Positions 1-64,000 of a stretch of 64,000 nucleotides of DNA are shown piece by piece (the first letter of the stretch is position 1; the number at the start of each line of letters is the position of its first letter). The translations under genes and the position numbers were made by a program. This stretch comes from Pedobacter sp. JY14-1. GTDB lineage: Bacteria > Bacteroidota > Bacteroidia > Sphingobacteriales > Sphingobacteriaceae. A model generated the notes under the pieces. The model saw only the letters and a list, made by a program, of their open reading frames with translations. It ran no database searches and was not told where the DNA came from. The DNA is taken from NCBI RefSeq assembly GCF_029269825.1, contig NZ_JARJHU010000008.1, positions 124,001-188,000 of the forward strand, read 5' to 3'.

Positions 1-546
1 ACGCTCATTTCTCGAACCAGCAACAGCTGCGGGAGCTGCAGCCTTAGAACTTTCAGCCTTCGCAGCAGCAGGAGGCGTCTTCTGCGCACCGAGCGCATCT
101 GCCTTAGTGATGCGGCCATCCACCCCGGTACCCTTCACATCAGTAGCTTCAATCCCTTTTTCCGCCAGTATCTTTCCGGCAGCAGGAGAAGGTGAGCCTT
201 TAGCATAGCTGTCGCCGGCCTTTTCTGCTGTGGGTACCGCAGTAGCTTTGTCTGCTATTGCAGCAGGCTTTTCTTCCTGAGCAGGCTCCTTTTCTTTCGG
301 AGCGGCAGCACCGCCCTCCTCTATTGTACAAACAACGGCACCAATAGGAAGCGTGTCGCCTTCGGCAGCTACAGTTTTCAAAGTTCCGGCTTGTTCAGCA
401 GTCAGTTCAAATGTAGCCTTGTCCGATTCCAGTTCGGCGATAACCTCATCCATTTCCACAGATTCACCATCAGCCTTTACCCAGCGGGACAAAACAACTT
501 CCGTGATCGACTCGCCTACCGGCGGAACTTTAATTTCTATACTCAT
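1..546 (-). CDS. sucB: 2-oxoglutarate dehydrogenase E2 (dihydrolipoyllysine succinyltransferase), 5' part
   Basis: N-terminal 182 codons of the E2 core of the 2-oxoglutarate dehydrogenase complex, which moves the succinyl group from E1 to CoA in the TCA cycle. The gene runs off the left edge, so the catalytic domain is not visible. The lipoyl domain occupies about residues 1-77, with the lipoylation site in ESDKATFEL (Lys43). A linker rich in Ala, Pro, Glu and Lys follows, then the E1/E3-binding domain at about 117-153 (KGTGVDGRITKADAL), then another Ala-rich linker. The start is the ATG 16 nt downstream of the sucA stop, so the two form an operon with E1 first. The PPVGESI opening is typical of SucB rather than of pyruvate dehydrogenase E2, and the E1 neighbour agrees. 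Confidence 0.93.
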   Translation of the reverse strand, partial: MSIEIKVPPVGESITEVVLSRWVKADGESVEMDEVIAELESDKATFELTAEQAGTLKTVAAEGDTLPIGAVVCTIEEGGAAAPKEKEPAQEEKPAAIADKATAVPTAEKAGDSYAKGSPSPAAGKILAEKGIEATDVKGTGVDGRITKADALGAQKTPPAAAKAESSKAAAPAAVAGSRNER

Positions 547-562
547 AACAGGTTATTATTTT

Positions 563-3358
563 TTAATCAACATTGTAAACTTTGCTTACAGACTTTTTCG
601 CGATCTTCTGTTCTTTTTCGGTAACCGGGGTCTCAAAAGCTTTTGCCAGAATATAAGCCTGCTGGTTGGCATGCTGCTTAGCATATCCTGTAGCTGTACT
701 GCTGCTTTCTTTTCTGGAGATCACTTCGATATCATTAAATAACGTTCTTCTCAGCCTGCGAAGCAAATATGGCCAGGCCCCCATGTTTTCTGGCTCTTCC
801 TGAACCCATACCATCTCACCGGCATTTTTGTATTTCTTATAAACTGCCTCCATCTGTACCACTGGTGTAGGGTACAACTGCTCTACGCGAACAATGGCCA
901 CATCTCTGATCTGGTCCTTCTGTTGCTTTTCCAGTAATTCGTAATAGATCTTGCCAGTACAGAACAGCACACGTTTTACATCAGCCGCCTTTACGTTAAC
1001 ATCGTCAATGACCTCCTGGAATTTCCCACTTGTGAATTCCTGCAGCTTAGATACGCAGGATGGGTGGCGCAGCAGGCTTTTCGGTGTAAACACAATCAGG
1101 GGCTTTCTGAAATCACGCTTAAACTGCCTGCGCAAGGCATGGAAAAAGTTAGCCGGCGTAGTACAGTTGGTCACCTGCATATTATAATCGGCGCAAAGCT
1201 CCATAAAACGCTCGATCCGTGCAGAGGAGTGTTCAGGTCCCTGGCCCTCATAACCATGAGGCAGCAACATTACCAGGCCATTCTCCCGCTGCCATTTGGT
1301 TTCCGCACTGGCTACATACTGGTCCACTACGATCTGGGCGCCGTTAAAGAAGTCGCCAAACTGTGCTTCCCATATCGTCAGGGCATTTGGATTTGCCATG
1401 GCATACCCATATTCGAAACCGAGTACACCATATTCTGACAAATGTGAATTGTAAATATCAAAAGGTGCCTGCTGATCTGATATATTTGCCAGCGGGATAT
1501 ATTCTTCTTCCGAATCTTCCAGCGTAAGTACCGCATGACGGTGAGAAAAGGTACCCCTTTCTACATCCTGTCCGCTCAGACGCACGCGCTTGCCTTCAGC
1601 TAACAAAGTACCATAGGCCAGCTGTTCGCCCATTGCCCAATCAAAGACATGTGTCTTATTTGCCATCTTGCTTCGCTCCTCAAACAATTTCTCAATCTTT
1701 TTGAAGAATTTCTTATCGGAAGGCAGGGTGCTGATCCTTTTTGCAATTTCCAGCAATGTAGACTCTTTTACGCTGGTATCCGGCGATTCCTCAAAGTCTT
1801 TAGGCGTCGCGATGCGCATATCTGCCCATGCGCCACCGAACTTTACATCGGTATAGGTAGAGGTCAGTTCCTTTACCTCATTCAGACGTTCCTGCAATAA
1901 GCCACGGAACTCCTTCTCCATTTCCTTAGCCTCTTCAGCGTTCAGCTTGCCTTCCCCGACCAGTTGCTGGATATATATGTCCCTGGTATTGGCATGCTTC
2001 TCAATCGCTTTGTAGAGCAGGGGCTGGGTAAATTTCGGCTCATCTGACTCATTATGACCAAATCTCCTGTAGCAAAGAATATCTATGAAAACATCATTCT
2101 TATACCGCTGTCTGTATTCCATCGCAAGGTTAATCGCATATACCAGGGCCTCCACGTCATCGCCGTTCACATGGAATACCGGCGAAAGGGTCACCTTAGC
2201 AATATCTGTACAATAAGTACTGGTACGGGCATCTTTGAAATTCGTGGTAAAACCGATCTGGTTGTTGATGATCAGATGGATTGTGCCTCCGGTCTTATAA
2301 CCGTCGAGCCCCGCCATCTGGATCACTTCATAAACAATGCCCTGTCCGGCAACAGAAGCGTCCCCGTGGATCAGGATCGGCGCAAGGCGGGAATTGTCGC
2401 CGCCATATTTAAAATCGATTTTTGAACGGCTCATCCCTTCGACCACACCGTTCACCGTTTCCAGGTGCGAAGGGTTAGGACATAAGCTCAGGTGGACGCT
2501 CTTGCCGTCATTTGTAGCTACGTCTGTAGAATAGCCAAGGTGATATTTCACGTCTCCGCCAAAAGGCGACTCGGCGCTGTAGGCCTTACCTTCAAATTCA
2601 GCAAAAATCTCCTTATAGGCCTTTTGCATAATATTGGCCAGTACATTCAACCTGCCCCTGTGTGCCATGCCGATCACAAATTCCTCGATGCCCAGCGCTG
2701 CTCCCTTTTCAATAACGGAGTCCAGCGCGGGGATCAATGCTTCCGCACCTTCCAGTGAAAAGCGCTTCTGGCCCAGGAATTTGGTACCCAGAAAATTCTC
2801 AAAGCTCACCGCTTCGTTCAGTTTCTTCAGCATTCTCCGCTTTTCCTCTATTGAAAAGTCAGGAGTATTACGGGCACTTTCCATTTTCTCTTCTATCCAC
2901 TTCAACACTTCCGGCGTACGCACGTATTTGTACTCCGCTCCGATAGAACGGCAATAGGTCTGCTTCAGAAAAGCAACAATGTCGCTCAGCTTGGCGGGCC
3001 CTATACCGATCTCTATACCAGAGTTAAAAACCGTATCCAGATCAGCAGCAGAAAGTCCGAAGTTATCAATATCCAGCGTGGGAAGATGTACCCGCCTTTC
3101 CCTTACCGGATTGGTCTGGGTGAACAAGTGGCCCCGCTGCCTGTAGCCGTTGATCAGGTTAAGTACGTTGATCTCCTTAAGAAAGTGTTCAGGTGCCTCC
3201 CGGCTTACCTCATTCCCGGAAGAGCCCCTTCCAAAGTCAAAACCCTCGAAAAATTTCTGCCATCCGAATTCTACCGAAGCGGGATCTGTTTTAAAAGACT
3301 GGTATAGTGATTCTATATACTCGGCGTTGGCGCCACTGAGATAAGATAAATTATCCAT
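563..3358 (-). CDS. sucA: 2-oxoglutarate dehydrogenase E1 component
   Basis: Thiamine-diphosphate decarboxylase that converts 2-oxoglutarate and succinylates the lipoyl arm of E2. The 931 residues match the usual length of homodimeric OGDH E1. Visible marks are the short N-terminal E2-binding helix (residues 1-40), the HRGRLNVLANI active-site segment, the ThDP/Mg segment around GDASVAGQG and NNQIGFTT, the RRFGHNESDEP segment, and the transketolase-like C-terminal half (EAQFGDFFNGAQ, LPHGYEGQGPEHSSAR). The next gene downstream, 16 nt away, is sucB. A TAATTTTG box lies 25 nt upstream of the ATG. Nothing looks truncated. Confidence 0.97.
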   Translation of the reverse strand: MDNLSYLSGANAEYIESLYQSFKTDPASVEFGWQKFFEGFDFGRGSSGNEVSREAPEHFLKEINVLNLINGYRQRGHLFTQTNPVRERRVHLPTLDIDNFGLSAADLDTVFNSGIEIGIGPAKLSDIVAFLKQTYCRSIGAEYKYVRTPEVLKWIEEKMESARNTPDFSIEEKRRMLKKLNEAVSFENFLGTKFLGQKRFSLEGAEALIPALDSVIEKGAALGIEEFVIGMAHRGRLNVLANIMQKAYKEIFAEFEGKAYSAESPFGGDVKYHLGYSTDVATNDGKSVHLSLCPNPSHLETVNGVVEGMSRSKIDFKYGGDNSRLAPILIHGDASVAGQGIVYEVIQMAGLDGYKTGGTIHLIINNQIGFTTNFKDARTSTYCTDIAKVTLSPVFHVNGDDVEALVYAINLAMEYRQRYKNDVFIDILCYRRFGHNESDEPKFTQPLLYKAIEKHANTRDIYIQQLVGEGKLNAEEAKEMEKEFRGLLQERLNEVKELTSTYTDVKFGGAWADMRIATPKDFEESPDTSVKESTLLEIAKRISTLPSDKKFFKKIEKLFEERSKMANKTHVFDWAMGEQLAYGTLLAEGKRVRLSGQDVERGTFSHRHAVLTLEDSEEEYIPLANISDQQAPFDIYNSHLSEYGVLGFEYGYAMANPNALTIWEAQFGDFFNGAQIVVDQYVASAETKWQRENGLVMLLPHGYEGQGPEHSSARIERFMELCADYNMQVTNCTTPANFFHALRRQFKRDFRKPLIVFTPKSLLRHPSCVSKLQEFTSGKFQEVIDDVNVKAADVKRVLFCTGKIYYELLEKQQKDQIRDVAIVRVEQLYPTPVVQMEAVYKKYKNAGEMVWVQEEPENMGAWPYLLRRLRRTLFNDIEVISRKESSSTATGYAKQHANQQAYILAKAFETPVTEKEQKIAKKSVSKVYNVD

Positions 3359-3383
3359 TATATATTTGTTGCTCTGTGTAATG

Positions 3384-3391
3384 CAAAATTA
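3384..3391 (-). promoter_or_regulatory. Candidate -7 box of sucA
   Basis: On the minus strand this reads TAATTTTG, a full match to the Bacteroidota -7 consensus TAnnTTTG, 25 nt before the sucA ATG. A TTTG lies upstream at 3416-3419 with a spacer of 24 nt, slightly long for a -33 element. Confidence 0.5.
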
Positions 3392-3425
3392 GCGTTTTTT
3401 ACCTGAATAAATGCTCAAAAAAACG

Positions 3426-4304
3426 CTATAAATCTTCCAGGAAATCAACCATGTCGCAAACATTTTTCAAGGGTGTCAGCTGGTCATTTACAAGAATATC
3501 GAATTCAGCGATAAGACTCCCCGCAACGATAAGTGGTACATCGATATAATCCATTACCCTGCCAATTACCTTATTGATGTTCTTGCCGAGGTTCAGCGAA
3601 GTCAGCACAATAAAGGCAAAATCGGGATGATAAGATTCAGTGACCTTCTTAAGGTCTGTATAAGGGACCTCGGAACCAAGATAAAGAATATCATGCCCGC
3701 ATTTTTTCAGCAGATAGCGGGCAAAAAGCAAACCGGTTTCCCGCAGTTCATCTTCAGGCAAAAACAACAGGAAGCGTTTTGGCGCCTCAATTTGTGGCTT
3801 TTCCACGCGATCTATTTCCACAATCAGCCGGTCCCTAATCAGGCTGGAAGCAAAATGCTCATGTGACGGATCAATAGCTCCTGTCTGCCATAGCATCCCC
3901 ACCTTTCTCATAAAGGGAAATAAGACAGTATCCATGGTGTTTACCAGTCCCATCTGCGCCACACAACCCGCAAGCACCTGTGAAAAAGTCACTTCATCAT
4001 AAGCTACTGTGGCATCGGAAAGATTGAGTAACTGCACGGAATCATTGTTCCAGTTCATCTTCAACTGGGCGACAAGATCGCCAATCTGCTTTGGCCCCAT
4101 TTCCGCGATCTTACTGATCTTGTACCCATTCTCGTTAAGTGTAACGATGTTGAGCAGCATTTTGAGGTCGTCTTCGTCATAATAGCGGATATTCGTAGAA
4201 GTGCGTTTAGGCGGCACCAGGTTATACCTGCTTTCCCACGCCCGAATGGTGTGCGCCTTAATACCGGTTAGGCCTTCTATGTCGCTGATAGAGAATTTCT
4301 TCAC
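3426..4304 (-). CDS. MerR-family regulator, CarH/LitR-like, with degenerate B12-binding domain
   Basis: 292 residues: an N-terminal MerR helix-turn-helix (about 3-75, IRAWESRYNLVPPKR and RYYDEDDL), a helical-bundle domain (about 95-165) with the Trp139 and Glu149-His150 pair typical of light-sensing B12 regulators, and a Rossmann-like cobalamin-binding domain (175-292). In this family the axial ligand lies in an E-x-x-H-x-x-G type motif; here the stretch is PEDELRETG, so Arg188 stands at the His position. Binding of adenosylcobalamin through His is therefore unlikely, and the protein may act without B12. The start is a GTG preceded by AAAGGA at 4310-4315. It is transcribed away from the DASH cryptochrome gene upstream, in the same direction, and probably controls the photolyase genes beside it, though that is inference. 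Confidence 0.88.
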   Translation of the reverse strand: MKKFSISDIEGLTGIKAHTIRAWESRYNLVPPKRTSTNIRYYDEDDLKMLLNIVTLNENGYKISKIAEMGPKQIGDLVAQLKMNWNNDSVQLLNLSDATVAYDEVTFSQVLAGCVAQMGLVNTMDTVLFPFMRKVGMLWQTGAIDPSHEHFASSLIRDRLIVEIDRVEKPQIEAPKRFLLFLPEDELRETGLLFARYLLKKCGHDILYLGSEVPYTDLKKVTESYHPDFAFIVLTSLNLGKNINKVIGRVMDYIDVPLIVAGSLIAEFDILVNDQLTPLKNVCDMVDFLEDL

Positions 4305-4312
4305 ACTTATCC

Positions 4313-4338
4313 TTTAACAAATGTTAAACAACAATGTT
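4313..4338. promoter_or_regulatory. Inverted repeats between MerR promoter and start
   Basis: TTTAACA (4313-4319), 2-nt spacer, TGTTAAA (4322-4328) is a perfect inverted repeat. Just beyond it AACA (4330-4333) and TGTT (4335-4338) form a second small dyad. Both lie between the -7 box and the GTG start of the MerR gene and overlap its ribosome site, a good place for autorepression. Confidence 0.45.
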
Positions 4339-4340
4339 TG

Positions 4341-4373
4341 CAAAAATAAATCTTGTTCAACTAAGTAACCAAA
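4341..4373 (-). promoter_or_regulatory. Promoter of the MerR gene
   Basis: Minus strand: TTTG at 4370-4373 as -33 element, a 21-nt spacer, and TATTTTTG at 4341-4348 as -7 element. Both elements and their spacing fit the Bacteroidota sigma-A consensus. Confidence 0.6.
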
Positions 4374-4383
4374 TTCCGGTGGA

Positions 4384-5667
4384 CTATGCAACTGAAGTTG
4401 ACTCAGCCGCCGCAGTTTCCAGCAGCTTTATCTGTTTCTCAATATCAAATGCGCCTTTATGTCCTGCTCCCAGTCCTGTCCCTGCAATGTTGGCCCAGTT
4501 GCCCCAGTTGCTTGCGGGCGAATAATCCAGCAACTTTTCTTCAAAATAAGCTGCCCCCTTAGTCCAGTGCCCTCCGGCCACGTGCACGAGAAAAGTAGCG
4601 ACAACCAGACGTGCTGCATGAGGAATAAAACCGGTATTGTTCAGCTCCCTCATGTATCTGTCCACTAAGGCATTACCTGTATTACCAGCCTTCCAGTCCG
4701 CTACCTCGCGGCTATCCGGCATTTCCGGTTCCTGCACAAGTATCTCCAGCCCTGGCTCCCGGAAAAACCTGATGCCGTGCTTTTTAAACATAAAGCGATA
4801 GTAGTCCCGCCAGAGCAGACCAAGCAGTACTTGATTGAAATTTGCGTTTCCCCCGATGCGCTCTTCTGCAGCCTTGAACTTCCAGTAGACCATCCGCGGC
4901 GACAAGCAGCCCAGCGAAAGCCAGGCGGACAACCTTGAAGAAAAACCATTCTTGTCTCCGGTTTTACCCGAAGGTTTATAATAGATAACTGAAGAAGGGG
5001 TCAGCAACTCCTCAAGATGGGCCAGGCCGGCTGCCTCACCTCCCTGCAATGCATCAGGAACAGATTCTTCAACCCCAAAACCAAGATCTTCCGGGCCAGG
5101 CAGTACTCCCCATTCCTCATTTTCCACAAAGCTGATCTTTTCAGGCGTATCAAAGCAGGCCTTTACAACGGCATCGCGCTCCGTCTTCTTTTTAAACTGC
5201 GAGAAAACATCCGGTATGTCCCTGATCGGAAAAGGCAGGTCTTCCTTGTTGTACAAGGTATGACCGATAAAGTGCCTCAGGTTGATCTTCTGCTTCCAGA
5301 GCGCATCTTCGACAGCTGCTGAAATCGCGGTTTCCTCGGGACCGACCTCCCTGTGATGGTAAACCTCGGAAATTTCAAAACGCTCAGTCAAGTTCAAAAT
5401 ATGGTCTTCCGGACGGCCTTTCACCAATAGGATATCTCCGCTAAAACGCTGAAAGGCAGTTCTTAATGCCCGTACACTTTCAATCAGGAAACGACTCCTT
5501 TGAATACCTGTCTTAAGTGTATCAAAGTTTGTGATTTCAAAATACCTGGGATCAAAAAAATAAACCGGGAGTATTCTTTCCGATTTTGCAATGGCCTCTA
5601 CCAGCATTTCGTTATCGTGCAGGCGCAGATCATTCCTAAACCAGACCAGAATTCTTCTAGATTTCAT
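4384..5667 (-). CDS. Cryptochrome/photolyase family protein, DASH type
   Basis: 427-residue flavoprotein of the cryptochrome-DASH branch, which binds FAD and usually a folate antenna and repairs cyclobutane dimers mainly in single-stranded DNA. Seen: the N-terminal photolyase-related Rossmann domain (VWFRNDLRLHDNEML at about 9-23), the FAD domain with LLGLLWRDYYRFM, RYMRELNNTGFIPHAAR, and SNWGNWANIAG. The Asn of the SNxGN segment that sits near the flavin is kept. Odd: the usual GVGND turn is replaced by GTGLG, and the protein stops a few residues after FDIEKQ, whereas most DASH proteins continue through a YDPxG...WxPEL tail. So the C-terminus is short. No rescuing frame was seen downstream. 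A -7 box lies 32 nt upstream. Confidence 0.85.
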   Translation of the reverse strand: MKSRRILVWFRNDLRLHDNEMLVEAIAKSERILPVYFFDPRYFEITNFDTLKTGIQRSRFLIESVRALRTAFQRFSGDILLVKGRPEDHILNLTERFEISEVYHHREVGPEETAISAAVEDALWKQKINLRHFIGHTLYNKEDLPFPIRDIPDVFSQFKKKTERDAVVKACFDTPEKISFVENEEWGVLPGPEDLGFGVEESVPDALQGGEAAGLAHLEELLTPSSVIYYKPSGKTGDKNGFSSRLSAWLSLGCLSPRMVYWKFKAAEERIGGNANFNQVLLGLLWRDYYRFMFKKHGIRFFREPGLEILVQEPEMPDSREVADWKAGNTGNALVDRYMRELNNTGFIPHAARLVVATFLVHVAGGHWTKGAAYFEEKLLDYSPASNWGNWANIAGTGLGAGHKGAFDIEKQIKLLETAAAESTSVA

Positions 5668-5699
5668 CCCCTAAATGCTCAGTGTTGTGTTAGAGAATA

Positions 5700-5707
5700 C
5701 AAAAATA
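5700..5707 (-). promoter_or_regulatory. Candidate -7 box of the DASH cryptochrome gene
   Basis: Minus strand TATTTTTG, 32 nt before the ATG. Just downstream of it the segment at 5683-5692 (TGTTGTGTTA on the plus strand) resembles the TGTTGTTTAACA seen on the minus strand at 4322-4333 in the MerR promoter. Confidence 0.5.
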
Positions 5708-5792
5708 TACGAAATATTAGGTTACTTCGAATCACTTATACAATATTTACACAAGCAAAACAAAAACCAGGGCTACCCGTTAATTTCATAAG

Positions 5793-6701
5793 ATGAAAAG
5801 GCACATTCTTGTTACAGGGGCTTCCGGGCTGGTTGGAAAGCAGTTGATCAGCGAACTGCTCCGGCAAGGCCATACCGTTTCCGCGCTCATACGCAGCAAT
5901 AAACCCATACCAGGTGTCAAAACCTATTTATGGGACATCTATAAAGACACTATAGACCCCGCATGCATAACGGATGCAGATACCATCATCCACCTCGCCG
6001 GAGAAAGCATTGCCGGAAAGAAATGGAGTACAGCTTATAAACAACAGGTCATCGACAGCAGGGTCAAGTCTACCCAACTTCTGCAAAAACTGATCAGGGA
6101 CACCAATGCCCCTGTCGGATCATTTATTTCAGCTGCCGCGGTGGGTTATTACGGCGACTGCGGGGACGAAATCCTTTCCGAAACCTCTGCTAACGGATAT
6201 GGCTTTATGGCAGAATGCTGTGCACAATGGGAAGATGCCATTGACAAAGGACGCCGGCTTGGTATGCGTATTGTCAAGTTCAGGCTCGGCGTAGTCCTGT
6301 CCAAAGACGGAGGCGCACTCGCTTCGTTCGAAAAGCCCATCCGCTTCTTTACCGGGGCACCGCTGGGCAGCGGCAAGCAATGGATTCCATGGGTGCACAT
6401 TGACGACATCGTCAGCATGTTCATCAAGGCCCTGGACAATACGGCATTCAATGGCGTCTACAATGCCTGCGCCCCGTTCCCGGTAACCAACGAGACCCTA
6501 ACCAAAACCATAGCGAAAACACTTCGCCGACCGGTCTGGCCATTTCATGTCCCGGAAAAAGTAATTCGCATGCTCCTTGGAGAGATGAGCACAATCGTCC
6601 TTACCAGCACCAATACTTCTGCTCAAAAGCTCCTCGATGAAGGCTTCCGTTTCAAATATACGCACCTGGAAGACGCCCTTGCTGCAATTTATACCAAATG
6701 A
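5793..6701 (+). CDS. TIGR01777-family NAD(P)-binding epimerase/oxidoreductase
   Basis: 302 residues of the extended short-chain dehydrogenase superfamily, the YfcH/TIGR01777 group. The glycine-rich nucleotide site is GASGLVGKQL at about residues 8-17. Further family marks are HLAGESIAGKKW (about 67-78), SAAAVGYYGDCGDE with the catalytic-type Tyr, and WVHIDDI. The substrate of this family is unknown. The last codon overlaps the photolyase start (ATGA at 6698-6701), so the two genes are translated as a pair. In Bacteroidota such epimerases often sit beside photolyase genes, which hints at a role in the same light-related response. Confidence 0.9.
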   Translation: MKRHILVTGASGLVGKQLISELLRQGHTVSALIRSNKPIPGVKTYLWDIYKDTIDPACITDADTIIHLAGESIAGKKWSTAYKQQVIDSRVKSTQLLQKLIRDTNAPVGSFISAAAVGYYGDCGDEILSETSANGYGFMAECCAQWEDAIDKGRRLGMRIVKFRLGVVLSKDGGALASFEKPIRFFTGAPLGSGKQWIPWVHIDDIVSMFIKALDNTAFNGVYNACAPFPVTNETLTKTIAKTLRRPVWPFHVPEKVIRMLLGEMSTIVLTSTNTSAQKLLDEGFRFKYTHLEDALAAIYTK

Positions 6702-8002
6702 AGAAAGAAATCAGCATCTGCTGGCTCCGCCGCGACCTGCGACTGGCAGATAATGCTGCGCTCTACCATGCGCTAAAAGGTCCCTATCCTGTACTCCTGT
6801 TGTTCATCTTCGATAAGAATATCCTTGATAAACTGGAGAATCCTGGGGATACACGTGTCACCTTTATACATGATGTTCTAACCGGACTTAACAAGGAACT
6901 GGAGCAGCACCATTCCAGCATCCTTGTCAAATACGGCACACCTGAAACCGTGTGGCAGGAAATAGTCGGAGCCCATCATATAAGGGCGGTGTACACAAAT
7001 CATGACTATGAGCCGCAAGCATGCCGACGGGATGATACGCTGGCCGAATTTCTTGCTTCTGAAGGCATTACCTTTCATACTTTCAAAGACCAGGTTCTTT
7101 TCGATAAAAATGAAATCCTCAAAGGAGACGGCACTCCATACACCGTCTTTACACCTTATTTCAGACAATGGCAGCAAAAGCTGGAAGAATTCTATTACAA
7201 ATCCTACCCAAGCCAGAAATATCTCGGTAAGCTCTTGCACATTTCCCGACAGCAGGTACCTGCCTTAGAGACGTTGGGTTTCTTACGCTCCGCACAGGAA
7301 ATACCATCCGTTAACTTTGAGGATAAACTTGAGGATTATGAAAGGTTACGGGACCTTCCGGGGGCGGATGCGACAACGCGTATCGGTCTGCACCTGCGCT
7401 TCGGTACAGTCAGCATCCGAAAAGCCGTATCAGAAGCCATCCGCCAGAAGGCAGACAAATGGCTTTCGGAGCTTGCCTGGCGGGATTTTTACATGATGAT
7501 CCTCTGGCATTTTCCGCACACCAGCACACAATCCTTTAAACCAGCATACGACAATATCCGGTGGAGAAACAACGAAACCGAATTTAAGGCCTGGTGCGAA
7601 GGAAGAACCGGTTACCCACTGGTAGACGCCGGTATGCGGCAGCTGAACCAGACTGGCTTTATGCACAACCGCGTTCGCATGGTCGCCGCCAGTTTTCTGA
7701 CCAAGCACCTGCTCATCGACTGGCGCTGGGGTGAAGCCTATTTTGCTGAAAAGCTTCTGGACTATGAAATGTCCAGCAACATAGGTGGCTGGCAATGGGC
7801 CTGTGGCTCCGGTAACGATGCAGCCCCATATTTCAGGGTTTTTAATCCAGAACTACAGTCAAAGAAATTTGATCCGGATCAAAAGTACATCGACCGCTGG
7901 CTGCCGGAGTATAAGCAAAAAAAGCATGTTCAGCCCATCGTTGAACATGCCTTTGCAAGGGAAAGAGCACTAAAGGTCTTTAAAACAGCACTAAATGTCT
8001 GA
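6698..8002 (+). CDS. phrB: Deoxyribodipyrimidine photolyase, class I
   Basis: 434-residue FAD enzyme that splits cyclobutane pyrimidine dimers with blue light. Seen: antenna-binding N-terminal domain opening ICWLRRDLRLADNAALYHAL, then the FAD domain with LSELAWRDFYMMI, GRTGYPLVDAGMRQL, HNRVRMVAASFL, LLDYEMSSNIGGWQW and DAAPYFRVFNP. The flavin-site Asn and the Trp residues of the electron chain are in place, and the length is normal. It is coupled to the epimerase gene by a 4-nt overlap and probably shares its promoter, in the 125-nt gap at 5668-5792 that it faces with the DASH gene. Its 3' end carries the terminator of the opposing FKBP operon. Confidence 0.95.
   Translation: MKKEISICWLRRDLRLADNAALYHALKGPYPVLLLFIFDKNILDKLENPGDTRVTFIHDVLTGLNKELEQHHSSILVKYGTPETVWQEIVGAHHIRAVYTNHDYEPQACRRDDTLAEFLASEGITFHTFKDQVLFDKNEILKGDGTPYTVFTPYFRQWQQKLEEFYYKSYPSQKYLGKLLHISRQQVPALETLGFLRSAQEIPSVNFEDKLEDYERLRDLPGADATTRIGLHLRFGTVSIRKAVSEAIRQKADKWLSELAWRDFYMMILWHFPHTSTQSFKPAYDNIRWRNNETEFKAWCEGRTGYPLVDAGMRQLNQTGFMHNRVRMVAASFLTKHLLIDWRWGEAYFAEKLLDYEMSSNIGGWQWACGSGNDAAPYFRVFNPELQSKKFDPDQKYIDRWLPEYKQKKHVQPIVEHAFARERALKVFKTALNV
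7917..7950 (-). terminator. Rho-independent terminator of the FKBP operon, inside phrB
   Basis: Minus strand: perfect 9-bp stem GCATGTTCA / TGAACATGC with a 9-nt loop (7924-7950), followed at once by seven T (7917-7923). It lies 58 nt past the FKBP stop codon, inside the coding 3' end of the convergent photolyase gene, where it encodes the KKHVQPIVEHA region. Confidence 0.75.
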
Positions 8003-8007
8003 CGAAA

Positions 8008-8925
8008 TTACTTTACCGCTTCAGCAATTTCGATATCAAAATCCAGGTTGGTATTCGGCGGTATGGCAACCGCATTGTAAACCGAAGCGGGTTTACCTGC
8101 AGCTCCGTAACCCTGCCAGGAAGGAATCAGTAACCTTACCTTCGTGCCCTTTTTGAATTTTGTCAGTACTTCCCAGCCTCTGATTGTTGATGTCAGCTCA
8201 GTAGAATAGCTACCGTCAGTGGTGGATTCAAAAGACGCCCCGTCAAAGAAACGTCCGGTGTAATTAATGGTCAGCAGAGAAGTAAGATCTATGGCGGCAC
8301 CCGAGGTGTCGCCGGCAGAGTTGACAATGTAATATACACCAGTAGCAGTATCCTTCATGGCATTAGTCAATCCCTTATCTGCAATAAACTGCTTTATCCA
8401 TTTGTCGTCCAGCAGCGCCTGGCTCTTCTCAGTATAGGTGGTAATTGCCAGGTCAACAATCTCGTTTGAAGGTACTCCGATGGTCTCAGAACCATTTTTC
8501 CCGAATGCCAGATATGAAGGCAGGATCATTCTCACCGTAGCACCTGGCTTCATCATATTCAGCATCATCTGCAGTCCCGGCAGCTTCATACCCAATATCT
8601 GGGTTGCGTAACCTACATAGGTCCCAGAATTGGAATAGGCAGGGGAAGTATAATACGTATTTCCGTTAAGCAGCGACTTCAGGCTTATGGTGAAGAATAC
8701 CGAATCCGTGTTCTTATAGAATTCACCGGCCCCCTGATTAACAATCTGGTAATAAAAGCCTGTGCCTTGCGGATCTTTTGTTGCAGCAACATTGTTCTTC
8801 CTCAGATATTCTTCAATCTTTGCATCATCTATGGTCTGTGCCGATTCATAATCCTTCTTGCAGCCACTCATCACCATCACCGCTACCACAGCAGCAAACA
8901 CACATGAGCTTATTCTTTTTAGCAT
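8008..8925 (-). CDS. FKBP-type peptidyl-prolyl isomerase lipoprotein, two domains
   Basis: 305-residue exported lipoprotein. The N-terminus has a hydrophobic stretch ending in the lipobox VMSGC (Cys22), so it should be anchored in an outer or inner membrane leaflet. Two FKBP-like domains follow: the first at about 40-170 (GTGFYYQIVNQG, LPSYLAFGKNGS, VPSNEIVDLAI), the second at about 185-303 (LTINYTGRFFDGASFEST, LIPSWQGYGAAG, IPPNTNLDFDIEIAE). The family catalyses proline isomerisation and helps folding of envelope proteins. The first domain is more divergent and may be inactive. It starts 12 nt after the stop of the other FKBP gene, with which it forms an operon. Confidence 0.9.
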   Translation of the reverse strand: MLKRISSCVFAAVVAVMVMSGCKKDYESAQTIDDAKIEEYLRKNNVAATKDPQGTGFYYQIVNQGAGEFYKNTDSVFFTISLKSLLNGNTYYTSPAYSNSGTYVGYATQILGMKLPGLQMMLNMMKPGATVRMILPSYLAFGKNGSETIGVPSNEIVDLAITTYTEKSQALLDDKWIKQFIADKGLTNAMKDTATGVYYIVNSAGDTSGAAIDLTSLLTINYTGRFFDGASFESTTDGSYSTELTSTIRGWEVLTKFKKGTKVRLLIPSWQGYGAAGKPASVYNAVAIPPNTNLDFDIEIAEAVK

Positions 8926-8937
8926 ATAATTGTAATC

Positions 8938-9429
8938 TTATTTTGTTATTTTCTTTTTAACGTCACTCAAATAAATCAAAAAATAGAGTGGCGAATTGGC
9001 AGGAATTGTTCCTACCACCTGATCTCTGTATGCCAGGGGAGACGGCACCAGCAACTGGATTGTCCCCCCCTTCCGGATCTGCGGCAGGCCAATTTGCCAT
9101 CCCGGAATCGCACTGTTCAATACCACTTTATAAACGGATGAGCCCGTAGTCCGGCTAAACACACTATCCGTAAGCAATTTACCTGTATACTGGGTATAAA
9201 GGGTATCGGTTCCCTGCAATGGCCCGCCTGAACCCGGTGTATCTATCCTGTAATAGACCCCGCTTTCATGCCGGATAAACGCAAGACCTGTTGAATCCAG
9301 CCACTTTTTAATCTTTACTTCGTCCAGTTCTTGGTTGAGGCCCTCGTCATAGGCTGAGGTCCTTTCACAGGCAGCAAAAGCGGCAACTGTAAAAGCCAGA
9401 CCAAGTAAAAGCCTATTTTTTAACACCAT
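8938..9429 (-). CDS. FKBP-type peptidyl-prolyl isomerase lipoprotein, single domain
   Basis: 163 residues from the chosen ATG at 9429: a short basic start, a hydrophobic stretch, a lipobox-like AFAAC, then one FKBP domain (GVYYRIDTPGSG, YTQYTGKLL, LVPSPLAYRDQ, IPANSPLYFLIYL). Two in-frame ATGs lie further upstream (9474 and 9516), but they would put 15-29 non-signal residues before the lipoprotein signal, and a good promoter sits between 9433 and 9463. The ATG at 9429 is therefore preferred, which makes the message leaderless or nearly so. First gene of a two-gene folding-factor operon. Confidence 0.83.
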   Translation of the reverse strand: MVLKNRLLLGLAFTVAAFAACERTSAYDEGLNQELDEVKIKKWLDSTGLAFIRHESGVYYRIDTPGSGGPLQGTDTLYTQYTGKLLTDSVFSRTTGSSVYKVVLNSAIPGWQIGLPQIRKGGTIQLLVPSPLAYRDQVVGTIPANSPLYFLIYLSDVKKKITK

Positions 9430-9432
9430 GCA

Positions 9433-9463
9433 CAAAAGTAACCTTTTCGCAGCGTTGCCGCAA
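9433..9463 (-). promoter_or_regulatory. Promoter of the FKBP operon
   Basis: Minus strand: TTG at 9461-9463, a 20-nt spacer, and TACTTTTG at 9433-9440. The -7 box ends 3 nt before the ATG, so transcription should begin at or just inside the start codon. Confidence 0.55.
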
Positions 9464-9491
9464 TATTTAACCATTTTTAACAAATCCAATG

Positions 9492-9522
9492 AACATCCGG
9501 CAGATAAAGAAAACATCCGGCA
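9492..9522. repeat. Two phased 11-bp direct repeats upstream of the FKBP promoter
   Basis: AACATCCGGCA occurs at 9492-9502 and again, exactly, at 9512-9522. The 20-bp period is about two helical turns. The pair lies 28-59 bp upstream of the -33 element, a common place for an activator. Confidence 0.5.
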
Positions 9523-9525
9523 TAA

Positions 9526-9559
9526 TAAAAAAAGCGTCCCGGTAATTAAACCGGAACGC
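9526..9559 (-). terminator. Rho-independent terminator of the fatty-acid oxidation operon
   Basis: Minus strand: stem GCGTTCCGGT / ACCGGGACGC (10 bp, one mismatch) with a 6-nt loop at 9534-9559, then a run of seven T. It lies 27 nt past the acyl-CoA dehydrogenase stop codon. Confidence 0.8.
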
Positions 9560-9586
9560 CATCAGTTAAATTATGAACCGCTTTTG

Positions 9587-11374
9587 CTAAAAGCAATATT
9601 TATTGACGGCAATCAGCTGTTGTGCCACTGCCTGCCTCACCTGTTTAACATTAAAAGGTTCCATTTTCGTAAACCGCTTCAGCCCAACCAGCATCATCTT
9701 CAGTTCATCGCCTTCCGCAAAAGCCCAGAGCGCATCCTTACCTGCCTTCGCAACCGCATCTACCGCTTCAACAAAATAAATGCGCATCAGGTTCAATTGG
9801 CCTTCACAAGCTTCTGCGCCGCGCAGGGCCACCAGCTTTTCCGTCCTCAGCATTGCCGATTCCGCCACATACACATAACTGGCCATATCTGCAATATTCA
9901 TCAGTATCTCCTGTTCCTTTGCAAGGCTCATCATCAGCTTCTGCACTGCCGAACCCGCTACCATCAGCGTCGCTTTCTTCAGGTTCGCGATCATCTTCTT
10001 TTCCGCCGCGAACAGTGCGTTGTCTTCTTCTCCGAAATCCGGTATCGCCATCAGTTCCGCAGCAACGGCAGTTGCCGGCGTCATCAGATCCAACTCACCC
10101 TTCATTGCGCGCTTCAGCATCATGTCTACTGTCAGCAGCCTGTTGATTTCATTCGTACCTTCAAATATCCTGTTGATCCTGGCATCCCGGTAAGCCCTGT
10201 CCATTGGCGCTTCCGCAGAAAAGCCCATCCCTCCATAGATCTGTACACCTTCATCCACCACATAATCCAAAACCTCAGAGCCCCATACTTTTAATATAGC
10301 GCACTCCACAGCAAACTGCTCGGTAGATTTCAGCTTTGCCTTACCTTCATCCATACCCCCAGCCACCAGCGCATCAAATGCATCATCGATGTTCTGACCC
10401 GCCCGGTAGTTTGCCGATTCCACTGCATATACCTTGGCGGCCATTTCGGCCAGTTTGTGCCTGATCGCACCATATTTAGAGATCGGCTTTTCGAACTGTA
10501 TCCGTTCATTGGCATAATTCACTGCAGTATCGATCACCGACTTAGAAGCTCCTATTGCGGCCGCAGCCAGCTTGATCCGGCCTATATTGAGGATATTTAC
10601 CGCGATCTTAAAACCATTCTGCCTTTCGGAGAGGATGTTCTCCACCGGCACCGGACAATCATTAAAAAATACCTGTCTGGTCGAAGAGCCCTTAATGCCC
10701 ATTTTATGTTCTTCCGGGTTCATGGTAATCCCGCCGAAACCACGCTCAACAATAAAGGCTGTCAGGTTCCCATCATCATCAATTTTGGCAAATACAATGA
10801 ATACATCCGCAAAACCACCGTTGGTAATCCACATTTTCTGCCCGTTGATCAGATAATGCTTGCCATCTTCGGTAAGCCGGGCCTTTGTCTTTCCTGAATT
10901 GGCATCGGAGCCAGAGTTAGGTTCAGTAAGACAATAGGCTGCCTTCCATTCACCGGTAGCCAGCTTAGGGATATATTTGTCCTTCTGCTCCTGGTTGCCA
11001 TAATACAAGATCGGCAACGTACCAATGCCCGTATGCGCAGAAAGCGCCACAGCAAAGGAATGGCCCGCACCAATCACATCTGCCACCAGCATAGAAGTAT
11101 TGAAGTTCTTGCCAAATCCACCATACTGCTCAGGAATTGAAACCCCTAGTATACCCAGCTCGCCGGCCTTATCCATCAGCGACTGCATCAGCCCTTCTTC
11201 CTGCTGGTCTATGCGTTCCAGGTTCGGGAATACCTCCGCAGTCAGGAAATCCCGGCAGGTCTGCGCAATCATCCGCTGCTCTTCATCAAACTCTTCGGGA
11301 ATAAAAACATCCTGATAAACTGTTTCTTTGATCAGAAATTCACCCCCCTTTATATTTTTCGCTGTACTTTCCAT
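9587..11374 (-). CDS. Acyl-CoA dehydrogenase family protein
   Basis: 595-residue FAD enzyme that makes trans-2-enoyl-CoA from acyl-CoA, the first step of beta-oxidation. The usual three-part fold is visible: N-terminal helices (30-150), the middle beta domain (AAYCLTEPNSGSDANSG and KMWITNGGFADVFIV at about 150-260), and the C-terminal helices with the catalytic-type Glu in RIFEGTNEINRLL (about 405-417). About 170 further residues form an extra C-terminal helical domain found in the long (about 600-residue) Bacteroidota and VLCAD-like members, so long-chain substrates are likely. It is the last gene of the operon: 21 nt after the thiolase stop codon, followed by a terminator. Confidence 0.94.
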   Translation of the reverse strand: MESTAKNIKGGEFLIKETVYQDVFIPEEFDEEQRMIAQTCRDFLTAEVFPNLERIDQQEEGLMQSLMDKAGELGILGVSIPEQYGGFGKNFNTSMLVADVIGAGHSFAVALSAHTGIGTLPILYYGNQEQKDKYIPKLATGEWKAAYCLTEPNSGSDANSGKTKARLTEDGKHYLINGQKMWITNGGFADVFIVFAKIDDDGNLTAFIVERGFGGITMNPEEHKMGIKGSSTRQVFFNDCPVPVENILSERQNGFKIAVNILNIGRIKLAAAAIGASKSVIDTAVNYANERIQFEKPISKYGAIRHKLAEMAAKVYAVESANYRAGQNIDDAFDALVAGGMDEGKAKLKSTEQFAVECAILKVWGSEVLDYVVDEGVQIYGGMGFSAEAPMDRAYRDARINRIFEGTNEINRLLTVDMMLKRAMKGELDLMTPATAVAAELMAIPDFGEEDNALFAAEKKMIANLKKATLMVAGSAVQKLMMSLAKEQEILMNIADMASYVYVAESAMLRTEKLVALRGAEACEGQLNLMRIYFVEAVDAVAKAGKDALWAFAEGDELKMMLVGLKRFTKMEPFNVKQVRQAVAQQLIAVNKYCF

Positions 11375-11395
11375 CGTCTCCTATTTGGTTTAAGC

Positions 11396-12574
11396 TTAAA
11401 ACACTTCAAAAATACCTGCAGCTCCCTGCCCTGTACCCACGCACATCGTTACCAAACCATATTTCCCGCCACGCCGCTTCATTTCATTAAACAACTGCAC
11501 AGACAGTTTCGCGCCGGAACAACCCAGCGGGTGCCCCAGTGCGATCGCACCTCCGTTTACATTCAGCTTAGACTGGTCCAGCTCCAGCTCGCGGATAACG
11601 GCAAGCGACTGTGAGGCGAAAGCCTCATTCAGCTCAATCAGGTCCAGCTGCTCCAAGTCCATATCTGCAGCCTTTAATGCCTTTGGTATCGCATAAATAG
11701 GGCCTATACCCATGATCCTTGGCGGCACTCCCGCAATTCCATAACTGACCAGCCTGGCCACCGGCTCCACACCCAGTTCCTTCAACTTCTTCTCCGACAC
11801 CACGAGCACAAAAGCCGCCCCGTCAGAAGTCTGCGAAGAATTACCCGCGGTAATGCAGCCATCCGCCGCGAACACAGGTTTCAGTTTAGCCAGCTTTTCT
11901 ACTGAAGTGTCCGCGCGCGGACCTTCATCCGTATCTACTATATAACTCCGTACCTGTTTCTTCATCCTTTCATCCAGATAAGTCTCATGAACCGTAAAAG
12001 GCATGACCCCTGCCTTCAAATGGCCGTTTTTTATCGCTTCGACGGCCTTCATGTGTGACCGGTAAGCGAACTCATCCTGGTCTTCACGGCTTACCTTATA
12101 CATACTGGCCACCGCCTCGGCGGTAAGGCCCATACCCCAGTACCAGTCGGGGTTTTTACGGGCTACATCGGCATTCGGTACAATCTTCCAGCCTCCGAAA
12201 GGCATCCCCGACATCACCTCTACACCTCCGGCCACGATACAATCTGCCATACCTGTCCTGATCTTCGCCACTGCCATCGCGATGGTTTCCAGTCCCGAAG
12301 CACAGTAACGGTTCACGGTCACGCCCGGCACCTTGTCTGTATCCAGGCCCATCAGCGAAACCATACGGCCGATATTCAGGCCCTGTTCCGCTTCCGGCGT
12401 CGCATTACCGACAATCACATCGTCGATCTGTTCCTTATCCAGGTTAGGGACCGAAGCCACCAGGTACCTGATCAGCTCCGCAGCCAGGTCGTCGGCCCTT
12501 GTAAAACGAAATACCCCCCGGGGGGCCTTGCCCACTGCGGTGCGGTATCCTGCTATGATATATGCTTCCTGCAT
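11396..12574 (-). CDS. fadA: Acetyl-CoA C-acyltransferase (3-ketoacyl-CoA thiolase)
   Basis: 392-residue thiolase that cleaves 3-ketoacyl-CoA into acetyl-CoA and a shortened acyl-CoA. The nucleophile Cys91 sits in [10 protein letters not shown], the His in [15 protein letters not shown], and the second catalytic Cys in [12 protein letters not shown]. Length and motifs are complete. The gene stands between the bifunctional FadB-like enzyme (18-nt gap) and the acyl-CoA dehydrogenase, so a degradative rather than biosynthetic role is likely. Confidence 0.95.
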
Positions 12575-12592
12575 GTCCTTCAGTTTTAGCTG

Positions 12593-14959
12593 TTAATTCC
12601 TCAATGGTTTGCCCGTGGTTACGATGCTCTGAATGCGCTCCAGCGTCTTGCGCTCACCGCAAAGCGACAGGAAGGCTTCCCGCTCCAGATCGAGCAGGTA
12701 CTGCTCGGTCACTTCTGTCGGGGAAGAAAGGTCGCCCCCGCACATGACCCAACCCAGCTTTTCAGAGATCTTCTTGTCATGTTCCGAAATGTAATGTCCT
12801 GAATACATCGTATTGGCACCAGCGTAGACAATCCCGAGCCCCTGTTTGCCCAGCACCCTGATGTCTTTGCGTGGCACCGGTTTCGTATAGCCTGCCTCCG
12901 CCAGTTCTACAGCCCGGGCTTTAGCGTCCGCAATTAGCCGGCTCCGGTTCATCGTAATGGCATATTTGCCTTTTTGCAGATAACCCAACTCCGCAGCTTC
13001 GGCAGCAGAAGTGGAAACCTTTGCCATACCGATCGTCAGGAAACGCTCGCGCAATACCTGCTGAACGATCTGATCGTCCCGGTATTCGTCGGAAGCCCGC
13101 AGGGCAAACTCCTTGGTACCGCCACCGCCCGGGATTACCCCTACGCCGAATTCCACCAACCCCATATACGTTTCTGCATGCAACTGCACATGGTCGGCAT
13201 GGAGACTGAACTCACACCCCCCGCCGAGAGTGAGGTTATGCGGCGCGACGACCACCGGTATGGAAGAGTACCTGATCCGCATCGAGGTATCCTGAAACAG
13301 CTTTACCGCCAGGTTCAATTCATCCCACTCCTGTTCTACCGCCATCATGAAGATCATACCTACGTTTGCCCCTGCACTGAAGTTCGCGCCGTCATTTCCG
13401 ATCACCACCGCACGGTAATCCTTTTCCGCCATATCGATCGCCTTATTGATGGCCTGCAATGTATCACCGCCAATGGTATTCATCTTCGAGTGGAACTCCA
13501 CGTTCAGCACCCCATCGCCCAGATCGAGCACTGAGGCCCCAGCATTTTTCCACACCACCTTCCCTGCCGCACGAAGGTTATCCAGGATGATGAAGCTTTC
13601 AGCACCCGGCAAAGCCTTGTAAACTTTTGAAGGGATGTCGTAATATTTGCGTACCCCGCCTTCAACCTTGTAAAAACTTTCATTGCCGGCTTCCAGCATC
13701 TCCACTACCCAGGCTGCAGGTTCATGCCCGTATAACTTCATGCCTGCTATCGCTTCCCTTACACCGATAGCCTCCCAGACTTCGAAAGGCCCCAGTTCCC
13801 AGCCAAATCCTGCACGCATCGCATCGTCGATGCGGTAAAGTTCATCGGATATCTCCGGTATGCGGTCAGAAACATATTCAAACAGGCCAAAGGAAGAGGC
13901 CCGGAACAGTTCGCCTGCCTTATCCTTGCCAGCCGCAAATACTTTCATCCGCTCCCGTACATGCGCTATCGGCTTAGTCATGTCCAGCGTAGCCGACTTC
14001 ACCTTCGCCTGCGGTTTATATTCCAGCGTCTTCAGGTCAAGCGCCAGTATCTCCGTTTTACCTTCAGGTGTCTTTGTCTTTTTATAAAAACCCTGACCTG
14101 TCTTATCGCCCAGCCATTTGCTGGCCTCCATTTTTTCCACATATGCCGGCAGTTTAAACAAGTCATGTGCCTTGTCTTCAGGAGCATTGTCATATAAACC
14201 CTTTGCAACCTTAATCATCGTATCCAGCCCCACCACATCGCTCGTACGGAAGGTCGCCGATTTGGGGCGGCCCAGCGCAGGACCTGTGAACTTGTCTACT
14301 TCTTCTACCGTCAGATCCATTTTTTCTACCAGGTGCAGCAGCGACATGATCGAAAATACCCCTACCCGATTAGCAATAAAGGCCGGCGTATCCTTGCACA
14401 TCACTGTGGTCTTGCCCAGAAACCTGTCGCCATACCGCATCAGGAAATCAACCGCCTCCGGCAAAGTATGCGGGGTAGGGATAATCTCCAGCAGGCGCAG
14501 GTACCGCGGTGGGTTAAAAAAGTGCGTGCAGCAGAAATGTGCCTTGAAGTCATCACTCCTGCCTTCTGCCATCAGGTGGATCGGGATGCCTGAGGTATTT
14601 GAAGTGATCAACGTTCCCGGCTTGCGGAACCGCTCCACCAGTTCAAATACCTTCTTCTTGATGTCCAGGTTTTCTACAACCACCTCAATTACCCAATCAC
14701 AATCTGCGATCTTCGGCATATCGTCTTCAAAATTGCCCGTAGAAACTTTACCCAACACCTTCCGCGAATAAACCGGCGAAGGGCTGCTCTTCACCGCTGT
14801 GGCAAGGGCCGCATCTACGATACTGTTCCTGGCTCCCTCTTTAGACACAATGTCCAGCAGCAGAACCTCTACGCCGATATTGGCGAAATGGCAGGCAATA
14901 CGCGAGCCCATAATGCCTGAGCCCAAAACAGCTACCTTACTTATTTTTCTGTTGCTCAT
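12593..14959 (-). CDS. fadB: 3-hydroxyacyl-CoA dehydrogenase / enoyl-CoA hydratase
   Basis: 788-residue bifunctional beta-oxidation enzyme. The NAD-binding 3-hydroxyacyl-CoA dehydrogenase part comes first (VAVLGSGIMGSRIACHF at about 9-25, then SNTSGIPIHLMAEG, FFNPPRYLRLLEII, DTPAFIANRVG), and the crotonase-like hydratase part comes second (about 475-690, with NFSAGANVGMIF and GGGCEFSLHAD). This order is that of Bacillus FadN rather than of E. coli FadB; the symbol is by function. It starts inside the end of the MarR gene (23-nt overlap), so translation is probably coupled to the regulator. No sign of damage. Confidence 0.93.
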   Translation of the reverse strand: MSNRKISKVAVLGSGIMGSRIACHFANIGVEVLLLDIVSKEGARNSIVDAALATAVKSSPSPVYSRKVLGKVSTGNFEDDMPKIADCDWVIEVVVENLDIKKKVFELVERFRKPGTLITSNTSGIPIHLMAEGRSDDFKAHFCCTHFFNPPRYLRLLEIIPTPHTLPEAVDFLMRYGDRFLGKTTVMCKDTPAFIANRVGVFSIMSLLHLVEKMDLTVEEVDKFTGPALGRPKSATFRTSDVVGLDTMIKVAKGLYDNAPEDKAHDLFKLPAYVEKMEASKWLGDKTGQGFYKKTKTPEGKTEILALDLKTLEYKPQAKVKSATLDMTKPIAHVRERMKVFAAGKDKAGELFRASSFGLFEYVSDRIPEISDELYRIDDAMRAGFGWELGPFEVWEAIGVREAIAGMKLYGHEPAAWVVEMLEAGNESFYKVEGGVRKYYDIPSKVYKALPGAESFIILDNLRAAGKVVWKNAGASVLDLGDGVLNVEFHSKMNTIGGDTLQAINKAIDMAEKDYRAVVIGNDGANFSAGANVGMIFMMAVEQEWDELNLAVKLFQDTSMRIRYSSIPVVVAPHNLTLGGGCEFSLHADHVQLHAETYMGLVEFGVGVIPGGGGTKEFALRASDEYRDDQIVQQVLRERFLTIGMAKVSTSAAEAAELGYLQKGKYAITMNRSRLIADAKARAVELAEAGYTKPVPRKDIRVLGKQGLGIVYAGANTMYSGHYISEHDKKISEKLGWVMCGGDLSSPTEVTEQYLLDLEREAFLSLCGERKTLERIQSIVTTGKPLRN

Positions 14960-15395
14960 GTTGGTTAGGGATTGTATATGCTAAAGTCAGTTTATTCAGT
15001 TTCTGTAATGTCTTGATCAGCGCATTCTTTTCAGGTATCGTCATGTTCGCATTCAGGTATTCATTAAATGCGATCACTACCCCTTTGGCTTCATGTCTTT
15101 TTTCTACACCAAATTCTGTCAGGTAGACCTTCACTGAACGCTTGTCTCCCTGCGCAGCTTCACGGTATATTAACCCCAGTTCCTCCATATTGTTCAGCAT
15201 TCGCGACAAGCTTGTCGCCTTTACACCCAGCAGCCCCGCAAGCTGGGTTACCGCGGTTCCTTCTTTCTCAATATTGATCAGCACATAGCCAATTGCCTGT
15301 GTAATGCCAAAACCAGAAGCGATCTGGTTGTAGGTGTTTGCCATATTCTGCCACACCACCTTCAAATAATAGTCTACCGTTTCCTGCTGTTTCAT
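14937..15395 (-). CDS. MarR-family transcriptional regulator of the fatty-acid operon
   Basis: 152 residues with a winged helix-turn-helix: AGLLGVKATSLSRMLNNMEE as recognition region and a wing at REAAQGDKRSVKVYLTE. MarR proteins act as dimers that usually repress their own operon and release DNA on binding a small ligand; here an acyl-CoA or fatty acid is a likely ligand, by context only. The ATG at 15395 is chosen because a longer TTG start would lie inside the predicted promoter. It is the first gene of the fadB-fadA-dehydrogenase operon and overlaps fadB by 23 nt. A palindrome at 15404-15415 covers its predicted transcription start. Confidence 0.9.
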   Translation of the reverse strand: MKQQETVDYYLKVVWQNMANTYNQIASGFGITQAIGYVLINIEKEGTAVTQLAGLLGVKATSLSRMLNNMEELGLIYREAAQGDKRSVKVYLTEFGVEKRHEAKGVVIAFNEYLNANMTIPEKNALIKTLQKLNKLTLAYTIPNQHEQQKNK

Positions 15396-15403
15396 CAAAA
15401 TAC

Positions 15404-15415
15404 TATGCTTGCATA
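15404..15415. promoter_or_regulatory. Palindromic operator candidate for the MarR regulator
   Basis: TATGC, TT, GCATA: a perfect 12-bp dyad 8 nt upstream of the MarR start codon and just downstream of its -7 box, so it spans the predicted transcription start. Size and symmetry suit a MarR-type dimer. Confidence 0.5.
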
Positions 15416-15416
15416 A

Positions 15417-15447
15417 CAAAGCTATCGAATATAAATTTACTTTGCAA
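15417..15447 (-). promoter_or_regulatory. Promoter of the MarR-fad operon
   Basis: Minus strand: TTG at 15445-15447, a 20-nt spacer, and TAGCTTTG at 15417-15424, a full match to the Bacteroidota -7 consensus. The ATG is 21 nt downstream. Confidence 0.6.
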
Positions 15448-15493
15448 GACCAGATTGTTAATTATTTGTCACGCCTGCTGCGATTTGCAGTAC

Positions 15494-17278
15494 TCAGGAT
15501 TCGTGTTCAGGTGCATGATAGTCCTCCGCGTCCCGGTAGATCTTCTCGATAAGGTCTTTATTTTTTTCCAAAATAACTTTACGTTTAAGACTCAGCTTCG
15601 GCGTCAGTTCCCCACCATTTATACTCCACAGCTTGTGCAGTAAGACAAAACGCTTTACCTGTTCCCAACGTCCGAAATCCTTACAGCTGTCCTTCATGAT
15701 CTGTTCAAATTTAGCCAGCACCTGTTCATTGTCCACCATATCCTGGTCGGTAGTATAACTGATCCCTTTTTTTGCAGCCCAATTTTTCAGTGCTGCAAAA
15801 TTAGGCACGATCAGGGCAGCGGGGAATTTACGGTTCTCACCCAGTACCATCACCTGCTCTACCAGTGGCGTTTCCTTAAATTTATTTTCCAGTGTCTGTG
15901 GCGCGACATACTTTCCGCCGGCCGTCTTAAAGATCTCTTTTTTTCTGTCGGTAATTTTCAGGAATCTGCCGTTCAGCATTTCACCGATGTCGCCGGTATG
16001 GAACCAACCCTCAGCGTCGATTGTCTCCGCCGTCAGGTCGTCACGACCATAGTAGCCCTTCATTACGTCGTGTCCCCGTACCAGTACCTCACCGTCCTCA
16101 GCGATCCTCACTTCGACACCCGCTATCGGCGGGCCAACGGTACCGAACATCGTATTGCCAAAATGATTGACCGCAATCACCGGGGAGGTTTCCGTAAGCC
16201 CATATCCCTCAAAAACCGGCATATCGGCACCCCAGAAGATCCGTGCCAGCCTTGGGTTCAGTGCTGCGCCGCCCGATATAATGACCACGATCTCGCCCCC
16301 TAATGCCTCCTGCCATTTCTTGAATACCAGCTTACGCGCGATGCCCAACTGCATCTTATACCACCAGCCACTGCCAAACTCATACTTCTCAGCCAGGCCT
16401 ACTGACCAGAAAAACAAGCTCCGCTTGATGCCTGTCAGCGCCTTGCCCCTTTCCATGATCTTCTCATACACCTTCTCCAGCAGGCGCGGGACTGTAGAAA
16501 AAACGTTGGGCTTTACGTCCTGTATATCGGCTACGATCGTATCCATGCTTTCCGCGTAGTACACTGAAACGTTTCCATACATATAAAGATATACCACCAT
16601 GCGCTCAAATATGTGCGACAGAGGCAAAAAGCTAAGTCCTTTCTTTATTCCTTCCGGCAGCAATACCGCAGAGTTCTCGAAGTTCTTCACCAGGTTGTCA
16701 TGCGTCAGCATCACTCCTTTCGGCGTACCCGTTGTTCCGGAGGTATAGATCAGCGTCAGGATATCATCCGGCTTCACTGCTGAACGATAAGCCTCCAGGT
16801 CGGCAACAGACTGCTTGCCCAGTTCCATCAAAGTCTCCCAGTATTCAGCGTCTTTGACCTTGTTAAAGGTAAATATCTTGATTGAGGCGTTTACTTTCTC
16901 ACAAACCGGCATGACTTTCCGGTACAGTGCCTCATCAGCTACAAAAATCACCGTCACTTCTGCATTGGTAAGGATAAATTCGATATCATGTTCTGCCAGT
17001 GTCGGGTACAACGGCACCTGATATGCACCCAACTGCGTAATGGCAAAATCCGCAATGTTCCATTCCGGTCTGTTGTGCGACATGACCGCTACCCGGGCAC
17101 CCTTACCCACTCCAAGGCTGATCAGGCCCTGACTAAGTGCATCGACTGTTTCACAAAACTGCCGGGTACTGTAGGAAACCCATTTACCCGCTATTTTGCC
17201 GTTAATGAAATCTTCTTTGGGAAACTGCGCTAAATTGTATCTGAGCAAATCAAATACCCTGGTAATCGGTCCGGCCAT
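15494..17278 (-). CDS. fadD: Long-chain fatty acid-CoA ligase
   Basis: 594-residue AMP-forming acyl-CoA synthetase that activates long-chain fatty acids with ATP and CoA. The P-loop-like motif TLIYTSGTTGTPKGVMLTH lies at about 192-210, the motif EGYGLTETSPV at about 365, and the hinge motif GWFHTGDIG followed by DRKKEIFKTAGGKYV at about 426-452. Length fits the bacterial long-chain (FACL) group. It is on the same strand as the MarR-fad operon, 98 nt ahead of it, and supplies its substrates. Whether it is cotranscribed is unclear, because the MarR gene has a promoter of its own in the gap. Confidence 0.94.
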   Translation of the reverse strand: MAGPITRVFDLLRYNLAQFPKEDFINGKIAGKWVSYSTRQFCETVDALSQGLISLGVGKGARVAVMSHNRPEWNIADFAITQLGAYQVPLYPTLAEHDIEFILTNAEVTVIFVADEALYRKVMPVCEKVNASIKIFTFNKVKDAEYWETLMELGKQSVADLEAYRSAVKPDDILTLIYTSGTTGTPKGVMLTHDNLVKNFENSAVLLPEGIKKGLSFLPLSHIFERMVVYLYMYGNVSVYYAESMDTIVADIQDVKPNVFSTVPRLLEKVYEKIMERGKALTGIKRSLFFWSVGLAEKYEFGSGWWYKMQLGIARKLVFKKWQEALGGEIVVIISGGAALNPRLARIFWGADMPVFEGYGLTETSPVIAVNHFGNTMFGTVGPPIAGVEVRIAEDGEVLVRGHDVMKGYYGRDDLTAETIDAEGWFHTGDIGEMLNGRFLKITDRKKEIFKTAGGKYVAPQTLENKFKETPLVEQVMVLGENRKFPAALIVPNFAALKNWAAKKGISYTTDQDMVDNEQVLAKFEQIMKDSCKDFGRWEQVKRFVLLHKLWSINGGELTPKLSLKRKVILEKNKDLIEKIYRDAEDYHAPEHES

Positions 17279-17360
17279 AACACTTCGTTTAATTAAAGAA
17301 CCCGCTCAACGTCGCGTGGTTCCTTGTATCAAGATAAGCAAAATAATGAAAAAACTGATT

Positions 17361-18392
17361 TTAACCTACGGCCTTCCTGATCTCAGGCGCTACTTTGACA
17401 CCAAACAGTTCTATCGACCTCATCATGCTGGTATGAGAGGGATCACCTACGTCCATATGACCGATAAAGCGGGTAAGCCCGAACATTTCATGCAGATACA
17501 AAATCTTATCCACTACCGCTGCCGGCTCACCGATAAACAAGGCGCCTTCAGCGTCGCGTCCGCCATTGTACTGAACTTTTGTATAAGGTGGCCAGCCACG
17601 GGAGGCCCCCACTCTGTCCATCTGGGCAGAATAGTTGACAAAATACCCATCAGCCTCGGCCTCATTGTCTGCCACAAATGAATGTGCATGTACGCCGATC
17701 TGCATTTTTGCCGGGTCGTGGCCATTGCTGATGTATTCCTGCTTATAGAATTCTATAAGCGGCTGGAACTGTTTCGGCATACCACCTATAATCGCTACGA
17801 TGAGCGGCAAACCTAATCTTGCAGCCCTCAGTACAGATTCCGGAGTACCTCCTACAGCCACCCAGACAGGAAGCCTGCCTTCATTGAGTGCCCGGGGTAA
17901 TACCGTCTGATTTACCAGTGGTGCACGAAGCTTGCCTTTCCAGTTGACAATTTCATGATTATTGATCTGGAGCAACAGATCCAGTTTTTCTTCAAACAAT
18001 TGGTTGTAATCACTCAAACTGTACCCGAACAGGGGAAAGGATTCGATGAAACTGCCACGACCGACACCGATCTCTGCCCTTCCATCAGAAATAAGGTCTA
18101 TCGTCGCAAAATCCTGGTAGACCTTAACGGGTTCAGCTGAACTCAATACAGTAACGGTACTCATGAGTTTAATGTTCCTGGTAATGCCGGCCGCAGCAGC
18201 CAATACGATTTCCGGTGATGAGACCGCGTAATCCGGCCGGTGGTGTTCACCAAGCCCGAACACGTCAAGACCAATATCATCAGCAAGTTTCACTTGTTCC
18301 AGTATCTCTCTGAGTTTTGTTTTTGCTTCACGGGGCTTCCCGGTCTGCGCATCAAACGAAAGATCGCCAAACATTCCAATTCCTAATTCCAT
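17361..18392 (-). CDS. LLM-class flavin-dependent oxidoreductase
   Basis: 343-residue bacterial-luciferase-like (TIM-barrel) monooxygenase that would use reduced FMN or F420-like flavin. Family marks: the opening ELGIGMFGDL, DVFGLGEHHRPDYAVSSPE (about 44-62), DLISDGRAEIGVGRGSF (about 98-114), and PVWVAVGGTPESVLRAARLGLP (in the 175-196 region). The substrate cannot be told. A -7 box (TAATTTTG) lies 25 nt upstream. The gene stands alone between fadD and a divergent small exported protein. Confidence 0.9.
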   Translation of the reverse strand: MELGIGMFGDLSFDAQTGKPREAKTKLREILEQVKLADDIGLDVFGLGEHHRPDYAVSSPEIVLAAAAGITRNIKLMSTVTVLSSAEPVKVYQDFATIDLISDGRAEIGVGRGSFIESFPLFGYSLSDYNQLFEEKLDLLLQINNHEIVNWKGKLRAPLVNQTVLPRALNEGRLPVWVAVGGTPESVLRAARLGLPLIVAIIGGMPKQFQPLIEFYKQEYISNGHDPAKMQIGVHAHSFVADNEAEADGYFVNYSAQMDRVGASRGWPPYTKVQYNGGRDAEGALFIGEPAAVVDKILYLHEMFGLTRFIGHMDVGDPSHTSMMRSIELFGVKVAPEIRKAVG

Positions 18393-18417
18393 AATTTATT
18401 TCCTTTCTTGATCTGCT

Positions 18418-18425
18418 CAAAATTA
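18418..18425 (-). promoter_or_regulatory. Candidate -7 box of the LLM oxidoreductase gene
   Basis: Minus strand TAATTTTG, 25 nt before the ATG; no clear -33 element. Confidence 0.4.
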
Positions 18426-18553
18426 GACAATTAATATATCGTGACGCATTGATGTAGGTTAAGATCGGCAAGATCATACTGAAGTAGCTCAACAGAACGG
18501 CACAATAGTTGTTAATGTTGTTTAATCTTAGAAAAACAAACAAAATAACCACT

Positions 18554-19021
18554 ATGAAGAAATTAATCTTTACCCTAATGATGTGCGCAGGTGCTTTCCT
18601 GGTAAGCACAACCAACGCCCAGGCACAGAATTATAAGACCGCATTAGGTATGCGCATCGATGCCGGTGATGGCTCTACAGGCGTTGGCTTTAACGCGAAG
18701 CATTTCTTTTCACGTAACGGAGCAATTGATGGAAACCTGGTGTTTTTTGACGGTGGCGTAGTTGGGCTGGGTGCAGAATTTCAGTACAACGACCGCATTG
18801 CGGGTGCAAAAGGACTGGACTGGTACATTGGTGTCGGCCCGAATTTCCTATTTGGCAAGCACGACACAGCAGTTCAACTCAGACCGGTAGCAGGCCTTGA
18901 CTTCAAAGTTCCGGGTGCTCCCATCGACTTCGCCTTTGACTGGCGCCCGATGTTTACCTTGAATCAGGGCACTGAATTTACGGCAGCCCGTTTCGGCATA
19001 TCACTCCGCTACGCATTTTAA
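18554..19021 (+). CDS. Small exported protein, probable outer-membrane beta-barrel
   Basis: 155 residues from the ATG that opens a clear signal peptide (MKKLIFTLMMCAGAFL, cleavage after NAQA at about residue 24). The rest is short alternating hydrophobic/polar strands rich in Gly and aromatic residues (VGFNAKHFF, LVFFDGGVVGLGAEF, WYIGVGPNFLFG, PIDFAFDWRPMF) and ends in Phe (FGISLRYAF), as outer-membrane barrels do. An eight-strand barrel is plausible. No enzyme motif. A small family of such 150-180-residue proteins is common in Bacteroidota; function unknown. A perfect palindromic terminator follows. Confidence 0.82.
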   Translation: MKKLIFTLMMCAGAFLVSTTNAQAQNYKTALGMRIDAGDGSTGVGFNAKHFFSRNGAIDGNLVFFDGGVVGLGAEFQYNDRIAGAKGLDWYIGVGPNFLFGKHDTAVQLRPVAGLDFKVPGAPIDFAFDWRPMFTLNQGTEFTAARFGISLRYAF

Positions 19022-19064
19022 TAAGACGACTGAATAACATCCCCCCTACATCTATCCTATTGTT

Positions 19065-19100
19065 AATAAAAAAGGAGCAGAATTCTGCTCCTTTTTTATT
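19065..19100. terminator. Bidirectional terminator
   Basis: A perfect 36-bp palindrome: A-rich flank, GGAGCAGAA / TTCTGCTCC core, T-rich flank. It sits between two convergent genes (the small exported protein and the M61 peptidase) and should stop both. Confidence 0.88.
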
Positions 19101-19111
19101 GGCCTATTCAG

Positions 19112-20902
19112 TTATTGTCCTAACCAGCCTTTACGAACAGCAACCTGCTCCGGGCTGGCCGCAGGATCTATGGTGGCTTCTATCTTTACATTGGGATTGG
19201 CTTTAAGTCTCAGGCCAATGGTCTTGATGAGCCCGTCCCTGCGTACCATGATCGTAATAAGATCACCAGGCTTGCGGCTGGTAATGACATACATCTTGTC
19301 TATGGACGCCTCTACCGGTAAGCCTTCTACGCTCAGCACTTCATCATTAACATTCAGGCCGCCATCCCAGGCTGCCGTACCGCGTATCACCTTGGTTATG
19401 ACGACACTGCCTTCTACCCGTTTGGAAGCTGCACCTAGGTAAGGTGTTTGGTTGCCTTTATACAGGTCTTTCGCCGTCACGCCTGCGTAACCGAAATATT
19501 TTTCATATTCGATCTCGTCGGTACCATTGACGTACTTGTCCCAGAAGGGACTGAAGCTGATACCGCTTATCTTTTCCACCATCGCCTTGAACTCGGCATC
19601 AGTATAACCGCGCTGTTGTTTCTTGTAATACGCATCGTACATCGCGTTCATCACATCATCAAGATTCCTTTTGCCTTTGGTAGCCTTTGCAATTTCAATA
19701 TCCATAAGCATACCGATGATTTCTCCTTTATTATAATAAGAGATGGTTGAATTACTGGAGTTTTCATTAGGCCGGTAAGCCTTGATCCAGGCGTCATAAC
19801 TGGCTTCTGCTGCTGACTGCACTTTTGATCCGGGGGTATTCATGACCACAGAAATGGCATCGGCCAGGTTCTGTACGGTTTGCTGTGTACTGCTGAAACC
19901 AGACCTGAGCAGCAGTTTGTTCTCATAGTAAGAGGTGAATCCTTCTGCCACCCAAAGATTGGTCGTATAGTTTTCATTGTCATAATCAAAGGGACCAAGC
20001 GCCATTGGACGCAAACGCTTTACGTTCCACAGGTGATAATATTCATGAGCTACGAGGGCAAGAAATTCCTTATATTTCTTTTCATCGCTGTAACCGTCCC
20101 GGGTGCTGCCGAGTACCGTAGAATTGAGGTGTTCCAGGCCACCCCCGCCCTGCTGGAAATTGTGAACGATGAAAGTATAGTGCTTATTTGGATTTTCACC
20201 ATAAATGGCAGTGGCCTGTTCCACGATTCTGGCCATGTCCTTTTTAAGTCTTTCCTTATCATAGTTTCCACCGCCGTACATGGCTACCTCATGCTTCACG
20301 CCTGAAGCGGTAAACTCAAAAATATCCTGGTTACCTACTTCGATCGGGCTGTCAAACAGAATGTCGAAATTTGCCGCGGTATAAGTAAAAGCCTTTCCGG
20401 GAACAGGCTCCAGGCCTGTAGATACACTTTTCCATCCATTGTAAGGCCTGATCTGCACGGTACTTGGCAAGTTGAGCATACCGTCCGGATACAGAAAGAT
20501 GCCGCTGCTCGATAAGAATGCATGGCTTTCATCAATGAAAGCGGTACGAACACTGATCTCAAAGGCATAGACACGGTAGTTGACCCTGACCTGCCCAGCC
20601 TTATTGTTATAAATCCTCCAGGTATTCTTTCTTACCTTTTCAAACCTCAGGGCTTTGCCGTCGCTGCTTGCCTTAAAGCTTTCGATGTTGCGGGCAAATT
20701 CACGCACGAGATAAGATCCGGGCGTCCATACAGGCATCTTAAGATCGATGTAGTCCTTGTCTAAACCCGAAAGGTCCATTTGTACCTCGGCATAGTGGGC
20801 CTGAGGCTCGGTGAAACTCACCTCAAAACCGATCTTTACCTGTGATCTGCTGGTCATACTGGCTGCTAATAAAATTAAGACTCCTGCTATTGTGGCTTTC
20901 AT
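19112..20902 (-). CDS. M61-family metallopeptidase with PDZ domain
   Basis: 596 residues: a signal peptide (1-20), an N-terminal beta domain (about 22-190), the zinc peptidase domain with HEYYH at 286-290 and a downstream Glu in WVAEGFTSYYE (about 317-327), a helical domain, and a PDZ domain (about 485-570, GLNVNDEVLSVEG). M61 enzymes are glycyl aminopeptidase-like; the product is probably periplasmic or outer-membrane linked. Motifs and length are complete. The -7 box TAATTTTG ends only 4 nt before the ATG. Transcribed divergently from RND operon 1. Confidence 0.93.
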   Translation of the reverse strand: MKATIAGVLILLAASMTSRSQVKIGFEVSFTEPQAHYAEVQMDLSGLDKDYIDLKMPVWTPGSYLVREFARNIESFKASSDGKALRFEKVRKNTWRIYNNKAGQVRVNYRVYAFEISVRTAFIDESHAFLSSSGIFLYPDGMLNLPSTVQIRPYNGWKSVSTGLEPVPGKAFTYTAANFDILFDSPIEVGNQDIFEFTASGVKHEVAMYGGGNYDKERLKKDMARIVEQATAIYGENPNKHYTFIVHNFQQGGGGLEHLNSTVLGSTRDGYSDEKKYKEFLALVAHEYYHLWNVKRLRPMALGPFDYDNENYTTNLWVAEGFTSYYENKLLLRSGFSSTQQTVQNLADAISVVMNTPGSKVQSAAEASYDAWIKAYRPNENSSNSTISYYNKGEIIGMLMDIEIAKATKGKRNLDDVMNAMYDAYYKKQQRGYTDAEFKAMVEKISGISFSPFWDKYVNGTDEIEYEKYFGYAGVTAKDLYKGNQTPYLGAASKRVEGSVVITKVIRGTAAWDGGLNVNDEVLSVEGLPVEASIDKMYVITSRKPGDLITIMVRRDGLIKTIGLRLKANPNVKIEATIDPAASPEQVAVRKGWLGQ

Positions 20903-20906
20903 GCTG

Positions 20907-20914
20907 CAAAATTA
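20907..20914 (-). promoter_or_regulatory. Candidate -7 box of the M61 gene, next to its start codon
   Basis: Minus strand TAATTTTG, then 4 nt, then ATG. If used, the transcript begins at about the start codon. No -33 element is evident. Confidence 0.4.
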
Positions 20915-20932
20915 ACTATATTTTACAGGAGA

Positions 20933-20973
20933 TGTAACATTTACCGAGATGAAGCCTGAATAGGCTGTAACAT
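20933..20973. repeat. Direct repeats and small dyad in the M61/RND divergent region
   Basis: TGTAACAT occurs at 20933-20940 and 20966-20973 (33 bp apart, about three turns). Between them AGCCT-GAAT-AGGCT forms a dyad at 20953-20966. The elements lie between the two divergent promoters and could be a regulator site. Confidence 0.35.
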
Positions 20974-21008
20974 CCTTAATACAAGCGGCCTGAGGTACCA
21001 TATTTGAA

Positions 21009-21016
21009 TATTTTTG
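21009..21016 (+). promoter_or_regulatory. Candidate -7 box of RND operon 1
   Basis: TATTTTTG, 30 nt before the ATG of the adaptor gene; no good -33 element at the usual distance. Confidence 0.45.
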
Positions 21017-21046
21017 CATGCTGACTAAAGAGAATTACACGAAATC

Positions 21047-22141
21047 ATGAAGCTAAAGTACATTATCTACACGATCATCATACTTGGCCTTGCCTACCTG
21101 GTCTATTACCGCATATCTGCCAATAAAAAAATAGAGGAGCAAGGTGGTGGAAGGGGCCGGCAGGGTATGAAAAGCGGGAAGGACGGATCTTCCGGAGTCG
21201 GAATGAACGTAGATGGCGTCGTGGTTGCAGTGACAGACTTCAGTTCGGATCTGGACATTACAGGAACACTTGAAGCGAACGAATCCGTGGAACTGCACAG
21301 CGAGGTTCCGGGGCTGGTGACCAAGATCAATTTTACGGAAGGATCTAATGTGAACAAAGGTAGTGTGCTCGTCAGGATCAATGACAGAGATATTCAGGCG
21401 CAGTTGCAAGATGCACTGACCAGGGAAAGGTTATCGGCAACCAATGAGAACCGCTCTAAGCAATTGCTGGAAAAGGGGGCCATCAGCCAGGAGGAATACG
21501 ATACTTCCCTGGCTGACCTGCAATCCCTGAGGGCGCAGACCCAGCTCATCAGGGCTCAGTTGGCAAAGACTTCAATCGTAGCGCCCTTCAGTGGCAGAAT
21601 AGGCCTGCGTTCGGTTTCTGCAGGCGGTTATATTACGCCCGCTACAGTGATTGCTACACTGTCGAGCATCGACCCGCTGAAGATCGCATTTTCAGTACCA
21701 GAGAAGTACATCGGACAGATCGGAAAGGGTTCGGAGATCAGTTTCACTACCGATGGCTTTACCAAGACATTTACCGGGAAGGTCTACGCGATTGAACCGG
21801 GCGTCAACGTCCAGACCCGGACACTGCAGATCAAAGCGCTGGTGCCGAATGCGGACAATAAACTTTTGCCAGGCTCCTTTGCAAGGATCAAACTGAAGCT
21901 GAACACGCTGAAGGACGCGATACTGATCCCGAACGAAGCGATCATCCCGGTGCTGAACGGCAAAACAGTATACATCAGCAAGGGCAGAAAAGCACAACAG
22001 GTAAAGATAGAAACAGGTACACGCACGGCAGACCGGATTGTAGTGGTCTCTGGCCTGAAGATTGGGGATACGGTACTGACAACGGGGGCGATGGCCCTGA
22101 AACAAGATGCACCGGTAAAGGTAAACCTGGTAAAAAAATAA
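21047..22141 (+). CDS. RND efflux periplasmic adaptor subunit
   Basis: 364-residue membrane-fusion protein. One N-terminal membrane anchor (about 4-22, no lipobox), a Gly/Lys-rich linker, then the barrel-sandwich (lipoyl-like) halves around LEANESVELHSEVPGLVTKI (about 77-96) and TSIVAPFSGRIGLRSV (about 182-197), separated by a short alpha-hairpin (about 115-180), then the beta-barrel and membrane-proximal domains (NEAIIPVLNGKTVYI). It bridges the RND pump and the TolC channel. The permease begins 5 nt downstream. Confidence 0.94.
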   Translation: MKLKYIIYTIIILGLAYLVYYRISANKKIEEQGGGRGRQGMKSGKDGSSGVGMNVDGVVVAVTDFSSDLDITGTLEANESVELHSEVPGLVTKINFTEGSNVNKGSVLVRINDRDIQAQLQDALTRERLSATNENRSKQLLEKGAISQEEYDTSLADLQSLRAQTQLIRAQLAKTSIVAPFSGRIGLRSVSAGGYITPATVIATLSSIDPLKIAFSVPEKYIGQIGKGSEISFTTDGFTKTFTGKVYAIEPGVNVQTRTLQIKALVPNADNKLLPGSFARIKLKLNTLKDAILIPNEAIIPVLNGKTVYISKGRKAQQVKIETGTRTADRIVVVSGLKIGDTVLTTGAMALKQDAPVKVNLVKK

Positions 22142-22146
22142 TCGCT

Positions 22147-25100
22147 ATGAGTATTTCGACCATTAGTATAAAACGGCCGGTACTGGCGATTGTAATGAAC
22201 CTGATGATCCTGCTTTTCGGGGTGATCGGTTATTATTTCCTGGGCATCAGGGAATATCCGAACATTGACCCGACGGTGGTGTCGGTGCGAACTTCCTATC
22301 CCGGGGCGAACGCAGACATCATCGAGTCGCAGATCACCGAACCGCTGGAGAAGTCGATCAACGGTATTGACGGGATCAGGAATATTTCTTCTTCGAGCAA
22401 CCAGGGCTCCAGCAATATAACCATCGAGTTTAACCTCGACAAAAACATAGACGACGCGGCCAATGATGTGCGCGACAAGGTGTCGCAGGCGGCAAGAAGC
22501 CTGCCCAAAGACATCGATGGGAACCCGGTTGTGAGCAAGCAGGACGCAAACTCTGATGCGGTGATTACCATGACGATTCAAAGTGACAAGCGCAACGTCA
22601 TGGAACTGAGTGATTATGCGGAAAATGTGATCGCAGACCGCCTGCAGACGATTACCGGGGTGAGCAGCGTGCAGATACAGGGTCAGCGCAAGTATGCGAT
22701 GCGTATCCGGATATCGCCTGATAAATTGTCCGCTTATGGACTGACGTCACAGGACATTGTGACTGCACTGGACCGGGAAAACGTAGAATTGCCTTCGGGG
22801 AAGATCACGGGGGCCAATACGGAACTAATCGTAAAGACGCTGGGCAAGCTGACGAATGCGGAGCAATTCAATGACCTCATCCTGAAAAATGATACCGGAA
22901 ACGTAGTACGCCTGAAGGATGTGGGTTACGCGGAACTGGGGTCAGAAAATGAAGAAACCGTGCTGAGAGAATCTGGAAAGCCGATGGTAGCCGTAGGTCT
23001 AGTCCCCCAACCGGGGGCCAATTACCTGGACATCTCCAAAGAATTTGACAAACGTTTCGAGCAACTGAAAAAAGATGTACCGGAAGACATTAAACTGAAC
23101 ATCTCGCTCGATAACACGCTGTTCATTAAGAAATCAGTAACAGAGGTAGCCGAGACGATCATTCTTTCACTGATCCTGGTGATCCTGATCATTTACCTGT
23201 TCTTCAGAGACTGGGCGATCGCCATCAGGCCTTTGCTGGACATACCCGTATCGCTGGTCTTTACCTTTTTCATCATGTACATTTTTGGCTTTTCCATTAA
23301 TGTGTTGTCCCTGCTGGCGATTGTACTGGCGACGGGCCTGGTGGTGGATGACGGCATTGTGGTGACCGAAAATATCTTCAAAAAAGTGGAAGAAGGTTAT
23401 TCTCCGTTTGAAGCGGCCATCAAAGGTTCAAACGAGATTTTCTTTGCGGTGATCTCGATCTCGATCACGCTGGCGGCGGTGTTCCTGCCCGTTATTTTCC
23501 TCCAGGGTTTCGTAGGCAGACTGTTCAGAGAATTCGGGATTGTGATCGGCGCGGCGGTACTCATCTCCGCCTTTGTGTCATTGACACTTACCCCTATGCT
23601 GAATGCATACCTGATGAAGAACACGGGACATGAGAAATCCAGGTTTTACAATCTGACCGAGCCTTATTTCGTGCGCCTGAACGAATGGTATGAAGAAAAA
23701 CTGAACATCTTCCTGGACAGGCGCTGGCTGGCAATACCGGTCATACTGGTTTGCGTAGGCCTGATCGTTTTGTTCTGGAATGTGTTGCCTAAGGAAACAG
23801 CCCCTTATGACGACCGCAGCGCGATCAATATGAACGTGACTACACCAGAGGGCTCCACGTTTGCATTTACAGATCGCTTTATCAGCAAGATTCAGCAGAT
23901 GGTGAATGACTCCGTCCCGGAAAAGAAGGTAAACATTACCATCACATCTCCCGGTTTCGGTGGTACAGCATCTACCAACAGCGGTTTTGTGAGGATGGGA
24001 CTGGTAAACCCGGATGAGCGCGAGCGTTCGCAGGCAGACATCGCCAATAAACTAACCGCTATTACCAGGAAATATACAGAAGGTAAAGTGGTGGTGACCC
24101 AGCAGCCGACGATCTCTGTGGGGCGCCGTGGCGGCCTCCCGATCAATTACATTATACAGGCTCAGAATTTCGAAAAGCTGAGGGAAAAGGTTCCCGTATT
24201 TATGGATGAGGTTTCCAAAGATCCGACTTTTACAACTTCTGATGTAAACCTGAAATTCAATAAACCGGAAATTGACCTGACGATAGACCGCGACAAGGCA
24301 AAAAATCTCGGGATTTCGGCATCAGACATCGGTTCGGCACTGCAACTGGGATTGAGCGGACAGCGCTTTTCCTATTTTTTCATGAATGGCAAACAATACC
24401 AGGTAATCGGGCAGTTTGAAGTGAATGACCGAAAGGACCCGGTTGATCTGAGTTCCGTATATGTACGCAGCGACAAGAATCAGCTGATCCAGCTGGACAA
24501 CCTGGTGACAGCCCGCGAAGAAAGCAGCCCGCCGCAATTGTACCGTAACAACCGCTTTATATCGGCGACGGTATCGGCAGGTCTGGCTCCGGGTAAAAGT
24601 ATTGGTGATGGCCTGGACGCTATGGACAAGATTGCGGCCAAGGTACTGGACGAGTCCTTTACTACTGATCTGGGCGGAGAATCGAGGGATTTTAAGGAAA
24701 GTTCTTCGAATACAATGTTTGCCTTCGGACTGGCATTGCTGCTGGTGTACCTGATCCTTTCGGCGCAGTTCGAAAGCTTCATAGACCCGGTGATCATCAT
24801 CCTTACGGTGCCGATGGCAGTAGCAGGGGCCTTCCTTTCGTTATGGCTATTTGGCCAGAGCTGGAACATCTTCAGTCAAATCGGCACAATCATGCTGATC
24901 GGACTGGTGACGAAGAATGGTATCCTGATCGTAGAGTTCGCCAACCAGCTGAAGGAAAAGGGCGCAAGTATCCACGATGCCATCAGGGAAGCTGCAGTAG
25001 CGAGGCTGCGTCCTATCCTGATGACAAGCCTCGCCATCGCGATAGGTGCCTTGCCAATTGCAATGGCTCTGGGTGCAGCGGCAAAGAGCCGTATGGGCAT

Positions 25101-25260
25101 GGGTATCGTCATCGTTGGCGGAACGACGTTTTCGCTGATCCTGACTTTATTTGTGATCCCAGCGATTTACTCCTACTGGTCAAAAGAACATAAAGCAAAT
25201 ACAGAACTGGAAAAATCTTTGAAATCTGCTTTGGAAAATGAGAGGAGCGGGCATGTTTAG
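22147..25260 (+). CDS. RND efflux permease (AcrB/MdtC-like)
   Basis: 1037-residue proton-driven inner-membrane pump with the usual 12 helices and two large periplasmic loops. The start ISIKRPVLAIVMNL and the loop LGIREYPNIDPTVVSVRTSYPGA (split across 35-60) are typical. Helix 4 keeps the proton-relay Asp pair in GLVVDDGIVVTENIF. Other marks are GTIMLIGLVTKNGILIVEFA in helix 10 and the repeat RPILMTSLAIAIGALPIA. The substrate cannot be told; similarity in the first loop is closer to the multidrug HAE1/MdtBC type than to metal pumps. Middle gene of operon 1. Confidence 0.95.
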   Translation: MSISTISIKRPVLAIVMNLMILLFGVIGYYFLGIREYPNIDPTVVSVRTSYPGANADIIESQITEPLEKSINGIDGIRNISSSSNQGSSNITIEFNLDKNIDDAANDVRDKVSQAARSLPKDIDGNPVVSKQDANSDAVITMTIQSDKRNVMELSDYAENVIADRLQTITGVSSVQIQGQRKYAMRIRISPDKLSAYGLTSQDIVTALDRENVELPSGKITGANTELIVKTLGKLTNAEQFNDLILKNDTGNVVRLKDVGYAELGSENEETVLRESGKPMVAVGLVPQPGANYLDISKEFDKRFEQLKKDVPEDIKLNISLDNTLFIKKSVTEVAETIILSLILVILIIYLFFRDWAIAIRPLLDIPVSLVFTFFIMYIFGFSINVLSLLAIVLATGLVVDDGIVVTENIFKKVEEGYSPFEAAIKGSNEIFFAVISISITLAAVFLPVIFLQGFVGRLFREFGIVIGAAVLISAFVSLTLTPMLNAYLMKNTGHEKSRFYNLTEPYFVRLNEWYEEKLNIFLDRRWLAIPVILVCVGLIVLFWNVLPKETAPYDDRSAINMNVTTPEGSTFAFTDRFISKIQQMVNDSVPEKKVNITITSPGFGGTASTNSGFVRMGLVNPDERERSQADIANKLTAITRKYTEGKVVVTQQPTISVGRRGGLPINYIIQAQNFEKLREKVPVFMDEVSKDPTFTTSDVNLKFNKPEIDLTIDRDKAKNLGISASDIGSALQLGLSGQRFSYFFMNGKQYQVIGQFEVNDRKDPVDLSSVYVRSDKNQLIQLDNLVTAREESSPPQLYRNNRFISATVSAGLAPGKSIGDGLDAMDKIAAKVLDESFTTDLGGESRDFKESSSNTMFAFGLALLLVYLILSAQFESFIDPVIIILTVPMAVAGAFLSLWLFGQSWNIFSQIGTIMLIGLVTKNGILIVEFANQLKEKGASIHDAIREAAVARLRPILMTSLAIAIGALPIAMALGAAAKSRMGMGIVIVGGTTFSLILTLFVIPAIYSYWSKEHKANTELEKSLKSALENERSGHV

Positions 25261-26584
25261 AAGTTGGTTACATGATAAACTCAAAGGCACCGCTATGACG
25301 ATAGTCATGATTTGGGGATTTATGCCGTTACACGCCCAGGAAAAACTTTCCCTGAAGGAAGCGGTTACCGTGGCCCTGAAGAACAACTATGACATCAGGC
25401 TGGTGAACAACGACGTGCAGATTGCCACGAACAATGTGAATGCAGGAAACGCGGGGCTATTGCCACGACTAGATGCGAGTTTTTCCGATGGCGGAAGCAG
25501 GCAGAATACGACCCGGACACAGAGCAACGGCAACGAACAGACGCTGAGCGGGGTGCGCAACACAAACATGAGTTACGGGGCATCACTTGGCTGGACCATT
25601 TTCGATGGCCTGCAGATGTTTACCAATTATGAACGGCTGAAAGAACTACAAAAGCAAGGTGAGGTAACGGCTAAGGCTACGGTACTCAATACGATCAGCA
25701 CCGTGATTTCAGCTTATTACAACGTTTTGAAGGAGCAGCAACTGGTAATGGCAAGGGACAGTGCCCTGGACGTCTCTCAGTTGCGCCTGCGAATAGCAAA
25801 TAATAAGTTATCAATAGGCCGTGGTTCTAAACTGGATGTAATTACCGCTCAGGTAGACTACAACACAGACACATCTGCTTATCTGCAGGAGATAGGCTTA
25901 TTGAAGAATGCGAAGACAGCTTTGAACCAGGTAATGGCCCGCGATGTGAACACAGATCTTATCGCTGAAGGTGATATTACTGTGGACAGCGCACTGAACT
26001 ATACTACGCTCGCGGGCCAGATGCAACAGCTGAACCCTGACCTGCAGAATGCCTTCATCAGCAAAAAACTGGCGGAACTGAACCTTAAGCAGATAAAGGG
26101 GCAGCGTTACCCCGTGATCGGGGTGAACGGTGGTTATGAATACCAGCGCAGTACCAGCCCGACCGGCTTCAATACACAGCAGAAGACTAAAGGTTTTACC
26201 TATGGCGTAACAGCCAGTCTGAACATTTTCAACGGTTTCCTGCAACGGCAGAACGAACGGAATGCAAAGATTTCAGTGAATTCGTCTGAACTGGCGCTGG
26301 AGAAAACACGGCAGGATATCAGTGCCCAGCTGACCGCTGCCTACCAGGATTACCAGACCAGCCTGAATCTGCTGAAAGTAGAAGGCAACAATGTAGAGAT
26401 TGCCAGGCAAAGTCTGGACATTACTCTGGCAAAATACCGCCTCGGAAGCATCGCACCGCTCGAACTCCGTGAGGCCCAGCGAAATGCAATTGATGCAGTA
26501 ACCAGACTGCTGGAAGCCCGGTACCAGGCAAAGCTGAACGAAATTAGCCTGAAGGAAATCAGCGGGACCTTAAATATCCGATAA
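25253..26584 (+). CDS. TolC-family outer-membrane efflux protein
   Basis: 443 residues from the ATG at 25253, which overlaps the permease stop by 8 nt and is preceded at 5 nt by AGGAG, one of the few clear Shine-Dalgarno sites in the window; an ATG at 25238 is the alternative. A signal peptide ends near HAQE, then the two TolC repeats: KLSLKEAVTVALKNNYDIRL opens the first and the second ends in TRLLEARYQAKLNEISLKEISG. Long heptad-bearing helices form the tunnel. It completes the tripartite pump of operon 1. Confidence 0.93.
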   Translation: MFRSWLHDKLKGTAMTIVMIWGFMPLHAQEKLSLKEAVTVALKNNYDIRLVNNDVQIATNNVNAGNAGLLPRLDASFSDGGSRQNTTRTQSNGNEQTLSGVRNTNMSYGASLGWTIFDGLQMFTNYERLKELQKQGEVTAKATVLNTISTVISAYYNVLKEQQLVMARDSALDVSQLRLRIANNKLSIGRGSKLDVITAQVDYNTDTSAYLQEIGLLKNAKTALNQVMARDVNTDLIAEGDITVDSALNYTTLAGQMQQLNPDLQNAFISKKLAELNLKQIKGQRYPVIGVNGGYEYQRSTSPTGFNTQQKTKGFTYGVTASLNIFNGFLQRQNERNAKISVNSSELALEKTRQDISAQLTAAYQDYQTSLNLLKVEGNNVEIARQSLDITLAKYRLGSIAPLELREAQRNAIDAVTRLLEARYQAKLNEISLKEISGTLNIR

Positions 26585-26601
26585 TTTGCTATTTTTAGAC
26601 C

Positions 26602-27456
26602 ATGATTCTAGTAGCAGATAGTGGTTCTTCCAAAACAGACTGGATGGGTTATAGCCCGGACGAAACCGTCAGCTTCAGTACGCAGGGGATTAATCCCTAC
26701 TTTCTGAATGCCCATGATATTTTCAAGTTATTTTCCAGGAAAAAGGAGCTTGCTGTTTATGCGGAGCGGGTCAGGGAAATCTATTTCTTTGGGGCGGGCT
26801 GCTCCTCTCCTGACAAAATTGAACTCATCTCTAACGGGATTTCTTCTTTTTTCACCAATGCTTATGTATCAGTGGAGCATGACCTGATGGGCTCGGCCTA
26901 CGCGACCTGCGGGGACAAGCCGGGCCTGACCTGCATCCTGGGCACGGGTTCTAATATTTCCTTTTTTGATGGAAAGGACCTGCACAACGGGGCTCACGGC
27001 CTCGGTTATGCCCTGGGAGATGAAGGGTCCGGAACTTATTTCGGCCGCAAGCTGATCACAGCTTACCTTTATGGCCATATGCCTACAGATCTGGGTACAG
27101 AATTGTCTGCTGCCTATGAGATCGACAAGGAAGCGGTAATTACCAATGTTTACCAGAAGCCGGCACCGAATATATACCTGGCTTCGGTGAGCCGCTTTAT
27201 GTCCGCACACATGGAACATCCGTATATACAGGGTATTTTGCGCGAGGGGTTCCAGGAATTTATCGATACGAATATCAAGGATTACCCCGATTACAGGAGT
27301 CTGGATTGTCACTTTGTAGGTTCCATCGCCTTCTATTATCAGGATATGCTGAGTACCGTATGTAGAGAAAACGGGGTGAACGTAGGTAAGATCCTGCAGA
27401 AGCCCATCGAGGGCATTTATAACTATATTCTGCGCAAAGAGGGTATCCTGGCGTAA
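26602..27456 (+). CDS. BadF/BadG/BcrA/BcrD-family ATPase, N-acetylglucosamine kinase-like
   Basis: 284-residue ASKHA-fold kinase. The phosphate-1 loop is ADSGSSKTDW at about residues 5-14, the phosphate-2 loop is LGTGSNISFFDG (about 113-124), and GLGYALGDEGSGTYFGRKLI (about 132-151) is the typical sugar/ATP site of bacterial and animal N-acetylglucosamine kinases. In Bacteroidota this gene is usually single and thought to recycle amino sugars from the wall. It lies 17 nt after the tolC-like gene and may be read with operon 1, though it has no link to efflux. Its stop is 1 nt from the end of the convergent small exported gene. Confidence 0.9.
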   Translation: MILVADSGSSKTDWMGYSPDETVSFSTQGINPYFLNAHDIFKLFSRKKELAVYAERVREIYFFGAGCSSPDKIELISNGISSFFTNAYVSVEHDLMGSAYATCGDKPGLTCILGTGSNISFFDGKDLHNGAHGLGYALGDEGSGTYFGRKLITAYLYGHMPTDLGTELSAAYEIDKEAVITNVYQKPAPNIYLASVSRFMSAHMEHPYIQGILREGFQEFIDTNIKDYPDYRSLDCHFVGSIAFYYQDMLSTVCRENGVNVGKILQKPIEGIYNYILRKEGILA

Positions 27457-27457
27457 T

Positions 27458-27652
27458 TCACTTCGCTTTTTTAAGTTTTCTGAAACCATAGAGCGCACCC
27501 GCCGCCAGTAATATCCCTGTTCCCCCATCCAGGGGAACATCGGGGTCGCCTCCGGGAACGCCCGGGTCTTCATCAGCTCTGGCCGCAGGTATCATAATGC
27601 ACAGTTGGAAGACAAGCAGTAACAGTGCGGTCAGGTATTTCGTTATTTTCAT
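27458..27652 (-). CDS. Tiny exported protein with PID-CTERM-like C-terminal anchor
   Basis: 64 residues in three parts: a signal peptide (cleavage near AARA, about residue 26), a short acidic Pro/Gly-Asp linker (DEDPGVPGGDPDVP), and a C-terminal PLDGG, hydrophobic helix (TGILLAAGALYGF) and basic tail (RKLKKAK). This three-part tail (motif, helix, basic end) is the plan of protein-sorting signals such as PEP-CTERM, and the PxDGG...AG..YG pattern resembles the PID-CTERM tails of Bacteroidota. The mature protein would be little more than the anchor. Convergent with the kinase gene (1-nt gap). No sorting enzyme gene is in the window. Confidence 0.72.
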   Translation of the reverse strand: MKITKYLTALLLLVFQLCIMIPAARADEDPGVPGGDPDVPLDGGTGILLAAGALYGFRKLKKAK

Positions 27653-27769
27653 AAGGCAATGCTAGATAAATGATCTGTCAAAAAAAAGTCGGTTTTGAAC
27701 TTATCCGGATAATATGCGTTTGTCTACGCTTATGCTGTCATCTTTGTCCGCATGTGTTTAACGGAAAAG

Positions 27770-30700
27770 ATGAAATGGGTGGGCCTTATTATGGTGCTGA
27801 CCCTTGCAGAACAGGCTGGTGCCCAGTCATGGATGACGGGCTATGCCTACAGGAAGAAGATCACGATTGATAAAAGTAAGGTATTACCGGTTACGGTGAC
27901 CGAAAACGGAAAACCTGTGGTCAAAGACCTCAGCGATTTCCAGGTACTGATCGAGATACAGGATGCAGACCTCGTCCATGTACCGGGCTCCTGCGCCAAC
28001 AAGGTGGCCGATGCTGCCGGAATGGACATTTCCTTTGCACTGGCTTCTTCTCCCTCGGTATCCCTGAACTTCCAATTGGAACATTATGAACCATCGTCGG
28101 GTAAATTGAGTTGCTGGGTAAGGCTGGCTTCACTATCTGCAAATGGTACGGCTACTGCTGCAACATCACTTTATTTGTATTATGGGGGGCTTATATGGAA
28201 TGATCCTTACAGCACTCCCTCTGTAATGACCTGGACGAGTGACTTCCTGCGGGTATGGCACATGGACGGGGTATCGTCCGGCAACGTACCTGACGCGCTC
28301 GGTGTAACCGCAAGGACCCTACTGACCAATGGAGCTGCGGGTGCTGTACAGGCAGTAAATGGCAAAGCCGGAACAGGTGCGGGGTTCAGTGGTAAGAATG
28401 GCTGCCTGGCTTCTGCGGAAGCCGTTTCTTCATCGTTTACAATCTCCCTATGGCTGAAACCGGTATCGGCTGGCTCTGATCAGGTCATCTTTGCCAATGA
28501 CAGCGTTAGCGGAAATATACGTAATGGCTGTGTCGTCAGACTGACGACCGACGGAAAACCTGTATTGGAAATGTACCGCAGCATGTCGGTTTCGATCATC
28601 ACAGGAAGCACGGCATTGCAAGTCAACAAATGGCATTACCTGGTGATCACTGTTTCGTCGGCGGTGGCAAATATCAGACTGGACGACAAAATTATCGGCA
28701 GTAAATCTTCAAATGTACTGGGTACCGGCGGATCGTTACGGATCGGGCAGGCTAAACAGGGCGGCATGTCTTTTTCAGGAGTACTGGATGAACTGCGGAT
28801 ACAAAGTACATCCCGGGAAGCTGAATGGTACAATACCCAGCGTATAAACCAGAACGATCCGGGTGGATTTATTTCAGCCGGCGAAGAGGAATATGATCCT
28901 GCTCAGTTTGCGACATTTACAGGAACCTCAGGCAATTCCTGGAATCTGGCTGCCAACTGGAAAAATTCAGCAATGCCATCTGCTTCCGGGAATGTAGTGA
29001 TCGGTGCAGGTAAATCGGCTGTCATCAGTGGGGGAACAGGTCTGACATTTGGCAGGCTCATTGTACGGGAGGGCGCCAGCCTGACCAGTGCTGCCGGCAT
29101 AAAAGTCAGTTGCACCCTGTGCCTGAATGCGGAAGCGTCAATGCAGTTGACCGGAGTGCTGACTTGCCTGGGAGATGTGGTCAACGATGGCAGCATTAAG
29201 TCAGGCGGGCTTTTGATCTCAGGGAAAAGTGTAAGGCAGGAACTGCGCGGAAGGGGGCATGCTTACACGGACAAGATGGAAATAGACAAGACTGCACTTA
29301 CAGACACCGTAGTGCTGAAAACTCCGCTGGATGTGGCGGCATGGCTCGACCTAAGGTCTGGCGTGTTGGATGCCGGTGGCTTTCTTACCCTGACGGACAC
29401 CCCTGGAAAAAGCACGGCAAGGATTTTACCGGTGTTGAACAGGGAAACAGCAGCCATCACAGGCGATGTAAATGTGCAATACTGGGTAACGGGAATGTAT
29501 CCGGCCCCAGGATCAGCCAGGGGTTGGCGGTTGCTGTCATCGCCGGTATTTCAGAACACGGATACTGAGTTGCCTGCATATACGCTTTCTGCTTATCAAC
29601 AGGCTATGTTTATCACCGGACCGGGAGGTACGGCGAAGGGATTCGATCCGTCTCCCCTGAACAACCATACGATTTATACCCACGACCCACAAAAAACCGG
29701 TATCCTGGTCGAGAAGTATGTTCCAATAGCCGACATGACCGCCACCATACCGCTGGGGAGGGGCGTCTTTGTGTTTTCCAGAGGGCCAAGGGACGCCGCT
29801 AACGCCTATTTAGAACAAGTGCAGGGGCCTGTATTCTCTAATCCTGCCGGATACCGCATCAGATATACTGGAAAAGTGTTTACCGGAGAATTACTTGTTA
29901 AACTGAGCAATATCAATCACGGCACTCCCGGGGACGGATTTAACCTGGTTGGAAACCCCTATCCTGCACCTGTGATATGGGGCGCACTTGAAAAAGAGAA
30001 TCTGGGACCATATATCTGGGTGTATGACCCAATGAATAAGGATTATAAAGTCACTGATTTGCCTGACACGGAAATCCCTTCAGGTACCGGATTCTTCGTA
30101 AGGGTGGTTTCTGGAAAAACCTTTGGAATGGTCAGATTCAATGAGCCGGCTAAAAAATCCGCTACCGTGCCAGCTTTCTTGTCATCCTCCCGGCCTCAGT
30201 CTGCTTTAGCGTCTGCTAAAAATATTAACCGGGCAGCGTCGGTACAGGAAATCAGCGCCTGTCTTACCTACGGAAATTATACTGACACGTATCGTGTCAG
30301 CTTTACAGAGGACGGTAACGATTGTATAGACGAACTTGATGCTCCAAAGATCAATGAAGGGCTTGTCAGTATTGCAGTGCAAAGAAACGATACGCTAATG
30401 GCTATTGAAAAACGTGCAAGGCTAGTTTTACCGGCAAGGCTGGAACTGCATACTATATTACCAGGGGAAGGCAGCTGTCGTCTAGGTTTGCAGTTAAGCG
30501 AGCCACTTCTGCAACTTGCAGATATCCAATTGAACGACCGTTATACGAACGACCTGATCAAGGTAAACGAAACTTCATTTGACTATACATTTTTTAACAC
30601 CAAGGCAGCAGAAGTTGCTGCAGGCAAAGGACGGTTTGTGCTTGAACTCACTGCCAAAAAAGACTCTATAACACAAACCCGACCGCACACAAATATTAAA

Positions 30701-30955
30701 CCGGGGCGGTCCTATCGGATTTACCCAAACCCGGTATCCTCTGACCTTTTTGTAGAAGTGCCCGCTGAACAGAATACGATTATGGATTTAGAAATTACTG
30801 ATCTCTCAGGTAAGACCAGAGCCGCATACAGGGCACTGCCTGTCAGTAAGGGAGGAACAATGATCAGTTGTCATGAACTCGAAACCGGCACATACCTGCT
30901 GAAGTTAAGTTTACCGGGATCTAAGCCTGTTATACTAAAACTGGTAAAGCTGTAA
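27770..30955 (+). CDS. DUF2341 and LamG-domain surface protein with type A T9SS sorting domain
   Basis: 1061 residues from the ATG at 27770, chosen because it opens the signal peptide (MKWVGLIMVLTLAEQAGAQ) and has GGAAAAG just upstream-like purines; an ATG at 27752 is the alternative. Domains: DUF2341 (about 25-130, YAYRKKITIDKSKV), a LamG/concanavalin-like lectin domain (about 155-340, FTISLWLKPVSAGSDQ), a beta-helix-like 'rest' region (GNSWNLAANWKNSAMPSASG), and a C-terminal T9SS type A signal (SYRIYPNPVSSDLFVEV, GTYLLKLSL). It should be secreted by the type IX system and held on the cell surface. LamG suggests binding of a glycan or protein. The 3' end overlaps the zinc-ribbon gene by 26 nt. 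Confidence 0.87.
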   Translation: MKWVGLIMVLTLAEQAGAQSWMTGYAYRKKITIDKSKVLPVTVTENGKPVVKDLSDFQVLIEIQDADLVHVPGSCANKVADAAGMDISFALASSPSVSLNFQLEHYEPSSGKLSCWVRLASLSANGTATAATSLYLYYGGLIWNDPYSTPSVMTWTSDFLRVWHMDGVSSGNVPDALGVTARTLLTNGAAGAVQAVNGKAGTGAGFSGKNGCLASAEAVSSSFTISLWLKPVSAGSDQVIFANDSVSGNIRNGCVVRLTTDGKPVLEMYRSMSVSIITGSTALQVNKWHYLVITVSSAVANIRLDDKIIGSKSSNVLGTGGSLRIGQAKQGGMSFSGVLDELRIQSTSREAEWYNTQRINQNDPGGFISAGEEEYDPAQFATFTGTSGNSWNLAANWKNSAMPSASGNVVIGAGKSAVISGGTGLTFGRLIVREGASLTSAAGIKVSCTLCLNAEASMQLTGVLTCLGDVVNDGSIKSGGLLISGKSVRQELRGRGHAYTDKMEIDKTALTDTVVLKTPLDVAAWLDLRSGVLDAGGFLTLTDTPGKSTARILPVLNRETAAITGDVNVQYWVTGMYPAPGSARGWRLLSSPVFQNTDTELPAYTLSAYQQAMFITGPGGTAKGFDPSPLNNHTIYTHDPQKTGILVEKYVPIADMTATIPLGRGVFVFSRGPRDAANAYLEQVQGPVFSNPAGYRIRYTGKVFTGELLVKLSNINHGTPGDGFNLVGNPYPAPVIWGALEKENLGPYIWVYDPMNKDYKVTDLPDTEIPSGTGFFVRVVSGKTFGMVRFNEPAKKSATVPAFLSSSRPQSALASAKNINRAASVQEISACLTYGNYTDTYRVSFTEDGNDCIDELDAPKINEGLVSIAVQRNDTLMAIEKRARLVLPARLELHTILPGEGSCRLGLQLSEPLLQLADIQLNDRYTNDLIKVNETSFDYTFFNTKAAEVAAGKGRFVLELTAKKDSITQTRPHTNIKPGRSYRIYPNPVSSDLFVEVPAEQNTIMDLEITDLSGKTRAAYRALPVSKGGTMISCHELETGTYLLKLSLPGSKPVILKLVKL

Positions 30956-31301
30956 CTTCAAAGATCCTGATATTGATATCGTCGACGATTGAATAACCAA
31001 AGTCATAGCAATAGATGGAAAGGCTTTCCGGACACTCGTGCTTTATGGAAGTATAGAATGTAAAGTCAAAACCTCCGGACTGCAATTGTGCTTTGCTTAC
31101 CTGATGGATTCCCTGTGACAGGAGGTTACTGAGCATGTTGCGGTTCTGTTTTAACCTGGCATCGATCAGGCGTACCGGATTGGTTGCCTGTTGTTTCCTG
31201 AACAAATATCTGCTTCTCGCCCGGCAGCGTTCATTACAATATTTTTTATCGGTCCTGCCCCTAAGTTGGGTTCCGCATTGTTGGCAAATACGTCTTTTCA
31301 T
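30930..31301 (-). CDS. Small protein with N-terminal zinc ribbon
   Basis: 123 residues. The N-terminus has CQQCGTQLRGRTDKKYC then CRARSRY: four Cys (6, 9, 22, 26) in a CxxC...CxxxC zinc-ribbon, within a very basic segment, so nucleic-acid binding is possible. The C-terminal two thirds has no recognised domain. Short proteins opening with this ribbon are common in Bacteroidota and are of unknown function. It is convergent with and overlaps the T9SS cargo gene, 26 nt; codon use looks ordinary. Confidence 0.78.
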   Translation of the reverse strand: MKRRICQQCGTQLRGRTDKKYCNERCRARSRYLFRKQQATNPVRLIDARLKQNRNMLSNLLSQGIHQVSKAQLQSGGFDFTFYTSIKHECPESLSIYCYDFGYSIVDDINIRIFEVTALPVLV

Positions 31302-31368
31302 CGGTTGTATTTTTGAAAATGTATTATTTTTAGCCGGATCTGACCTGAAGTTTCTCGTTCTTTTTTTA

Positions 31369-31403
31369 AATAAAAAAACCCCGGAAACATGTCCCGGGGT
31401 TTT
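31369..31403 (-). terminator. Rho-independent terminator of the surface-adhesin operon
   Basis: Minus strand: AAAACCCCGG / CCGGGGTTTT stem of 10 bp with a 9-nt loop (31375-31403), extended by further T. It lies 31 nt past the OmpA-family stop codon. Confidence 0.85.
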
Positions 31404-31434
31404 CAGAAAGAGTATTGCTTTAGAAAAAATACAT

Positions 31435-33438
31435 TTATTTTTTGGTCACCTTGAACTCAGTTCTCCTGTTAAGTGCCCTTCCTTCAGGGTTATCCTTGCC
31501 ATTGGGTAGCGTATTGGGTGCCACAGGCCTTGATTCACCATATCCTTTGCTCGTCATCCTCGATTGGGAAATTCCCTTTGATATCAGGTAATCGACACAG
31601 GATTTAGCACGGCGATTGGAAAGATCAAGGTTATAAATATCAGACCCTTTACTATCGGTGTGGGCGCTAAGTTCGATTTCAATACTCGGGTTATCTACCA
31701 TAATGGTATACAGATAGTCAAGTTTGGTTTTCGAGTCCTCGGTTAAGGTCGCTTTATCAAATTCGTAGAATACGTCCTTGAGCACTATCGGCTTGTCAAC
31801 CTCAAACGGCACAAGGCATATCTCCGGACTGAATAGCGTATCTTTATTCATCATGTCCTCTTTAGTGTAGGTCAGTACTTTCGCAAAGTACTTATCCTTT
31901 TCGGCCTTGATCTTCATGCCACGGTTAGCATTAAGCTGAAAGTTATAGGCACCTGATTCGCTGGTGATCTGAACCTGTGAACCTGCCGAATCGCTTAGGG
32001 TAACCATTGCCCCGGCAAGCGGTTTCAGTGTATTGCAGTCCAGGATTATTCCCTTGACAGTCAGATACTGGCGCTGGATATGGAATATCTCAAGACAGCA
32101 CAAGGATTCGCGGTCAGAGCTAATGTATCCCTCTGAATCGTGATCAGCTGAAGGGGTAAAGTACATATCATCTTTAGATGAGTTGAAAGGGAAACCAAGA
32201 TTTCTGGGTACTGACAGCGCCCCAAATTCACCTTCGCTCTCAAAGAAGTCATATCCACCCATACCTACTCTTCCATTTGTACTGAAAAGAAGTTTCTTGC
32301 TATCAGAATTATAATAGGGTGCCTGCTCGTCATCTGCGGTATTAATCGCAGGTCCCATATTTACAGACTGCCCCAAAGAACCATCAGTTCTTAACGGGCA
32401 ATACCAAAGGTCATATTTACCCGAGCCGCCTGGCTTATCGGAAGAAAAGATAAGGTATTTACCATCTTTGGTAATAAAAGGCTGAATAGAATTAAAACCT
32501 TTAACATTAACCTGTGCCGGAAGTTCTATGGGCTCAGACCAGGGTTTGGAAGTGCCTGGAGTAGCTACCAGCTGATAGATTTTCTTCTCTCCATTATTGT
32601 TCCAGCCGGTAATATACATTGCTTTACCATTCGGATGCAATGCCGGAGCTGCTGACTCCCTGTTTTTACCATCCGATGTCACGATCTTGCGGATGGTCAC
32701 CTTGTCTGTAAGCGGATTTCCGGAGGCTTCGTAAATCTCGTTCAGATAAGGTGTTTCTGGTTTGCTTACCTTCGCATTATCCTTATCTGTAAGCACCTCT
32801 TTCTTCCCTGATGAACCTACGGGTCTTGAAGAGGTAAAATAAAAACTGCTATTATTCCATACCGCTGCGTAATTGGACCCTTTGTCATTGATACCGTTAT
32901 TCAGCCTGCTGACTTTAAACAGCCTTGGATAACGTAACTCATAAAGTGCAAACTGGCAAGAAGCGATTTCTGATCTGGCTTTGGCCAGGTAAGTGTCATA
33001 AGCCTTGTACTTTGAAAGAAAATCATTAAATGCCTCAATTGCTTCTGTATATTTCTGGTTGGCTCTCAAAGTCTCTCCATACCAGAAGCCGCTTAAAATA
33101 TACTTCGGCTCAGTAAACCCTTTGGCAATAGCATACCAGGCCTCCGCATCTTTAAAGTCCTTATACAGCCTGAGGGACTCTGCAAGCTGGAATACGCTGT
33201 ATTCATAGTCGCTCTTATCCGGGCTTTCCTGCTTTATCTTGTTAATAAAGCCATAAGGCACTACAAAACCGGAACTGTCCGCCGACAATTGTAATGTCTT
33301 CTTATAATACTCAGCAGCTGCATAATATTCCTTATTCTGAAAGTAAACATCAGCTGCCCTTTTGCTGTCAGTTACAAACTGCGCATTTACCACTGTTGAA
33401 AATAAGCACAGGATCAATATTGTTTTAAGCAATTTCAT
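31435..33438 (-). CDS. OmpA-family protein with TPR, PD40 propeller and CRD (PorE-like)
   Basis: 667 residues: signal peptide (to about 19, VNAQF), TPR-like helices (about 25-165, YFQNKEYYAAAEYYKKTLQL and YTEAIEAFNDFLSKY), a PD40 beta-propeller (about 185-440, with KYLIFSSDKPGGSGKYDLWY and KKLLFSTNGRVGMGGYDFFE), a carboxypeptidase-regulatory-like domain (about 455-525), and an OmpA peptidoglycan-binding domain (about 545-665, LSAHTDSKGSDIYNLDLSNRRA). This is the domain order of PorE of the type IX secretion system, which links the machine to peptidoglycan. Because it is in an operon with a type B cargo and a PorP/SprF gene, it is more likely a dedicated paralogue than the core PorE. Confidence 0.92.
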   Translation of the reverse strand: MKLLKTILILCLFSTVVNAQFVTDSKRAADVYFQNKEYYAAAEYYKKTLQLSADSSGFVVPYGFINKIKQESPDKSDYEYSVFQLAESLRLYKDFKDAEAWYAIAKGFTEPKYILSGFWYGETLRANQKYTEAIEAFNDFLSKYKAYDTYLAKARSEIASCQFALYELRYPRLFKVSRLNNGINDKGSNYAAVWNNSSFYFTSSRPVGSSGKKEVLTDKDNAKVSKPETPYLNEIYEASGNPLTDKVTIRKIVTSDGKNRESAAPALHPNGKAMYITGWNNNGEKKIYQLVATPGTSKPWSEPIELPAQVNVKGFNSIQPFITKDGKYLIFSSDKPGGSGKYDLWYCPLRTDGSLGQSVNMGPAINTADDEQAPYYNSDSKKLLFSTNGRVGMGGYDFFESEGEFGALSVPRNLGFPFNSSKDDMYFTPSADHDSEGYISSDRESLCCLEIFHIQRQYLTVKGIILDCNTLKPLAGAMVTLSDSAGSQVQITSESGAYNFQLNANRGMKIKAEKDKYFAKVLTYTKEDMMNKDTLFSPEICLVPFEVDKPIVLKDVFYEFDKATLTEDSKTKLDYLYTIMVDNPSIEIELSAHTDSKGSDIYNLDLSNRRAKSCVDYLISKGISQSRMTSKGYGESRPVAPNTLPNGKDNPEGRALNRRTEFKVTKK

Positions 33439-33471
33439 CTGTAAAAGTAATTTGATAGTTATCGCGTTTGA

Positions 33472-34467
33472 TTATAACCTTGGACAGAAAAAGTTGGGAC
33501 CAAACAAGCCTTTCCTGCTGGTGAACGAAACTGAAAGCTCAAGTCCACCCTGACTTCTCGTAGCCCTGCTCAGGTTGGAAGTATTGAAATCGTAGCTTAC
33601 CCCGAAAACCATATTCTTCAGATGAAGGCCAAAAAATGCGATCGCTGCATCGTCTACCCTGTAGTTGGAACCGAACAGCAGATCTGTCTCCTGGTTTAAC
33701 ATCAGTTGCGCATATGCACCTGCGGCAATTTCCCGCGCATTGCCTTGTTTCATGTACAGTGCATTTGGAGTAACGTCAAGCGCTTCCGAAACCTTGATCC
33801 TTGCCCCTCCATGTGCGGCGTAGCGAATTGGCATGCGTACGCTACTGCCTAGAAACTTGTCAACGGGCCTTGTCAGGTGGCCTGCCATCGCTCCGGCGAA
33901 AACATTTACCAGTTGTCCTGGGTTTCCATCGAAATACATAATCCCTGCATTCACATCAGGAACAAGTGTATTTGAAGAAGCGAATGACTCGTTGATACCG
34001 AAATTAGGGTCATAGCCGGTTAGAGGATTGAATTGGGCACCAAGGGTAATCTTTGAAGGATCAAAGCTTTTGTTAAGAATACCTGCCTGCAATCCGAAAT
34101 TGATCATATTCAACCCTTGTTTACCAAAGTGTATACGATAAGCACCTGAAACCAGTGCATTGAGATGATTATAACTGACATCACCGGCATTCTGGTTTAA
34201 TACCATGGCACCAAACGCCAGATTCTTTACAGGTGCCATATCGAAGGAAGCACCCCCGGTAAGGAATGAATTGGATATCGACCCCCATTGTTGCTTGGCG
34301 TTAAGAGAAACCCTGTATTCGCCGTCGGTCACACCCGTCAGCGCCGGGTTAAGCCAAAGCGGATGCGCATAGTATTGGGAGAAGTGCGGATCTATCTGTG
34401 CGGAGACCTTTGTGGCTCCGAAACACAATACAGCTCCCACTGCCAGTATATTGATTAGCTTCTTCAT
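33472..34467 (-). CDS. PorP/SprF-family type IX secretion membrane protein
   Basis: 331 residues from the ATG opening a signal peptide (MKKLINILAVGAVLCFGAT, cleavage after VSAQ). The mature start IDPHFSQYYAHPLWLNPALTG is the hallmark of the PorP/SprF family, 14-stranded outer-membrane barrels that hold type B T9SS cargo at the surface. Longer starts upstream would precede the signal peptide and are rejected. It lies between the giant cargo gene (57 nt) and the PorE-like gene (33 nt) on the same strand, the usual order for a cargo with its own partner. Confidence 0.94.
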   Translation of the reverse strand: MKKLINILAVGAVLCFGATKVSAQIDPHFSQYYAHPLWLNPALTGVTDGEYRVSLNAKQQWGSISNSFLTGGASFDMAPVKNLAFGAMVLNQNAGDVSYNHLNALVSGAYRIHFGKQGLNMINFGLQAGILNKSFDPSKITLGAQFNPLTGYDPNFGINESFASSNTLVPDVNAGIMYFDGNPGQLVNVFAGAMAGHLTRPVDKFLGSSVRMPIRYAAHGGARIKVSEALDVTPNALYMKQGNAREIAAGAYAQLMLNQETDLLFGSNYRVDDAAIAFFGLHLKNMVFGVSYDFNTSNLSRATRSQGGLELSVSFTSRKGLFGPNFFCPRL

Positions 34468-34524
34468 AACTAAGTTGTTTTTCAGTTTTGTAGGTAAATG
34501 ATTGAAGTTTACTGCGATCATCTT

Positions 34525-37500
34525 TTATCTTAATAGCGTTATCGTACCTTTTTTAGTTGTCTTTGTACCATCGGTAAACTCAGCCTCGAGATAATACACA
34601 TAAACACCATTTGGCTGCAGGCTTCCTTTATATGTACCGTCCCACCCATTCTGCATATGCTGTGATTCATAAAGGAATTGTCCCCATTGATTGTAAACCC
34701 TGAACCTGATCTTAGCGATCGTATTTCCATATACATACAGGACATCGTTCCTTCCATCGTTATTAGGAGTGAAAGTGTTGGGAACAAATATGGTATTGCC
34801 CAGAGGATTTTCGGTTTTACCGGAGAAAGTGGTGGCATCGCTCAATTGGCAATCCAGCTGGCCTTTAGCACGTACCCTGATCGAGACCGTCTGATTTGGT
34901 TGCAGTCCCGCATACAGATAGGTTGTACCAGACGGTCCGCCACTTGGCGCTATCCAGGTCAATCCGTTGTCGATGGAAACTTCATAAGCAACCGCACCAG
35001 CAATAGCGTTCCACTGGAAGTTGATGCTGGTTGCAGTTGTCGATTGTACTGATACAACCGGTGCATCCAGCTTAGCAAGCACTGTTATCTGGACTGGCGT
35101 ACGCGTGTTGCTGGTACAACCAGTCATATTGCTTACTGCTTCGACATAGTATATGGTATTGGCTGAAACTGCCGGAGTGGTAAAGGTATTACCTTCGGCA
35201 AGCTTAGTTCCTCCGGTAGGTACTGAATACCATCTGTATGTTAAGGCTGCGTCCGGATTGTTGACAGATAATACTGCTGTTGATGACGCACAGAGCGGGT
35301 CAGCTGCTCCGGATACTGAAACAGGCGGCACTGGTTTCGGCGCTACAGTTATGGTCACCGCAGCACGTGAGCTACTGGTACAGGTCGCTGTAGATGCTTC
35401 TACGTAAAATACCTGATTTGAGATGATCACCGGTGTAGTAAAGTCACTACCTGTACCTATAGCATTGCCACCTGTGGCCGTATTATACCATGTGTAAGTA
35501 ACTTGATTTTGCGGGTTGGAAACGCTAAGGACAGCAATACTACCTTCACAGGCTGTGACAGCAGCTGAAACCACAGCAGGTGTATTCGGCCTAGGTGCCA
35601 CCGTTATGGTCACCTTTACTCTCCCACTGGCATTTCCGCAGCCGGATACGCTGTTAGCTTCTACATAGAAGTCGGTTGTAGCATTCAGTGCTGATGTAGT
35701 ATACTGGTTACCTGTAAATAAAAGTGTACCACCGGTAGCCTGCGTATACCATTTATAAGTAATGCCTGCTTTTGCATTTTCCACGACAAGTATTGCAGTT
35801 TCTCCACTGCACACTGTACCTGAAGAAGTTACCGATGGAGTTTCAGGTAATGGATTGATGTTAATGGTTACCGCCTTTGCTGTAGAAGCAGTATTCTCGC
35901 ATTTGTTACTTCCCCTTACAGTTACATAATAAGAGGTTGTTGTCTGCAAGGTTGGTGTATCGAATACAGCTCCTGTAAATATCGCATTTGTTAATTGGGC
36001 ATCGGTATACCAGGTAAATACAGGATTAGTAACAGTAGTACTTGAGGCGGTAAGCTTGACTTTTGTGCCGGCGCAGTATGAAGTTCCTGCTCCCGCAACA
36101 GCGATATCAGAATTCAACGCAGGAGGGTTGATGGTCACTACTGCTGCTTTTGCAGTTGTCGCTGTATTTTCGCACTTATTACCACCTCTTACAGTTACAT
36201 AATAGGTCGTTGTTGCATTCAGCACTGGTGTTTCAAATATCGCTCCGGTAAATACTGCATCTGTTAATGCTGCATCGGTATACCAGGTGAACACCGGATT
36301 GGTGACGGTGGTACTGCCGGCAGTTAAAGTTGCCTTATTACCTGCACACAAAGGATTTCCTGCACCCGAAACGGTAATATCTGCCGCCACAGCAGGTGGA
36401 TTAACCGTCAGCGTAACGGCTTTAGCTGTTGCTGAAGTATTTTCACATTTGTTGGCACCCCTTACTGTTACATAATATGTTTTGGTAGCTGTCAGTACAG
36501 GCGTATTGAATACTGCTCCGGTGAACACCGCATTGGTCAATACCGCGTCGCTATACCAGGTAAATACAGGATTGGTAACGGTAGTACTTGAAGCTGTCAG
36601 ACTGGCTGAAGTTCCTGAACAGAAAGGTGAAGCTGCTCCGGCGATATTTACGTCGGCAGCTACTGCAGGTGGGTTGACCGTCAGCACAACAGTTTTCGCC
36701 CCCGCAGCAGTATTTTCACATCTGTTAGATCCCTTAACAGTCACATAGTATGTTTTTGTGCCCGTCAGTTCAGGAGTAGTAAGCACCGCACCGATAAAGA
36801 CTACATTGGTCAGGGCTGCATCGCTGTACCAGGTAAATACAGGATTGGTCACAGTAGTACTCGAGGCAGTAAGCGTTGCTTTTGTACCGGCGCAGAAAGG
36901 TGCTCCTCCGCCGCTCACACTGATGTCTGCAGCTAGTGCAGGTGGATTGACATTTAAAGTAACCACTTCTGCCCCGGCTGCAAGATTTTCGCATTTGTTT
37001 GCCCCTTTTACAGTTACATAATAAGTAACTGTGGCGGTCAGTACAGGCGTGGTGAATTCAGGTCCGGTAAATACAACATCAGTCAGCGCTGCATCCTTGT
37101 ACCAGGTAAAGACCGGACTGGTCACTGTAGTAGTGGTTGCGGTAAGCTTCGCTGTAGTACCGGCGCAATAAGTAGTACCAGCTCCTGAAACTTCCAGATC
37201 AGCTGCCGTGGCCGGTGGATTTACTTTAAGCGCAACAACCTTAGCCTCAGCCGCTGTATTTGCACATTTGTTGGTACCACGTACCGTTACATAATAAGTT
37301 CTGCCCGTCGTGAGCACTGGGGTTTCATATTCAGCACCTGTAAACACTGCATTGGTCAATGCCGCATCAGTATACCAGGTAAATACAGGATTAGTTACCG
37401 TCACACTGCTGGCGGTAAGCTTGGCTTTGGTTCCGGCACAGAAAGGTGATCCGGCTCCGGTTACATTTAAGTCTGACGCAAGTGCTGCAGGATTCACCAC

Positions 37501-40500
37501 AATCGTGATCTTGGTCCTTGTACCTACGCTGACACATGCATTTGCATTTGTAGCTTCAACATAGTAGTCATGTGAACCTGCAGCAAGGCTGGCCGGGGTA
37601 GTGAAACTTGCTGTATTAGCGGCGACAAGATTACCCCCTGATGCCGCATCGTACCAGTTAAACGTTACCCCTGCTACGGCATTTACACGTAAGGTAACCG
37701 GAGTGTTGAAACAGGCCGTCGCAGGGTTGCCCGCCGCAGCAACTGGCGGAAGCGGTGCTTCAACTATGGTGACTGTTACTTTTGTTTTTGCGCTTTCACA
37801 ATTGTTCCGTGTAGCAGATACAAAATAGTCGTAGGTACCTGCTGCTAAAGTATTGTCAACAGTAAAAGAGATGCCATCTTTCCCAGCCAGATAAGTAGCA
37901 CCTCTGTACCATTTATAAGTAGTACCTGGTGCGGGGTTGGCTATTGCTAGTATAGCAGATGTTCCTGCACAGGCAGTCACTGTCTGGCTGGCCACTTTAG
38001 GTGCCGCAATGATCCTTCTAGCATAATTAAAGTCCAGCGTAGTCAGGACCGCTGCCAGGCCTGATTTCAATCTTAATTCCACCCCATCGAATTGCTTTTG
38101 GGGAACAAACTTAAGTGTCGCTGCACTGTTATCGCTCAGCAGTTCCAGGTGGATAAGCGGGTTGCTGGCCACAAGCTGGTCATTATTGCTTGTCGCCCCG
38201 TTGAAAGTTCTCAGTTCAATGGATGGGAGAACTGCCAGTGACAGCAATTTTCCGGGCGAACTGATCCTTACGACGACAGTATCACCTATTGCTGACAGAC
38301 CGTTGAAGCCTACCTGCTGGTAAACAGAAGCACCAAGTGCGCCGACAGGCATTACAAATGAAGATCCCGTCTGTGCATTGTTGTCCACGGCCAGGCCTGG
38401 ATTAAATACCCCGGTAAGCAGGGCCACGCCATCTACACCATGTTTAACGGATACTGTGGCAGCTTCACAAGGGACATCTGTAGGTGCAACCCTGGGCAGC
38501 ACAGTTACGACAACAGGTTTCCGCACCGAAGTACAACCTCCGGCTACCGATGCTGAAACATAGAAAGTGATCTGGATCGGAGCAGTGCCATCGTTAATGA
38601 ATTGGGAAGTCACAAGCCTTGCCCCGTTGAAAACAGGAGTTTCACCAGGATTAGTAGTATTAAACCAGCTGAATGTAGCACCGGCAGTACTTGACGTTGC
38701 TGTCAATACTGCAACTGAACCGGAAGCAATTACAGGAGCTGCAGGCGTAACTACAGGGGCGTCCAGTGTTCCGACTTGTACAGTAGCCACTGCCTTCGAC
38801 GCCGAAGCCACACCACAACTGTTTACAGCTTCTACTGAATAAGTTGTCGTGGCAGCTACCGAGGCAATGGTAAAAGTAGGGCCGTCTTTACCTGTCTGAT
38901 AAACACCTGCGTTGTTATACCACTTATAGGTAATTCCGGTAACTGGGTTGCTTACGGAGAGTACTACAGAATTACCAGCACAAGTATTTACAGAGGATGA
39001 AACCAATGCCGGCGTCTGTGGTGCAGGTGTTACAGTGATGTTCACTGCAGTCCTGTAGCTTGAACAGCCAGAAGCGGTGGTTGCTTCAACATAATATTTT
39101 GTATTTGCAGACAAGGCTGGTGTAGTAAAGGTAACGCCGTCCTTACCTGTCTGGTAGTTGCCGGAAGCATCGTACCATTTATAGGTGATTCCTGATTTTG
39201 GATTCTTAACGGTGAGGACTGCGGTTTGCGTTGCGCAGGCCGTAACATCTGCCGCGACTATTTCAGGTGAAACAGGAACACGTTGTGCATAGTTGAGATC
39301 GATCGAAGTCAATGCACCAGCGAGCCCTGAATTCAACCTTACTTCAACTTTATCAAATTGCTTGGTTGGGACAAAACTCACCAGGGCTCTGCTGTTTCCG
39401 CTTAAAAGCTCGATACGGATCAGGGCATTGTTAAGTTTAATTACATCATTGTTGCCGGTATTTCCATTATAAGTACCTACTTCAATATTTGAAAGGACGC
39501 CAACTGAAAGTAATTTGCCGGGAGCAGTGAGCAGTATACGTACTGTATCACCTATATTAGAAAGGTTTGCAAAACTCAACCGCTGATAAACGGATGCGCC
39601 AAGAAGGCCGACTGGCATTACCAGTGAAGACCCGGTAGTTGTATTGTTGTCGATCGCCAGTTGCGGATTGAATACACCCGCCAGCAAAGCTACGCCATCT
39701 ACACCATTTACTTGGGCGACAGGTGCCTCACAAGGTACAGGGTTAGGCAGCCCCCCGCCGCTTACATTGACCGTAACCGAGACCCTTCCAGGCGCTGAAC
39801 AACCGCTGGCGTTCGATTTTGCTTCTACATAATAGGTTGTAGCAACAGTTAACGGCGGGGTAACAAAAGTAGGACCTGTATAAACAGGAGTTACTGATGT
39901 TTCTGATGTATACCAGCTAAAGGTAATATTCGATTCCGAAGAAGTAGCAGTCAGTATTGCCGTCTGGCCCGGATTCACCGTAGCAGAAGAAGCCTGTACC
40001 TGTGGTAACGCAGGCAAGGGCAAGACGGTAATGGTTACTGGTCTTCTGGAAGCACTTGTACAGCCTCCGTTTGCAGCTTCTACATAATAAGTAGCTGTAG
40101 CCGTAAGTGCCGGAGTATTGAATGTCTGTCCAGTAAATACCGGAGTTCCACCGGTTGCAGTATTATACCAGTTATAAGTTAAACCACTTACCGGCCCACT
40201 TACCTGGATTGTTGCGGAAGATCCGGAACAAACAGGGCCAACAGCAGCGACAACAGGAACAGCAGGAGCTGTGGTTACGTTAACCGTAACAGGTATTCTT
40301 GGAGTACTGGTGCAGCTTCCCCTGCTTACTTCTAAATAATAAGTCGTGTTTGCGGTAAGTACTGGAGTCGTAAAGTTCTCTCCTGTTTGAAGGAGCGTAC
40401 CTGCAGTCGCAGCACTATACCATCTTAATGTTGTGCCACCATTTGCAGAAGCAGACAATGTTGCTGCACTTCCCGAACATACCGTTTGGCCAACAGTATT

Positions 40501-42870
40501 AATAGTGGGTTTTGGATAAACGATCTCGGCACCATAAATACTGAGGTTACTTAATGCTGCTACAAGTGCCCCAAATCTTACCTCTACACGGTCAAATGTC
40601 CCGCCGGCAGGAAATGTGGCTTTAAATCTGTTGCCACTCAAGAGCTTCAGATCAACAAGGGCAGAATTGAGCTGGTAAGTCTTGATGACATCGGCACCAT
40701 TCATCACTCTGATAGTAACACCGCTAAGCACACTGAGATCTGCAAGCCCAACCGGAGTTTCCAGATCCAGACGTATACTATCCGAAGCAACGCCATCCTT
40801 ACCGAAGATCAATCTCTGGTAACCGGTAGCGCCGACACCCACAGCCAGGTTTATTTTTGTAAAATTATTAAGATTGGCATCAGTAGAATTTCCAGCGCCC
40901 TGTATGCTGCACAATACACAGATACCGTCGATACCGGTCTGTTGTGCCACTGCTGCGTTACAATTTGTATTTGTAGTACCATTTATTACAGTTACCGTAA
41001 CAGGAACTCTTTTAGAAACGCAACCTGTTGCATTCTCTGCCGCTACATAGTAGGTAGTTGTAGCAGTCAATACCGGGGTAGTCAATTCAGCCCCGCTGCC
41101 GATTGCAGTTCCACCAGTAGCCACTGCATACCATCTCAATGTACCTGTACCTGTGGCCCTCAATGTAGCAGTCTGACCTGCGGTAATTGTTTCGTTATTT
41201 GTAGATACAACAGGTAAATCCGGAACGGGATTTACCACAATTTCGACTTTTGTCCGGGTAGCACTTACGCAACTTCCATTTACAGCTTCAACATAAGCAT
41301 TTGTAGTTGCGGTAAGTACAGGAGTAGTAAACGCATTGCCTGTAGCCAGTGGCGTGCCGCCCGTCGGAGTGGAATACCAGCGGTAAGTCAAACCTGTTAC
41401 AGGATTACTGATTGTCAGCAATGCAGTTGAACCGGAACATACTGGCGCAACAGCTGTCACTGCAGGAGCAGCGGGGACAGCTGTAACGGTAACCCGCACC
41501 GGCACCCTCACAGACTCATCCAGGCAGCCGGTTCTTCTGGCCGCTACATAATAAGTTTTATTGGCACTCAGTGCAGGTGTAACAAATGCAGCGTTGTAGG
41601 CTACAGTAGCTAAAGGGCTGCCTCCGGTCAGACTATCATACCAGCGCAGTTCGTTGGTAGCTGCTGTTGTAGCGGTTAGGCTCACAGCACTCCCTGAACA
41701 GACGGAGACCATATTTGAGGCCGGAGCTGTAAAAGTAGGCCTTCCTGCAGAACGCGTTATAGCATAAAGGTTTAAAGTTTGTGTCAAACTGGCATTTAGC
41801 AGTGACGACATGGACACTTTAACACGGTTGTAGGCTATTCCAGGTGCAAAAGAAACAGACACAACTTGTCCGCTGTTCAGCAAACCAAGGAGGTCGAGGT
41901 TGATCAGTGAAGATAAGCTGGCCGTACCAACTTCTGTAATCCCATTGTATGCAGTTACCGATACATTGTTCAATAAACCTACGTTTAAAAGCGCCGGATC
42001 TGCCTGGATCTTTATATTGATATCATCAGTCGGATTAGACAGGGTTTCGAAGTATATATTCTGACTAATTGTCCCCGCCACACCAAGAATGCCTAAACTG
42101 AGCTCAGAATAGTTGTTCGGGTCGGTATCTATTGCTCTCTCAGGATTGGTCACACCAGCCTTGCCCAATCCCAGCAGATCAACCGTAAGCCCAGTTCCTT
42201 CATAACCGGTAGCAAATCCCTGGGCACAGGGGTCAGTTCCCGTTGTATAGAAAGCATTATATACTCTCATGCTGTTACTGGCACCCAGCAACAACGCATT
42301 GGTCACGTCCTGTATATAAATACGATCATAGCTTGATGAAGGTGTAAGCGCCACATAGAAATTTCCAGAGGCGTCTTTGATCAATCTGAGGTTAGGGTTA
42401 GTAAACGCCCCCGTGCTACTCCCTGAAAGCACAGCAGAACTTCCGTTTCTCGCCTCTATTTTAAAGAAATGATTACCCAACGCGACATTCCCCAAAACAT
42501 CAGCGAGTACTCCGCCCAGGTTTCCACCAATAAGGGCGTTTAAAACGTCTGGGTCAAAATCTATACGCACAAAAGATGTTGTACCGGCCGCAACAACAGA
42601 AGGAAATTTGATTTCCAATTGCCCGGTGTAACGCCCGATGCCGAGGGCCAAACCTCCGTTCGATTTTACAGTCGCAAAACTATTGTTGGCCAAAACCGCA
42701 TTACCAGGATTATCCACATGGTCGTCAGCAGCACTACCGATAGTAACCTGATTAGCATAAATCCGGGACTGCGCATACGATTTGAAACCAAAAAACGTTA
42801 TACCCAATAAAGCAATAAGAATAATAACAGACTTTTGAGATTTCCCTAATAAGGTAGATGTCCATTTCAT
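34525..42870 (-). CDS. Giant Ig-repeat surface protein with type B T9SS sorting domain
   Basis: 2781 residues, the largest gene of the window, probably a surface adhesin. A signal peptide (about 1-34, SYAQ) is followed by four copies of a roughly 155-residue module (first copy about 210-380; later ones marked CEAPVAQVNGVDGVALLAGV), each followed by Ig-like domains of the CSG...WY...TP.L....YYV type. About 20 Ig-like domains can be counted, six of which are 91-residue near-copies in tandem. Then come one fibronectin-III-like domain (LDAPVVSVQSTTATSINFQW) and the gliding-motility-type C-terminal domain (IFVPNTFTPNNDGRNDVLYV to GTITLLR), the type B signal for T9SS. No enzymatic domain was found. 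First gene of the operon with a PorP/SprF and a PorE-like partner. Confidence 0.93.
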   Translation of the reverse strand: MKWTSTLLGKSQKSVIILIALLGITFFGFKSYAQSRIYANQVTIGSAADDHVDNPGNAVLANNSFATVKSNGGLALGIGRYTGQLEIKFPSVVAAGTTSFVRIDFDPDVLNALIGGNLGGVLADVLGNVALGNHFFKIEARNGSSAVLSGSSTGAFTNPNLRLIKDASGNFYVALTPSSSYDRIYIQDVTNALLLGASNSMRVYNAFYTTGTDPCAQGFATGYEGTGLTVDLLGLGKAGVTNPERAIDTDPNNYSELSLGILGVAGTISQNIYFETLSNPTDDINIKIQADPALLNVGLLNNVSVTAYNGITEVGTASLSSLINLDLLGLLNSGQVVSVSFAPGIAYNRVKVSMSSLLNASLTQTLNLYAITRSAGRPTFTAPASNMVSVCSGSAVSLTATTAATNELRWYDSLTGGSPLATVAYNAAFVTPALSANKTYYVAARRTGCLDESVRVPVRVTVTAVPAAPAVTAVAPVCSGSTALLTISNPVTGLTYRWYSTPTGGTPLATGNAFTTPVLTATTNAYVEAVNGSCVSATRTKVEIVVNPVPDLPVVSTNNETITAGQTATLRATGTGTLRWYAVATGGTAIGSGAELTTPVLTATTTYYVAAENATGCVSKRVPVTVTVINGTTNTNCNAAVAQQTGIDGICVLCSIQGAGNSTDANLNNFTKINLAVGVGATGYQRLIFGKDGVASDSIRLDLETPVGLADLSVLSGVTIRVMNGADVIKTYQLNSALVDLKLLSGNRFKATFPAGGTFDRVEVRFGALVAALSNLSIYGAEIVYPKPTINTVGQTVCSGSAATLSASANGGTTLRWYSAATAGTLLQTGENFTTPVLTANTTYYLEVSRGSCTSTPRIPVTVNVTTAPAVPVVAAVGPVCSGSSATIQVSGPVSGLTYNWYNTATGGTPVFTGQTFNTPALTATATYYVEAANGGCTSASRRPVTITVLPLPALPQVQASSATVNPGQTAILTATSSESNITFSWYTSETSVTPVYTGPTFVTPPLTVATTYYVEAKSNASGCSAPGRVSVTVNVSGGGLPNPVPCEAPVAQVNGVDGVALLAGVFNPQLAIDNNTTTGSSLVMPVGLLGASVYQRLSFANLSNIGDTVRILLTAPGKLLSVGVLSNIEVGTYNGNTGNNDVIKLNNALIRIELLSGNSRALVSFVPTKQFDKVEVRLNSGLAGALTSIDLNYAQRVPVSPEIVAADVTACATQTAVLTVKNPKSGITYKWYDASGNYQTGKDGVTFTTPALSANTKYYVEATTASGCSSYRTAVNITVTPAPQTPALVSSSVNTCAGNSVVLSVSNPVTGITYKWYNNAGVYQTGKDGPTFTIASVAATTTYSVEAVNSCGVASASKAVATVQVGTLDAPVVTPAAPVIASGSVAVLTATSSTAGATFSWFNTTNPGETPVFNGARLVTSQFINDGTAPIQITFYVSASVAGGCTSVRKPVVVTVLPRVAPTDVPCEAATVSVKHGVDGVALLTGVFNPGLAVDNNAQTGSSFVMPVGALGASVYQQVGFNGLSAIGDTVVVRISSPGKLLSLAVLPSIELRTFNGATSNNDQLVASNPLIHLELLSDNSAATLKFVPQKQFDGVELRLKSGLAAVLTTLDFNYARRIIAAPKVASQTVTACAGTSAILAIANPAPGTTYKWYRGATYLAGKDGISFTVDNTLAAGTYDYFVSATRNNCESAKTKVTVTIVEAPLPPVAAAGNPATACFNTPVTLRVNAVAGVTFNWYDAASGGNLVAANTASFTTPASLAAGSHDYYVEATNANACVSVGTRTKITIVVNPAALASDLNVTGAGSPFCAGTKAKLTASSVTVTNPVFTWYTDAALTNAVFTGAEYETPVLTTGRTYYVTVRGTNKCANTAAEAKVVALKVNPPATAADLEVSGAGTTYCAGTTAKLTATTTTVTSPVFTWYKDAALTDVVFTGPEFTTPVLTATVTYYVTVKGANKCENLAAGAEVVTLNVNPPALAADISVSGGGAPFCAGTKATLTASSTTVTNPVFTWYSDAALTNVVFIGAVLTTPELTGTKTYYVTVKGSNRCENTAAGAKTVVLTVNPPAVAADVNIAGAASPFCSGTSASLTASSTTVTNPVFTWYSDAVLTNAVFTGAVFNTPVLTATKTYYVTVRGANKCENTSATAKAVTLTVNPPAVAADITVSGAGNPLCAGNKATLTAGSTTVTNPVFTWYTDAALTDAVFTGAIFETPVLNATTTYYVTVRGGNKCENTATTAKAAVVTINPPALNSDIAVAGAGTSYCAGTKVKLTASSTTVTNPVFTWYTDAQLTNAIFTGAVFDTPTLQTTTSYYVTVRGSNKCENTASTAKAVTININPLPETPSVTSSGTVCSGETAILVVENAKAGITYKWYTQATGGTLLFTGNQYTTSALNATTDFYVEANSVSGCGNASGRVKVTITVAPRPNTPAVVSAAVTACEGSIAVLSVSNPQNQVTYTWYNTATGGNAIGTGSDFTTPVIISNQVFYVEASTATCTSSSRAAVTITVAPKPVPPVSVSGAADPLCASSTAVLSVNNPDAALTYRWYSVPTGGTKLAEGNTFTTPAVSANTIYYVEAVSNMTGCTSNTRTPVQITVLAKLDAPVVSVQSTTATSINFQWNAIAGAVAYEVSIDNGLTWIAPSGGPSGTTYLYAGLQPNQTVSIRVRAKGQLDCQLSDATTFSGKTENPLGNTIFVPNTFTPNNDGRNDVLYVYGNTIAKIRFRVYNQWGQFLYESQHMQNGWDGTYKGSLQPNGVYVYYLEAEFTDGTKTTKKGTITLLR
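35860..37497 (-). repeat. Six tandem 273-bp repeats (91-residue Ig-like units)
   Basis: Six in-frame units of exactly 273 bp, each opening with (V/I)NP and holding CAGT..LTASSTTVTNPVFTWY, then YYVTVRG.NKCEN. Spacing was checked at both ends (the VNP codons at 37489-37497 and the INP codons at 35851-35859). The middle units are the most alike, as expected from unequal crossing-over. Confidence 0.88.
38010..42235 (-). repeat. Higher-order repeat: four about 155-residue modules with Ig-like spacers
   Basis: Modules lie near 41750-42235, 40505-40975, 39280-39735 and 38010-38470, about 1.24 kb apart. The last two are most alike (GVDGVALL.GVFNP.LA.DNN...GSS.VMPVG.LGASVYQ). In the intervals stand three Ig-like domains. 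The pattern suggests growth by duplication of a module-plus-three-Ig block. Confidence 0.75.
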
Positions 42871-43175
42871 AGGAGAGAGATTGAGATTATCTTAAATTAA
42901 CTTGATGCAAGTTTAATCATAGATCAGCTCGTAATTCCCGTTCGAATTGTTCATTTAAGCGCTCTCGCCAATTACACGCTGTTCATTTTATTCATTTTGG
43001 GACAAGAGGTATTCGCGCTTTTTCAATAAAAACCCGCATATTTGTTTGCTTTATAGACGATTACTCAAATATTTTTACTCCCATTCATTTTTCGTTCACA
43101 CAAAGGGGTTCTTTGTTTTTGTTTAAAGCGTTATATTCGATACATTCAAGAATTTAACGCTTAACGAAATATTGT
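42871..43175. other. Divergent A+T-rich intergenic region
   Basis: 305 bp between the giant adhesin gene (-) and the NTPase gene (+). No tRNA or open frame worth calling. It holds a small dyad (AACTTG, ATG, CAAGTT at 42899-42913) 28 nt ahead of the adhesin start and a larger inverted repeat ahead of the NTPase gene. No full TAnnTTTG box was found for either gene. Confidence 0.6.
43124..43164. promoter_or_regulatory. Inverted repeat upstream of the NTPase gene
   Basis: Arms at 43124-43136 and 43152-43164 match at 11 of 13 positions (core AAGCGTTA / TAACGCTT), with a 15-nt spacer; the second arm ends 11 nt before the ATG. It could be an operator, perhaps for the HTH-like N-terminus of the encoded protein. 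Confidence 0.4.
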
Positions 43176-45704
43176 ATGGACGAGACATTTATATTAAATG
43201 AACTAAAAAGCTTAATTCTTTCCAAGACAGGAATACGTACAATTACGCCAGCTGATTGTAAGCGCATTTCGATTGAGATAAGCAAAACATTAAATAAGAA
43301 TGTGAGCGAAACTACGATTAAGCGATTGTTTGGTTTTGCCATGGTCAAGCACAACTTCTCCAAGTTTACGCTGACTACGCTTTCAGAATATGTGAACGAA
43401 GAGCATCTTGAACAAGGCTCCCCAAACAAGGGCCTGAACATTCAAAACTCGCCCAGGACCTGGAAAGAAATTCATGAGAAAGCGATAAAGGTTTCCGAAT
43501 ATACTGTCAAAGCGATAAAAAACCGTTCTGGCATTCCCTATGAAATGACGATCAGCAGAAAGTTCAGTGAACACGATTTTGAACTCTTCTTCAAAAGTGA
43601 CTACAGTTTTACCAGCTATATTTCGCAGCCTGGATATGGCAAAAGCATTCTGCTCACCCACCTTGCTGAGAAACTAATCAGCAATGAACGGAATATCTTC
43701 TCAGATTCCTCTCTGTTGTTTATTACAACAAGCAGCCTTTTCAACGGCGAAAAAGGATTGGTCAATTTTGAAGAACAGCTTAAGTTTCATCTTGGCATTC
43801 CTGCAAAGGACAGCCTGATCGCTCAGGCGGCCCAGAACTACGATACAACAGGTGGAAAGCTGATTATTTTTATTGACGGCTTCTCAGATCATGAATTCGA
43901 AAAAGACTTAAAAAAACAGCTATTTGAAAGCATTACGAATTTTCTTTGTACCATCGAGAACTGCAAGGCGATCAAACTGGTCCTAAGTATGAGATCAACT
44001 ACCTGGATTCGGTTTTACAATGAAATCAGGCATTCCGCATACCTCAAATCGAAGTGGTTTCCCGGAAGTTACTTCAATGTTGCTGAGATTTCAAATGTCC
44101 CTCCACTCACAGAAAAAGAGGTAGACCAGATTTTATCTAAAATCAATTCGAAGGAACATCCGGAAATAGGCCCAAATCTGAAAGACCAGTTAAAATTCCC
44201 CTTTCACATTCAATTATACCATCAGTTGAAAAAGGAAGATCCGAATTTTAATTATTCAACCAATATCACTTTTTATGAGCTGATCTTTAAATTTATACAG
44301 AACCAGATTTATCGTTCAAACTATTACACGGAAAAAATCCTCTTCCTGAAGAAAATCATACTACTGACTGATTTCGGAAGAAATGGAAGCTCAATATTAA
44401 AAGACGACCTGATTGGAGACCTGCTCGCCTTCAAGAACGCATATATAGAGTTACTTTCCGATGGCATACTCATGGAAGAAAAAAGTAACGAAGACTTTCA
44501 TCCCAAGGAGTATGTTAAATTTATCCACCCTCATATATTTGAGTATTTCCTTTTTATTGAAATACTTGAAAAATTTGACCTTAAGGTAGACGGCTCATAT
44601 TTTGACTTTATCCAGAAAGAATACAAAAGTGAACAAATTCGGTTCCAGTTACTTCAGTGGACAATTCGCTTCATCATAAGAATTGGCGATTTTAAATCTC
44701 TTGCACTGCTCTTCGAGCTTGATCTGAATAACTACGAGAAGAATTATCTTATTCTATTCGTTGCGGAAAATCTCCATTACAGGTGCAAGAACAACCCAGA
44801 CACAAATAGGCTTTTGCACGAACATAAGTTTCACGAAGCAATAGTAAAGGAATTAATCAGTTTCGACTTTATTGATTCTTTCTATCGTGATGCCATTAAT
44901 GTATTGATCGAGATAACTGAAGATGAAGAAACATTAATGGTTTATCACGCTATCTTGTCGATATTTGATGTTTTCAGCTTAAATACCGATCTCATTAAAA
45001 AACGTACGAACATACTTTATAGTTTTGACTCAAAAAAATGGCCTGTCCATCCTCAAAAAATCAATCAGCTTATATTAGACCGGATAAACGGAAAAACAGA
45101 TAACAAGATCGCCATGCAGGAATTGATAAAGGCCTGTTCAGAGAGTTATTCCGGCGTCTATTCGATCCAGCAAACTGTTTCGCTTATCCTGATCATTGTA
45201 CTGGGCTTTTTTTATAAATATAACGATGCAGACGTAAAGAACATTAGATCTCTTTATAATCATACAGCCCTCGAGTCTCAGCCCCGCTCTCAACTGGCTA
45301 TATTCCTGGTCAGCCTCCTGGCACTGGCAAACCTGATCCAGGGAAATAATACCAGGATATTTCAGTTTGGTAATATCCTTAGCCTACTGGGTAAAGACAA
45401 AATGAGATTTGGCGTTACCAAATATACAGAAGCAACTACCAAGCTTATCAATGCCCAACTAAATTTTCTGGAAAAAGAGTACGCTGTATCCTATCAATAT
45501 TATCTGGATTGTCTTCAGATCTTTAAAAGAAACAAGTTGAACTTACATTGTACATATATCTACAGTACGATCATAGAAATCTTCAAGAAAATGAATGATC
45601 ATACCCGGGCTAACGAATTTAAGTACGACATGTTATGCTTTATAGAAGACAATAACATTTCAGGTAAGTTCAATAACTGGGAAAGAAACAATGATATAAA
45701 TTAA
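43176..45704 (+). CDS. NACHT/STAND-like NTPase with HTH-like N-terminus
   Basis: 842 residues, soluble, not a named family that I recognise. N-terminus (1-80): a helical region with ITPADCKRISIEISK and VSETTIKRLFGFA, like the HTH-type N-terminal domain seen in many uncharacterised Bacteroidota proteins (..S.tTlKRlfG..). NTPase core: Walker A-like SQPGYGKSILL (150-160; Ser replaces the first Gly), Walker B KLIIFIDGFSD (228-238) with the DG pair of NACHT proteins, and LVLSMRSTTW (268-277) as sensor-like Arg motif. The rest (about 340-842) is alpha-helical, with TPR-like pairs near the end (YAVSYQYYLDCLQIF). STAND proteins switch on ligand binding to the C-terminal repeats; a regulator or a one-gene defence protein are both possible. 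Base composition is visibly more A+T-rich than the fad genes. Its stop abuts the stop of the Rrf2 gene. Confidence 0.8.
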   Translation: MDETFILNELKSLILSKTGIRTITPADCKRISIEISKTLNKNVSETTIKRLFGFAMVKHNFSKFTLTTLSEYVNEEHLEQGSPNKGLNIQNSPRTWKEIHEKAIKVSEYTVKAIKNRSGIPYEMTISRKFSEHDFELFFKSDYSFTSYISQPGYGKSILLTHLAEKLISNERNIFSDSSLLFITTSSLFNGEKGLVNFEEQLKFHLGIPAKDSLIAQAAQNYDTTGGKLIIFIDGFSDHEFEKDLKKQLFESITNFLCTIENCKAIKLVLSMRSTTWIRFYNEIRHSAYLKSKWFPGSYFNVAEISNVPPLTEKEVDQILSKINSKEHPEIGPNLKDQLKFPFHIQLYHQLKKEDPNFNYSTNITFYELIFKFIQNQIYRSNYYTEKILFLKKIILLTDFGRNGSSILKDDLIGDLLAFKNAYIELLSDGILMEEKSNEDFHPKEYVKFIHPHIFEYFLFIEILEKFDLKVDGSYFDFIQKEYKSEQIRFQLLQWTIRFIIRIGDFKSLALLFELDLNNYEKNYLILFVAENLHYRCKNNPDTNRLLHEHKFHEAIVKELISFDFIDSFYRDAINVLIEITEDEETLMVYHAILSIFDVFSLNTDLIKKRTNILYSFDSKKWPVHPQKINQLILDRINGKTDNKIAMQELIKACSESYSGVYSIQQTVSLILIIVLGFFYKYNDADVKNIRSLYNHTALESQPRSQLAIFLVSLLALANLIQGNNTRIFQFGNILSLLGKDKMRFGVTKYTEATTKLINAQLNFLEKEYAVSYQYYLDCLQIFKRNKLNLHCTYIYSTIIEIFKKMNDHTRANEFKYDMLCFIEDNNISGKFNNWERNNDIN

Positions 45705-46142
45705 TTAAAAGAGGTTAGTACCGTCAGATTCTCTGGAGATTACATCAGCAATTGATGTACTGGCCAGAACATTCAGTGTAGCATTTCTAACATCGATAAA
45801 GGTCTTGCGAATTCCGCAGGTAATTTCGTCATGGCATTCATCACACTTACGATAAAATTTCAGGCTTGCACAAGGGACCATTGCAATAGGCCCGTCTGTT
45901 ATCCTTAAAATATCTGCAAGAAAGATATCCTCAGGAGCCTTATTAAGGCTATATCCTCCTCCGGCACCCTTTTTACTGTAAAGGTAACCTGCATTACGCA
46001 TGTCAAGCAGGATTTGTTCAAGGAATTTCCTGGGAATCATTTCCCTTTCTGCCAGTTTTACAATCTGCATAGGAGGATTCCCGATGTTTTTCCCAAGTGC
46101 AACTAAAGCCTTAATGGCATATTTTGTTTTCTTAGACAGCAT
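45705..46142 (-). CDS. Rrf2-family transcriptional regulator
   Basis: 145 residues from the ATG that opens the family start MLSKKTKYAIKALVAL; longer frames upstream run through non-family sequence and the promoter box. Winged HTH about 1-65 (PMQIVKLAEREMIPRKFLEQ, GYLYSKKGAGGGYSL). Four Cys (91, 100, 103, 109) stand where IscR and NsrR carry the three Fe-S cluster ligands, so an iron-sulfur or redox/NO sensor is plausible, though spacing differs from IscR. Convergent and directly abutting the NTPase gene. A -7 box ends 5 nt before the ATG. Confidence 0.9.
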   Translation of the reverse strand: MLSKKTKYAIKALVALGKNIGNPPMQIVKLAEREMIPRKFLEQILLDMRNAGYLYSKKGAGGGYSLNKAPEDIFLADILRITDGPIAMVPCASLKFYRKCDECHDEITCGIRKTFIDVRNATLNVLASTSIADVISRESDGTNLF

Positions 46143-46147
46143 ATAAG

Positions 46148-46155
46148 CAAATTTA
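46148..46155 (-). promoter_or_regulatory. Candidate -7 box of the Rrf2 gene, next to its start codon
   Basis: Minus strand TAAATTTG, then 5 nt, then ATG: another possible leaderless transcript. No -33 element is evident. Confidence 0.4.
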
Positions 46156-46394
46156 CGAAATAAAGTTATCAGAAAAAACATGTCTCCGGAACATAAATAT
46201 GGCCAGTTACATCGTCTTAGCGGAAAAGCCCACATAGTTACCCACAAAAATAACCGAATATAAAATAAACAAAAACTATAATCTAAAATAAAAACATCAT
46301 TACTTCTTATAACCACATCAAAACAACCAAAAAGGACCTCTACGTTCTATTCATTGGATGGAACCCGCTTGAAAATACTTTATTAGCTTTTTTG

Positions 46395-46402
46395 TATTTT
46401 TG
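46395..46402 (+). promoter_or_regulatory. Candidate -7 box of the sigma-54-type response regulator gene
   Basis: TATTTTTG, 15 nt before the chosen ATG (46418); a TTG lies at 46369-46371 with a 23-nt spacer. It supports the ATG at 46418 over the in-frame TTG at 46400. Confidence 0.45.
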
Positions 46403-46417
46403 AAAAAACTGATCCCT

Positions 46418-47743
46418 ATGGCTAAGATACTTATTATTGAAGACGACCTGACTTTTTCTCAAATACTTGACGGCTTTTTAAGTAAAAATGGACATCAGGT
46501 AATGTTAGCAAATAATGTCCGTAAAGCGCTGGAGATATTTAAAAGTGAGTGCCCGGATGTGCTGTTGGCGGATTACCGCCTGCCGGACGGAACAGCGCTG
46601 GATGTACTTACCTACATCACGGACCAGGCAGCTACTCAGCCTGTAGTCATTATGACCAGTTTTAATGATGTAAGAACAGCGGTAAGATCAATCCAGATGG
46701 GTGCTTCAGATTACATTACAAAGCCCGTTAATCCTGATGAACTCCTGATGATTATCAATTCAGTTTTAAACAAAGGTACTTCATCTAACTCAGGTACGGT
46801 GGAGTATCAGGATGCGATTAAAGGGAAGAGCCCTGTTTCAGATAAAATCAATGAATATATCAGTCTTGTTGCACCAACAGATATGTCTGTGATCATTCAG
46901 GGAGAAAGCGGTACCGGCAAAGAATACGCAGCCAGGAGCCTGCATATGCAGAGTAAGAGAAGAGACAACCCTTTCATAGCCATCGATTGCGGGGCGCTTT
47001 CAAAGGATTTGGCTGCAAGCGAGCTGTTCGGACATATAAAAGGAGCTTTTACCGGAGCGCTGAATAATAAAAAAGGACAGTTTGAGGCTGCACATGGCGG
47101 GACATTATTCCTGGACGAAGTAGGCAACCTAAGCTATGAAGTACAGGTAAAACTCCTGCGTGCCATCCAGGAAAGAACAATACAGCCTCTGGGAAGCACG
47201 AAGAACCTTAAGGTAGATGTACGCATTATTACGGCGACCAATGACGACCTGAAAGCAAGTGTTCAAAATGGCACGTTCAGAGAAGATCTCTACCACAGGC
47301 TGAACGAATTCAAGATTCAGCTGCCACCACTCCGGGAGCGGGGCAGGGATATTGAACTGTTCATCAATCATTTCATTAAACAGTCAAATCAGGCACTGGG
47401 AAAAAACGTCGTCAAAATAGCTGACCCCGCAAAAGAACTGCTGCTTCAATACGACTGGCCGGGAAACTTACGCGAGTTGAAAAACGTGATCAAGCGAATG
47501 ATATTGCTGACAAATGGCGACATCGCAGAACTGGATTCCCTTCCGGAGGAGATGATGCTCGCAATTGACCGGGACACCAGTGTGTCCGGCTCAGATCTGA
47601 AGGCCATCAATGAGATTAATGAAAAGGCGCTGATACAGGAAACGCTGATTAAAGTCAGATACAATAAATCCAAAGCCGCAAAACTCCTGAATATTGACCG
47701 CAAAACGCTTTACAGCAAAATGGAACGTTATGAAATTGAGTAG
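46418..47743 (+). CDS. Sigma-54-dependent response regulator (NtrC type)
   Basis: 441 residues from MAKILIIEDD. Receiver domain 1-120 with Asp52 as phosphoacceptor (LLADYRLPDG) and Lys102 in YITKP. AAA+ domain about 135-365: Walker A GESGTGKE (162-169), the sigma-54 contact loop GAFTGA (209-214) intact, Walker B LFLDEVG (about 230-236). C-terminal Fis-type HTH (NKSKAAKLLNIDRKTLYSKM). It should switch on RpoN promoters when phosphorylated. Convergent with the hybrid kinase gene, 16-nt overlap of the 3' ends; the two may be partners, but no shared operon shows it. Confidence 0.94.
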   Translation: MAKILIIEDDLTFSQILDGFLSKNGHQVMLANNVRKALEIFKSECPDVLLADYRLPDGTALDVLTYITDQAATQPVVIMTSFNDVRTAVRSIQMGASDYITKPVNPDELLMIINSVLNKGTSSNSGTVEYQDAIKGKSPVSDKINEYISLVAPTDMSVIIQGESGTGKEYAARSLHMQSKRRDNPFIAIDCGALSKDLAASELFGHIKGAFTGALNNKKGQFEAAHGGTLFLDEVGNLSYEVQVKLLRAIQERTIQPLGSTKNLKVDVRIITATNDDLKASVQNGTFREDLYHRLNEFKIQLPPLRERGRDIELFINHFIKQSNQALGKNVVKIADPAKELLLQYDWPGNLRELKNVIKRMILLTNGDIAELDSLPEEMMLAIDRDTSVSGSDLKAINEINEKALIQETLIKVRYNKSKAAKLLNIDRKTLYSKMERYEIE

Positions 47744-50181
47744 CAAAATATCTCCAGTTCCCACAGCAATCCGGATAATTCGTTACGCATTTCTTCATCA
47801 AGCACCTTCGACTTGTCCAGCCTGATCTCACATTTGCGGAAAGTAGCGGATAACTCCCTATTCCCTATCTGGGCTATTCTTCCTGCCAGACGATGGACAA
47901 TCAGTATGACATCGGAAATGCGGTCATCTTTCATTGCCTTTCTAACCATACCGATGTCTTCAATACTGTCCGTCTTAAAGCGTTCCACTATTGCCTTGAG
48001 CAATTTTTCATCACCCATTGTCATCTTTTTTAACGCGGTAAAGTCAAACATAGCACCAGTATCTTCATACTGACCCTCATTCGACAACATGGAAAGAAGC
48101 TCCTCTTCCCTGAAAGGTTTCATCAATAACCCGTCGAAACCATTCTCGAGCAGAAACTCCCGTTCATCGGGAAGCACCTGTGCGGTAATCGCATAAATTT
48201 TCACAAGGTCGCCTACCTTTTCCCTCAACAATCTGCAAAGTGTAATCCCATCCATTTGAGGCATCCTGATGTCCATAAATACAAACCTCAGGCCATGCGT
48301 GACCTTCTGTGCCAAGAGTGCTGAAGGTGTATCGAAAGAATGATAGGAAATCCCGTTTCTCTTCAAAAAAATACCACACAGATCGAGTATCAGACGATCG
48401 TCATCTACTATCCAGACTAAGCCTTCAAAAGCATGTGTGCTTTTGGAATCCTCAGGTACAACTGCGGGAGGTTCTGCAATCTGGTAGGTGAGATAAACTG
48501 TAAACAGGCTTCCTTTTCCGGGATTACTTTTCACATAGATCCGTCCGTTTTGTGCTTCGGTTAAGGATTTAACAATAGCCAGGCCAAGTCCAGTTCCTGC
48601 GTTATGATTAGTAATAGTAGATTCACCCTGTTCAAATTCACCAAAGATCCTTTTACCTTCCTCCTCTGAAAAACCAATGCCCGTATCTTTAACGCTAAAA
48701 GTATAAAAAGCTTCGTCATTTTTACGCTTGTAAAAAGCCTTAAGGAGTACTTCTCCCGAATCAGTAAATTTTACCGCATTACCCAGCAGATTATACAGTA
48801 TTTGCTTTAAGCGGAAAGAATCACCCTCCACATATCTGGCGCCTTCAATTTCAAGATGTGTCTTCAATGTCAGCCCTTTTGATTCAGCCTGGGGCCTGAT
48901 CACGTTTACAACTTCATTAACCAGAGACCATATATCAAAGACTTCCCGATTGAAAGTAAATTTCCCCGAGACAATCCGATTATAATCCAGTATCTGGTTA
49001 ACGATCTGAAGCAGATGTTCGGACGAATGGCGAATGGCCAGAATATGCTTTTTGTCCGGTATATCCTGATCTTTAATCAAATCTGAATATCCGACAATAG
49101 ATTGCAGCGGCGTGCGTATCTCATGGCTCATGTTCGACAGGAAACGTTGCTTCGCCTTCCCATGATACTCAGCCTCATCTCTTGCCAGCTCCAGCTCATG
49201 CCTGTACTTTGCGCTTTTGGTGATGTCCGTTAAAATGAGGTATAACAACACGACGGTGATTACACCAAAAACCACCATGATTATACCCATTGTATCAATC
49301 CCGGTATTTACTACCCGCTTCGCCTGGACACTGTTCACTTCAATTTGTGAGACGACTTCACTTTCTACCTTTCCAAGCAGATCCTGCATTTGCCGGATCA
49401 GGTTGGCATTGGCTCTGGCCAGTACAGCTTCCTCTTTCAGAAAGCTTGCACTCTTTTTCTTCCGCTCCACTTCCATCACCCTCAGCGAATGCTCAAGCTC
49501 GCGTGCTATACTATCTTCGGCAGCTAAAGCAATTGTGTCCCTTTTTACACGCTCCTCGCTAACGATCTTTATAGATTTTCCTTCCTCATTACGCTTTTTA
49601 CCAAACAGCCTGCTTAAGAAACCACGTTCCTTTTCTTCCGGATAGATGGTGGTGGTAGAGGACCTTTCCTCAGAAGCGAGTACGGTACTGTCTGGCCTCC
49701 CATTACTTCTGGAGACAATTGAGTTGATATCCCTTACCTTATCGGAAACAGCGTCATCATTTATAACCTTTTCCCTTATTCTCAGATAGCTGGCAAACTG
49801 TTTATCTCTTTCTGCCAGCAAGCGCTTTATACTAAGAATACGCGCCAGTTGCGCCGAATCCTCTGCGTATAGTGTTCCCAGCGTATCCAGGACATTCCTC
49901 AGTTGTCTCGAGGCCCTGATACCGATCCGATAAGATTCAGGGTTCTGCAGGATCTGTTCCCGCTGCAGTTGGTCCATCGAACTGATTTTTCTGGAAACCA
50001 CATTTACGAGCCGCAGTTTTTCACTCGGAGCAGAAATGCTCTCCAGCGTTCCCAACATCTCCTTAAAAGCAACATTGCTGATACCCCAGGCAAGAAACAA
50101 CGCACAACAGGCAAGCATCAAAGCAATAATCACTTTGCTCTTCATCGCTTTGACAAAACTGTTCTTCGATACGGTATTCAT
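47728..50181 (-). CDS. Hybrid histidine kinase with receiver and HPt domains
   Basis: 817 residues. Membrane helix at about 16-34, a long periplasmic segment (35-295; coiled-coil-like, with a basic stretch near FLSRLFGKKRNEE at about 188-200), second helix about 297-318, then HisKA with His353 (SNMSHEIRTPLQ), HATPase (NLLGNAVKF, DTGIGF, GTGLGLAIVKSL), receiver (about 588-700, Asp637 in FMDIRMPQMDG), and an HPt-like domain with His763 (IVHRLAGR). This is a complete phosphorelay in one protein except for the last receiver, which a separate regulator would supply. The nearest is the NtrC-type protein whose gene it meets tail to tail. Confidence 0.93.
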   Translation of the reverse strand: MNTVSKNSFVKAMKSKVIIALMLACCALFLAWGISNVAFKEMLGTLESISAPSEKLRLVNVVSRKISSMDQLQREQILQNPESYRIGIRASRQLRNVLDTLGTLYAEDSAQLARILSIKRLLAERDKQFASYLRIREKVINDDAVSDKVRDINSIVSRSNGRPDSTVLASEERSSTTTIYPEEKERGFLSRLFGKKRNEEGKSIKIVSEERVKRDTIALAAEDSIARELEHSLRVMEVERKKKSASFLKEEAVLARANANLIRQMQDLLGKVESEVVSQIEVNSVQAKRVVNTGIDTMGIIMVVFGVITVVLLYLILTDITKSAKYRHELELARDEAEYHGKAKQRFLSNMSHEIRTPLQSIVGYSDLIKDQDIPDKKHILAIRHSSEHLLQIVNQILDYNRIVSGKFTFNREVFDIWSLVNEVVNVIRPQAESKGLTLKTHLEIEGARYVEGDSFRLKQILYNLLGNAVKFTDSGEVLLKAFYKRKNDEAFYTFSVKDTGIGFSEEEGKRIFGEFEQGESTITNHNAGTGLGLAIVKSLTEAQNGRIYVKSNPGKGSLFTVYLTYQIAEPPAVVPEDSKSTHAFEGLVWIVDDDRLILDLCGIFLKRNGISYHSFDTPSALLAQKVTHGLRFVFMDIRMPQMDGITLCRLLREKVGDLVKIYAITAQVLPDEREFLLENGFDGLLMKPFREEELLSMLSNEGQYEDTGAMFDFTALKKMTMGDEKLLKAIVERFKTDSIEDIGMVRKAMKDDRISDVILIVHRLAGRIAQIGNRELSATFRKCEIRLDKSKVLDEEMRNELSGLLWELEIFCYSIS

Positions 50182-50222
50182 GGGATGAGAAGGGCAGTCT
50201 GTAAAGTAAGACTACAGGTACA

Positions 50223-51203
50223 TCAGTTAACGCTTATCGTCCTGTTATATTTTGCGCGGTACTGGATCGGAGAAAGGCCTGTAATCCTTTTAAAGGTAGT
50301 ACGGAAGGCTTTGGTATCAGAGTAACCAACCTTATACATCACCTCATTTACATTCTCTCTGGAGGTTTCCAGGCTAAACTTAGCAGCTTCCATTTTTACA
50401 CGTTGAATATATTCAACGATCGTGTTTGCAGTAGCTTTTTTAAACCGGCGCTCAAGGTTCCTTCTGCCTATTGCCTGCATATCTGCAAGCTGGTCGATGG
50501 TGATCTTTTCGTGGAAGTTTTTTTCTATAAACTCCTGGATATTTCTGATCTGTTCGTCCTCATGGGCCTTCTGACCTTGAAAAATCGTAAATGACAACTG
50601 ATCCTTACGATCGAGTTCAATTGCAAATACTTTAGCCGCCATAATAGCAATCTCACGGCCGACATATTTTTCAATCAGATATAGGATCAGGTTCAGATAG
50701 GAAAAAGCACCACCACTGGAATAAATGCCGTGTTCGTCTGTAATGATCTTTTCCGTGACCAGATCCACTTCAGGGAACATCATTCTGAAATCATTTTCCG
50801 CCAACCAGTGGGTAGCACATTTCCTTCCTTCCAGCAAACCGGTCGAAGCAAGCAAAAATGCACCAAGACAAAGACTGGCAATCTCTGCTCCCTGTTCATA
50901 TTGTTTCTTTATCCAGGGAACAAATTCACTGTTTCTTTCCAATGCCTCAGTAATGACGCCATCAATCGCCGGAATGATGATCAGATCAGTTCTATCGACA
51001 TCAGCAATTGTCACATCTGTATTTACGGTAAACAAACCTCCGCTTACAGCAGTAGCTTTTGATAATCCAACCAGTCGTATATCAAAAACAGCCGGCTGTC
51101 CCTTCATTTTAAAAAAGTCATTTACCTGACTTAATATCTGCCTCGACCCTTCCAGGCTACCCAGAATAGCCCCTTTAGGAACAATAATCGATATGTGTTT
51201 CAT
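50223..51203 (-). CDS. GlxA-family AraC-type regulator with DJ-1/PfpI domain
   Basis: 326 residues. N-terminal DJ-1/PfpI-like domain (about 1-185) with the elbow Cys112 in LCLGAFLLASTGLLEGR and the GRKCATHW segment; this domain binds an unknown ligand in such regulators. C-terminal AraC HTH pair (about 225-326): IDQLADMQAIGRRNLERRFKK (split) and VGYSDTKAFRTTFKRITGLSP. Targets are unknown. It lies 41 nt ahead of the hybrid kinase on the same strand, so the two could share a transcript. Confidence 0.92.
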   Translation of the reverse strand: MKHISIIVPKGAILGSLEGSRQILSQVNDFFKMKGQPAVFDIRLVGLSKATAVSGGLFTVNTDVTIADVDRTDLIIIPAIDGVITEALERNSEFVPWIKKQYEQGAEIASLCLGAFLLASTGLLEGRKCATHWLAENDFRMMFPEVDLVTEKIITDEHGIYSSGGAFSYLNLILYLIEKYVGREIAIMAAKVFAIELDRKDQLSFTIFQGQKAHEDEQIRNIQEFIEKNFHEKITIDQLADMQAIGRRNLERRFKKATANTIVEYIQRVKMEAAKFSLETSRENVNEVMYKVGYSDTKAFRTTFKRITGLSPIQYRAKYNRTISVN

Positions 51204-51315
51204 CAGTTTTCTCTAAGTGTCTAAGATAAAGACCATAAGACAACATTACAAATTAATAAGCATGTGAACAGCAGCGTAAAAAATTGATATATTGCATCAG
51301 CCAAATATAATCATA

Positions 51316-52854
51316 GTGAAAAAAATACCATATCTGTTGTGCATAGTATTGCTCTTGTATAGCTGTAAAAAGGACAGTGGCAATACTGTACCTCAGGATC
51401 CGCAACCGGAAATAAAGGACAGTGTAGCACTCCTGTCTATGAAAATAGAATCCAGTAAAAATCCGGGAAAGCTATTACAGGATGTGTATGCTGAAATAAT
51501 TGGACAAACGGTAAACGTGACCATCCCCTCCTTTCTGAACAACAAAAAATTCGTCGTTACTTTCAGCACAGAAAACGCCTCCGTCAAAGTAGGGGATACC
51601 CTACAGCAAAGCGGAGTTACCCTAACCGACTTCAGTAAACCTGTTGAATACAAACTCACTTCTGGAAAAGGAACGACAAAGACCTACCGGATCATACTTA
51701 AGAACTTCACCAAAATCCCTATTCTTTACCTTAATACCAGCGATTCGATCACCTCAAAAGATACATACGTCACAGGAACATTGGACATCAATACCAACCA
51801 GCTTACCGAACAGCCTAAACAACACATCGCGCTGCAGGCAAAAGGCAGGGGAAATTCAACATGGAATATGCCCAAAAAGCCCTACCGTTTAAAACTGACA
51901 GACAAGGCAGAGATCCTGGGTATGCCTGCTGCCAAAAACTGGGTACTACTGGCTAATTATAGTGATAAGACACTCATGCGAAACGCTATAGCACTTGATC
52001 TGGGCCGAAAGCTAAACGCGTCATTTACACCCAGGGGGTTATTTGTCGAATTGGTTATGAACGGTCACTACCAGGGCAACTATTATCTTACCAGCCAGGT
52101 GGAAGTGCACGAAAACCGGGTTAATATTACTGAATTAAAAAAATCAGCGACAGATATTACCGGCGGTTACCTTCTGGAACAAGATATGAGGCTGGATGAA
52201 AAAGTGTGGTTTCGTACGAAAGGTGGGCTGCCCATCACGGTCAAATCTCCGGAAGACATTACAGATGCGCAACTGGCCTACATCAAAGATTATCTGCAGC
52301 AAACGGAAGACGCCATTACCTCAGAGCAATTTACCAATCCGGAAAAAAGTTATGACCATTTCATCAATACGGCTTCATTTATTGACTGGTTCATTGTCCA
52401 GGAAATTATGAAAAATGAAGATGCGCAAGAGAAAACAAGTATTTTTTACTTCAAAGACCGTAACGGGAAACTCGGACTCGGTCCATTATGGGACTTCGAT
52501 ATCGGAGCCGGAAATATAGATTATTCTGATTCAAAGTTTTCAACTGGCTGGTGGATAAAAGAGGGGCCATTATTCAAACATCTGTTCAACGATCCCGAAT
52601 TCCGGAAAAAAGTAAAACAGCGATGGAGCGAGGTAAAGACAACACACATAGATGGCACATTCACCGTAATCGACCAGACTGCCCTATATCTGTCTTTGTC
52701 CCAGAATGAAAATTTTAAAAGATGGCCTATCCTGAACACATACGTCTGGCCAAATCAATATGTACTGGGAAGCTATACAAATGAAGTTGCGCAACTCAAA
52801 AAATGGCTGTCTGCCCGGGTTTCGTGGTTAAATACGGAGATCGGCAAGCTTTGA
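51316..52854 (+). CDS. CotH-kinase-family lipoprotein
   Basis: About 512 residues from a GTG at 51316 that opens a lipoprotein signal (KKIPYLLCIVLLLYSC); a TTG at 51292 is the alternative. After the lipid Cys comes an Ig/cadherin-like segment (about 30-130), then a CotH-like atypical kinase domain (about 140-430): GRGNSTWNMPKKPYRLKL, NWVLLANYSDKTLMRNAIAL, GHYQGNYYLTSQVEV, and LGPLWDFDIGAGN with the metal-type Asp residues. CotH proteins phosphorylate surface or spore proteins; in Bacteroidota they are exported and their targets are unknown. Confidence 0.88.
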   Translation: MKKIPYLLCIVLLLYSCKKDSGNTVPQDPQPEIKDSVALLSMKIESSKNPGKLLQDVYAEIIGQTVNVTIPSFLNNKKFVVTFSTENASVKVGDTLQQSGVTLTDFSKPVEYKLTSGKGTTKTYRIILKNFTKIPILYLNTSDSITSKDTYVTGTLDINTNQLTEQPKQHIALQAKGRGNSTWNMPKKPYRLKLTDKAEILGMPAAKNWVLLANYSDKTLMRNAIALDLGRKLNASFTPRGLFVELVMNGHYQGNYYLTSQVEVHENRVNITELKKSATDITGGYLLEQDMRLDEKVWFRTKGGLPITVKSPEDITDAQLAYIKDYLQQTEDAITSEQFTNPEKSYDHFINTASFIDWFIVQEIMKNEDAQEKTSIFYFKDRNGKLGLGPLWDFDIGAGNIDYSDSKFSTGWWIKEGPLFKHLFNDPEFRKKVKQRWSEVKTTHIDGTFTVIDQTALYLSLSQNENFKRWPILNTYVWPNQYVLGSYTNEVAQLKKWLSARVSWLNTEIGKL

Positions 52855-52884
52855 TCCAGTCATGCCATTCGCTTCTCGTGCATT

Positions 52885-52917
52885 AAAAAAGGGGGGTGTC
52901 TCAATTGAGACACCCCC
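52885..52917 (-). terminator. Terminator of the DUF1080 gene
   Basis: A perfect 26-bp palindrome (GGGGGTGTCTCAA / TTGAGACACCCCC, 52892-52917). On the minus strand it is followed by one C then six T, so it serves the DUF1080 gene. The T run is absent on the plus side, but the hairpin may also slow the CotH transcript. Confidence 0.82.
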
Positions 52918-52960
52918 TGTCAATTTATGTTCTACCAAGAGAATCTGAAAAATAGATCTC

Positions 52961-53680
52961 TTATAATAAACGGATCTTAATGTTCCTCCACTGGCTTGAT
53001 CCGGGATGCTCCTGAAAAGCAATCTTTCCTTTTGCTACCTTGGCAAAATCTGCAAAGTAGGGATCTTTGAATTTGCTGTTGGCAATCATATTCTTCCATT
53101 CCTGGCTTCCGATCTGACCTTCAAAAGTTTTAATGCCATTAAGGTAGAAGGTAAGGTGTCCCTTATCCTGTATCAGCCTGACCTGGTTCCACTCGCCTAC
53201 AGGCTTAGGTTTGGAAACCGTTGCATCTCCTGCCATATCATAAAGGCATCCTGCGAGGTGGTTTTGCTTTTTATTGTCTGAGGCATCGATATTGTCCAGT
53301 ACCTGCATCTCGGGGCCAGTAGCATAAGTTGCCGTATATTTCGGATCCTCCTGGATATTGAATATAATACCGCTGTTCCCGCCCTTGGATATCTTCCATT
53401 CCAACCGAAGCTCATAATTTTCATACGCCTCATTAGTAACGATGTCCCCTCCCCCGCTCCTGGGTTTAGTCTGGTCAAAAACAAGCGCCCCGTCAACAAC
53501 CTGCCATTTCGAACCTACCGTATCTCTCAAATAGGTGTGCCAGCCATTGGTAGTCTTACCATCAAATAACAATTTCCAGCCTTCTTTTTCTTCCTTTTTT
53601 GTCAGTTTGTTAGGAGCCTGGGCCATTACCGCATCAACGAAAAGAACAAGGACAGCCAAAACGACGAATATTTTTTTCAT
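52961..53680 (-). CDS. DUF1080 (3-keto-disaccharide hydrolase-like) exported protein
   Basis: 239 residues with a signal peptide (cleavage near VMAQ, about 21) and one DUF1080 jelly-roll domain: EGWKLLFDGKTTNGWHTY, ENYELRLEWKISKGGNSGI and GPEMQVLDN are typical. The family is lectin/glycosidase-like; some members cleave 3-keto-glycosides. Exact substrate unknown. Single gene between two + strand units, with its own terminator. Confidence 0.93.
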   Translation of the reverse strand: MKKIFVVLAVLVLFVDAVMAQAPNKLTKKEEKEGWKLLFDGKTTNGWHTYLRDTVGSKWQVVDGALVFDQTKPRSGGGDIVTNEAYENYELRLEWKISKGGNSGIIFNIQEDPKYTATYATGPEMQVLDNIDASDNKKQNHLAGCLYDMAGDATVSKPKPVGEWNQVRLIQDKGHLTFYLNGIKTFEGQIGSQEWKNMIANSKFKDPYFADFAKVAKGKIAFQEHPGSSQWRNIKIRLL

Positions 53681-53937
53681 AATTTATTGATTTATGGGCC
53701 TAAGGTAAATAATATAATACAATTGCTAATGTAACAACTAAATCGATTTTCTGCGCGTGCCATATCTGGTGATTCCCGTTGTGAAGATTGCAGGATCAGC
53801 TCCGGAATGAAGTCAGTTTCCTACGCTAGCCCTGAAAAAACCGAATTTCGCTGTGCAGCGTCACCTGAATGTACATTATTTACAAATTTTTGACCGTTAA
53901 ATAATGTTAAGCGTAGCGTAACTACACAAACCAGTAT

Positions 53938-53945
53938 TATTTTTG
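53938..53945 (+). promoter_or_regulatory. Candidate -7 box of the small membrane protein gene
   Basis: TATTTTTG, 9 nt before the ATG at 53955, so the 5' leader would be only a few nucleotides. No -33 element is evident. Confidence 0.4.
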
Positions 53946-53954
53946 GCCCCGGAT

Positions 53955-54314
53955 ATGAGAGCGGCTGCAATATTCTTACTTTCACTATGCTTCCTGGTCT
54001 TAGGGATCAGTTATTCCGTTCGTGCTGCAATACCGCCGCAGTCTACCCATAATTCTGCAGCCAGACATATCCAGAAAGCTCCACAGTCTAAGCTTGAAGA
54101 CAAAAAGGATTACGCACTCAGTTCAGAGGACGAAGATGACGGCATTTCCGTTTCACGCAAATCCGCCCTGCTGAGCAGTTATTTCTTTACACTCTCTTAT
54201 ATCGCATTATATACAGGCTTTTACCAGTTCTTAAAAAAGCCGCTGCCCTCCTGCAGGCACTTACTTTGTTTATCCTCGTCTAAATATATCCTTCAACGGG
54301 TATTGAGACTATGA
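53955..54314 (+). CDS. Small membrane or exported protein, unknown function
   Basis: 119 residues from the ATG that opens a hydrophobic segment (MRAAAIFLLSLCFLVLGI). A polar middle with an acidic patch (SSEDEDDGIS at about 57-66), a second hydrophobic helix (about 73-93, SYFFTLSYIALYTGFYQF) and a basic, Cys-bearing tail (KYILQRVLRL) follow. I do not recognise a named domain. Both ends would face the cytoplasm or, if the first segment is cleaved, the tail would be cytoplasmic. It stands 103 nt ahead of RND operon 2 on the same strand. Confidence 0.6.
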   Translation: MRAAAIFLLSLCFLVLGISYSVRAAIPPQSTHNSAARHIQKAPQSKLEDKKDYALSSEDEDDGISVSRKSALLSSYFFTLSYIALYTGFYQFLKKPLPSCRHLLCLSSSKYILQRVLRL

Positions 54315-54323
54315 TCTTCTTCA

Positions 54324-54378
54324 GATAAGGCATTCTGTCTTATCCATTTATTTCAATCTACGGGCGCTTAAGGCCCGT
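54324..54378 (+). other. Two stem-loops ahead of RND operon 2
   Basis: GATAAG / CTTATC (54324-54344, 9-nt loop, followed by a T-rich stretch) and ACGGGC / GCCCGT (54360-54378, 7-nt loop). The first could be a weak terminator of the small gene, the second a leader structure of the efflux message, 39 nt before the adaptor ATG. Confidence 0.35.
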
Positions 54379-54417
54379 CACATCATCAATTCGCAAAGTA
54401 ATTTATTAATTAATGCC

Positions 54418-55500
54418 ATGAAGAGAAGCATATTGCTCATGGGCTTGTGTGGAATACTATGCCATACAAGCTGCACATCTGAAAAAAAAGAGAAAGAAGA
54501 AGTAGAGAAGTACAAGGTAACCAATCCCCTGAAAATTGACACCTCCTTCACGAAAGAGTATGTATCACAGATCCGCTCTGTCCGCAACATCGAATTAAGG
54601 GCCCAGGAAAAAGGCTATCTGCAAAACATTTATGTCGATGAAGGGCAGTTTGTAAAAGAAGGCCAGTTGTTGTTCAGGATCATGCCAAAGATCTATGAGG
54701 CTGAGCTCATGAAGGCTCAGGCCGAAACTAAGGCCGCCGAAATCGAACTGCAGAATACAAAGACGCTTGCTGACAAAAACGTAGTATCGAAGAATGAACT
54801 CGCTATGGCCCAGGCAAAGCTAGACCAGGCAAAGGCTGAAACCGCACTCGCAAAACTACACTTATCCTTCACGGAAATCCGGGCACCATTTGATGGTACT
54901 ATTGACCGTATTCCTAAGAAACTGGGCAGCCTGATCGATGAAGGTGAATTGCTTACCAGCCTGTCCGACAACCGGCAGATGTTTGCTTATTTCAATGTTT
55001 CCGAACCGGAATACCTCGATTATCAGACTAACGCAAAAGATCGCGGCAGCAGTCAGGTAAGCCTGCTCCTGGCCAATAATCAGCCGTTAAAATACAAAGG
55101 CAAAGTAGAAACCATAGAAAGCGAATTTGACAATGAAACCGGCAATATCGCCTTCAGGGCACGCTTTCCCAACCCTGATCAGCTGCTGAAAAACGGGGAA
55201 ACCGGTAAGGTACAGATGGTAATGCCGCTAAAGAATGCGCTGGTTATCCCGCAAAAATCCACATACGAGATACAGGATAAGGTTTTTGTGTTTGTTATCG
55301 ACAAAAATAATGTTGCCAGGTCCCGTAACATTATGGTAGGTGGCAGTATACCCGACTTGTATGTTGTGACAAACGGACTTTCGGAAGGCGATAAAATCCT
55401 CCTTGAAGGCGTACAAAAGGTAAAAGATGACGACAAGATCGACTACATCTTTGAGAAACCGCAGGACGTACTCACTCACCTGAGGTTAAAAGCAGAATAA
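54418..55500 (+). CDS. RND efflux periplasmic adaptor subunit, lipoprotein type
   Basis: 360-residue membrane-fusion protein of the AcrA/MexA kind. The signal has a lipobox-like CHTSC (about residue 19), unlike the helix-anchored adaptor of operon 1. Barrel-sandwich halves: IELRAQEKGYLQNIYVDEGQ (about 59-78) and LSFTEIRAPFDGTIDRIPKK (about 152-171), with an alpha-hairpin between (about 98-148, rich in Ala/Lys/Glu), then the beta-barrel and proximal domains. First gene of operon 2, 25 nt before the permease. Confidence 0.94.
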   Translation: MKRSILLMGLCGILCHTSCTSEKKEKEEVEKYKVTNPLKIDTSFTKEYVSQIRSVRNIELRAQEKGYLQNIYVDEGQFVKEGQLLFRIMPKIYEAELMKAQAETKAAEIELQNTKTLADKNVVSKNELAMAQAKLDQAKAETALAKLHLSFTEIRAPFDGTIDRIPKKLGSLIDEGELLTSLSDNRQMFAYFNVSEPEYLDYQTNAKDRGSSQVSLLLANNQPLKYKGKVETIESEFDNETGNIAFRARFPNPDQLLKNGETGKVQMVMPLKNALVIPQKSTYEIQDKVFVFVIDKNNVARSRNIMVGGSIPDLYVVTNGLSEGDKILLEGVQKVKDDDKIDYIFEKPQDVLTHLRLKAE

Positions 55501-55525
55501 CCGCTCATTTCAATCGCGAAAACCA

Positions 55526-58500
55526 ATGTTTAACAGATTCATACAAAGGCCTGTATTGTCGATAGTGATCTCACTCATTATCGTCTTCCTGGGGGTACTG
55601 GCCATTACCCAATTACCCGTCACCCAGTTTCCTTCTATATCGCCGCCCAAGGTAAATGTAACCGCAGAATATCCTGGCGCAAACGGCGAACTTATGGTAA
55701 AGTCGGTACTCATTCCACTTGAAAGGGCACTCAATGGTGTCCCCGGCATGAAATATATGGCATCCGATGCCGGCAACGACGGCGAAGCCTCCATCCAGGT
55801 CGTATTCAACCTGGGCACCGACCCGAACCAGGCCGCACTGAATGTTCAGAACCGGGTAGCTTCGGTAGTCAACAAATTGCCGCCTCTTGTCGTGCGTGAA
55901 GGTGTAAAAGTGAGCCGGGAGGAATCCAATATGCTCATGTACATCAACCTGTACAATACAGGTCCCAACGCCGACCAGAAATTCCTGTTTAACTTTGCAG
56001 ATATCAATATCCTGCCCGAGCTCAAACGCGTTGACGGCGTAGGCTACGCAGATATTCTGGGTAACAGGGAATATGCCATGAGGATATGGTTAAAACCAGA
56101 CCGGATGCTCGCGTACAAAATCTCGGCAGATGAGGTGATGGAAGCCCTGAGTGCACAAAGTCTGGAGGCATCACCGGGCAAAACAGGAGAAAGCTCGGGA
56201 AAAAGATCTCAGGCATTCGAATATGTACTGAAATATTCAGGCAGGTTTACCACCAGGCAGCAATACGAAAACGTCATTCTGAAATCCAATCCAAATGGCG
56301 AATTGCTCAGGTTGAAAGACGTAGCCGATATAGAATTCGGCAGTTCAATGTACGATATCTATTCCAACCTTAACGGAAAGCCTTCGGCAGCCATTGTGCT
56401 GAAGCAGTCTTACGGAAGCAATGCCAGCCAGGTCATTGAAAATGTCAAAAAAAGGATGGAAGAGATCAAAGCGAACTCCTTCCCCAAAGGTATGGATTAC
56501 GAGATCAGCTACGACGTTTCAAAATTTCTCGATGCCTCCATCGAGAAAGTGATCCACACCCTGGTAGAAGCCTTCATCCTGGTAGGCCTGGTCGTCTTCA
56601 TATTCCTGGGTGACTGGCGCTCAACACTCATTCCTGCTATGGCCGTTCCGGTTTCACTCGTGGGTACCTTCTTTTTTATGCAATATTTTGGCATTACGCT
56701 CAACCTCATCACCCTGTTTGCGCTGGTACTTGCCATCGGCGTGGTCGTCGACGACGCTATCGTGGTAATTGAGGCCGTCCATGCCAAAATGGAAGAGGAA
56801 CACTTGTCTGCCCTGAAGGCTACTAAAAAAGCCATGAAAGAGATCAGCGGGGCCATCATTGCCATTACCTTCCTGATGGCCGCCGTTTTTATCCCGGTCG
56901 CCTTTATGGCCGGGCCGGTCGGACTGTTTTACCGGCAGTTCTCCATTACCATGGCGACATCCATTATCCTTTCCGGTATCGTAGCATTAACGCTGACACC
57001 GGCGCTATGCGCCATGATCCTTAAAAACAACCATGGCAAAGCCAGAAAGAAAACACCTGTAGACAAGTTCATCGACGGCTTCAACAGGATATTCAACCGT
57101 ACTTCCGATAAATACCAGGGCTTGCTCGAGCGCATCGTGACCAGGCGGGCAGTTACGTTCATTGTACTTGCAGCTTTTTGCGCAGGCACCTGGTTCCTGA
57201 ACAGCCAGGTCCCTTCCGGTTTCATTCCTAATGAAGACCAGGGTATGTTCTATGCCATTATCCAGACACCTCCGGGATCATCACTGGAAAGGACCAACGA
57301 GATTGCAGAGCGGCTGCAAAAGATCGCAGAAGGCATTGACGGCATCCAGTCTGTGTCTGCACTCGCTGGTTACGAGATCCTGACAGAAGGTACGGGCGCG
57401 AATTCCGGAACCTGTCTGATCAACTTAAAGGACTGGAGCCAGCGCAAGCATTCTGTTCAGCAGATCATGGACGAACTGGAAGAGAAATCCAAAGATATCA
57501 CCGGTGCCACCATCGAATACTTTCTTCCGCCCGCCGTTCCCGGTTATGGTGCTGCCGGTGGCTTTGAGCTGCGCCTGCTGGACAAAGCTGGTTCAGGAGA
57601 CTACAAGAAGATGGAAACCGTCAGCAAGGATTTTGTAAGAGAGCTCAGCAAACGGCCCGAACTGTCTTCAGTATTCAGCTTCTACAGTGCCAGCTTTCCG
57701 CAATACATGCTCCGTGTAGACAATGATATTGCACAGCAGAAAGGCGTAAGTATTGAAAATGCCATGAACACGCTTTCCACACTGGTTGGCAGTAACTACG
57801 AGATCAGCTTTATTAAGTATGACCGTCAGTATAAAGTGATCATACAGGCGGCTCCGCAATACCGCGCCCTGCCCGACGACATCCTGAAACTCTACGTAAA
57901 GAACGATAAGGATGAGATGGTTCCCTTCTCGGCATTCATGAAAATGGAAAAAGTATATGGCCTTTCAGAGATCACGCGGCACAACATGTACAATGCTTCC
58001 GAGATCAGCGGTGCTGCCGCCCCGGGCTATAGCAGCGGCGAAGCCATCAGCGTCATCAACGAGGTAGCGAAAAAGACGCTGCCGAGAGGTTTCGGGATAG
58101 ACTGGGCCGGCATCTCAAAAGATGAGGTCGCACAGGGCAACCAGGCCATCTACATCTTCCTGATCTGTCTGGGCTTCGTTTACCTGATCCTGTCCGCACA
58201 GTATGAAAGTTTCATCCTGCCCCTATCCGTTATCCTTTCACTGCCCATGGGCATTTTCGGAGCTTTTCTGCTCCTGAAAATCTCTGGCCTGGAGAACAAC
58301 ATTTATGCACAGGTCGCTATGGTCATGCTGATCGGTCTGCTGGGCAAGAACGCAGTACTGATCGTCGAATTTGCCGTACAGAAGCACCGGGCAGGATACT
58401 CTGTCTATAAGGCGGCCATGGAAGGTGCAAAAGTCCGGTTCCGTCCTATCCTGATGACCTCATTTGCCTTTATCGCTGGCCTGATCCCACTGGTGTTTGC

Positions 58501-58693
58501 TTCCGGTCCCGGTGCGCTCGGTAACCGGACGATAGGAACGGCAGCAGCCGGCGGTATGCTCTTCGGGACAGTATTCGGTGTACTGATCATTCCCGGCTTG
58601 TATTATATCTTCGGTAAGATATCCGAAAAACACCTGTTCGTTAAAAATGAAGAGGAAAATCCGTTAACAGAAGAAATCGAACACAATGTATAA
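55526..58693 (+). CDS. RND efflux permease (HAE1, AcrB/MexB-like)
   Basis: 1055-residue hydrophobe/amphiphile pump. Typical opening FIQRPVLSIVISLIIVFLG, the loop TQFPSISPPKVNVTAEYPGA (about 36-55), the proton-relay Asp pair in helix 4 (AIGVVVDDAIVVIEAV), and helix 10-12 marks (AMVMLIGLLGKNAVLIVEFA and RPILMTSFAFIAGLIPLVFA). Closer to AcrB/MexB than the permease of operon 1, and it is paired with an OprM/NodT-type channel, so multidrug export is likely. Confidence 0.95.
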   Translation: MFNRFIQRPVLSIVISLIIVFLGVLAITQLPVTQFPSISPPKVNVTAEYPGANGELMVKSVLIPLERALNGVPGMKYMASDAGNDGEASIQVVFNLGTDPNQAALNVQNRVASVVNKLPPLVVREGVKVSREESNMLMYINLYNTGPNADQKFLFNFADINILPELKRVDGVGYADILGNREYAMRIWLKPDRMLAYKISADEVMEALSAQSLEASPGKTGESSGKRSQAFEYVLKYSGRFTTRQQYENVILKSNPNGELLRLKDVADIEFGSSMYDIYSNLNGKPSAAIVLKQSYGSNASQVIENVKKRMEEIKANSFPKGMDYEISYDVSKFLDASIEKVIHTLVEAFILVGLVVFIFLGDWRSTLIPAMAVPVSLVGTFFFMQYFGITLNLITLFALVLAIGVVVDDAIVVIEAVHAKMEEEHLSALKATKKAMKEISGAIIAITFLMAAVFIPVAFMAGPVGLFYRQFSITMATSIILSGIVALTLTPALCAMILKNNHGKARKKTPVDKFIDGFNRIFNRTSDKYQGLLERIVTRRAVTFIVLAAFCAGTWFLNSQVPSGFIPNEDQGMFYAIIQTPPGSSLERTNEIAERLQKIAEGIDGIQSVSALAGYEILTEGTGANSGTCLINLKDWSQRKHSVQQIMDELEEKSKDITGATIEYFLPPAVPGYGAAGGFELRLLDKAGSGDYKKMETVSKDFVRELSKRPELSSVFSFYSASFPQYMLRVDNDIAQQKGVSIENAMNTLSTLVGSNYEISFIKYDRQYKVIIQAAPQYRALPDDILKLYVKNDKDEMVPFSAFMKMEKVYGLSEITRHNMYNASEISGAAAPGYSSGEAISVINEVAKKTLPRGFGIDWAGISKDEVAQGNQAIYIFLICLGFVYLILSAQYESFILPLSVILSLPMGIFGAFLLLKISGLENNIYAQVAMVMLIGLLGKNAVLIVEFAVQKHRAGYSVYKAAMEGAKVRFRPILMTSFAFIAGLIPLVFASGPGALGNRTIGTAAAGGMLFGTVFGVLIIPGLYYIFGKISEKHLFVKNEEENPLTEEIEHNV

Positions 58694-60116
58694 ACACAGG
58701 ATCTTTCAGACCATTACCGTGCTGGGCACGGTAATGGCCCTGGGTTGTAAAATACCGGCGGTCGTGCAGCGCACCGAGAACAAATCTGTTCCCTCGGCCT
58801 ACAGCAACAATGCTGATACGACGAACATGGCAGCCATGCAATGGCGCAATTATTTTACCGATAAAAATCTGATCAGCCTGATCGACACTGCAATCAAGAA
58901 CAATCAGGAACTGCAGATCACCCTTCAGGAGATCGAGATCGCCAGAAACGAAATCCGCATGAGAAAAGGTGATATCCTTCCGGCAGTAGGGGTCAGAGCC
59001 GGTGTCGGCGTCGAAAAGGTAGGCCGATACACCAGCCAGGGTGCTGGTGACGCCTCTACAGACATTATTCCGGGAAAAGAAGTACCCGATCCACTGATGG
59101 ACTACGGCGCGTCACTTTATGCCAACTGGGAGGTAGACATCTGGAAAAAGTTGCACAATGCAAAAAAAGCGGCCGTAACCAGGTACTTGTCTACCGTCGA
59201 AGGTAAAAACTTCGTACTGACCAATCTTATCGCAGAAGTAGCCAATTCTTATTATGAGCTGCTTGCACTGGATAACCAGCTTGCAGTAGTAAGACAAAAC
59301 ATCGAACTTCAGAACAGGGCACTTGAAATTGTCAAAATCCAGAAAGAAGCCAGCCGCGTCACCGAGCTCGCGGTACAGAAATTTCAGGCAGAGGTCCTCA
59401 ATTCCAGAGGCCTTGAATACGAGATCCTCCAGAAAAGGAAAGAGACAGAAAACCGGATCAACCTGTTACTGGGCCGCTATCCACAGGAAATTCCCAGAAA
59501 CAGGGAGAACTTCCTGGATCTCGTACCATCTGCAGTCCATACAGGAATTCCATCACAACTTCTGGCCAATCGTCCAGACATCAAACAGGCAGAACTGGAC
59601 CTTGCCGCCGCTAAGATCGACGTAAAGGTTGCGAGGGCAGAATTCTATCCTTCCTTTGGCATCTCGGCAGCATTTGGGTTACAGGCCTTCAAACCCTCTT
59701 ACCTGGTCAGATTTCCCGAATCCATGCTATACTCCCTGGCCGGAGACCTGGCAGCACCGCTGATCAACCGTAACGGCATCAAGGCAGAGTTCCTTAACGC
59801 CAATGCACGCCAGCTGCAGTCGATGTACAACTACGAAAAGACGATCCTAAACGCCTACCTCGAAGTCTCCACCCAGCTATCCAATATCGAAAACCTGGAA
59901 AAGCGTTACGGCCTGAAGTCCGGACAGGTAGACGCCCTTAACAAGTCCATCGAAGTCTCTAACGATCTGTTCAAGTCGGCCCGCGCAGATTACCTTGAAG
60001 TGCTGATGACCCAGCGAGATGCGCTGGAGTCGAAACTGGAACTGATCGACACCAAAAAAGAACAGCTCAATGCTGTAGTCAATGTTTACCGTGACCTCGG
60101 CGGAGGCTGGAAATAA
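58686..60116 (+). CDS. Efflux outer-membrane channel, NodT/OprM type
   Basis: 476 residues, overlapping the permease end by 8 nt. Lipoprotein-like start (VMALGCKIPAVV, Cys21), then two TolC-like repeats: WRNYFTDKNLISLIDTAIKNN (split) and RPDIKQAELDLAAAKIDVKVARAEFYPS (split) are typical of the NodT group. Long periplasmic helices end in YLEVLMTQRDALESKLELI. Third gene of operon 2, followed by a strong terminator. Confidence 0.94.
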   Translation: MYKHRIFQTITVLGTVMALGCKIPAVVQRTENKSVPSAYSNNADTTNMAAMQWRNYFTDKNLISLIDTAIKNNQELQITLQEIEIARNEIRMRKGDILPAVGVRAGVGVEKVGRYTSQGAGDASTDIIPGKEVPDPLMDYGASLYANWEVDIWKKLHNAKKAAVTRYLSTVEGKNFVLTNLIAEVANSYYELLALDNQLAVVRQNIELQNRALEIVKIQKEASRVTELAVQKFQAEVLNSRGLEYEILQKRKETENRINLLLGRYPQEIPRNRENFLDLVPSAVHTGIPSQLLANRPDIKQAELDLAAAKIDVKVARAEFYPSFGISAAFGLQAFKPSYLVRFPESMLYSLAGDLAAPLINRNGIKAEFLNANARQLQSMYNYEKTILNAYLEVSTQLSNIENLEKRYGLKSGQVDALNKSIEVSNDLFKSARADYLEVLMTQRDALESKLELIDTKKEQLNAVVNVYRDLGGGWK

Positions 60117-60144
60117 ACACCGGATCATTCAACACAACACTTTT

Positions 60145-60182
60145 AAAACAGCCCTGCAGTCAGATGCCTGCAGGGCTGTTTT
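60145..60182 (+). terminator. Rho-independent terminator of RND operon 2
   Basis: Perfect 15-bp stem AAAACAGCCCTGCAG / CTGCAGGGCTGTTTT with an 8-nt loop, 28 nt past the stop codon. Confidence 0.88.
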
Positions 60183-60192
60183 AGTGAAAGGA

Positions 60193-60224
60193 CAAAAAAA
60201 GCCGCCTTATTTCGTAAGGCGGCT
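60193..60224 (-). terminator. Terminator of tRNA-Glu
   Basis: Minus strand: AGCCGCCTTA / TAAGGCGGCT stem of 10 bp, 5-nt loop, then a T run. It lies just 3' of the tRNA. Confidence 0.82.
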
Positions 60225-60227
60225 CTG

Positions 60228-60299
60228 TAGCCCGTAGGGGAATCGAACCCCTGTTTCAAGAATGAAAATCTTGCGTCCTCACCCCTAGACGAACGGGCC
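60228..60299 (-). tRNA. tRNA-Glu (anticodon UUC)
   Basis: Minus strand, 72 nt with the discriminator A. Acceptor arm GGCCCGT / ACGGGCT (one G-U pair), D-arm TCTAGGGGTGAGGA, anticodon arm CAAGA-TTTTCAT-TCTTG with UUC at 34-36, T-arm AGGGG-TTCGAAT-CCCCT. CCA is not encoded. No other tRNA is nearby. Confidence 0.95.
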
Positions 60300-60300
60300 A

Positions 60301-60337
60301 TTTCCTATCAGAAAATCCTTCATGATTTTCGGGAAAG
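60301..60337 (-). other. Hairpin in the tRNA-Glu leader
   Basis: Nested stem GAAAATC / GATTTTC with an outer TTTCC / GGAAA pair, between the promoter and the 5' end of the tRNA. Probably a processing leader. Confidence 0.35.
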
Positions 60338-60342
60338 GCACG

Positions 60343-60373
60343 CAAAGATAACGGTTAGAATATATAATCCAAA
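60343..60373 (-). promoter_or_regulatory. Promoter of tRNA-Glu
   Basis: Minus strand: TTTG at 60370-60373, a 19-nt spacer, and TATCTTTG at 60343-60350. Both elements and spacing match the Bacteroidota consensus, the best promoter in the window. Confidence 0.7.
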
Positions 60374-60452
60374 AAAATTACAACAACAGATCAAATAAAC
60401 TAAATAAATTAGTATTTTTATACGTTTAATAAAAAAATTAGCAAACGATACA

Positions 60453-61058
60453 ATGGATATTCCTGTTTTCGAATACCTTGCCGTCCTCCAGCCCGACGAT
60501 GGAGTAAGTGCCAGAATTAAGGAGATTAAGAATTATTTCCAGAATGAATATGGCTGTGAATACGCGGCACAGCTGAAGCCACATTGTACATTGTTAAAGT
60601 TCCCGCAATATACACACCTGGAAAAGCAGATGATTAAACGGTTTGAGTCAATTGCCCGCACCTTAACTCCTGCTAAATTGAATCTGGACGGTTTTGGTAA
60701 TTTCCCTCACCATACGATATATGTCGGGGTCGACCAAAACCCGGAACTGGAAAAGATCATGAAAAACATAAAGGTCAAACTTCGTCCCTTCCTGCAAAAG
60801 ATAGAGACCCTCAAACCTGTTTACGTCAAAAAGGCCCACATTACCATTGCCCGCAAAATGAATGAAGCACAGTTTGAACTGGCCTGGGATGAATGGAGGA
60901 ACCGCCCTTTTAAAGCAATCGTAAACGCAGAGGAGATTTTATTACTGAAACGGCCATTAGACCCCGAAACAATGGCCGCTACGGGAGCATATCAAAGAGT
61001 AGCTAGCTTTAAACTCAGCGGCAGCGACACAGAAGTGGAGCAACTACTGCTTTTCTGA
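60453..61058 (+). CDS. 2'-5' RNA ligase-like (2H phosphoesterase) protein
   Basis: 201 residues with both HxT motifs of the 2H superfamily: HCT at 44-46 (LKPHCTLLKF) and HIT at 129-131 (KKAHITIARK). The fold is a two-lobed phosphoesterase; members cleave or join 2'-5' RNA or 2',3'-cyclic phosphates. Length is normal. Single gene, with an A+T-rich upstream region that lacks a clear promoter box. Confidence 0.9.
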   Translation: MDIPVFEYLAVLQPDDGVSARIKEIKNYFQNEYGCEYAAQLKPHCTLLKFPQYTHLEKQMIKRFESIARTLTPAKLNLDGFGNFPHHTIYVGVDQNPELEKIMKNIKVKLRPFLQKIETLKPVYVKKAHITIARKMNEAQFELAWDEWRNRPFKAIVNAEEILLLKRPLDPETMAATGAYQRVASFKLSGSDTEVEQLLLF

Positions 61059-61115
61059 CTAGGATCACTTCAACAGGTAGGCAGATTTACCTTAAGATGG
61101 AACCCTGATTCTATT

Positions 61116-61883
61116 TCATAACAACAAGCCCTTCACCATTACCATAGCGTAGTCACCATAATTAGCCACCGCCTTCCAAATCTCCTCGAAAAGCTGCTTA
61201 TTGTTCACCACCTTACCTTTAACCGGGACAGCAAGTTGCGCTTCAATCACCGGAGCCTCGGTTACTTTTGTTGCAAACCAGGTTACGTTCTCATGCGGAA
61301 CAGATACACCCAGGATCATACCCGGCAATCCATTGAAAGATTCAGGGCCTCCAGGTATATGGATCTCATCAGTATAGAAGGCAACTACATAAATTGAATC
61401 CAGCATCAGACCATTAGCACGGCGACATCTGAAACCTGCTATAACGCGCTTTTCTTCCGTAATCTTCCACTTAATCTTCCGCATCTGATCCTTTACCAGA
61501 TAAGTTCGTTCATAGAATTCCTTTTGTACCACACTATTACCGCCTCTAAAATCTGAAAAAACGGTATTCAACTGGTTGGCCATTGGTGTATCGTAGTAAT
61601 GCCACAGCCCTCTCTCAGGAGGTACAGGCACATATAAGCTCTTAGAAGAATTAAAGAACAGCGTACTCTTAAGCTTTCGGAACTGAGGCTCGCTGGTTAG
61701 ATAACGTTCATAATAAGGTTTTATATCCTGGGTATTCTTGGTCACCTTTTTCTTAACCAGCGCAAACATATTAGCGGTGCGTTCAAATTCTATCGTCCCG
61801 CTGTTAATAAAGTGCTTCTGCCGGGCATTGACATCCAAAGTTAGCGTTAGGTATAAAAGTGTCAGTAAAATTGGTTTGATCAT
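61116..61883 (-). CDS. GLPGLI-family protein
   Basis: 255 residues, exported (signal peptide to about residue 20, NARQ). The family signature GLPGMILGV lies at about 193-201, with the usual Trp-rich YDTP and RCRRA segments before it. The family is found only in Bacteroidota and its function is unknown, but the genes often follow a TonB-dependent-receptor-like gene, as here, with a 4-nt ATGA overlap. The C-terminus (about 235-255) looks ordinary. Confidence 0.92.
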   Translation of the reverse strand: MIKPILLTLLYLTLTLDVNARQKHFINSGTIEFERTANMFALVKKKVTKNTQDIKPYYERYLTSEPQFRKLKSTLFFNSSKSLYVPVPPERGLWHYYDTPMANQLNTVFSDFRGGNSVVQKEFYERTYLVKDQMRKIKWKITEEKRVIAGFRCRRANGLMLDSIYVVAFYTDEIHIPGGPESFNGLPGMILGVSVPHENVTWFATKVTEAPVIEAQLAVPVKGKVVNNKQLFEEIWKAVANYGDYAMVMVKGLLL

Positions 61884-64000
61884 GATTCTTGCCTTTGAAG
61901 TGTCTTCTTAAACCTGCTAAAGTCCCAGGTAACGGTAAAAATGAAATAACGCCTGATCGTCTGATTCCTCGACTCCGAGAACCGGCCTTCCGAGGAAGAC
62001 CGCGAATATCCGGTATTCTGGTCAAGCAAGTCATTACCAGTAATTGTGAGCTTCAGATTCTCATCCTTTAAAAAGGTCTTGCCAGTATAAGCCTTCAGTA
62101 AAGTCTGTTCGAAAGGCTTGTCAAAAACCACGTTACCCGCATTGCTCTTATAGCTGCAGTCGGCACCGATGAAAAATTTTCCCGGCAACTTCGTATAAAA
62201 GTTTCCACTCACTAGGAATCCACGTGTGTTATTTTTAAACTGTTGCTGCAGTGAGGATTCTCCGAATGAAAAGTTAGGACCAATACTAAAGCTATAAGAA
62301 TAGCTCCCCTTATTTGTCCATATATCAAGTTGTGGGAAGTAGCTTACAGACTTCGTCCTGTTAAGCTGACCATTGATTAAATTGTAATACGTGCTGCCAT
62401 TAACGTTTAGATTAATGCTCATAATAAAATCCAGTTTTGTAGCGTGACCATATACTTCCGCATACACGTTCCAGTAACCTGGACTTTTGCCCCGTACATT
62501 TACATATTTAATGGTACTTACCCCCGCCGAGTCAATTGTCTTATCCTGCACAATGTCATTCAAAGTTGATGTATAATTTCCACGAAAATTAATTCCCTGG
62601 TCCTTCGTAGGCTGATATACCCGGTAGTTATAACTAAACCTTTGTTCAAACTCCGGCTTGAGGTTTGGATTGCCTACAGTAATATTCAGCGGATCACTGT
62701 TTTGCCTGATTGGCTGAAGGTAAAAGATACTGGGTTGAAGCGTATATCCATTATAGTTAAAATTTAACGATGCCGCTTTGCTGAGCTGATAACTGAAACT
62801 CCCATACGGGGACCAGTTAATGAAATTCCTTGCAAGTGACGTTGAAGAAAACTGATCATTCTGTCTCTGCCATACTAAGTCAGTATTGTTTCCTATTGAA
62901 GCTCTTGATTTACCAGAAGAATAATTCAGGGTTAAGTTATAGCCATTTCTTTGTGTACCCGAGCTGTAATCGCTGCTGAATACAGTATCCAACTGATCAT
63001 ACATTCCCCCCGCAGATTTGTCATAGGCAAGCCTTTTATTATCTTGTTCATCTGCACTATAATTAATGCCCCCGCTTATCGTTAGCGGTTTACTTATTAC
63101 GTCCGTATAAGTACCACCTGCCGAAAATACCTTCGAATTCGAGATTGTTGGCTTAAACTGATTTATACTTCTTGTACTATCCTGATTCCCGGAACCATCA
63201 TAATAAGTTAGCGCAGACCATTGATATCCTTCACTATTAGCATCGCTTGCGTTGATTCGGCTATTGACCGTCAGACTTCTGCCCTTTTTTTTAAAACGTC
63301 GTGTATAACTTGCGCTAAAGGAAAAGTATCTGCTATCGGTCTCGTTTTCAGCTCTGCTATCATTGCTGTTTTGAATCACGTTATTGCCCCTCAGGGTCTT
63401 CGAGGTGGTCGTGTTCATGGAATTGTACTTATATCTTGATGCAGAAGCATAGGTACTTAAGTCAGAAACAGAATCGATCGCTGAACGAAAATTTCCTTCG
63501 AAAATCTGACTGCCACTCCTGTTTACAAAACTCCTGTCAGCGCTACTCTTATTAAAGTTGCCTGGCAGGTTATTCTGTGTCAGACTATTACTGATCCCTT
63601 CGGTTTGAAGGAACCCGGTCTTATAATTCACATTTACCGATTGCTTATCTTTATTCCATTTTCTATCGTAATGAACTCCTCCATCACGTGCGAATGGTAA
63701 CCCGTTACCACCATAGTCACCCGGACTATAACCAGCGCCAAATTTGTTATGATCAGCACCAGAAAGGCCAACCTTACCAGTATTGCCCATATTTCCGTAT
63801 ATAGATGCCTTTTCCTTCGGACTGAACTTATTGAACATCAGCTGGCCGGTGTAATATTCATCTGTACCATAACCAACATCCGCCTTTCCAAACAAACCAC
63901 GTTTCTTGTCTTCCAACAATACGATATTAATGGTTTTAACCTTTTTCCCGTCTTCCACACCAGTTTGCTTTGCTTCTACCGACTTATCATCGTATACCTG
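61880..64000 (-). CDS. Outer-membrane beta-barrel (TonB-dependent receptor-like) protein, 3' part
   Basis: The last 706 residues of a gene that runs off the right edge; the frame is open to the edge (QVYDDKSVEAKQTGVED). The visible part opens near the plug/barrel border (KTINIVLLEDKKRGLFGKAD) and continues as a long barrel rich in aromatic and Ser/Thr/Asn strands, with the usual end FIFTVTWDFSRFKK. This group of Bacteroidota barrels has an N-terminal carboxypeptidase-like domain and pairs with GLPGLI genes. Substrate unknown. No internal stop. Confidence 0.92.
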   Translation of the reverse strand, partial: QVYDDKSVEAKQTGVEDGKKVKTINIVLLEDKKRGLFGKADVGYGTDEYYTGQLMFNKFSPKEKASIYGNMGNTGKVGLSGADHNKFGAGYSPGDYGGNGLPFARDGGVHYDRKWNKDKQSVNVNYKTGFLQTEGISNSLTQNNLPGNFNKSSADRSFVNRSGSQIFEGNFRSAIDSVSDLSTYASASRYKYNSMNTTTSKTLRGNNVIQNSNDSRAENETDSRYFSFSASYTRRFKKKGRSLTVNSRINASDANSEGYQWSALTYYDGSGNQDSTRSINQFKPTISNSKVFSAGGTYTDVISKPLTISGGINYSADEQDNKRLAYDKSAGGMYDQLDTVFSSDYSSGTQRNGYNLTLNYSSGKSRASIGNNTDLVWQRQNDQFSSTSLARNFINWSPYGSFSYQLSKAASLNFNYNGYTLQPSIFYLQPIRQNSDPLNITVGNPNLKPEFEQRFSYNYRVYQPTKDQGINFRGNYTSTLNDIVQDKTIDSAGVSTIKYVNVRGKSPGYWNVYAEVYGHATKLDFIMSINLNVNGSTYYNLINGQLNRTKSVSYFPQLDIWTNKGSYSYSFSIGPNFSFGESSLQQQFKNNTRGFLVSGNFYTKLPGKFFIGADCSYKSNAGNVVFDKPFEQTLLKAYTGKTFLKDENLKLTITGNDLLDQNTGYSRSSSEGRFSESRNQTIRRYFIFTVTWDFSRFKKTLQRQES

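Follow-up and report, generated by a model that had tools for sequence, protein, structure and literature searches.

A photolyase-linked, CarH-like regulator of Pedobacter sp. JY14-1 with arginine in place of the lower axial histidine of the cobalamin site

INTRODUCTION

What becomes of a CarH-like regulator when arginine takes the place of the histidine expected to ligate cobalamin? The question is raised by a gene in a 64,000-nucleotide stretch of Pedobacter sp. JY14-1 DNA (contig NZ_JARJHU010000008.1, positions 124,001 to 188,000; here called the window) that lies beside genes of the photolyase/cryptochrome family. In CarH, this histidine holds adenosylcobalamin (AdoCbl) base-off; the H177A variant of Thermus CarH binds no B12, forms no tetramer and is monomeric, and the corresponding Myxococcus xanthus H193A variant loses function (PMC8221060, PMC4557120; here and below, papers are cited from the portions of their text that were available). 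A sequence-only reading of the window had noted the arginine and suggested that the domain may have lost B12 or may bind it without histidine, giving a light-independent regulator that still sits by photolyase genes. Here, that proposal is followed up by comparison of the protein, its locus and its genome with relatives across the genus and the phylum.

RESULTS

The regulator has CarH architecture and lacks the lower ligand

The regulator frame reads on the minus strand from 4304 to 3426 (Table 1), and residues are numbered from its GTG start. Pfam recognized the MerR helix-turn-helix and the helical bundle (B12-binding_2, PF02607); PF02310, the model for the Rossmann part, was unmatched. PF02310 was likewise unmatched at E<=0.1 in two of the seven His-bearing genus orthologues scanned (L003 and L035), and the remaining scanned relatives matched it, but below its cut-off. 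HMMER aligned residues 4-222 with Thermus CarH/LitR (3whp, E 5.9e-19; 5c8d, E 7.1e-19), pairing W139 with W131, Q140 with H132, E149/H150 with E141/H142 and R188 with H177 of the E-x-H-x-x-G motif (CarH numbering from PMC11796333). An AlphaFold model built on a 26-row alignment (mean pLDDT, 87.3) comprised the bundle and a Rossmann module, and its best solved matches, namely, CarH, CtMerR and the photocobilins, covered approximately residues 81-292, with CarH domain chains matching at Z scores of 17 to 18 and about 2.7 A. This structural match indicates that, in the predicted fold, the Rossmann part is present despite the missing PF02310 match. The alignment and the model thus bear out the earlier description of the protein as CarH/LitR-like, the retention of its tryptophan and Glu-His pair, and the register that set Arg188 on the ligand histidine.

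Table 1. Features of the regulator locus (positions within the window)
Feature	Position	Strand	Description or evidence
CarH/LitR-like regulator	3426..4304	-	292 aa, GTG start; MerR HTH, four-helix bundle, Rossmann module
MerR domain of regulator	4098..4295	-	Pfam MerR_1 (PF13411), E 9.1e-18
Wx9EH motif, W139 to H150, kept	3855..3890	-	Thermus CarH alignment
Arg188 codon CGG, equivalent to lower axial ligand His177 of Thermus CarH	3741..3743	-	Alignment and codon reading
DASH-type cryptochrome gene, upstream of regulator	4384..5667	-	TIGR02765, 352 bits, cut-off 317
65-bp divergent intergenic block, putative shared promoter and operator	5700..5764	.	Alignment, 43/43 loci
TIGR01777 (YfcH-like) SDR oxidoreductase, divergent from cryptochrome gene	5793..6701	+	TIGR01777, 307 bits, above cut-off
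Second photolyase-family gene, overlapping end of SDR gene	6698..8002	+	Pfam DNA_photolyase, FAD_binding_7

The protein therefore shares with CarH and class I LitR (Thermus CarH, 5c8d; CtMerR, 8jbs) the MerR helix-turn-helix, the Wx9EH bundle and the Rossmann module, as judged from sequence and predicted structure, and differs from them at both axial positions. The motif region reads W139, Q140, H148-E149-H150 and P183-EDEL-R188-ETG191, such that the histidine of D/E-x-H-x-x-G is missing from E186-L-R188-E-T-G191 and the upper-ligand position (His132 of CarH) is Gln140. The glutamine, found in all 53 orthologue rows that have letters in this column, is by itself uninformative because SasPcob, a working photoreceptor, also has glutamine at the upper-ligand position (PMC11796333). 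It is the absence of the lower histidine that means the protein cannot be classed as a CarH photoreceptor; it may still act as a CarH-like repressor. The NCBIfam CarH equivalog (NF052513) scored the regulator at 88.1 bits and its cut-off of 400 was not reached.

The fold also raised the idea that the pocket holds a different ligand, such as haem. The SCHIC domain of AppA, which binds haem in a cobalamin-domain fold (PMC9144470), matched the predicted structure at Z 16.4 (2.8 A over 200 residues), but likeness to SCHIC was common to all cobalamin domains in the match list, and the SCHIC histidine lies two residues away on a longer loop, with no such histidine in the Pedobacter protein (PMC9144470). 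We regard a haem pocket as extremely improbable.

No other histidine replaces the ligand

A different histidine serving as ligand would have undone the earlier argument, and it was sought among the five histidines of the regulator by sequence comparison with 53 orthologues; no replacement was found. H18, H148, H150 and H204 are common to many or all of the orthologues. H226 is nearly private to this protein (histidine in 1 of 53 orthologues). It precedes the strand at 229-233 of the predicted structure, which probably puts it on the side of the sheet opposite the B12 edge. The remaining B12-edge residues agree with those of the orthologues.

The codon also bears on whether the arginine is real. 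It is CGG, read from 3743 to 3741, and the orthologues encode their histidine as CAT (39) or CAC (13) and in no other way; since CGG is two changes from either, one miscall cannot explain the arginine. The frame is intact, and the assembly comprises 9 contigs at 99.67% completeness. That the arginine arose as an error of sequencing or assembly, or is a rare polymorphism in the strain sequenced, is accordingly highly improbable, even with a comparison that covered one genome of this species. CGG is an ordinary arginine codon here (51 of 224 in ten window genes), so its recurrence in one other Arg-bearing orthologue, L172, means little; a third, L177, has CGT.

Arginine at the ligand position is rare

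Genus genomes were surveyed for the orthologue at the photolyase locus, with copies sorted by identity and coverage, and it was found in 55 of 145, that of JY14-1 included. The other 54 carry histidine in 52 cases (the truncated L176 among them) and arginine in two, L172 and L177; column 188 is histidine in 52 of 53 full-length orthologues. L172 (4922-5875 in another genus genome, G185, at the same locus) is the only other intact orthologue with arginine, and its Glu-His pair has become Gly-Tyr. At this locus, the regulator is damaged in two cases: L176 (5771-6352) is truncated, and L177 (5255-5578) is a decayed fragment with a stop. Among 136 distinct relatives besides the query, drawn from the genus, the family and named contigs and counted without L001 (identical to the query) and 24 rows whose last 200 residues duplicate those of another row, the ligand was His in 132, Arg in 2, Asn in 1 and Gln in 1. 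A phylum-wide draw of 392 genomes yielded 90 with a match and 102 places, of which 98 were read anew (G000, G050, G035 and G021 left out); these gave His in 91, Gln in 3, Ser in 2, Ala in 1, Leu in 1 and Arg in none. Histidine thus occupies the column in 223 of 234 relatives overall. Arginine occurs in 2 of the 54 other genus genomes with the orthologue, in one of which the copy is a decayed fragment, and in none of the 98 phylum rows; the idea that it is a family trait was rejected. Since 52 of 53 orthologues have histidine and the single other intact Arg case also lacks EH, the sequence comparison points to a lineage-specific loss and not to a B12-free class of regulators. The sequence-only reading, which was right about the CarH-like protein, the arginine, the retained W and EH and the locus, had overlooked that the loss is specific to this lineage.

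Common descent of the arginines of JY14-1 and L172 was not supported by a tree computed without columns 149, 150 and 188, in which L172 fell in a starred set of seven rows (98/98) that excludes the query; the tree does not fix the query's own position, and that of L172 is less sure because its end branch is long.

Tryptophan, glutamate and histidine of the adenosyl pocket were all present in 221 of the 233 relatives with letters there. Loss of at least one of the three was seen in 7 of the 10 rows that lack the ligand histidine, compared with 5 of the 223 that have it (Fisher P = 1.3e-8, kinship ignored; the query was left out, as was L177, whose W/EH columns are gaps). Apart from the query, the rows retaining all three residues in the absence of the ligand histidine are L193 (Gln), L228 (Ser) and L250 (Gln). 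Seven Bacteroidota copies without the ligand histidine, having Ser, Ala, Gln or Leu instead, are L222, L224, L226, L228, L234, L250 and L284, and five of the seven come from genomes listing more than one copy.

Searches of open-licence PMC text brought up no paper on a Pedobacter or other Bacteroidota CarH with arginine in this column, and in the literature so consulted there is no regulator with W-E-H kept and the lower histidine alone changed to arginine.

The regulator gene is not visibly decaying

Loss of the ligand could mark a gene on its way out: without AdoCbl, the repressor would neither oligomerize nor bind DNA, the photolyase genes would be constitutive, and the gene would be in the course of being lost. 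Such a dead repressor accords with the monomeric state of apo-CarH H177A (PMC8221060), and decay does occur at this locus, as the truncated L176, the stop-bearing fragment L177 and the fast-evolving L172 illustrate. Rates of the regulator were compared with those of three flanking genes in 40 rows, leaving out L011, L176 and L177. The query regulator ranked 7th of 40; by domain, its DNA-binding part ranked 22nd, at about the median rate, its bundle 9th and its Rossmann part 5th (0.657 versus a median of 0.591). L172 was the fastest of the 40 overall and ranked 1st in the DNA-binding domain, 3rd in the bundle and 2nd in the Rossmann part. Near-invariant sites show 4 changes in the query (E117Q, K133R, N154S and H188R) and 11 in L172. 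A dN/dS test by branch was impossible because synonymous sites are saturated (0.65-1.1 synonymous differences per site). With an intact frame, and with a codon two changes from histidine, which implies that the arginine is probably not brand new, the query regulator appears from its sequence not to be visibly decaying, its sensor part evolving slightly above the median rate. We therefore consider a dead repressor unlikely.

The locus and a 65-bp divergent block are conserved

The gene order sucA-regulator-cryDASH|SDR is conserved. The sucA, regulator and cryptochrome genes adjoin in 54 of 54 orthologue rows, and the SDR gene comes next in all 42 rows whose flank reaches far enough; 40 of those 42 have the photolyase gene, which is absent at L011, and at L151 the flank is short. 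In JY14-1, the DASH cryptochrome and the photolyase-family neighbor, which NCBIfam photolyase models match only below their cut-offs, confirm the placement of the regulator beside photolyase genes; this separates it from CarH and class I LitR beside crt genes. The block between the cryptochrome and SDR genes was 64-65 bp long in all 43 loci aligned, the query included, and of its 30 columns conserved in at least 90% of rows, the query keeps 29 (range across rows, 26 to 30). The block presumably serves as promoter and operator. With up to 3 mismatches allowed, its core matched once in the genome (the reversed control gave 3 matches), and in the window it matched once where 0.01 matches were expected, so that a search for further targets yielded none beyond this single genome match. 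The locus of the decayed L177 keeps the 65-bp block too.

Class II LitR proteins of Pseudomonas (PplR and PmlR2) offer another comparison: they are a B12-independent family with light-induced photolyase/cryptochrome-like genes, the C-terminal half resembles the B12 domain only slightly, and the adjacent gene codes for a short LOV protein (PMC9758184). The Pedobacter regulator differs in that its Rossmann part is CarH-like, by alignment to residue 222 and by predicted structure, and in that no LOV gene was found among the neighbors and the PAS_9 places read. Light sensing could, on this pattern, have passed to a partner acting as anti-repressor, for example, the short BLUF protein of the genome, with BluF on BluR and short LOV on class II LitR as modes of action; in Pseudomonas, a class II LitR located next to repair genes is under the control of a short LOV protein (PMC9758184). 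The JY14-1 genome has one BLUF-domain frame, a short single-domain protein of 160 aa (L096, 1474-1953, contig C5), but it lies on another contig, and the genome of L172 has no BLUF. BLUF frames occur in 45 of 145 genus genomes, in 10 of the 55 with the orthologue versus 35 of the 90 others, which shows no link and counts against BLUF as the partner. Scans with Pfam and NCBIfam revealed no LOV partner gene among the neighbors, and the 30 places read, of 34 with PAS_9, contain no in-frame LOV core motif. We hold a partner of this kind to be very unlikely.

Cobalamin use in the genome

The JY14-1 genome encodes a cobalamin adenosyltransferase (contig C1:161685-162176), as do 142 of 145 genus genomes counted with it, and MetH, so that the cell, by its gene content, is predicted to use cobalamin and to be able to adenosylate it; loss of the B12 supply as the reason for ligand loss was not supported. 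Methylmalonyl-CoA mutase gave zero matches, B12-dependent ribonucleotide reductase was not found (its model matched only below cut-off), and the ribonucleotide reductase is a class I NrdA. A second PF02310 match in the genome (25.2 bits, below cut-off) falls in a 497-aa frame whose start, by eye, resembles IMP dehydrogenase. The families searched yielded no other user of AdoCbl, which mildly suggests that the regulator might be one; this argument carries little weight, given that the adenosyltransferase is also encoded in 17 of 19 genus genomes that lack the regulator.

A second CarH paralogue occurs in the genus, with 32-45% identity over the aligned part. At both loci checked (L083, 5035-9275; L068, 2467-5821), it lies beside crtI and a phytoene-synthase-like gene, and at one of the two beside an isopentenyl-diphosphate isomerase gene as well; it is likely the carotenoid CarH. 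Of its copies in the genus, those read, a part of the places matched, all have histidine at the ligand position except L193. The JY14-1 genome has the photolyase-linked copy only, without this second paralogue.

DISCUSSION

The reading that we put first, at about an even chance of being correct, is that the protein is a CarH of a photolyase operon in whose lineage His-on binding of cobalamin, and with it direct B12 light sensing, was lost. The gene belongs to an orthologous group of CarH-like, photolyase-linked regulators that occupies a conserved locus in the genus, and the loss would have come in the query lineage when that group already existed with histidine. Without the lower histidine, AdoCbl would not be held in the base-off/His-on state that makes CarH a light-sensitive tetramer, and the regulator would therefore be blind to light through B12. 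If active, it would bind the cryptochrome|SDR promoter as an apo-regulator, independently of AdoCbl photolysis. Such regulation may be likened to that of the B12-independent CarA of M. xanthus, a CarH relative, reached by another route, since in CarA it is the tryptophan that was lost, with the His motif and EH retained (PMC9304148), whereas the Pedobacter protein has kept the tryptophan and lost the histidine.

The first choice follows from the CarH mutants together with HaAI-2E, a membrane exporter/cyclase protein and not a MerR regulator, whose cobalamin-like domain likewise has arginine at the H177 position, judged to leave scant room for AdoCbl (PMC11796333). It is favored by the tendency, in the sequences compared, of histidine loss to go with loss of W, E or H, as would be expected if cobalamin binding had been abandoned, and of which L172 appears to be an independent Arg case; it is also consistent with a regulator that seems not to be decaying and with the kept promoter block. 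Against it, W139, E149 and H150 are retained, an uncommon combination for a copy blind to B12 (it is seen in 3 of 10 rows that lack the histidine). The Rossmann part also evolves a little faster than the median, although its other B12-edge residues agree with those of the orthologues. The kept adenosyltransferase weakly hints at use of AdoCbl by the regulator. The decayed L177 also keeps the promoter block, and DNA binding is putative.

The strongest novel rival, argued by analogy, is His-off binding over arginine: AdoCbl would still be bound base-off/His-off with Arg188 unligated under the cobalt, giving a photoreceptor with five-coordinate, shorter-wavelength AdoCbl. Base-off alkylcobalamins are blue-shifted. 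The more specific proposal is a natural His-off photoreceptor in which Arg188 caps AdoCbl, W139, E149 and H150 hold the adenosyl group, and a blue-shifted switch controls the photolyase genes. Retention of these three residues and of the other B12-edge residues fits His-off binding, as does the want of another AdoCbl user among the families searched. Arginines under the cobalt in TsrM (Arg69) and QueG block ligation, leaving no lower ligand, and cobalamin stays bound (PMC8992657, PMC13331322). These precedents would hold in principle and not in position: both proteins are enzymes, and the arginine of TsrM lies on a different loop of the domain, the one following strand 3 and not the one with E-x-H-x-x-G (PMC13331322). 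CarH H177A, which binds no B12 (PMC8221060, PMC4557120), and the crowded site of HaAI-2E (PMC11796333) also argue against it. Of the two options left by the sequence-only reading, the published mutants would, by analogy, favor B12 loss, with the Arg-capped sites leaving room for B12 held without histidine; we judge His-off binding to be rather unlikely, and the natural His-off photoreceptor in its specific form quite unlikely.

B12-independent relatives of CarH are already known, in CarA (PMC9304148) and in class II LitR by repair genes (PMC9758184). What the Pedobacter regulator adds is a natural experiment on a residue thought to be essential for CarH, in which the ligand has been lost and the adenosyl pocket kept in a constrained orthologue, with the locus and the promoter block unchanged around it. 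Among Bacteroidota relatives, the ligand histidine has been lost repeatedly, usually together with W, E or H, and this joint loss provides a simple sequence rule for B12-blind copies. Comparison with His-bearing orthologues that are up to 80% identical could reveal whether a small number of changes is enough to make a CarH B12-independent or to let it hold cobalamin with no lower ligand.

Follow-up and report, generated by a model that had tools for sequence, protein, structure and literature searches.

Phage defence has become a near-automatic reading of bacterial NACHT proteins. The window analysed here, a stretch of 64,000 nucleotides from the soil bacterium Pedobacter, contains a lone gene for such a protein next to a giant surface adhesin, and the question raised by this locus is what the NACHT module does there. 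The initial annotation had offered two answers, a one-gene defence protein or a Bacteroidota class of STAND regulator that perhaps acts across the divergent gap on the adhesin operon. Strong support was found for the second, in the conserved adjacency of the two genes, their strict co-occurrence, a rigid repeat array between them and the HTH fold of the N-terminus. Because of this evidence, the gene is read here as probably encoding a transcription regulator of the STAND family that acts, most likely as an activator, on the divergent adhesin-PorP-OmpA operon and on its own gene.

The gene starts with an ATG and forms a single-gene unit with a GC content of 0.35-0.38, compared with approximately 0.44-0.49 in its surroundings. 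Its stop codon (45702-45704) abuts that of the Rrf2 gene, which begins at 45705, in agreement with the lone, A+T-richer gene described from the letters of the sequence. Other features noticed in the same way were borne out as well: the Walker A, the Walker B with IDG and the MRS-type sensor of a STAND/NACHT NTPase are present and are accompanied by fold matches to NLRC4 and Avs4, the long helical-repeat C-terminus is modelled as a TPR-like superhelix, and the HTH-like N-terminus is predicted to adopt a lambda-repressor/POU-like fold. The coordinates of these features, and of those in the neighbourhood, are listed in Table 1.

Table 1. Features of the adhesin-STAND locus, in positions of the window
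Feature	Position	Strand	Support
OmpA/PD40 protein of the adhesin operon	31435..33438	-	Pfam OmpA E=1e-18
PorP/SprF outer-membrane partner	33472..34521	-	Pfam PorP_SprF E=6e-44
Giant adhesin of 2781 aa with many Ig_7 domains and a CHU_C type IX signal at its C-terminus	34525..42870	-	Pfam Ig_7 E=1e-117, CHU_C E=2e-18
Shared divergent promoter region (305 bp) with direct-repeat array	42871..43175		intergenic comparison
-7-like element of the adhesin operon, TAAACTTG on the - strand	42908..42915	-	CAAnnTTA at fixed position, 38/41 loci
Proximal tandem direct repeat (candidate site), GTTCGAATT-GTTCATTTA	42940..42957	+	comparative sequence
Distal tandem direct repeat (candidate site), GTTCATTTT-ATTCATTTT, 41 bp away from the proximal repeat	42981..42998	+	comparative sequence
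Additional half-sites on the STAND side, ATTCATTTT and GTTCACACA	43083..43102	+	counterparts in relatives
-7-like element of the STAND gene, TATATTCG	43132..43139	+	conserved in the intergenic alignment
STAND/NACHT gene (probable regulator), 842 aa: HTH, NACHT-NOD, TPR-like superhelix	43176..45704	+	ORF, alignment, AF2 model
Predicted N-terminal lambda-repressor/POU-like HTH, residues 1-76; putative recognition helix 45-52, SETTIKRL	43176..43403	+	AF2, PDB fold matches
NACHT/NOD module, residues ~96-460	43461..44555	+	matches NLRC4, Avs4, NLRP3 and Pyrococcus STAND folds
Walker A SQPGYGKS, residues 150-157	43623..43646	+	sequence; conserved apart from Lys-to-Arg in ~20/77 homologues
Walker B LIIFIDGF, residues 229-236	43860..43883	+	sequence, alignment
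C-terminal TPR-like helical-repeat superhelix, putative sensor, residues ~472-833	44589..45674	+	AF2; TPR proteins, Z ~13

No Pfam family was detected at gathering score with the 842-residue protein, nSTAND3 (E=2e-4) and NACHT (E=0.02) both staying below it; the NCBIfam search gave no family, and no match was found when the PDB was searched by sequence. Among 23 homologues, Pfam detected NACHT in 12 (best 4e-7) and NPHP3_N in 15. The sensor motif reads LSMRSTTW, of which R273 and W277 are invariant in the homologue alignment. In the AlphaFold2 model of the protein (mean pLDDT 81), residues ~92-558 align with NLRC4 (Z 15.1, 392 residues), Avs4 (Z 13.3) and other NLRs, and the part beyond the NOD region, a TPR-like superhelix, aligns with TPR proteins; the second-ranked Foldseek match is 6mfv, a STAND-TPR protein. 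With its P-loop module carrying a Walker A, an hhhhDG-type Walker B, a sensor Arg and a NOD fold, the protein is a STAND NTPase of the NACHT clade, and the superstructure-forming repeat sensor that belongs beside the NOD in this class is present in the model as the TPR-like superhelix. The P-loop Lys is replaced by Arg in a subclade of the homologues, including the nearest one (L067), suggesting that ATP hydrolysis is possibly dispensable; nucleotide binding without hydrolysis may be enough for this protein. A shortened STAND copy of 510 aa, with HTH and NACHT kept and the superhelix lost, was found at L050 (9007-10539), away from the adhesin.

The HTH domain was modelled with AlphaFold2 from residues 1-85 alone, using an alignment of 23 diverse N-termini. 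Four helices were obtained (3-18, 25-39, 45-52 and 63-74; pLDDT 84), the third of which appears to occupy the recognition-helix position of lambda-repressor/POU-type proteins. All of the 24 best PDB chains were POU-specific, XRE, HipB or CI-type DNA-binding domains, with Z scores from 7.5 to 4.5, after which Z falls to 3.3. Foldseek with the N-terminus alone gave no significant E-value, and the HTH call is based on the VIA-align Z scores, on the nature of the 24 top matches and on the drop that follows them. As in STAND transcription activators, a DNA-binding domain, here a predicted one, is joined to a NOD and a repeat sensor.

No carrier of the HTH domain other than the STAND gene was detected in the window's genome. 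Elsewhere in Bacteroidota, the domain is fused to a CBS domain in L061 and, by sequence similarity, in L062 and L064, to long C-terminal parts resembling helical repeats in L151, L152, L155, L157 and L169, and to one TM segment followed by a C-terminal domain in L160 and L165 (distant Bacteroidota), a spread that would be expected of a portable DNA-binding module of regulators. The proteins with a TM segment (L160:1417-2673 and L165:433-1809) resemble ToxR-type one-component regulators. The stand-alone HTH-CBS proteins of ~178 aa at L061 (9608-10144) and L062 (9767-10300) lie near other large repetitive surface-protein genes and are possibly small relatives of the STAND regulator. In genome G004, a 73-aa HTH-only ORF (L065:9753-9974) adjoins a second OmpA-PorP-adhesin operon, which suggests a remnant or a mini-regulator.

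The left neighbour of the STAND gene, 305 bp off, is the divergent 2781-aa adhesin. A STAND homologue was matched in 30 of 35 congeners in a first search, and the gene was found in 125 of 145 Pedobacter genomes, the remaining 20 giving nothing or weak/domain-level matches only. The adhesin is immediately divergent from the STAND gene in 59 of the 77 named loci, and 6 more are linked to the adhesin operon in other ways, one as a tandem duplicate beside the adhesin (L094) and five with the STAND gene placed convergently at the 3' end of the operon (L099, L107, L113, L114 and L118). At approximately 12 Pedobacter loci, some of them at contig edges, the adhesin does not adjoin the STAND gene. STAND genes are also present in other genera of the family, with a divergent adhesin in 16 of the 23 loci examined there. 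The locus had been described as a junction between unrelated operons. This does not hold on the adhesin side, where the partner is conserved, whereas the Rrf2 side is indeed clade-specific: the far flank carries Rrf2, NtrC and hybrid kinase genes in one clade, and SusD-type and other genes in another. The block in the window (45705-50181), comprising an Rrf2 regulator, an NtrC-type response regulator and a hybrid kinase, is conserved in one Pedobacter clade only. At L094 (7291-12547), two tandem STAND genes lie next to one adhesin, the second copy without the repeat array upstream.

Co-occurrence was assessed in the 145 Pedobacter genomes with the first 230 adhesin residues as query. Both genes were found in 112 genomes, the STAND gene only in 13, the adhesin only in none, and neither in 20 (Fisher p 3e-16); this statistic, like those of the motif counts given below, ignores phylogeny, and since the sampled genomes are related, the counts are non-independent events. 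Among the 13 genomes with the STAND gene only, at least one (G342, locus L204) does carry an adhesin-like gene there, whose N-terminus has diverged, indicating that the overlap between STAND gene and adhesin is underestimated.

This distribution bears directly on the first answer, that of an anti-phage NACHT protein of the Avs/bNACHT type, lying beside the adhesin by chance and possibly detecting phages for which the adhesin serves as receptor. Phage-defence roles of bacterial NACHT proteins are known (PMC12169576), and the fold matches to Avs4 and to animal NLRs are compatible with such a role. However, PADLOC searches with the STAND protein and 23 homologues returned only Csx1, at E=0.006 over a 47-residue stretch, a match taken as chance, and no effector domain (nuclease, SIR2, TIR, protease or TM effector) was found, the HTH domain standing there instead. 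The search of Bacteroidota neighbourhoods proposed in the initial annotation, for defence islands or adhesin operons, found the adhesin operon and no defence-island context, and the gene keeps a stable locus across the genus, in strict association with the adhesin, rather than the patchy occurrence of defence islands. Thus, although the NACHT fold is shared, the defence reading is unsupported by PADLOC, effector content or locus, and is considered most improbable after several hundred genomes were compared.

The reading as a transcription regulator was examined in 60 extracted adhesin-STAND intergenic regions. Tandem 9-bp direct repeats, of the type of two copies of GTTCATTTT, were found in 58 of them, with the consensus RTTCATTTT-RTTCATTTT. 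The pattern RTTC-N5-RTTC occurs 107 times on the STAND-sense strand and once on the opposite strand, 2.8 occurrences being expected by dinucleotide shuffles, and its stricter form RTTCATTTYRTTC occurs 59 times versus 0.0 in dinucleotide shuffles of the 60 regions. Repeat pairs are mostly 40-41 bp apart, and 44-45 bp in the P. cryoconitis group. In the window, the distal 18-mer is the sole exact match within the genome.

The array is also rigidly placed with respect to the promoters. A CAAnnTTA box (TAAnnTTG on the adhesin strand) occurs 40 times in the 41 regions of the first group and is close to the Bacteroidota -7 consensus, TAnnTTTG (PMC6414381). In all 38 scorable loci it stands exactly 24 bp from the proximal repeat, and identity between loci is only 42% in the spacer (chance 29%), compared with 78% in the repeat. 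On the STAND side, a half-site precedes a TATATT element by 22-24 bp in 25 of 31 scorable loci; in the window, this half-site is degenerate. In the divergent second clade, with STAND proteins at 25-32% identity, ATTCATTTTATTCATA is retained and is preceded at 24-25 bp by one half-site. The candidate sites are repeated, and their distance from the core promoter of the predicted target is fixed, as is the case for STAND transcription activators.

The position of the repeats also bears on the sign of the regulation. Were the STAND protein a repressor (or anti-activator) of the adhesin locus, released by a signal, the direct repeats would be its operators, and their location within a shared divergent promoter would suit this role, as would the half-sites 22-24 bp ahead of the -7-like box of the STAND gene, an arrangement resembling that of autorepressed loci; moreover, lambda-repressor-like HTHs are often found in repressors. 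Nevertheless, the proximal repeat lies upstream of the -7-like box and start region, and not over them, at a fixed 24 bp, which is an activator geometry, and the characterised STAND regulators MalT and AfsR are activators (PMC10427625, PMC10936776). Repression is regarded as unlikely, and it is promoter geometry alone that favours a putative activation.

The array was found to be kept upstream of the STAND gene at five adhesin-less loci (L092, L093, L110, L126 and L143), and half-sites were also detected at L114 and, more weakly, at L118, where the STAND gene lies at the far end of the operon. No clear match to the array was found upstream of the STAND gene at L091, L096, L102, L107, L113, L117 and L119; L107 and L113 have convergently placed STAND genes, and at the rest of these loci the adhesin does not adjoin.

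Genome-wide, the 18-mer tandem repeat was counted with at most one mismatch and compared with a reversed-sequence control. In Pedobacter, 258 sites versus 43 in the control were found in the 125 genomes with the STAND gene, and 8 versus 11 in the 20 genomes without it (Fisher p 3e-5); the latter are fewer and mostly smaller, and when only small STAND-positive genomes were considered, p was 3e-4. These counts still include the recurrent near-matches GTCCATTTTATTCATTTT and GTTAATTTTATTCATTTC, which were inside coding genes where inspected; they were rejected as targets, being coding coincidences, and left out of the target survey. In other genera, 61 sites versus 10 in the control were counted in STAND-positive genomes and 82 versus 39 in STAND-negative ones, and in 8 of the former genomes the STAND match is preceded, at 112-479 bp, by a site that is in every case on the same strand.

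The motif being approximately twice as frequent as the control in other-genus genomes without the STAND gene, another protein may use similar sites. This modest excess, and the LytTR regulators that adjoin some tandem sites elsewhere, would fit a different co-distributed regulator, such as a LytTR factor or a neighbouring two-component system, binding the repeats while the STAND protein acts indirectly in the same pathway. Yet the array tracks the STAND gene despite changed neighbours, in the clade with a different flank, in other genera and at adhesin-less loci, and the N-terminus of the STAND protein is itself a predicted HTH fold. Such a separate binder is judged quite unlikely, and we infer from the comparison of sequences that the STAND protein would bind the tandem repeats directly.

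Besides the adhesin promoter, the best sites in the window's genome precede a sugar-transferase EPS gene (L225:9958), a CpsB-type phosphatase/Wza cluster (L226:9019) and a Wza-type exporter (L224:9574). In other species, sites precede, among others, a sugar-transferase homologue (L234), an EPS-type cluster (L235) and a second adhesin-like gene (L232), and ECF sigma factors make up 6 of the 48 proteins encoded downstream. In several Pedobacter species, ECF sigma genes are preceded at 45-104 bp by exact or near-exact tandem repeats (L223:14901, L263, L264 and L275). EPS, ECF-sigma and other surface genes perhaps form a small predicted adhesion/matrix regulon of the STAND protein.

By analogy with MalT and AfsR, the NACHT module would be closed in the resting state, with the TPR-like arm/sensor keeping the protein monomeric. 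A signal sensed by the C-terminal superhelix would open the protein, which would then oligomerise, and its clustered N-terminal HTHs would bind the tandem 9-bp repeats cooperatively. The two repeat pairs, about 41 bp or four helical turns apart, would thereby be occupied upstream of the adhesin promoter, and RNA polymerase could be recruited at the proximal pair, 24 bp from the -7-like box. Nucleotide switching and signal input are both proposed by analogy with known STAND proteins. A wider reading is put forward tentatively, as conceivable rather than probable: the family would be an NLR-like switch throughout the Sphingobacteriaceae, a master regulator of surface lifestyle that assembles on tandem 9-bp repeats through its NACHT module and thereby links an envelope or contact signal, received by the TPR-like superhelix, to the coordinated expression of the giant T9SS adhesin, of exopolysaccharide clusters and of ECF-sigma cascades, the POU-like HTH module being also plugged into CBS, helical-repeat and transmembrane sensors of Bacteroidota.

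Little is understood of how Bacteroidota control matrix production and the adhesins that they secrete by the type IX route. The STAND family presents an NLR-like module in an apparently conserved regulatory role, its target promoter being defined and its binding site predicted, making it a directly testable case of one gene and one 305-bp promoter region; its HTH domain may in addition unlock many unannotated regulators of Bacteroidota. A literature search found no paper describing this STAND family, or the GTTCATTTT direct repeat, in Bacteroidota.

Comparison with known systems places both the target and the protein. We know of no STAND regulator adjoining the SprB/SprF operon of Flavobacterium. 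In that operon a giant T9SS-exported adhesin with a CTD is encoded together with SprF (PMC9143113), and the Pedobacter target operon likewise pairs, according to Pfam, a giant T9SS adhesin with a PorP/SprF-like protein; unlike SprB, the adhesin of the Sphingobacteriaceae is built of Ig_7 repeats. With NLRC4/NLRP3 and Avs4/bNACHT the STAND protein shares a NACHT/NOD module followed by a helical extension (Z 11-15), but no death-fold, nuclease, protease or other effector was found in it, the HTH taking that place, and its context is not one of defence. The archaeal PH0952-type STAND protein (6mfv) consists of an N-terminal DNA-binding domain, a NOD, an arm and a TPR sensor (PMC6468293), and the same order of DNA-binding domain, NOD and TPR is seen in the Pedobacter protein, for which it is the second-best Foldseek match, although the two do not match at the sequence level in the PDB search.

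The direct repeats bound by AfsR of Streptomyces are 11 bp long, and the upstream copy overlaps the -35 element (PMC10936776). Like AfsR and the large SARP regulators (PMC10936776), the STAND protein has an N-terminal DNA-binding domain, a central NOD and a C-terminal TPR region, and is associated with direct repeats. In contrast to the OmpR-type DNA-binding and BTA domains of AfsR, it carries a lambda-repressor/POU-like HTH and a NACHT-type NOD, and its system involves 9-bp repeats, a Bacteroidota promoter and an adhesin target. Only ~76 HTH residues precede the NOD, and no Pfam hit to an N-terminal OmpR-type or BTA domain was obtained. The DNA-binding domain of MalT is C-terminal and of the LuxR type, whereas that of the Pedobacter protein is N-terminal and lambda-repressor-like, the C-terminus being a helical repeat. 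MalT of E. coli is a STAND activator that oligomerises and occupies several sites of a promoter by cooperative binding (PMC10427625); the Pedobacter system resembles it in its repeated promoter sites and STAND architecture, which by analogy would extend to oligomerisation, and differs from this maltotriose sensor in domain order and HTH type. Since the HTH differs in type from those of AfsR and MalT, and in position from that of MalT, the protein is a member of neither family and is classed here as a separate variant of STAND transcription regulator.
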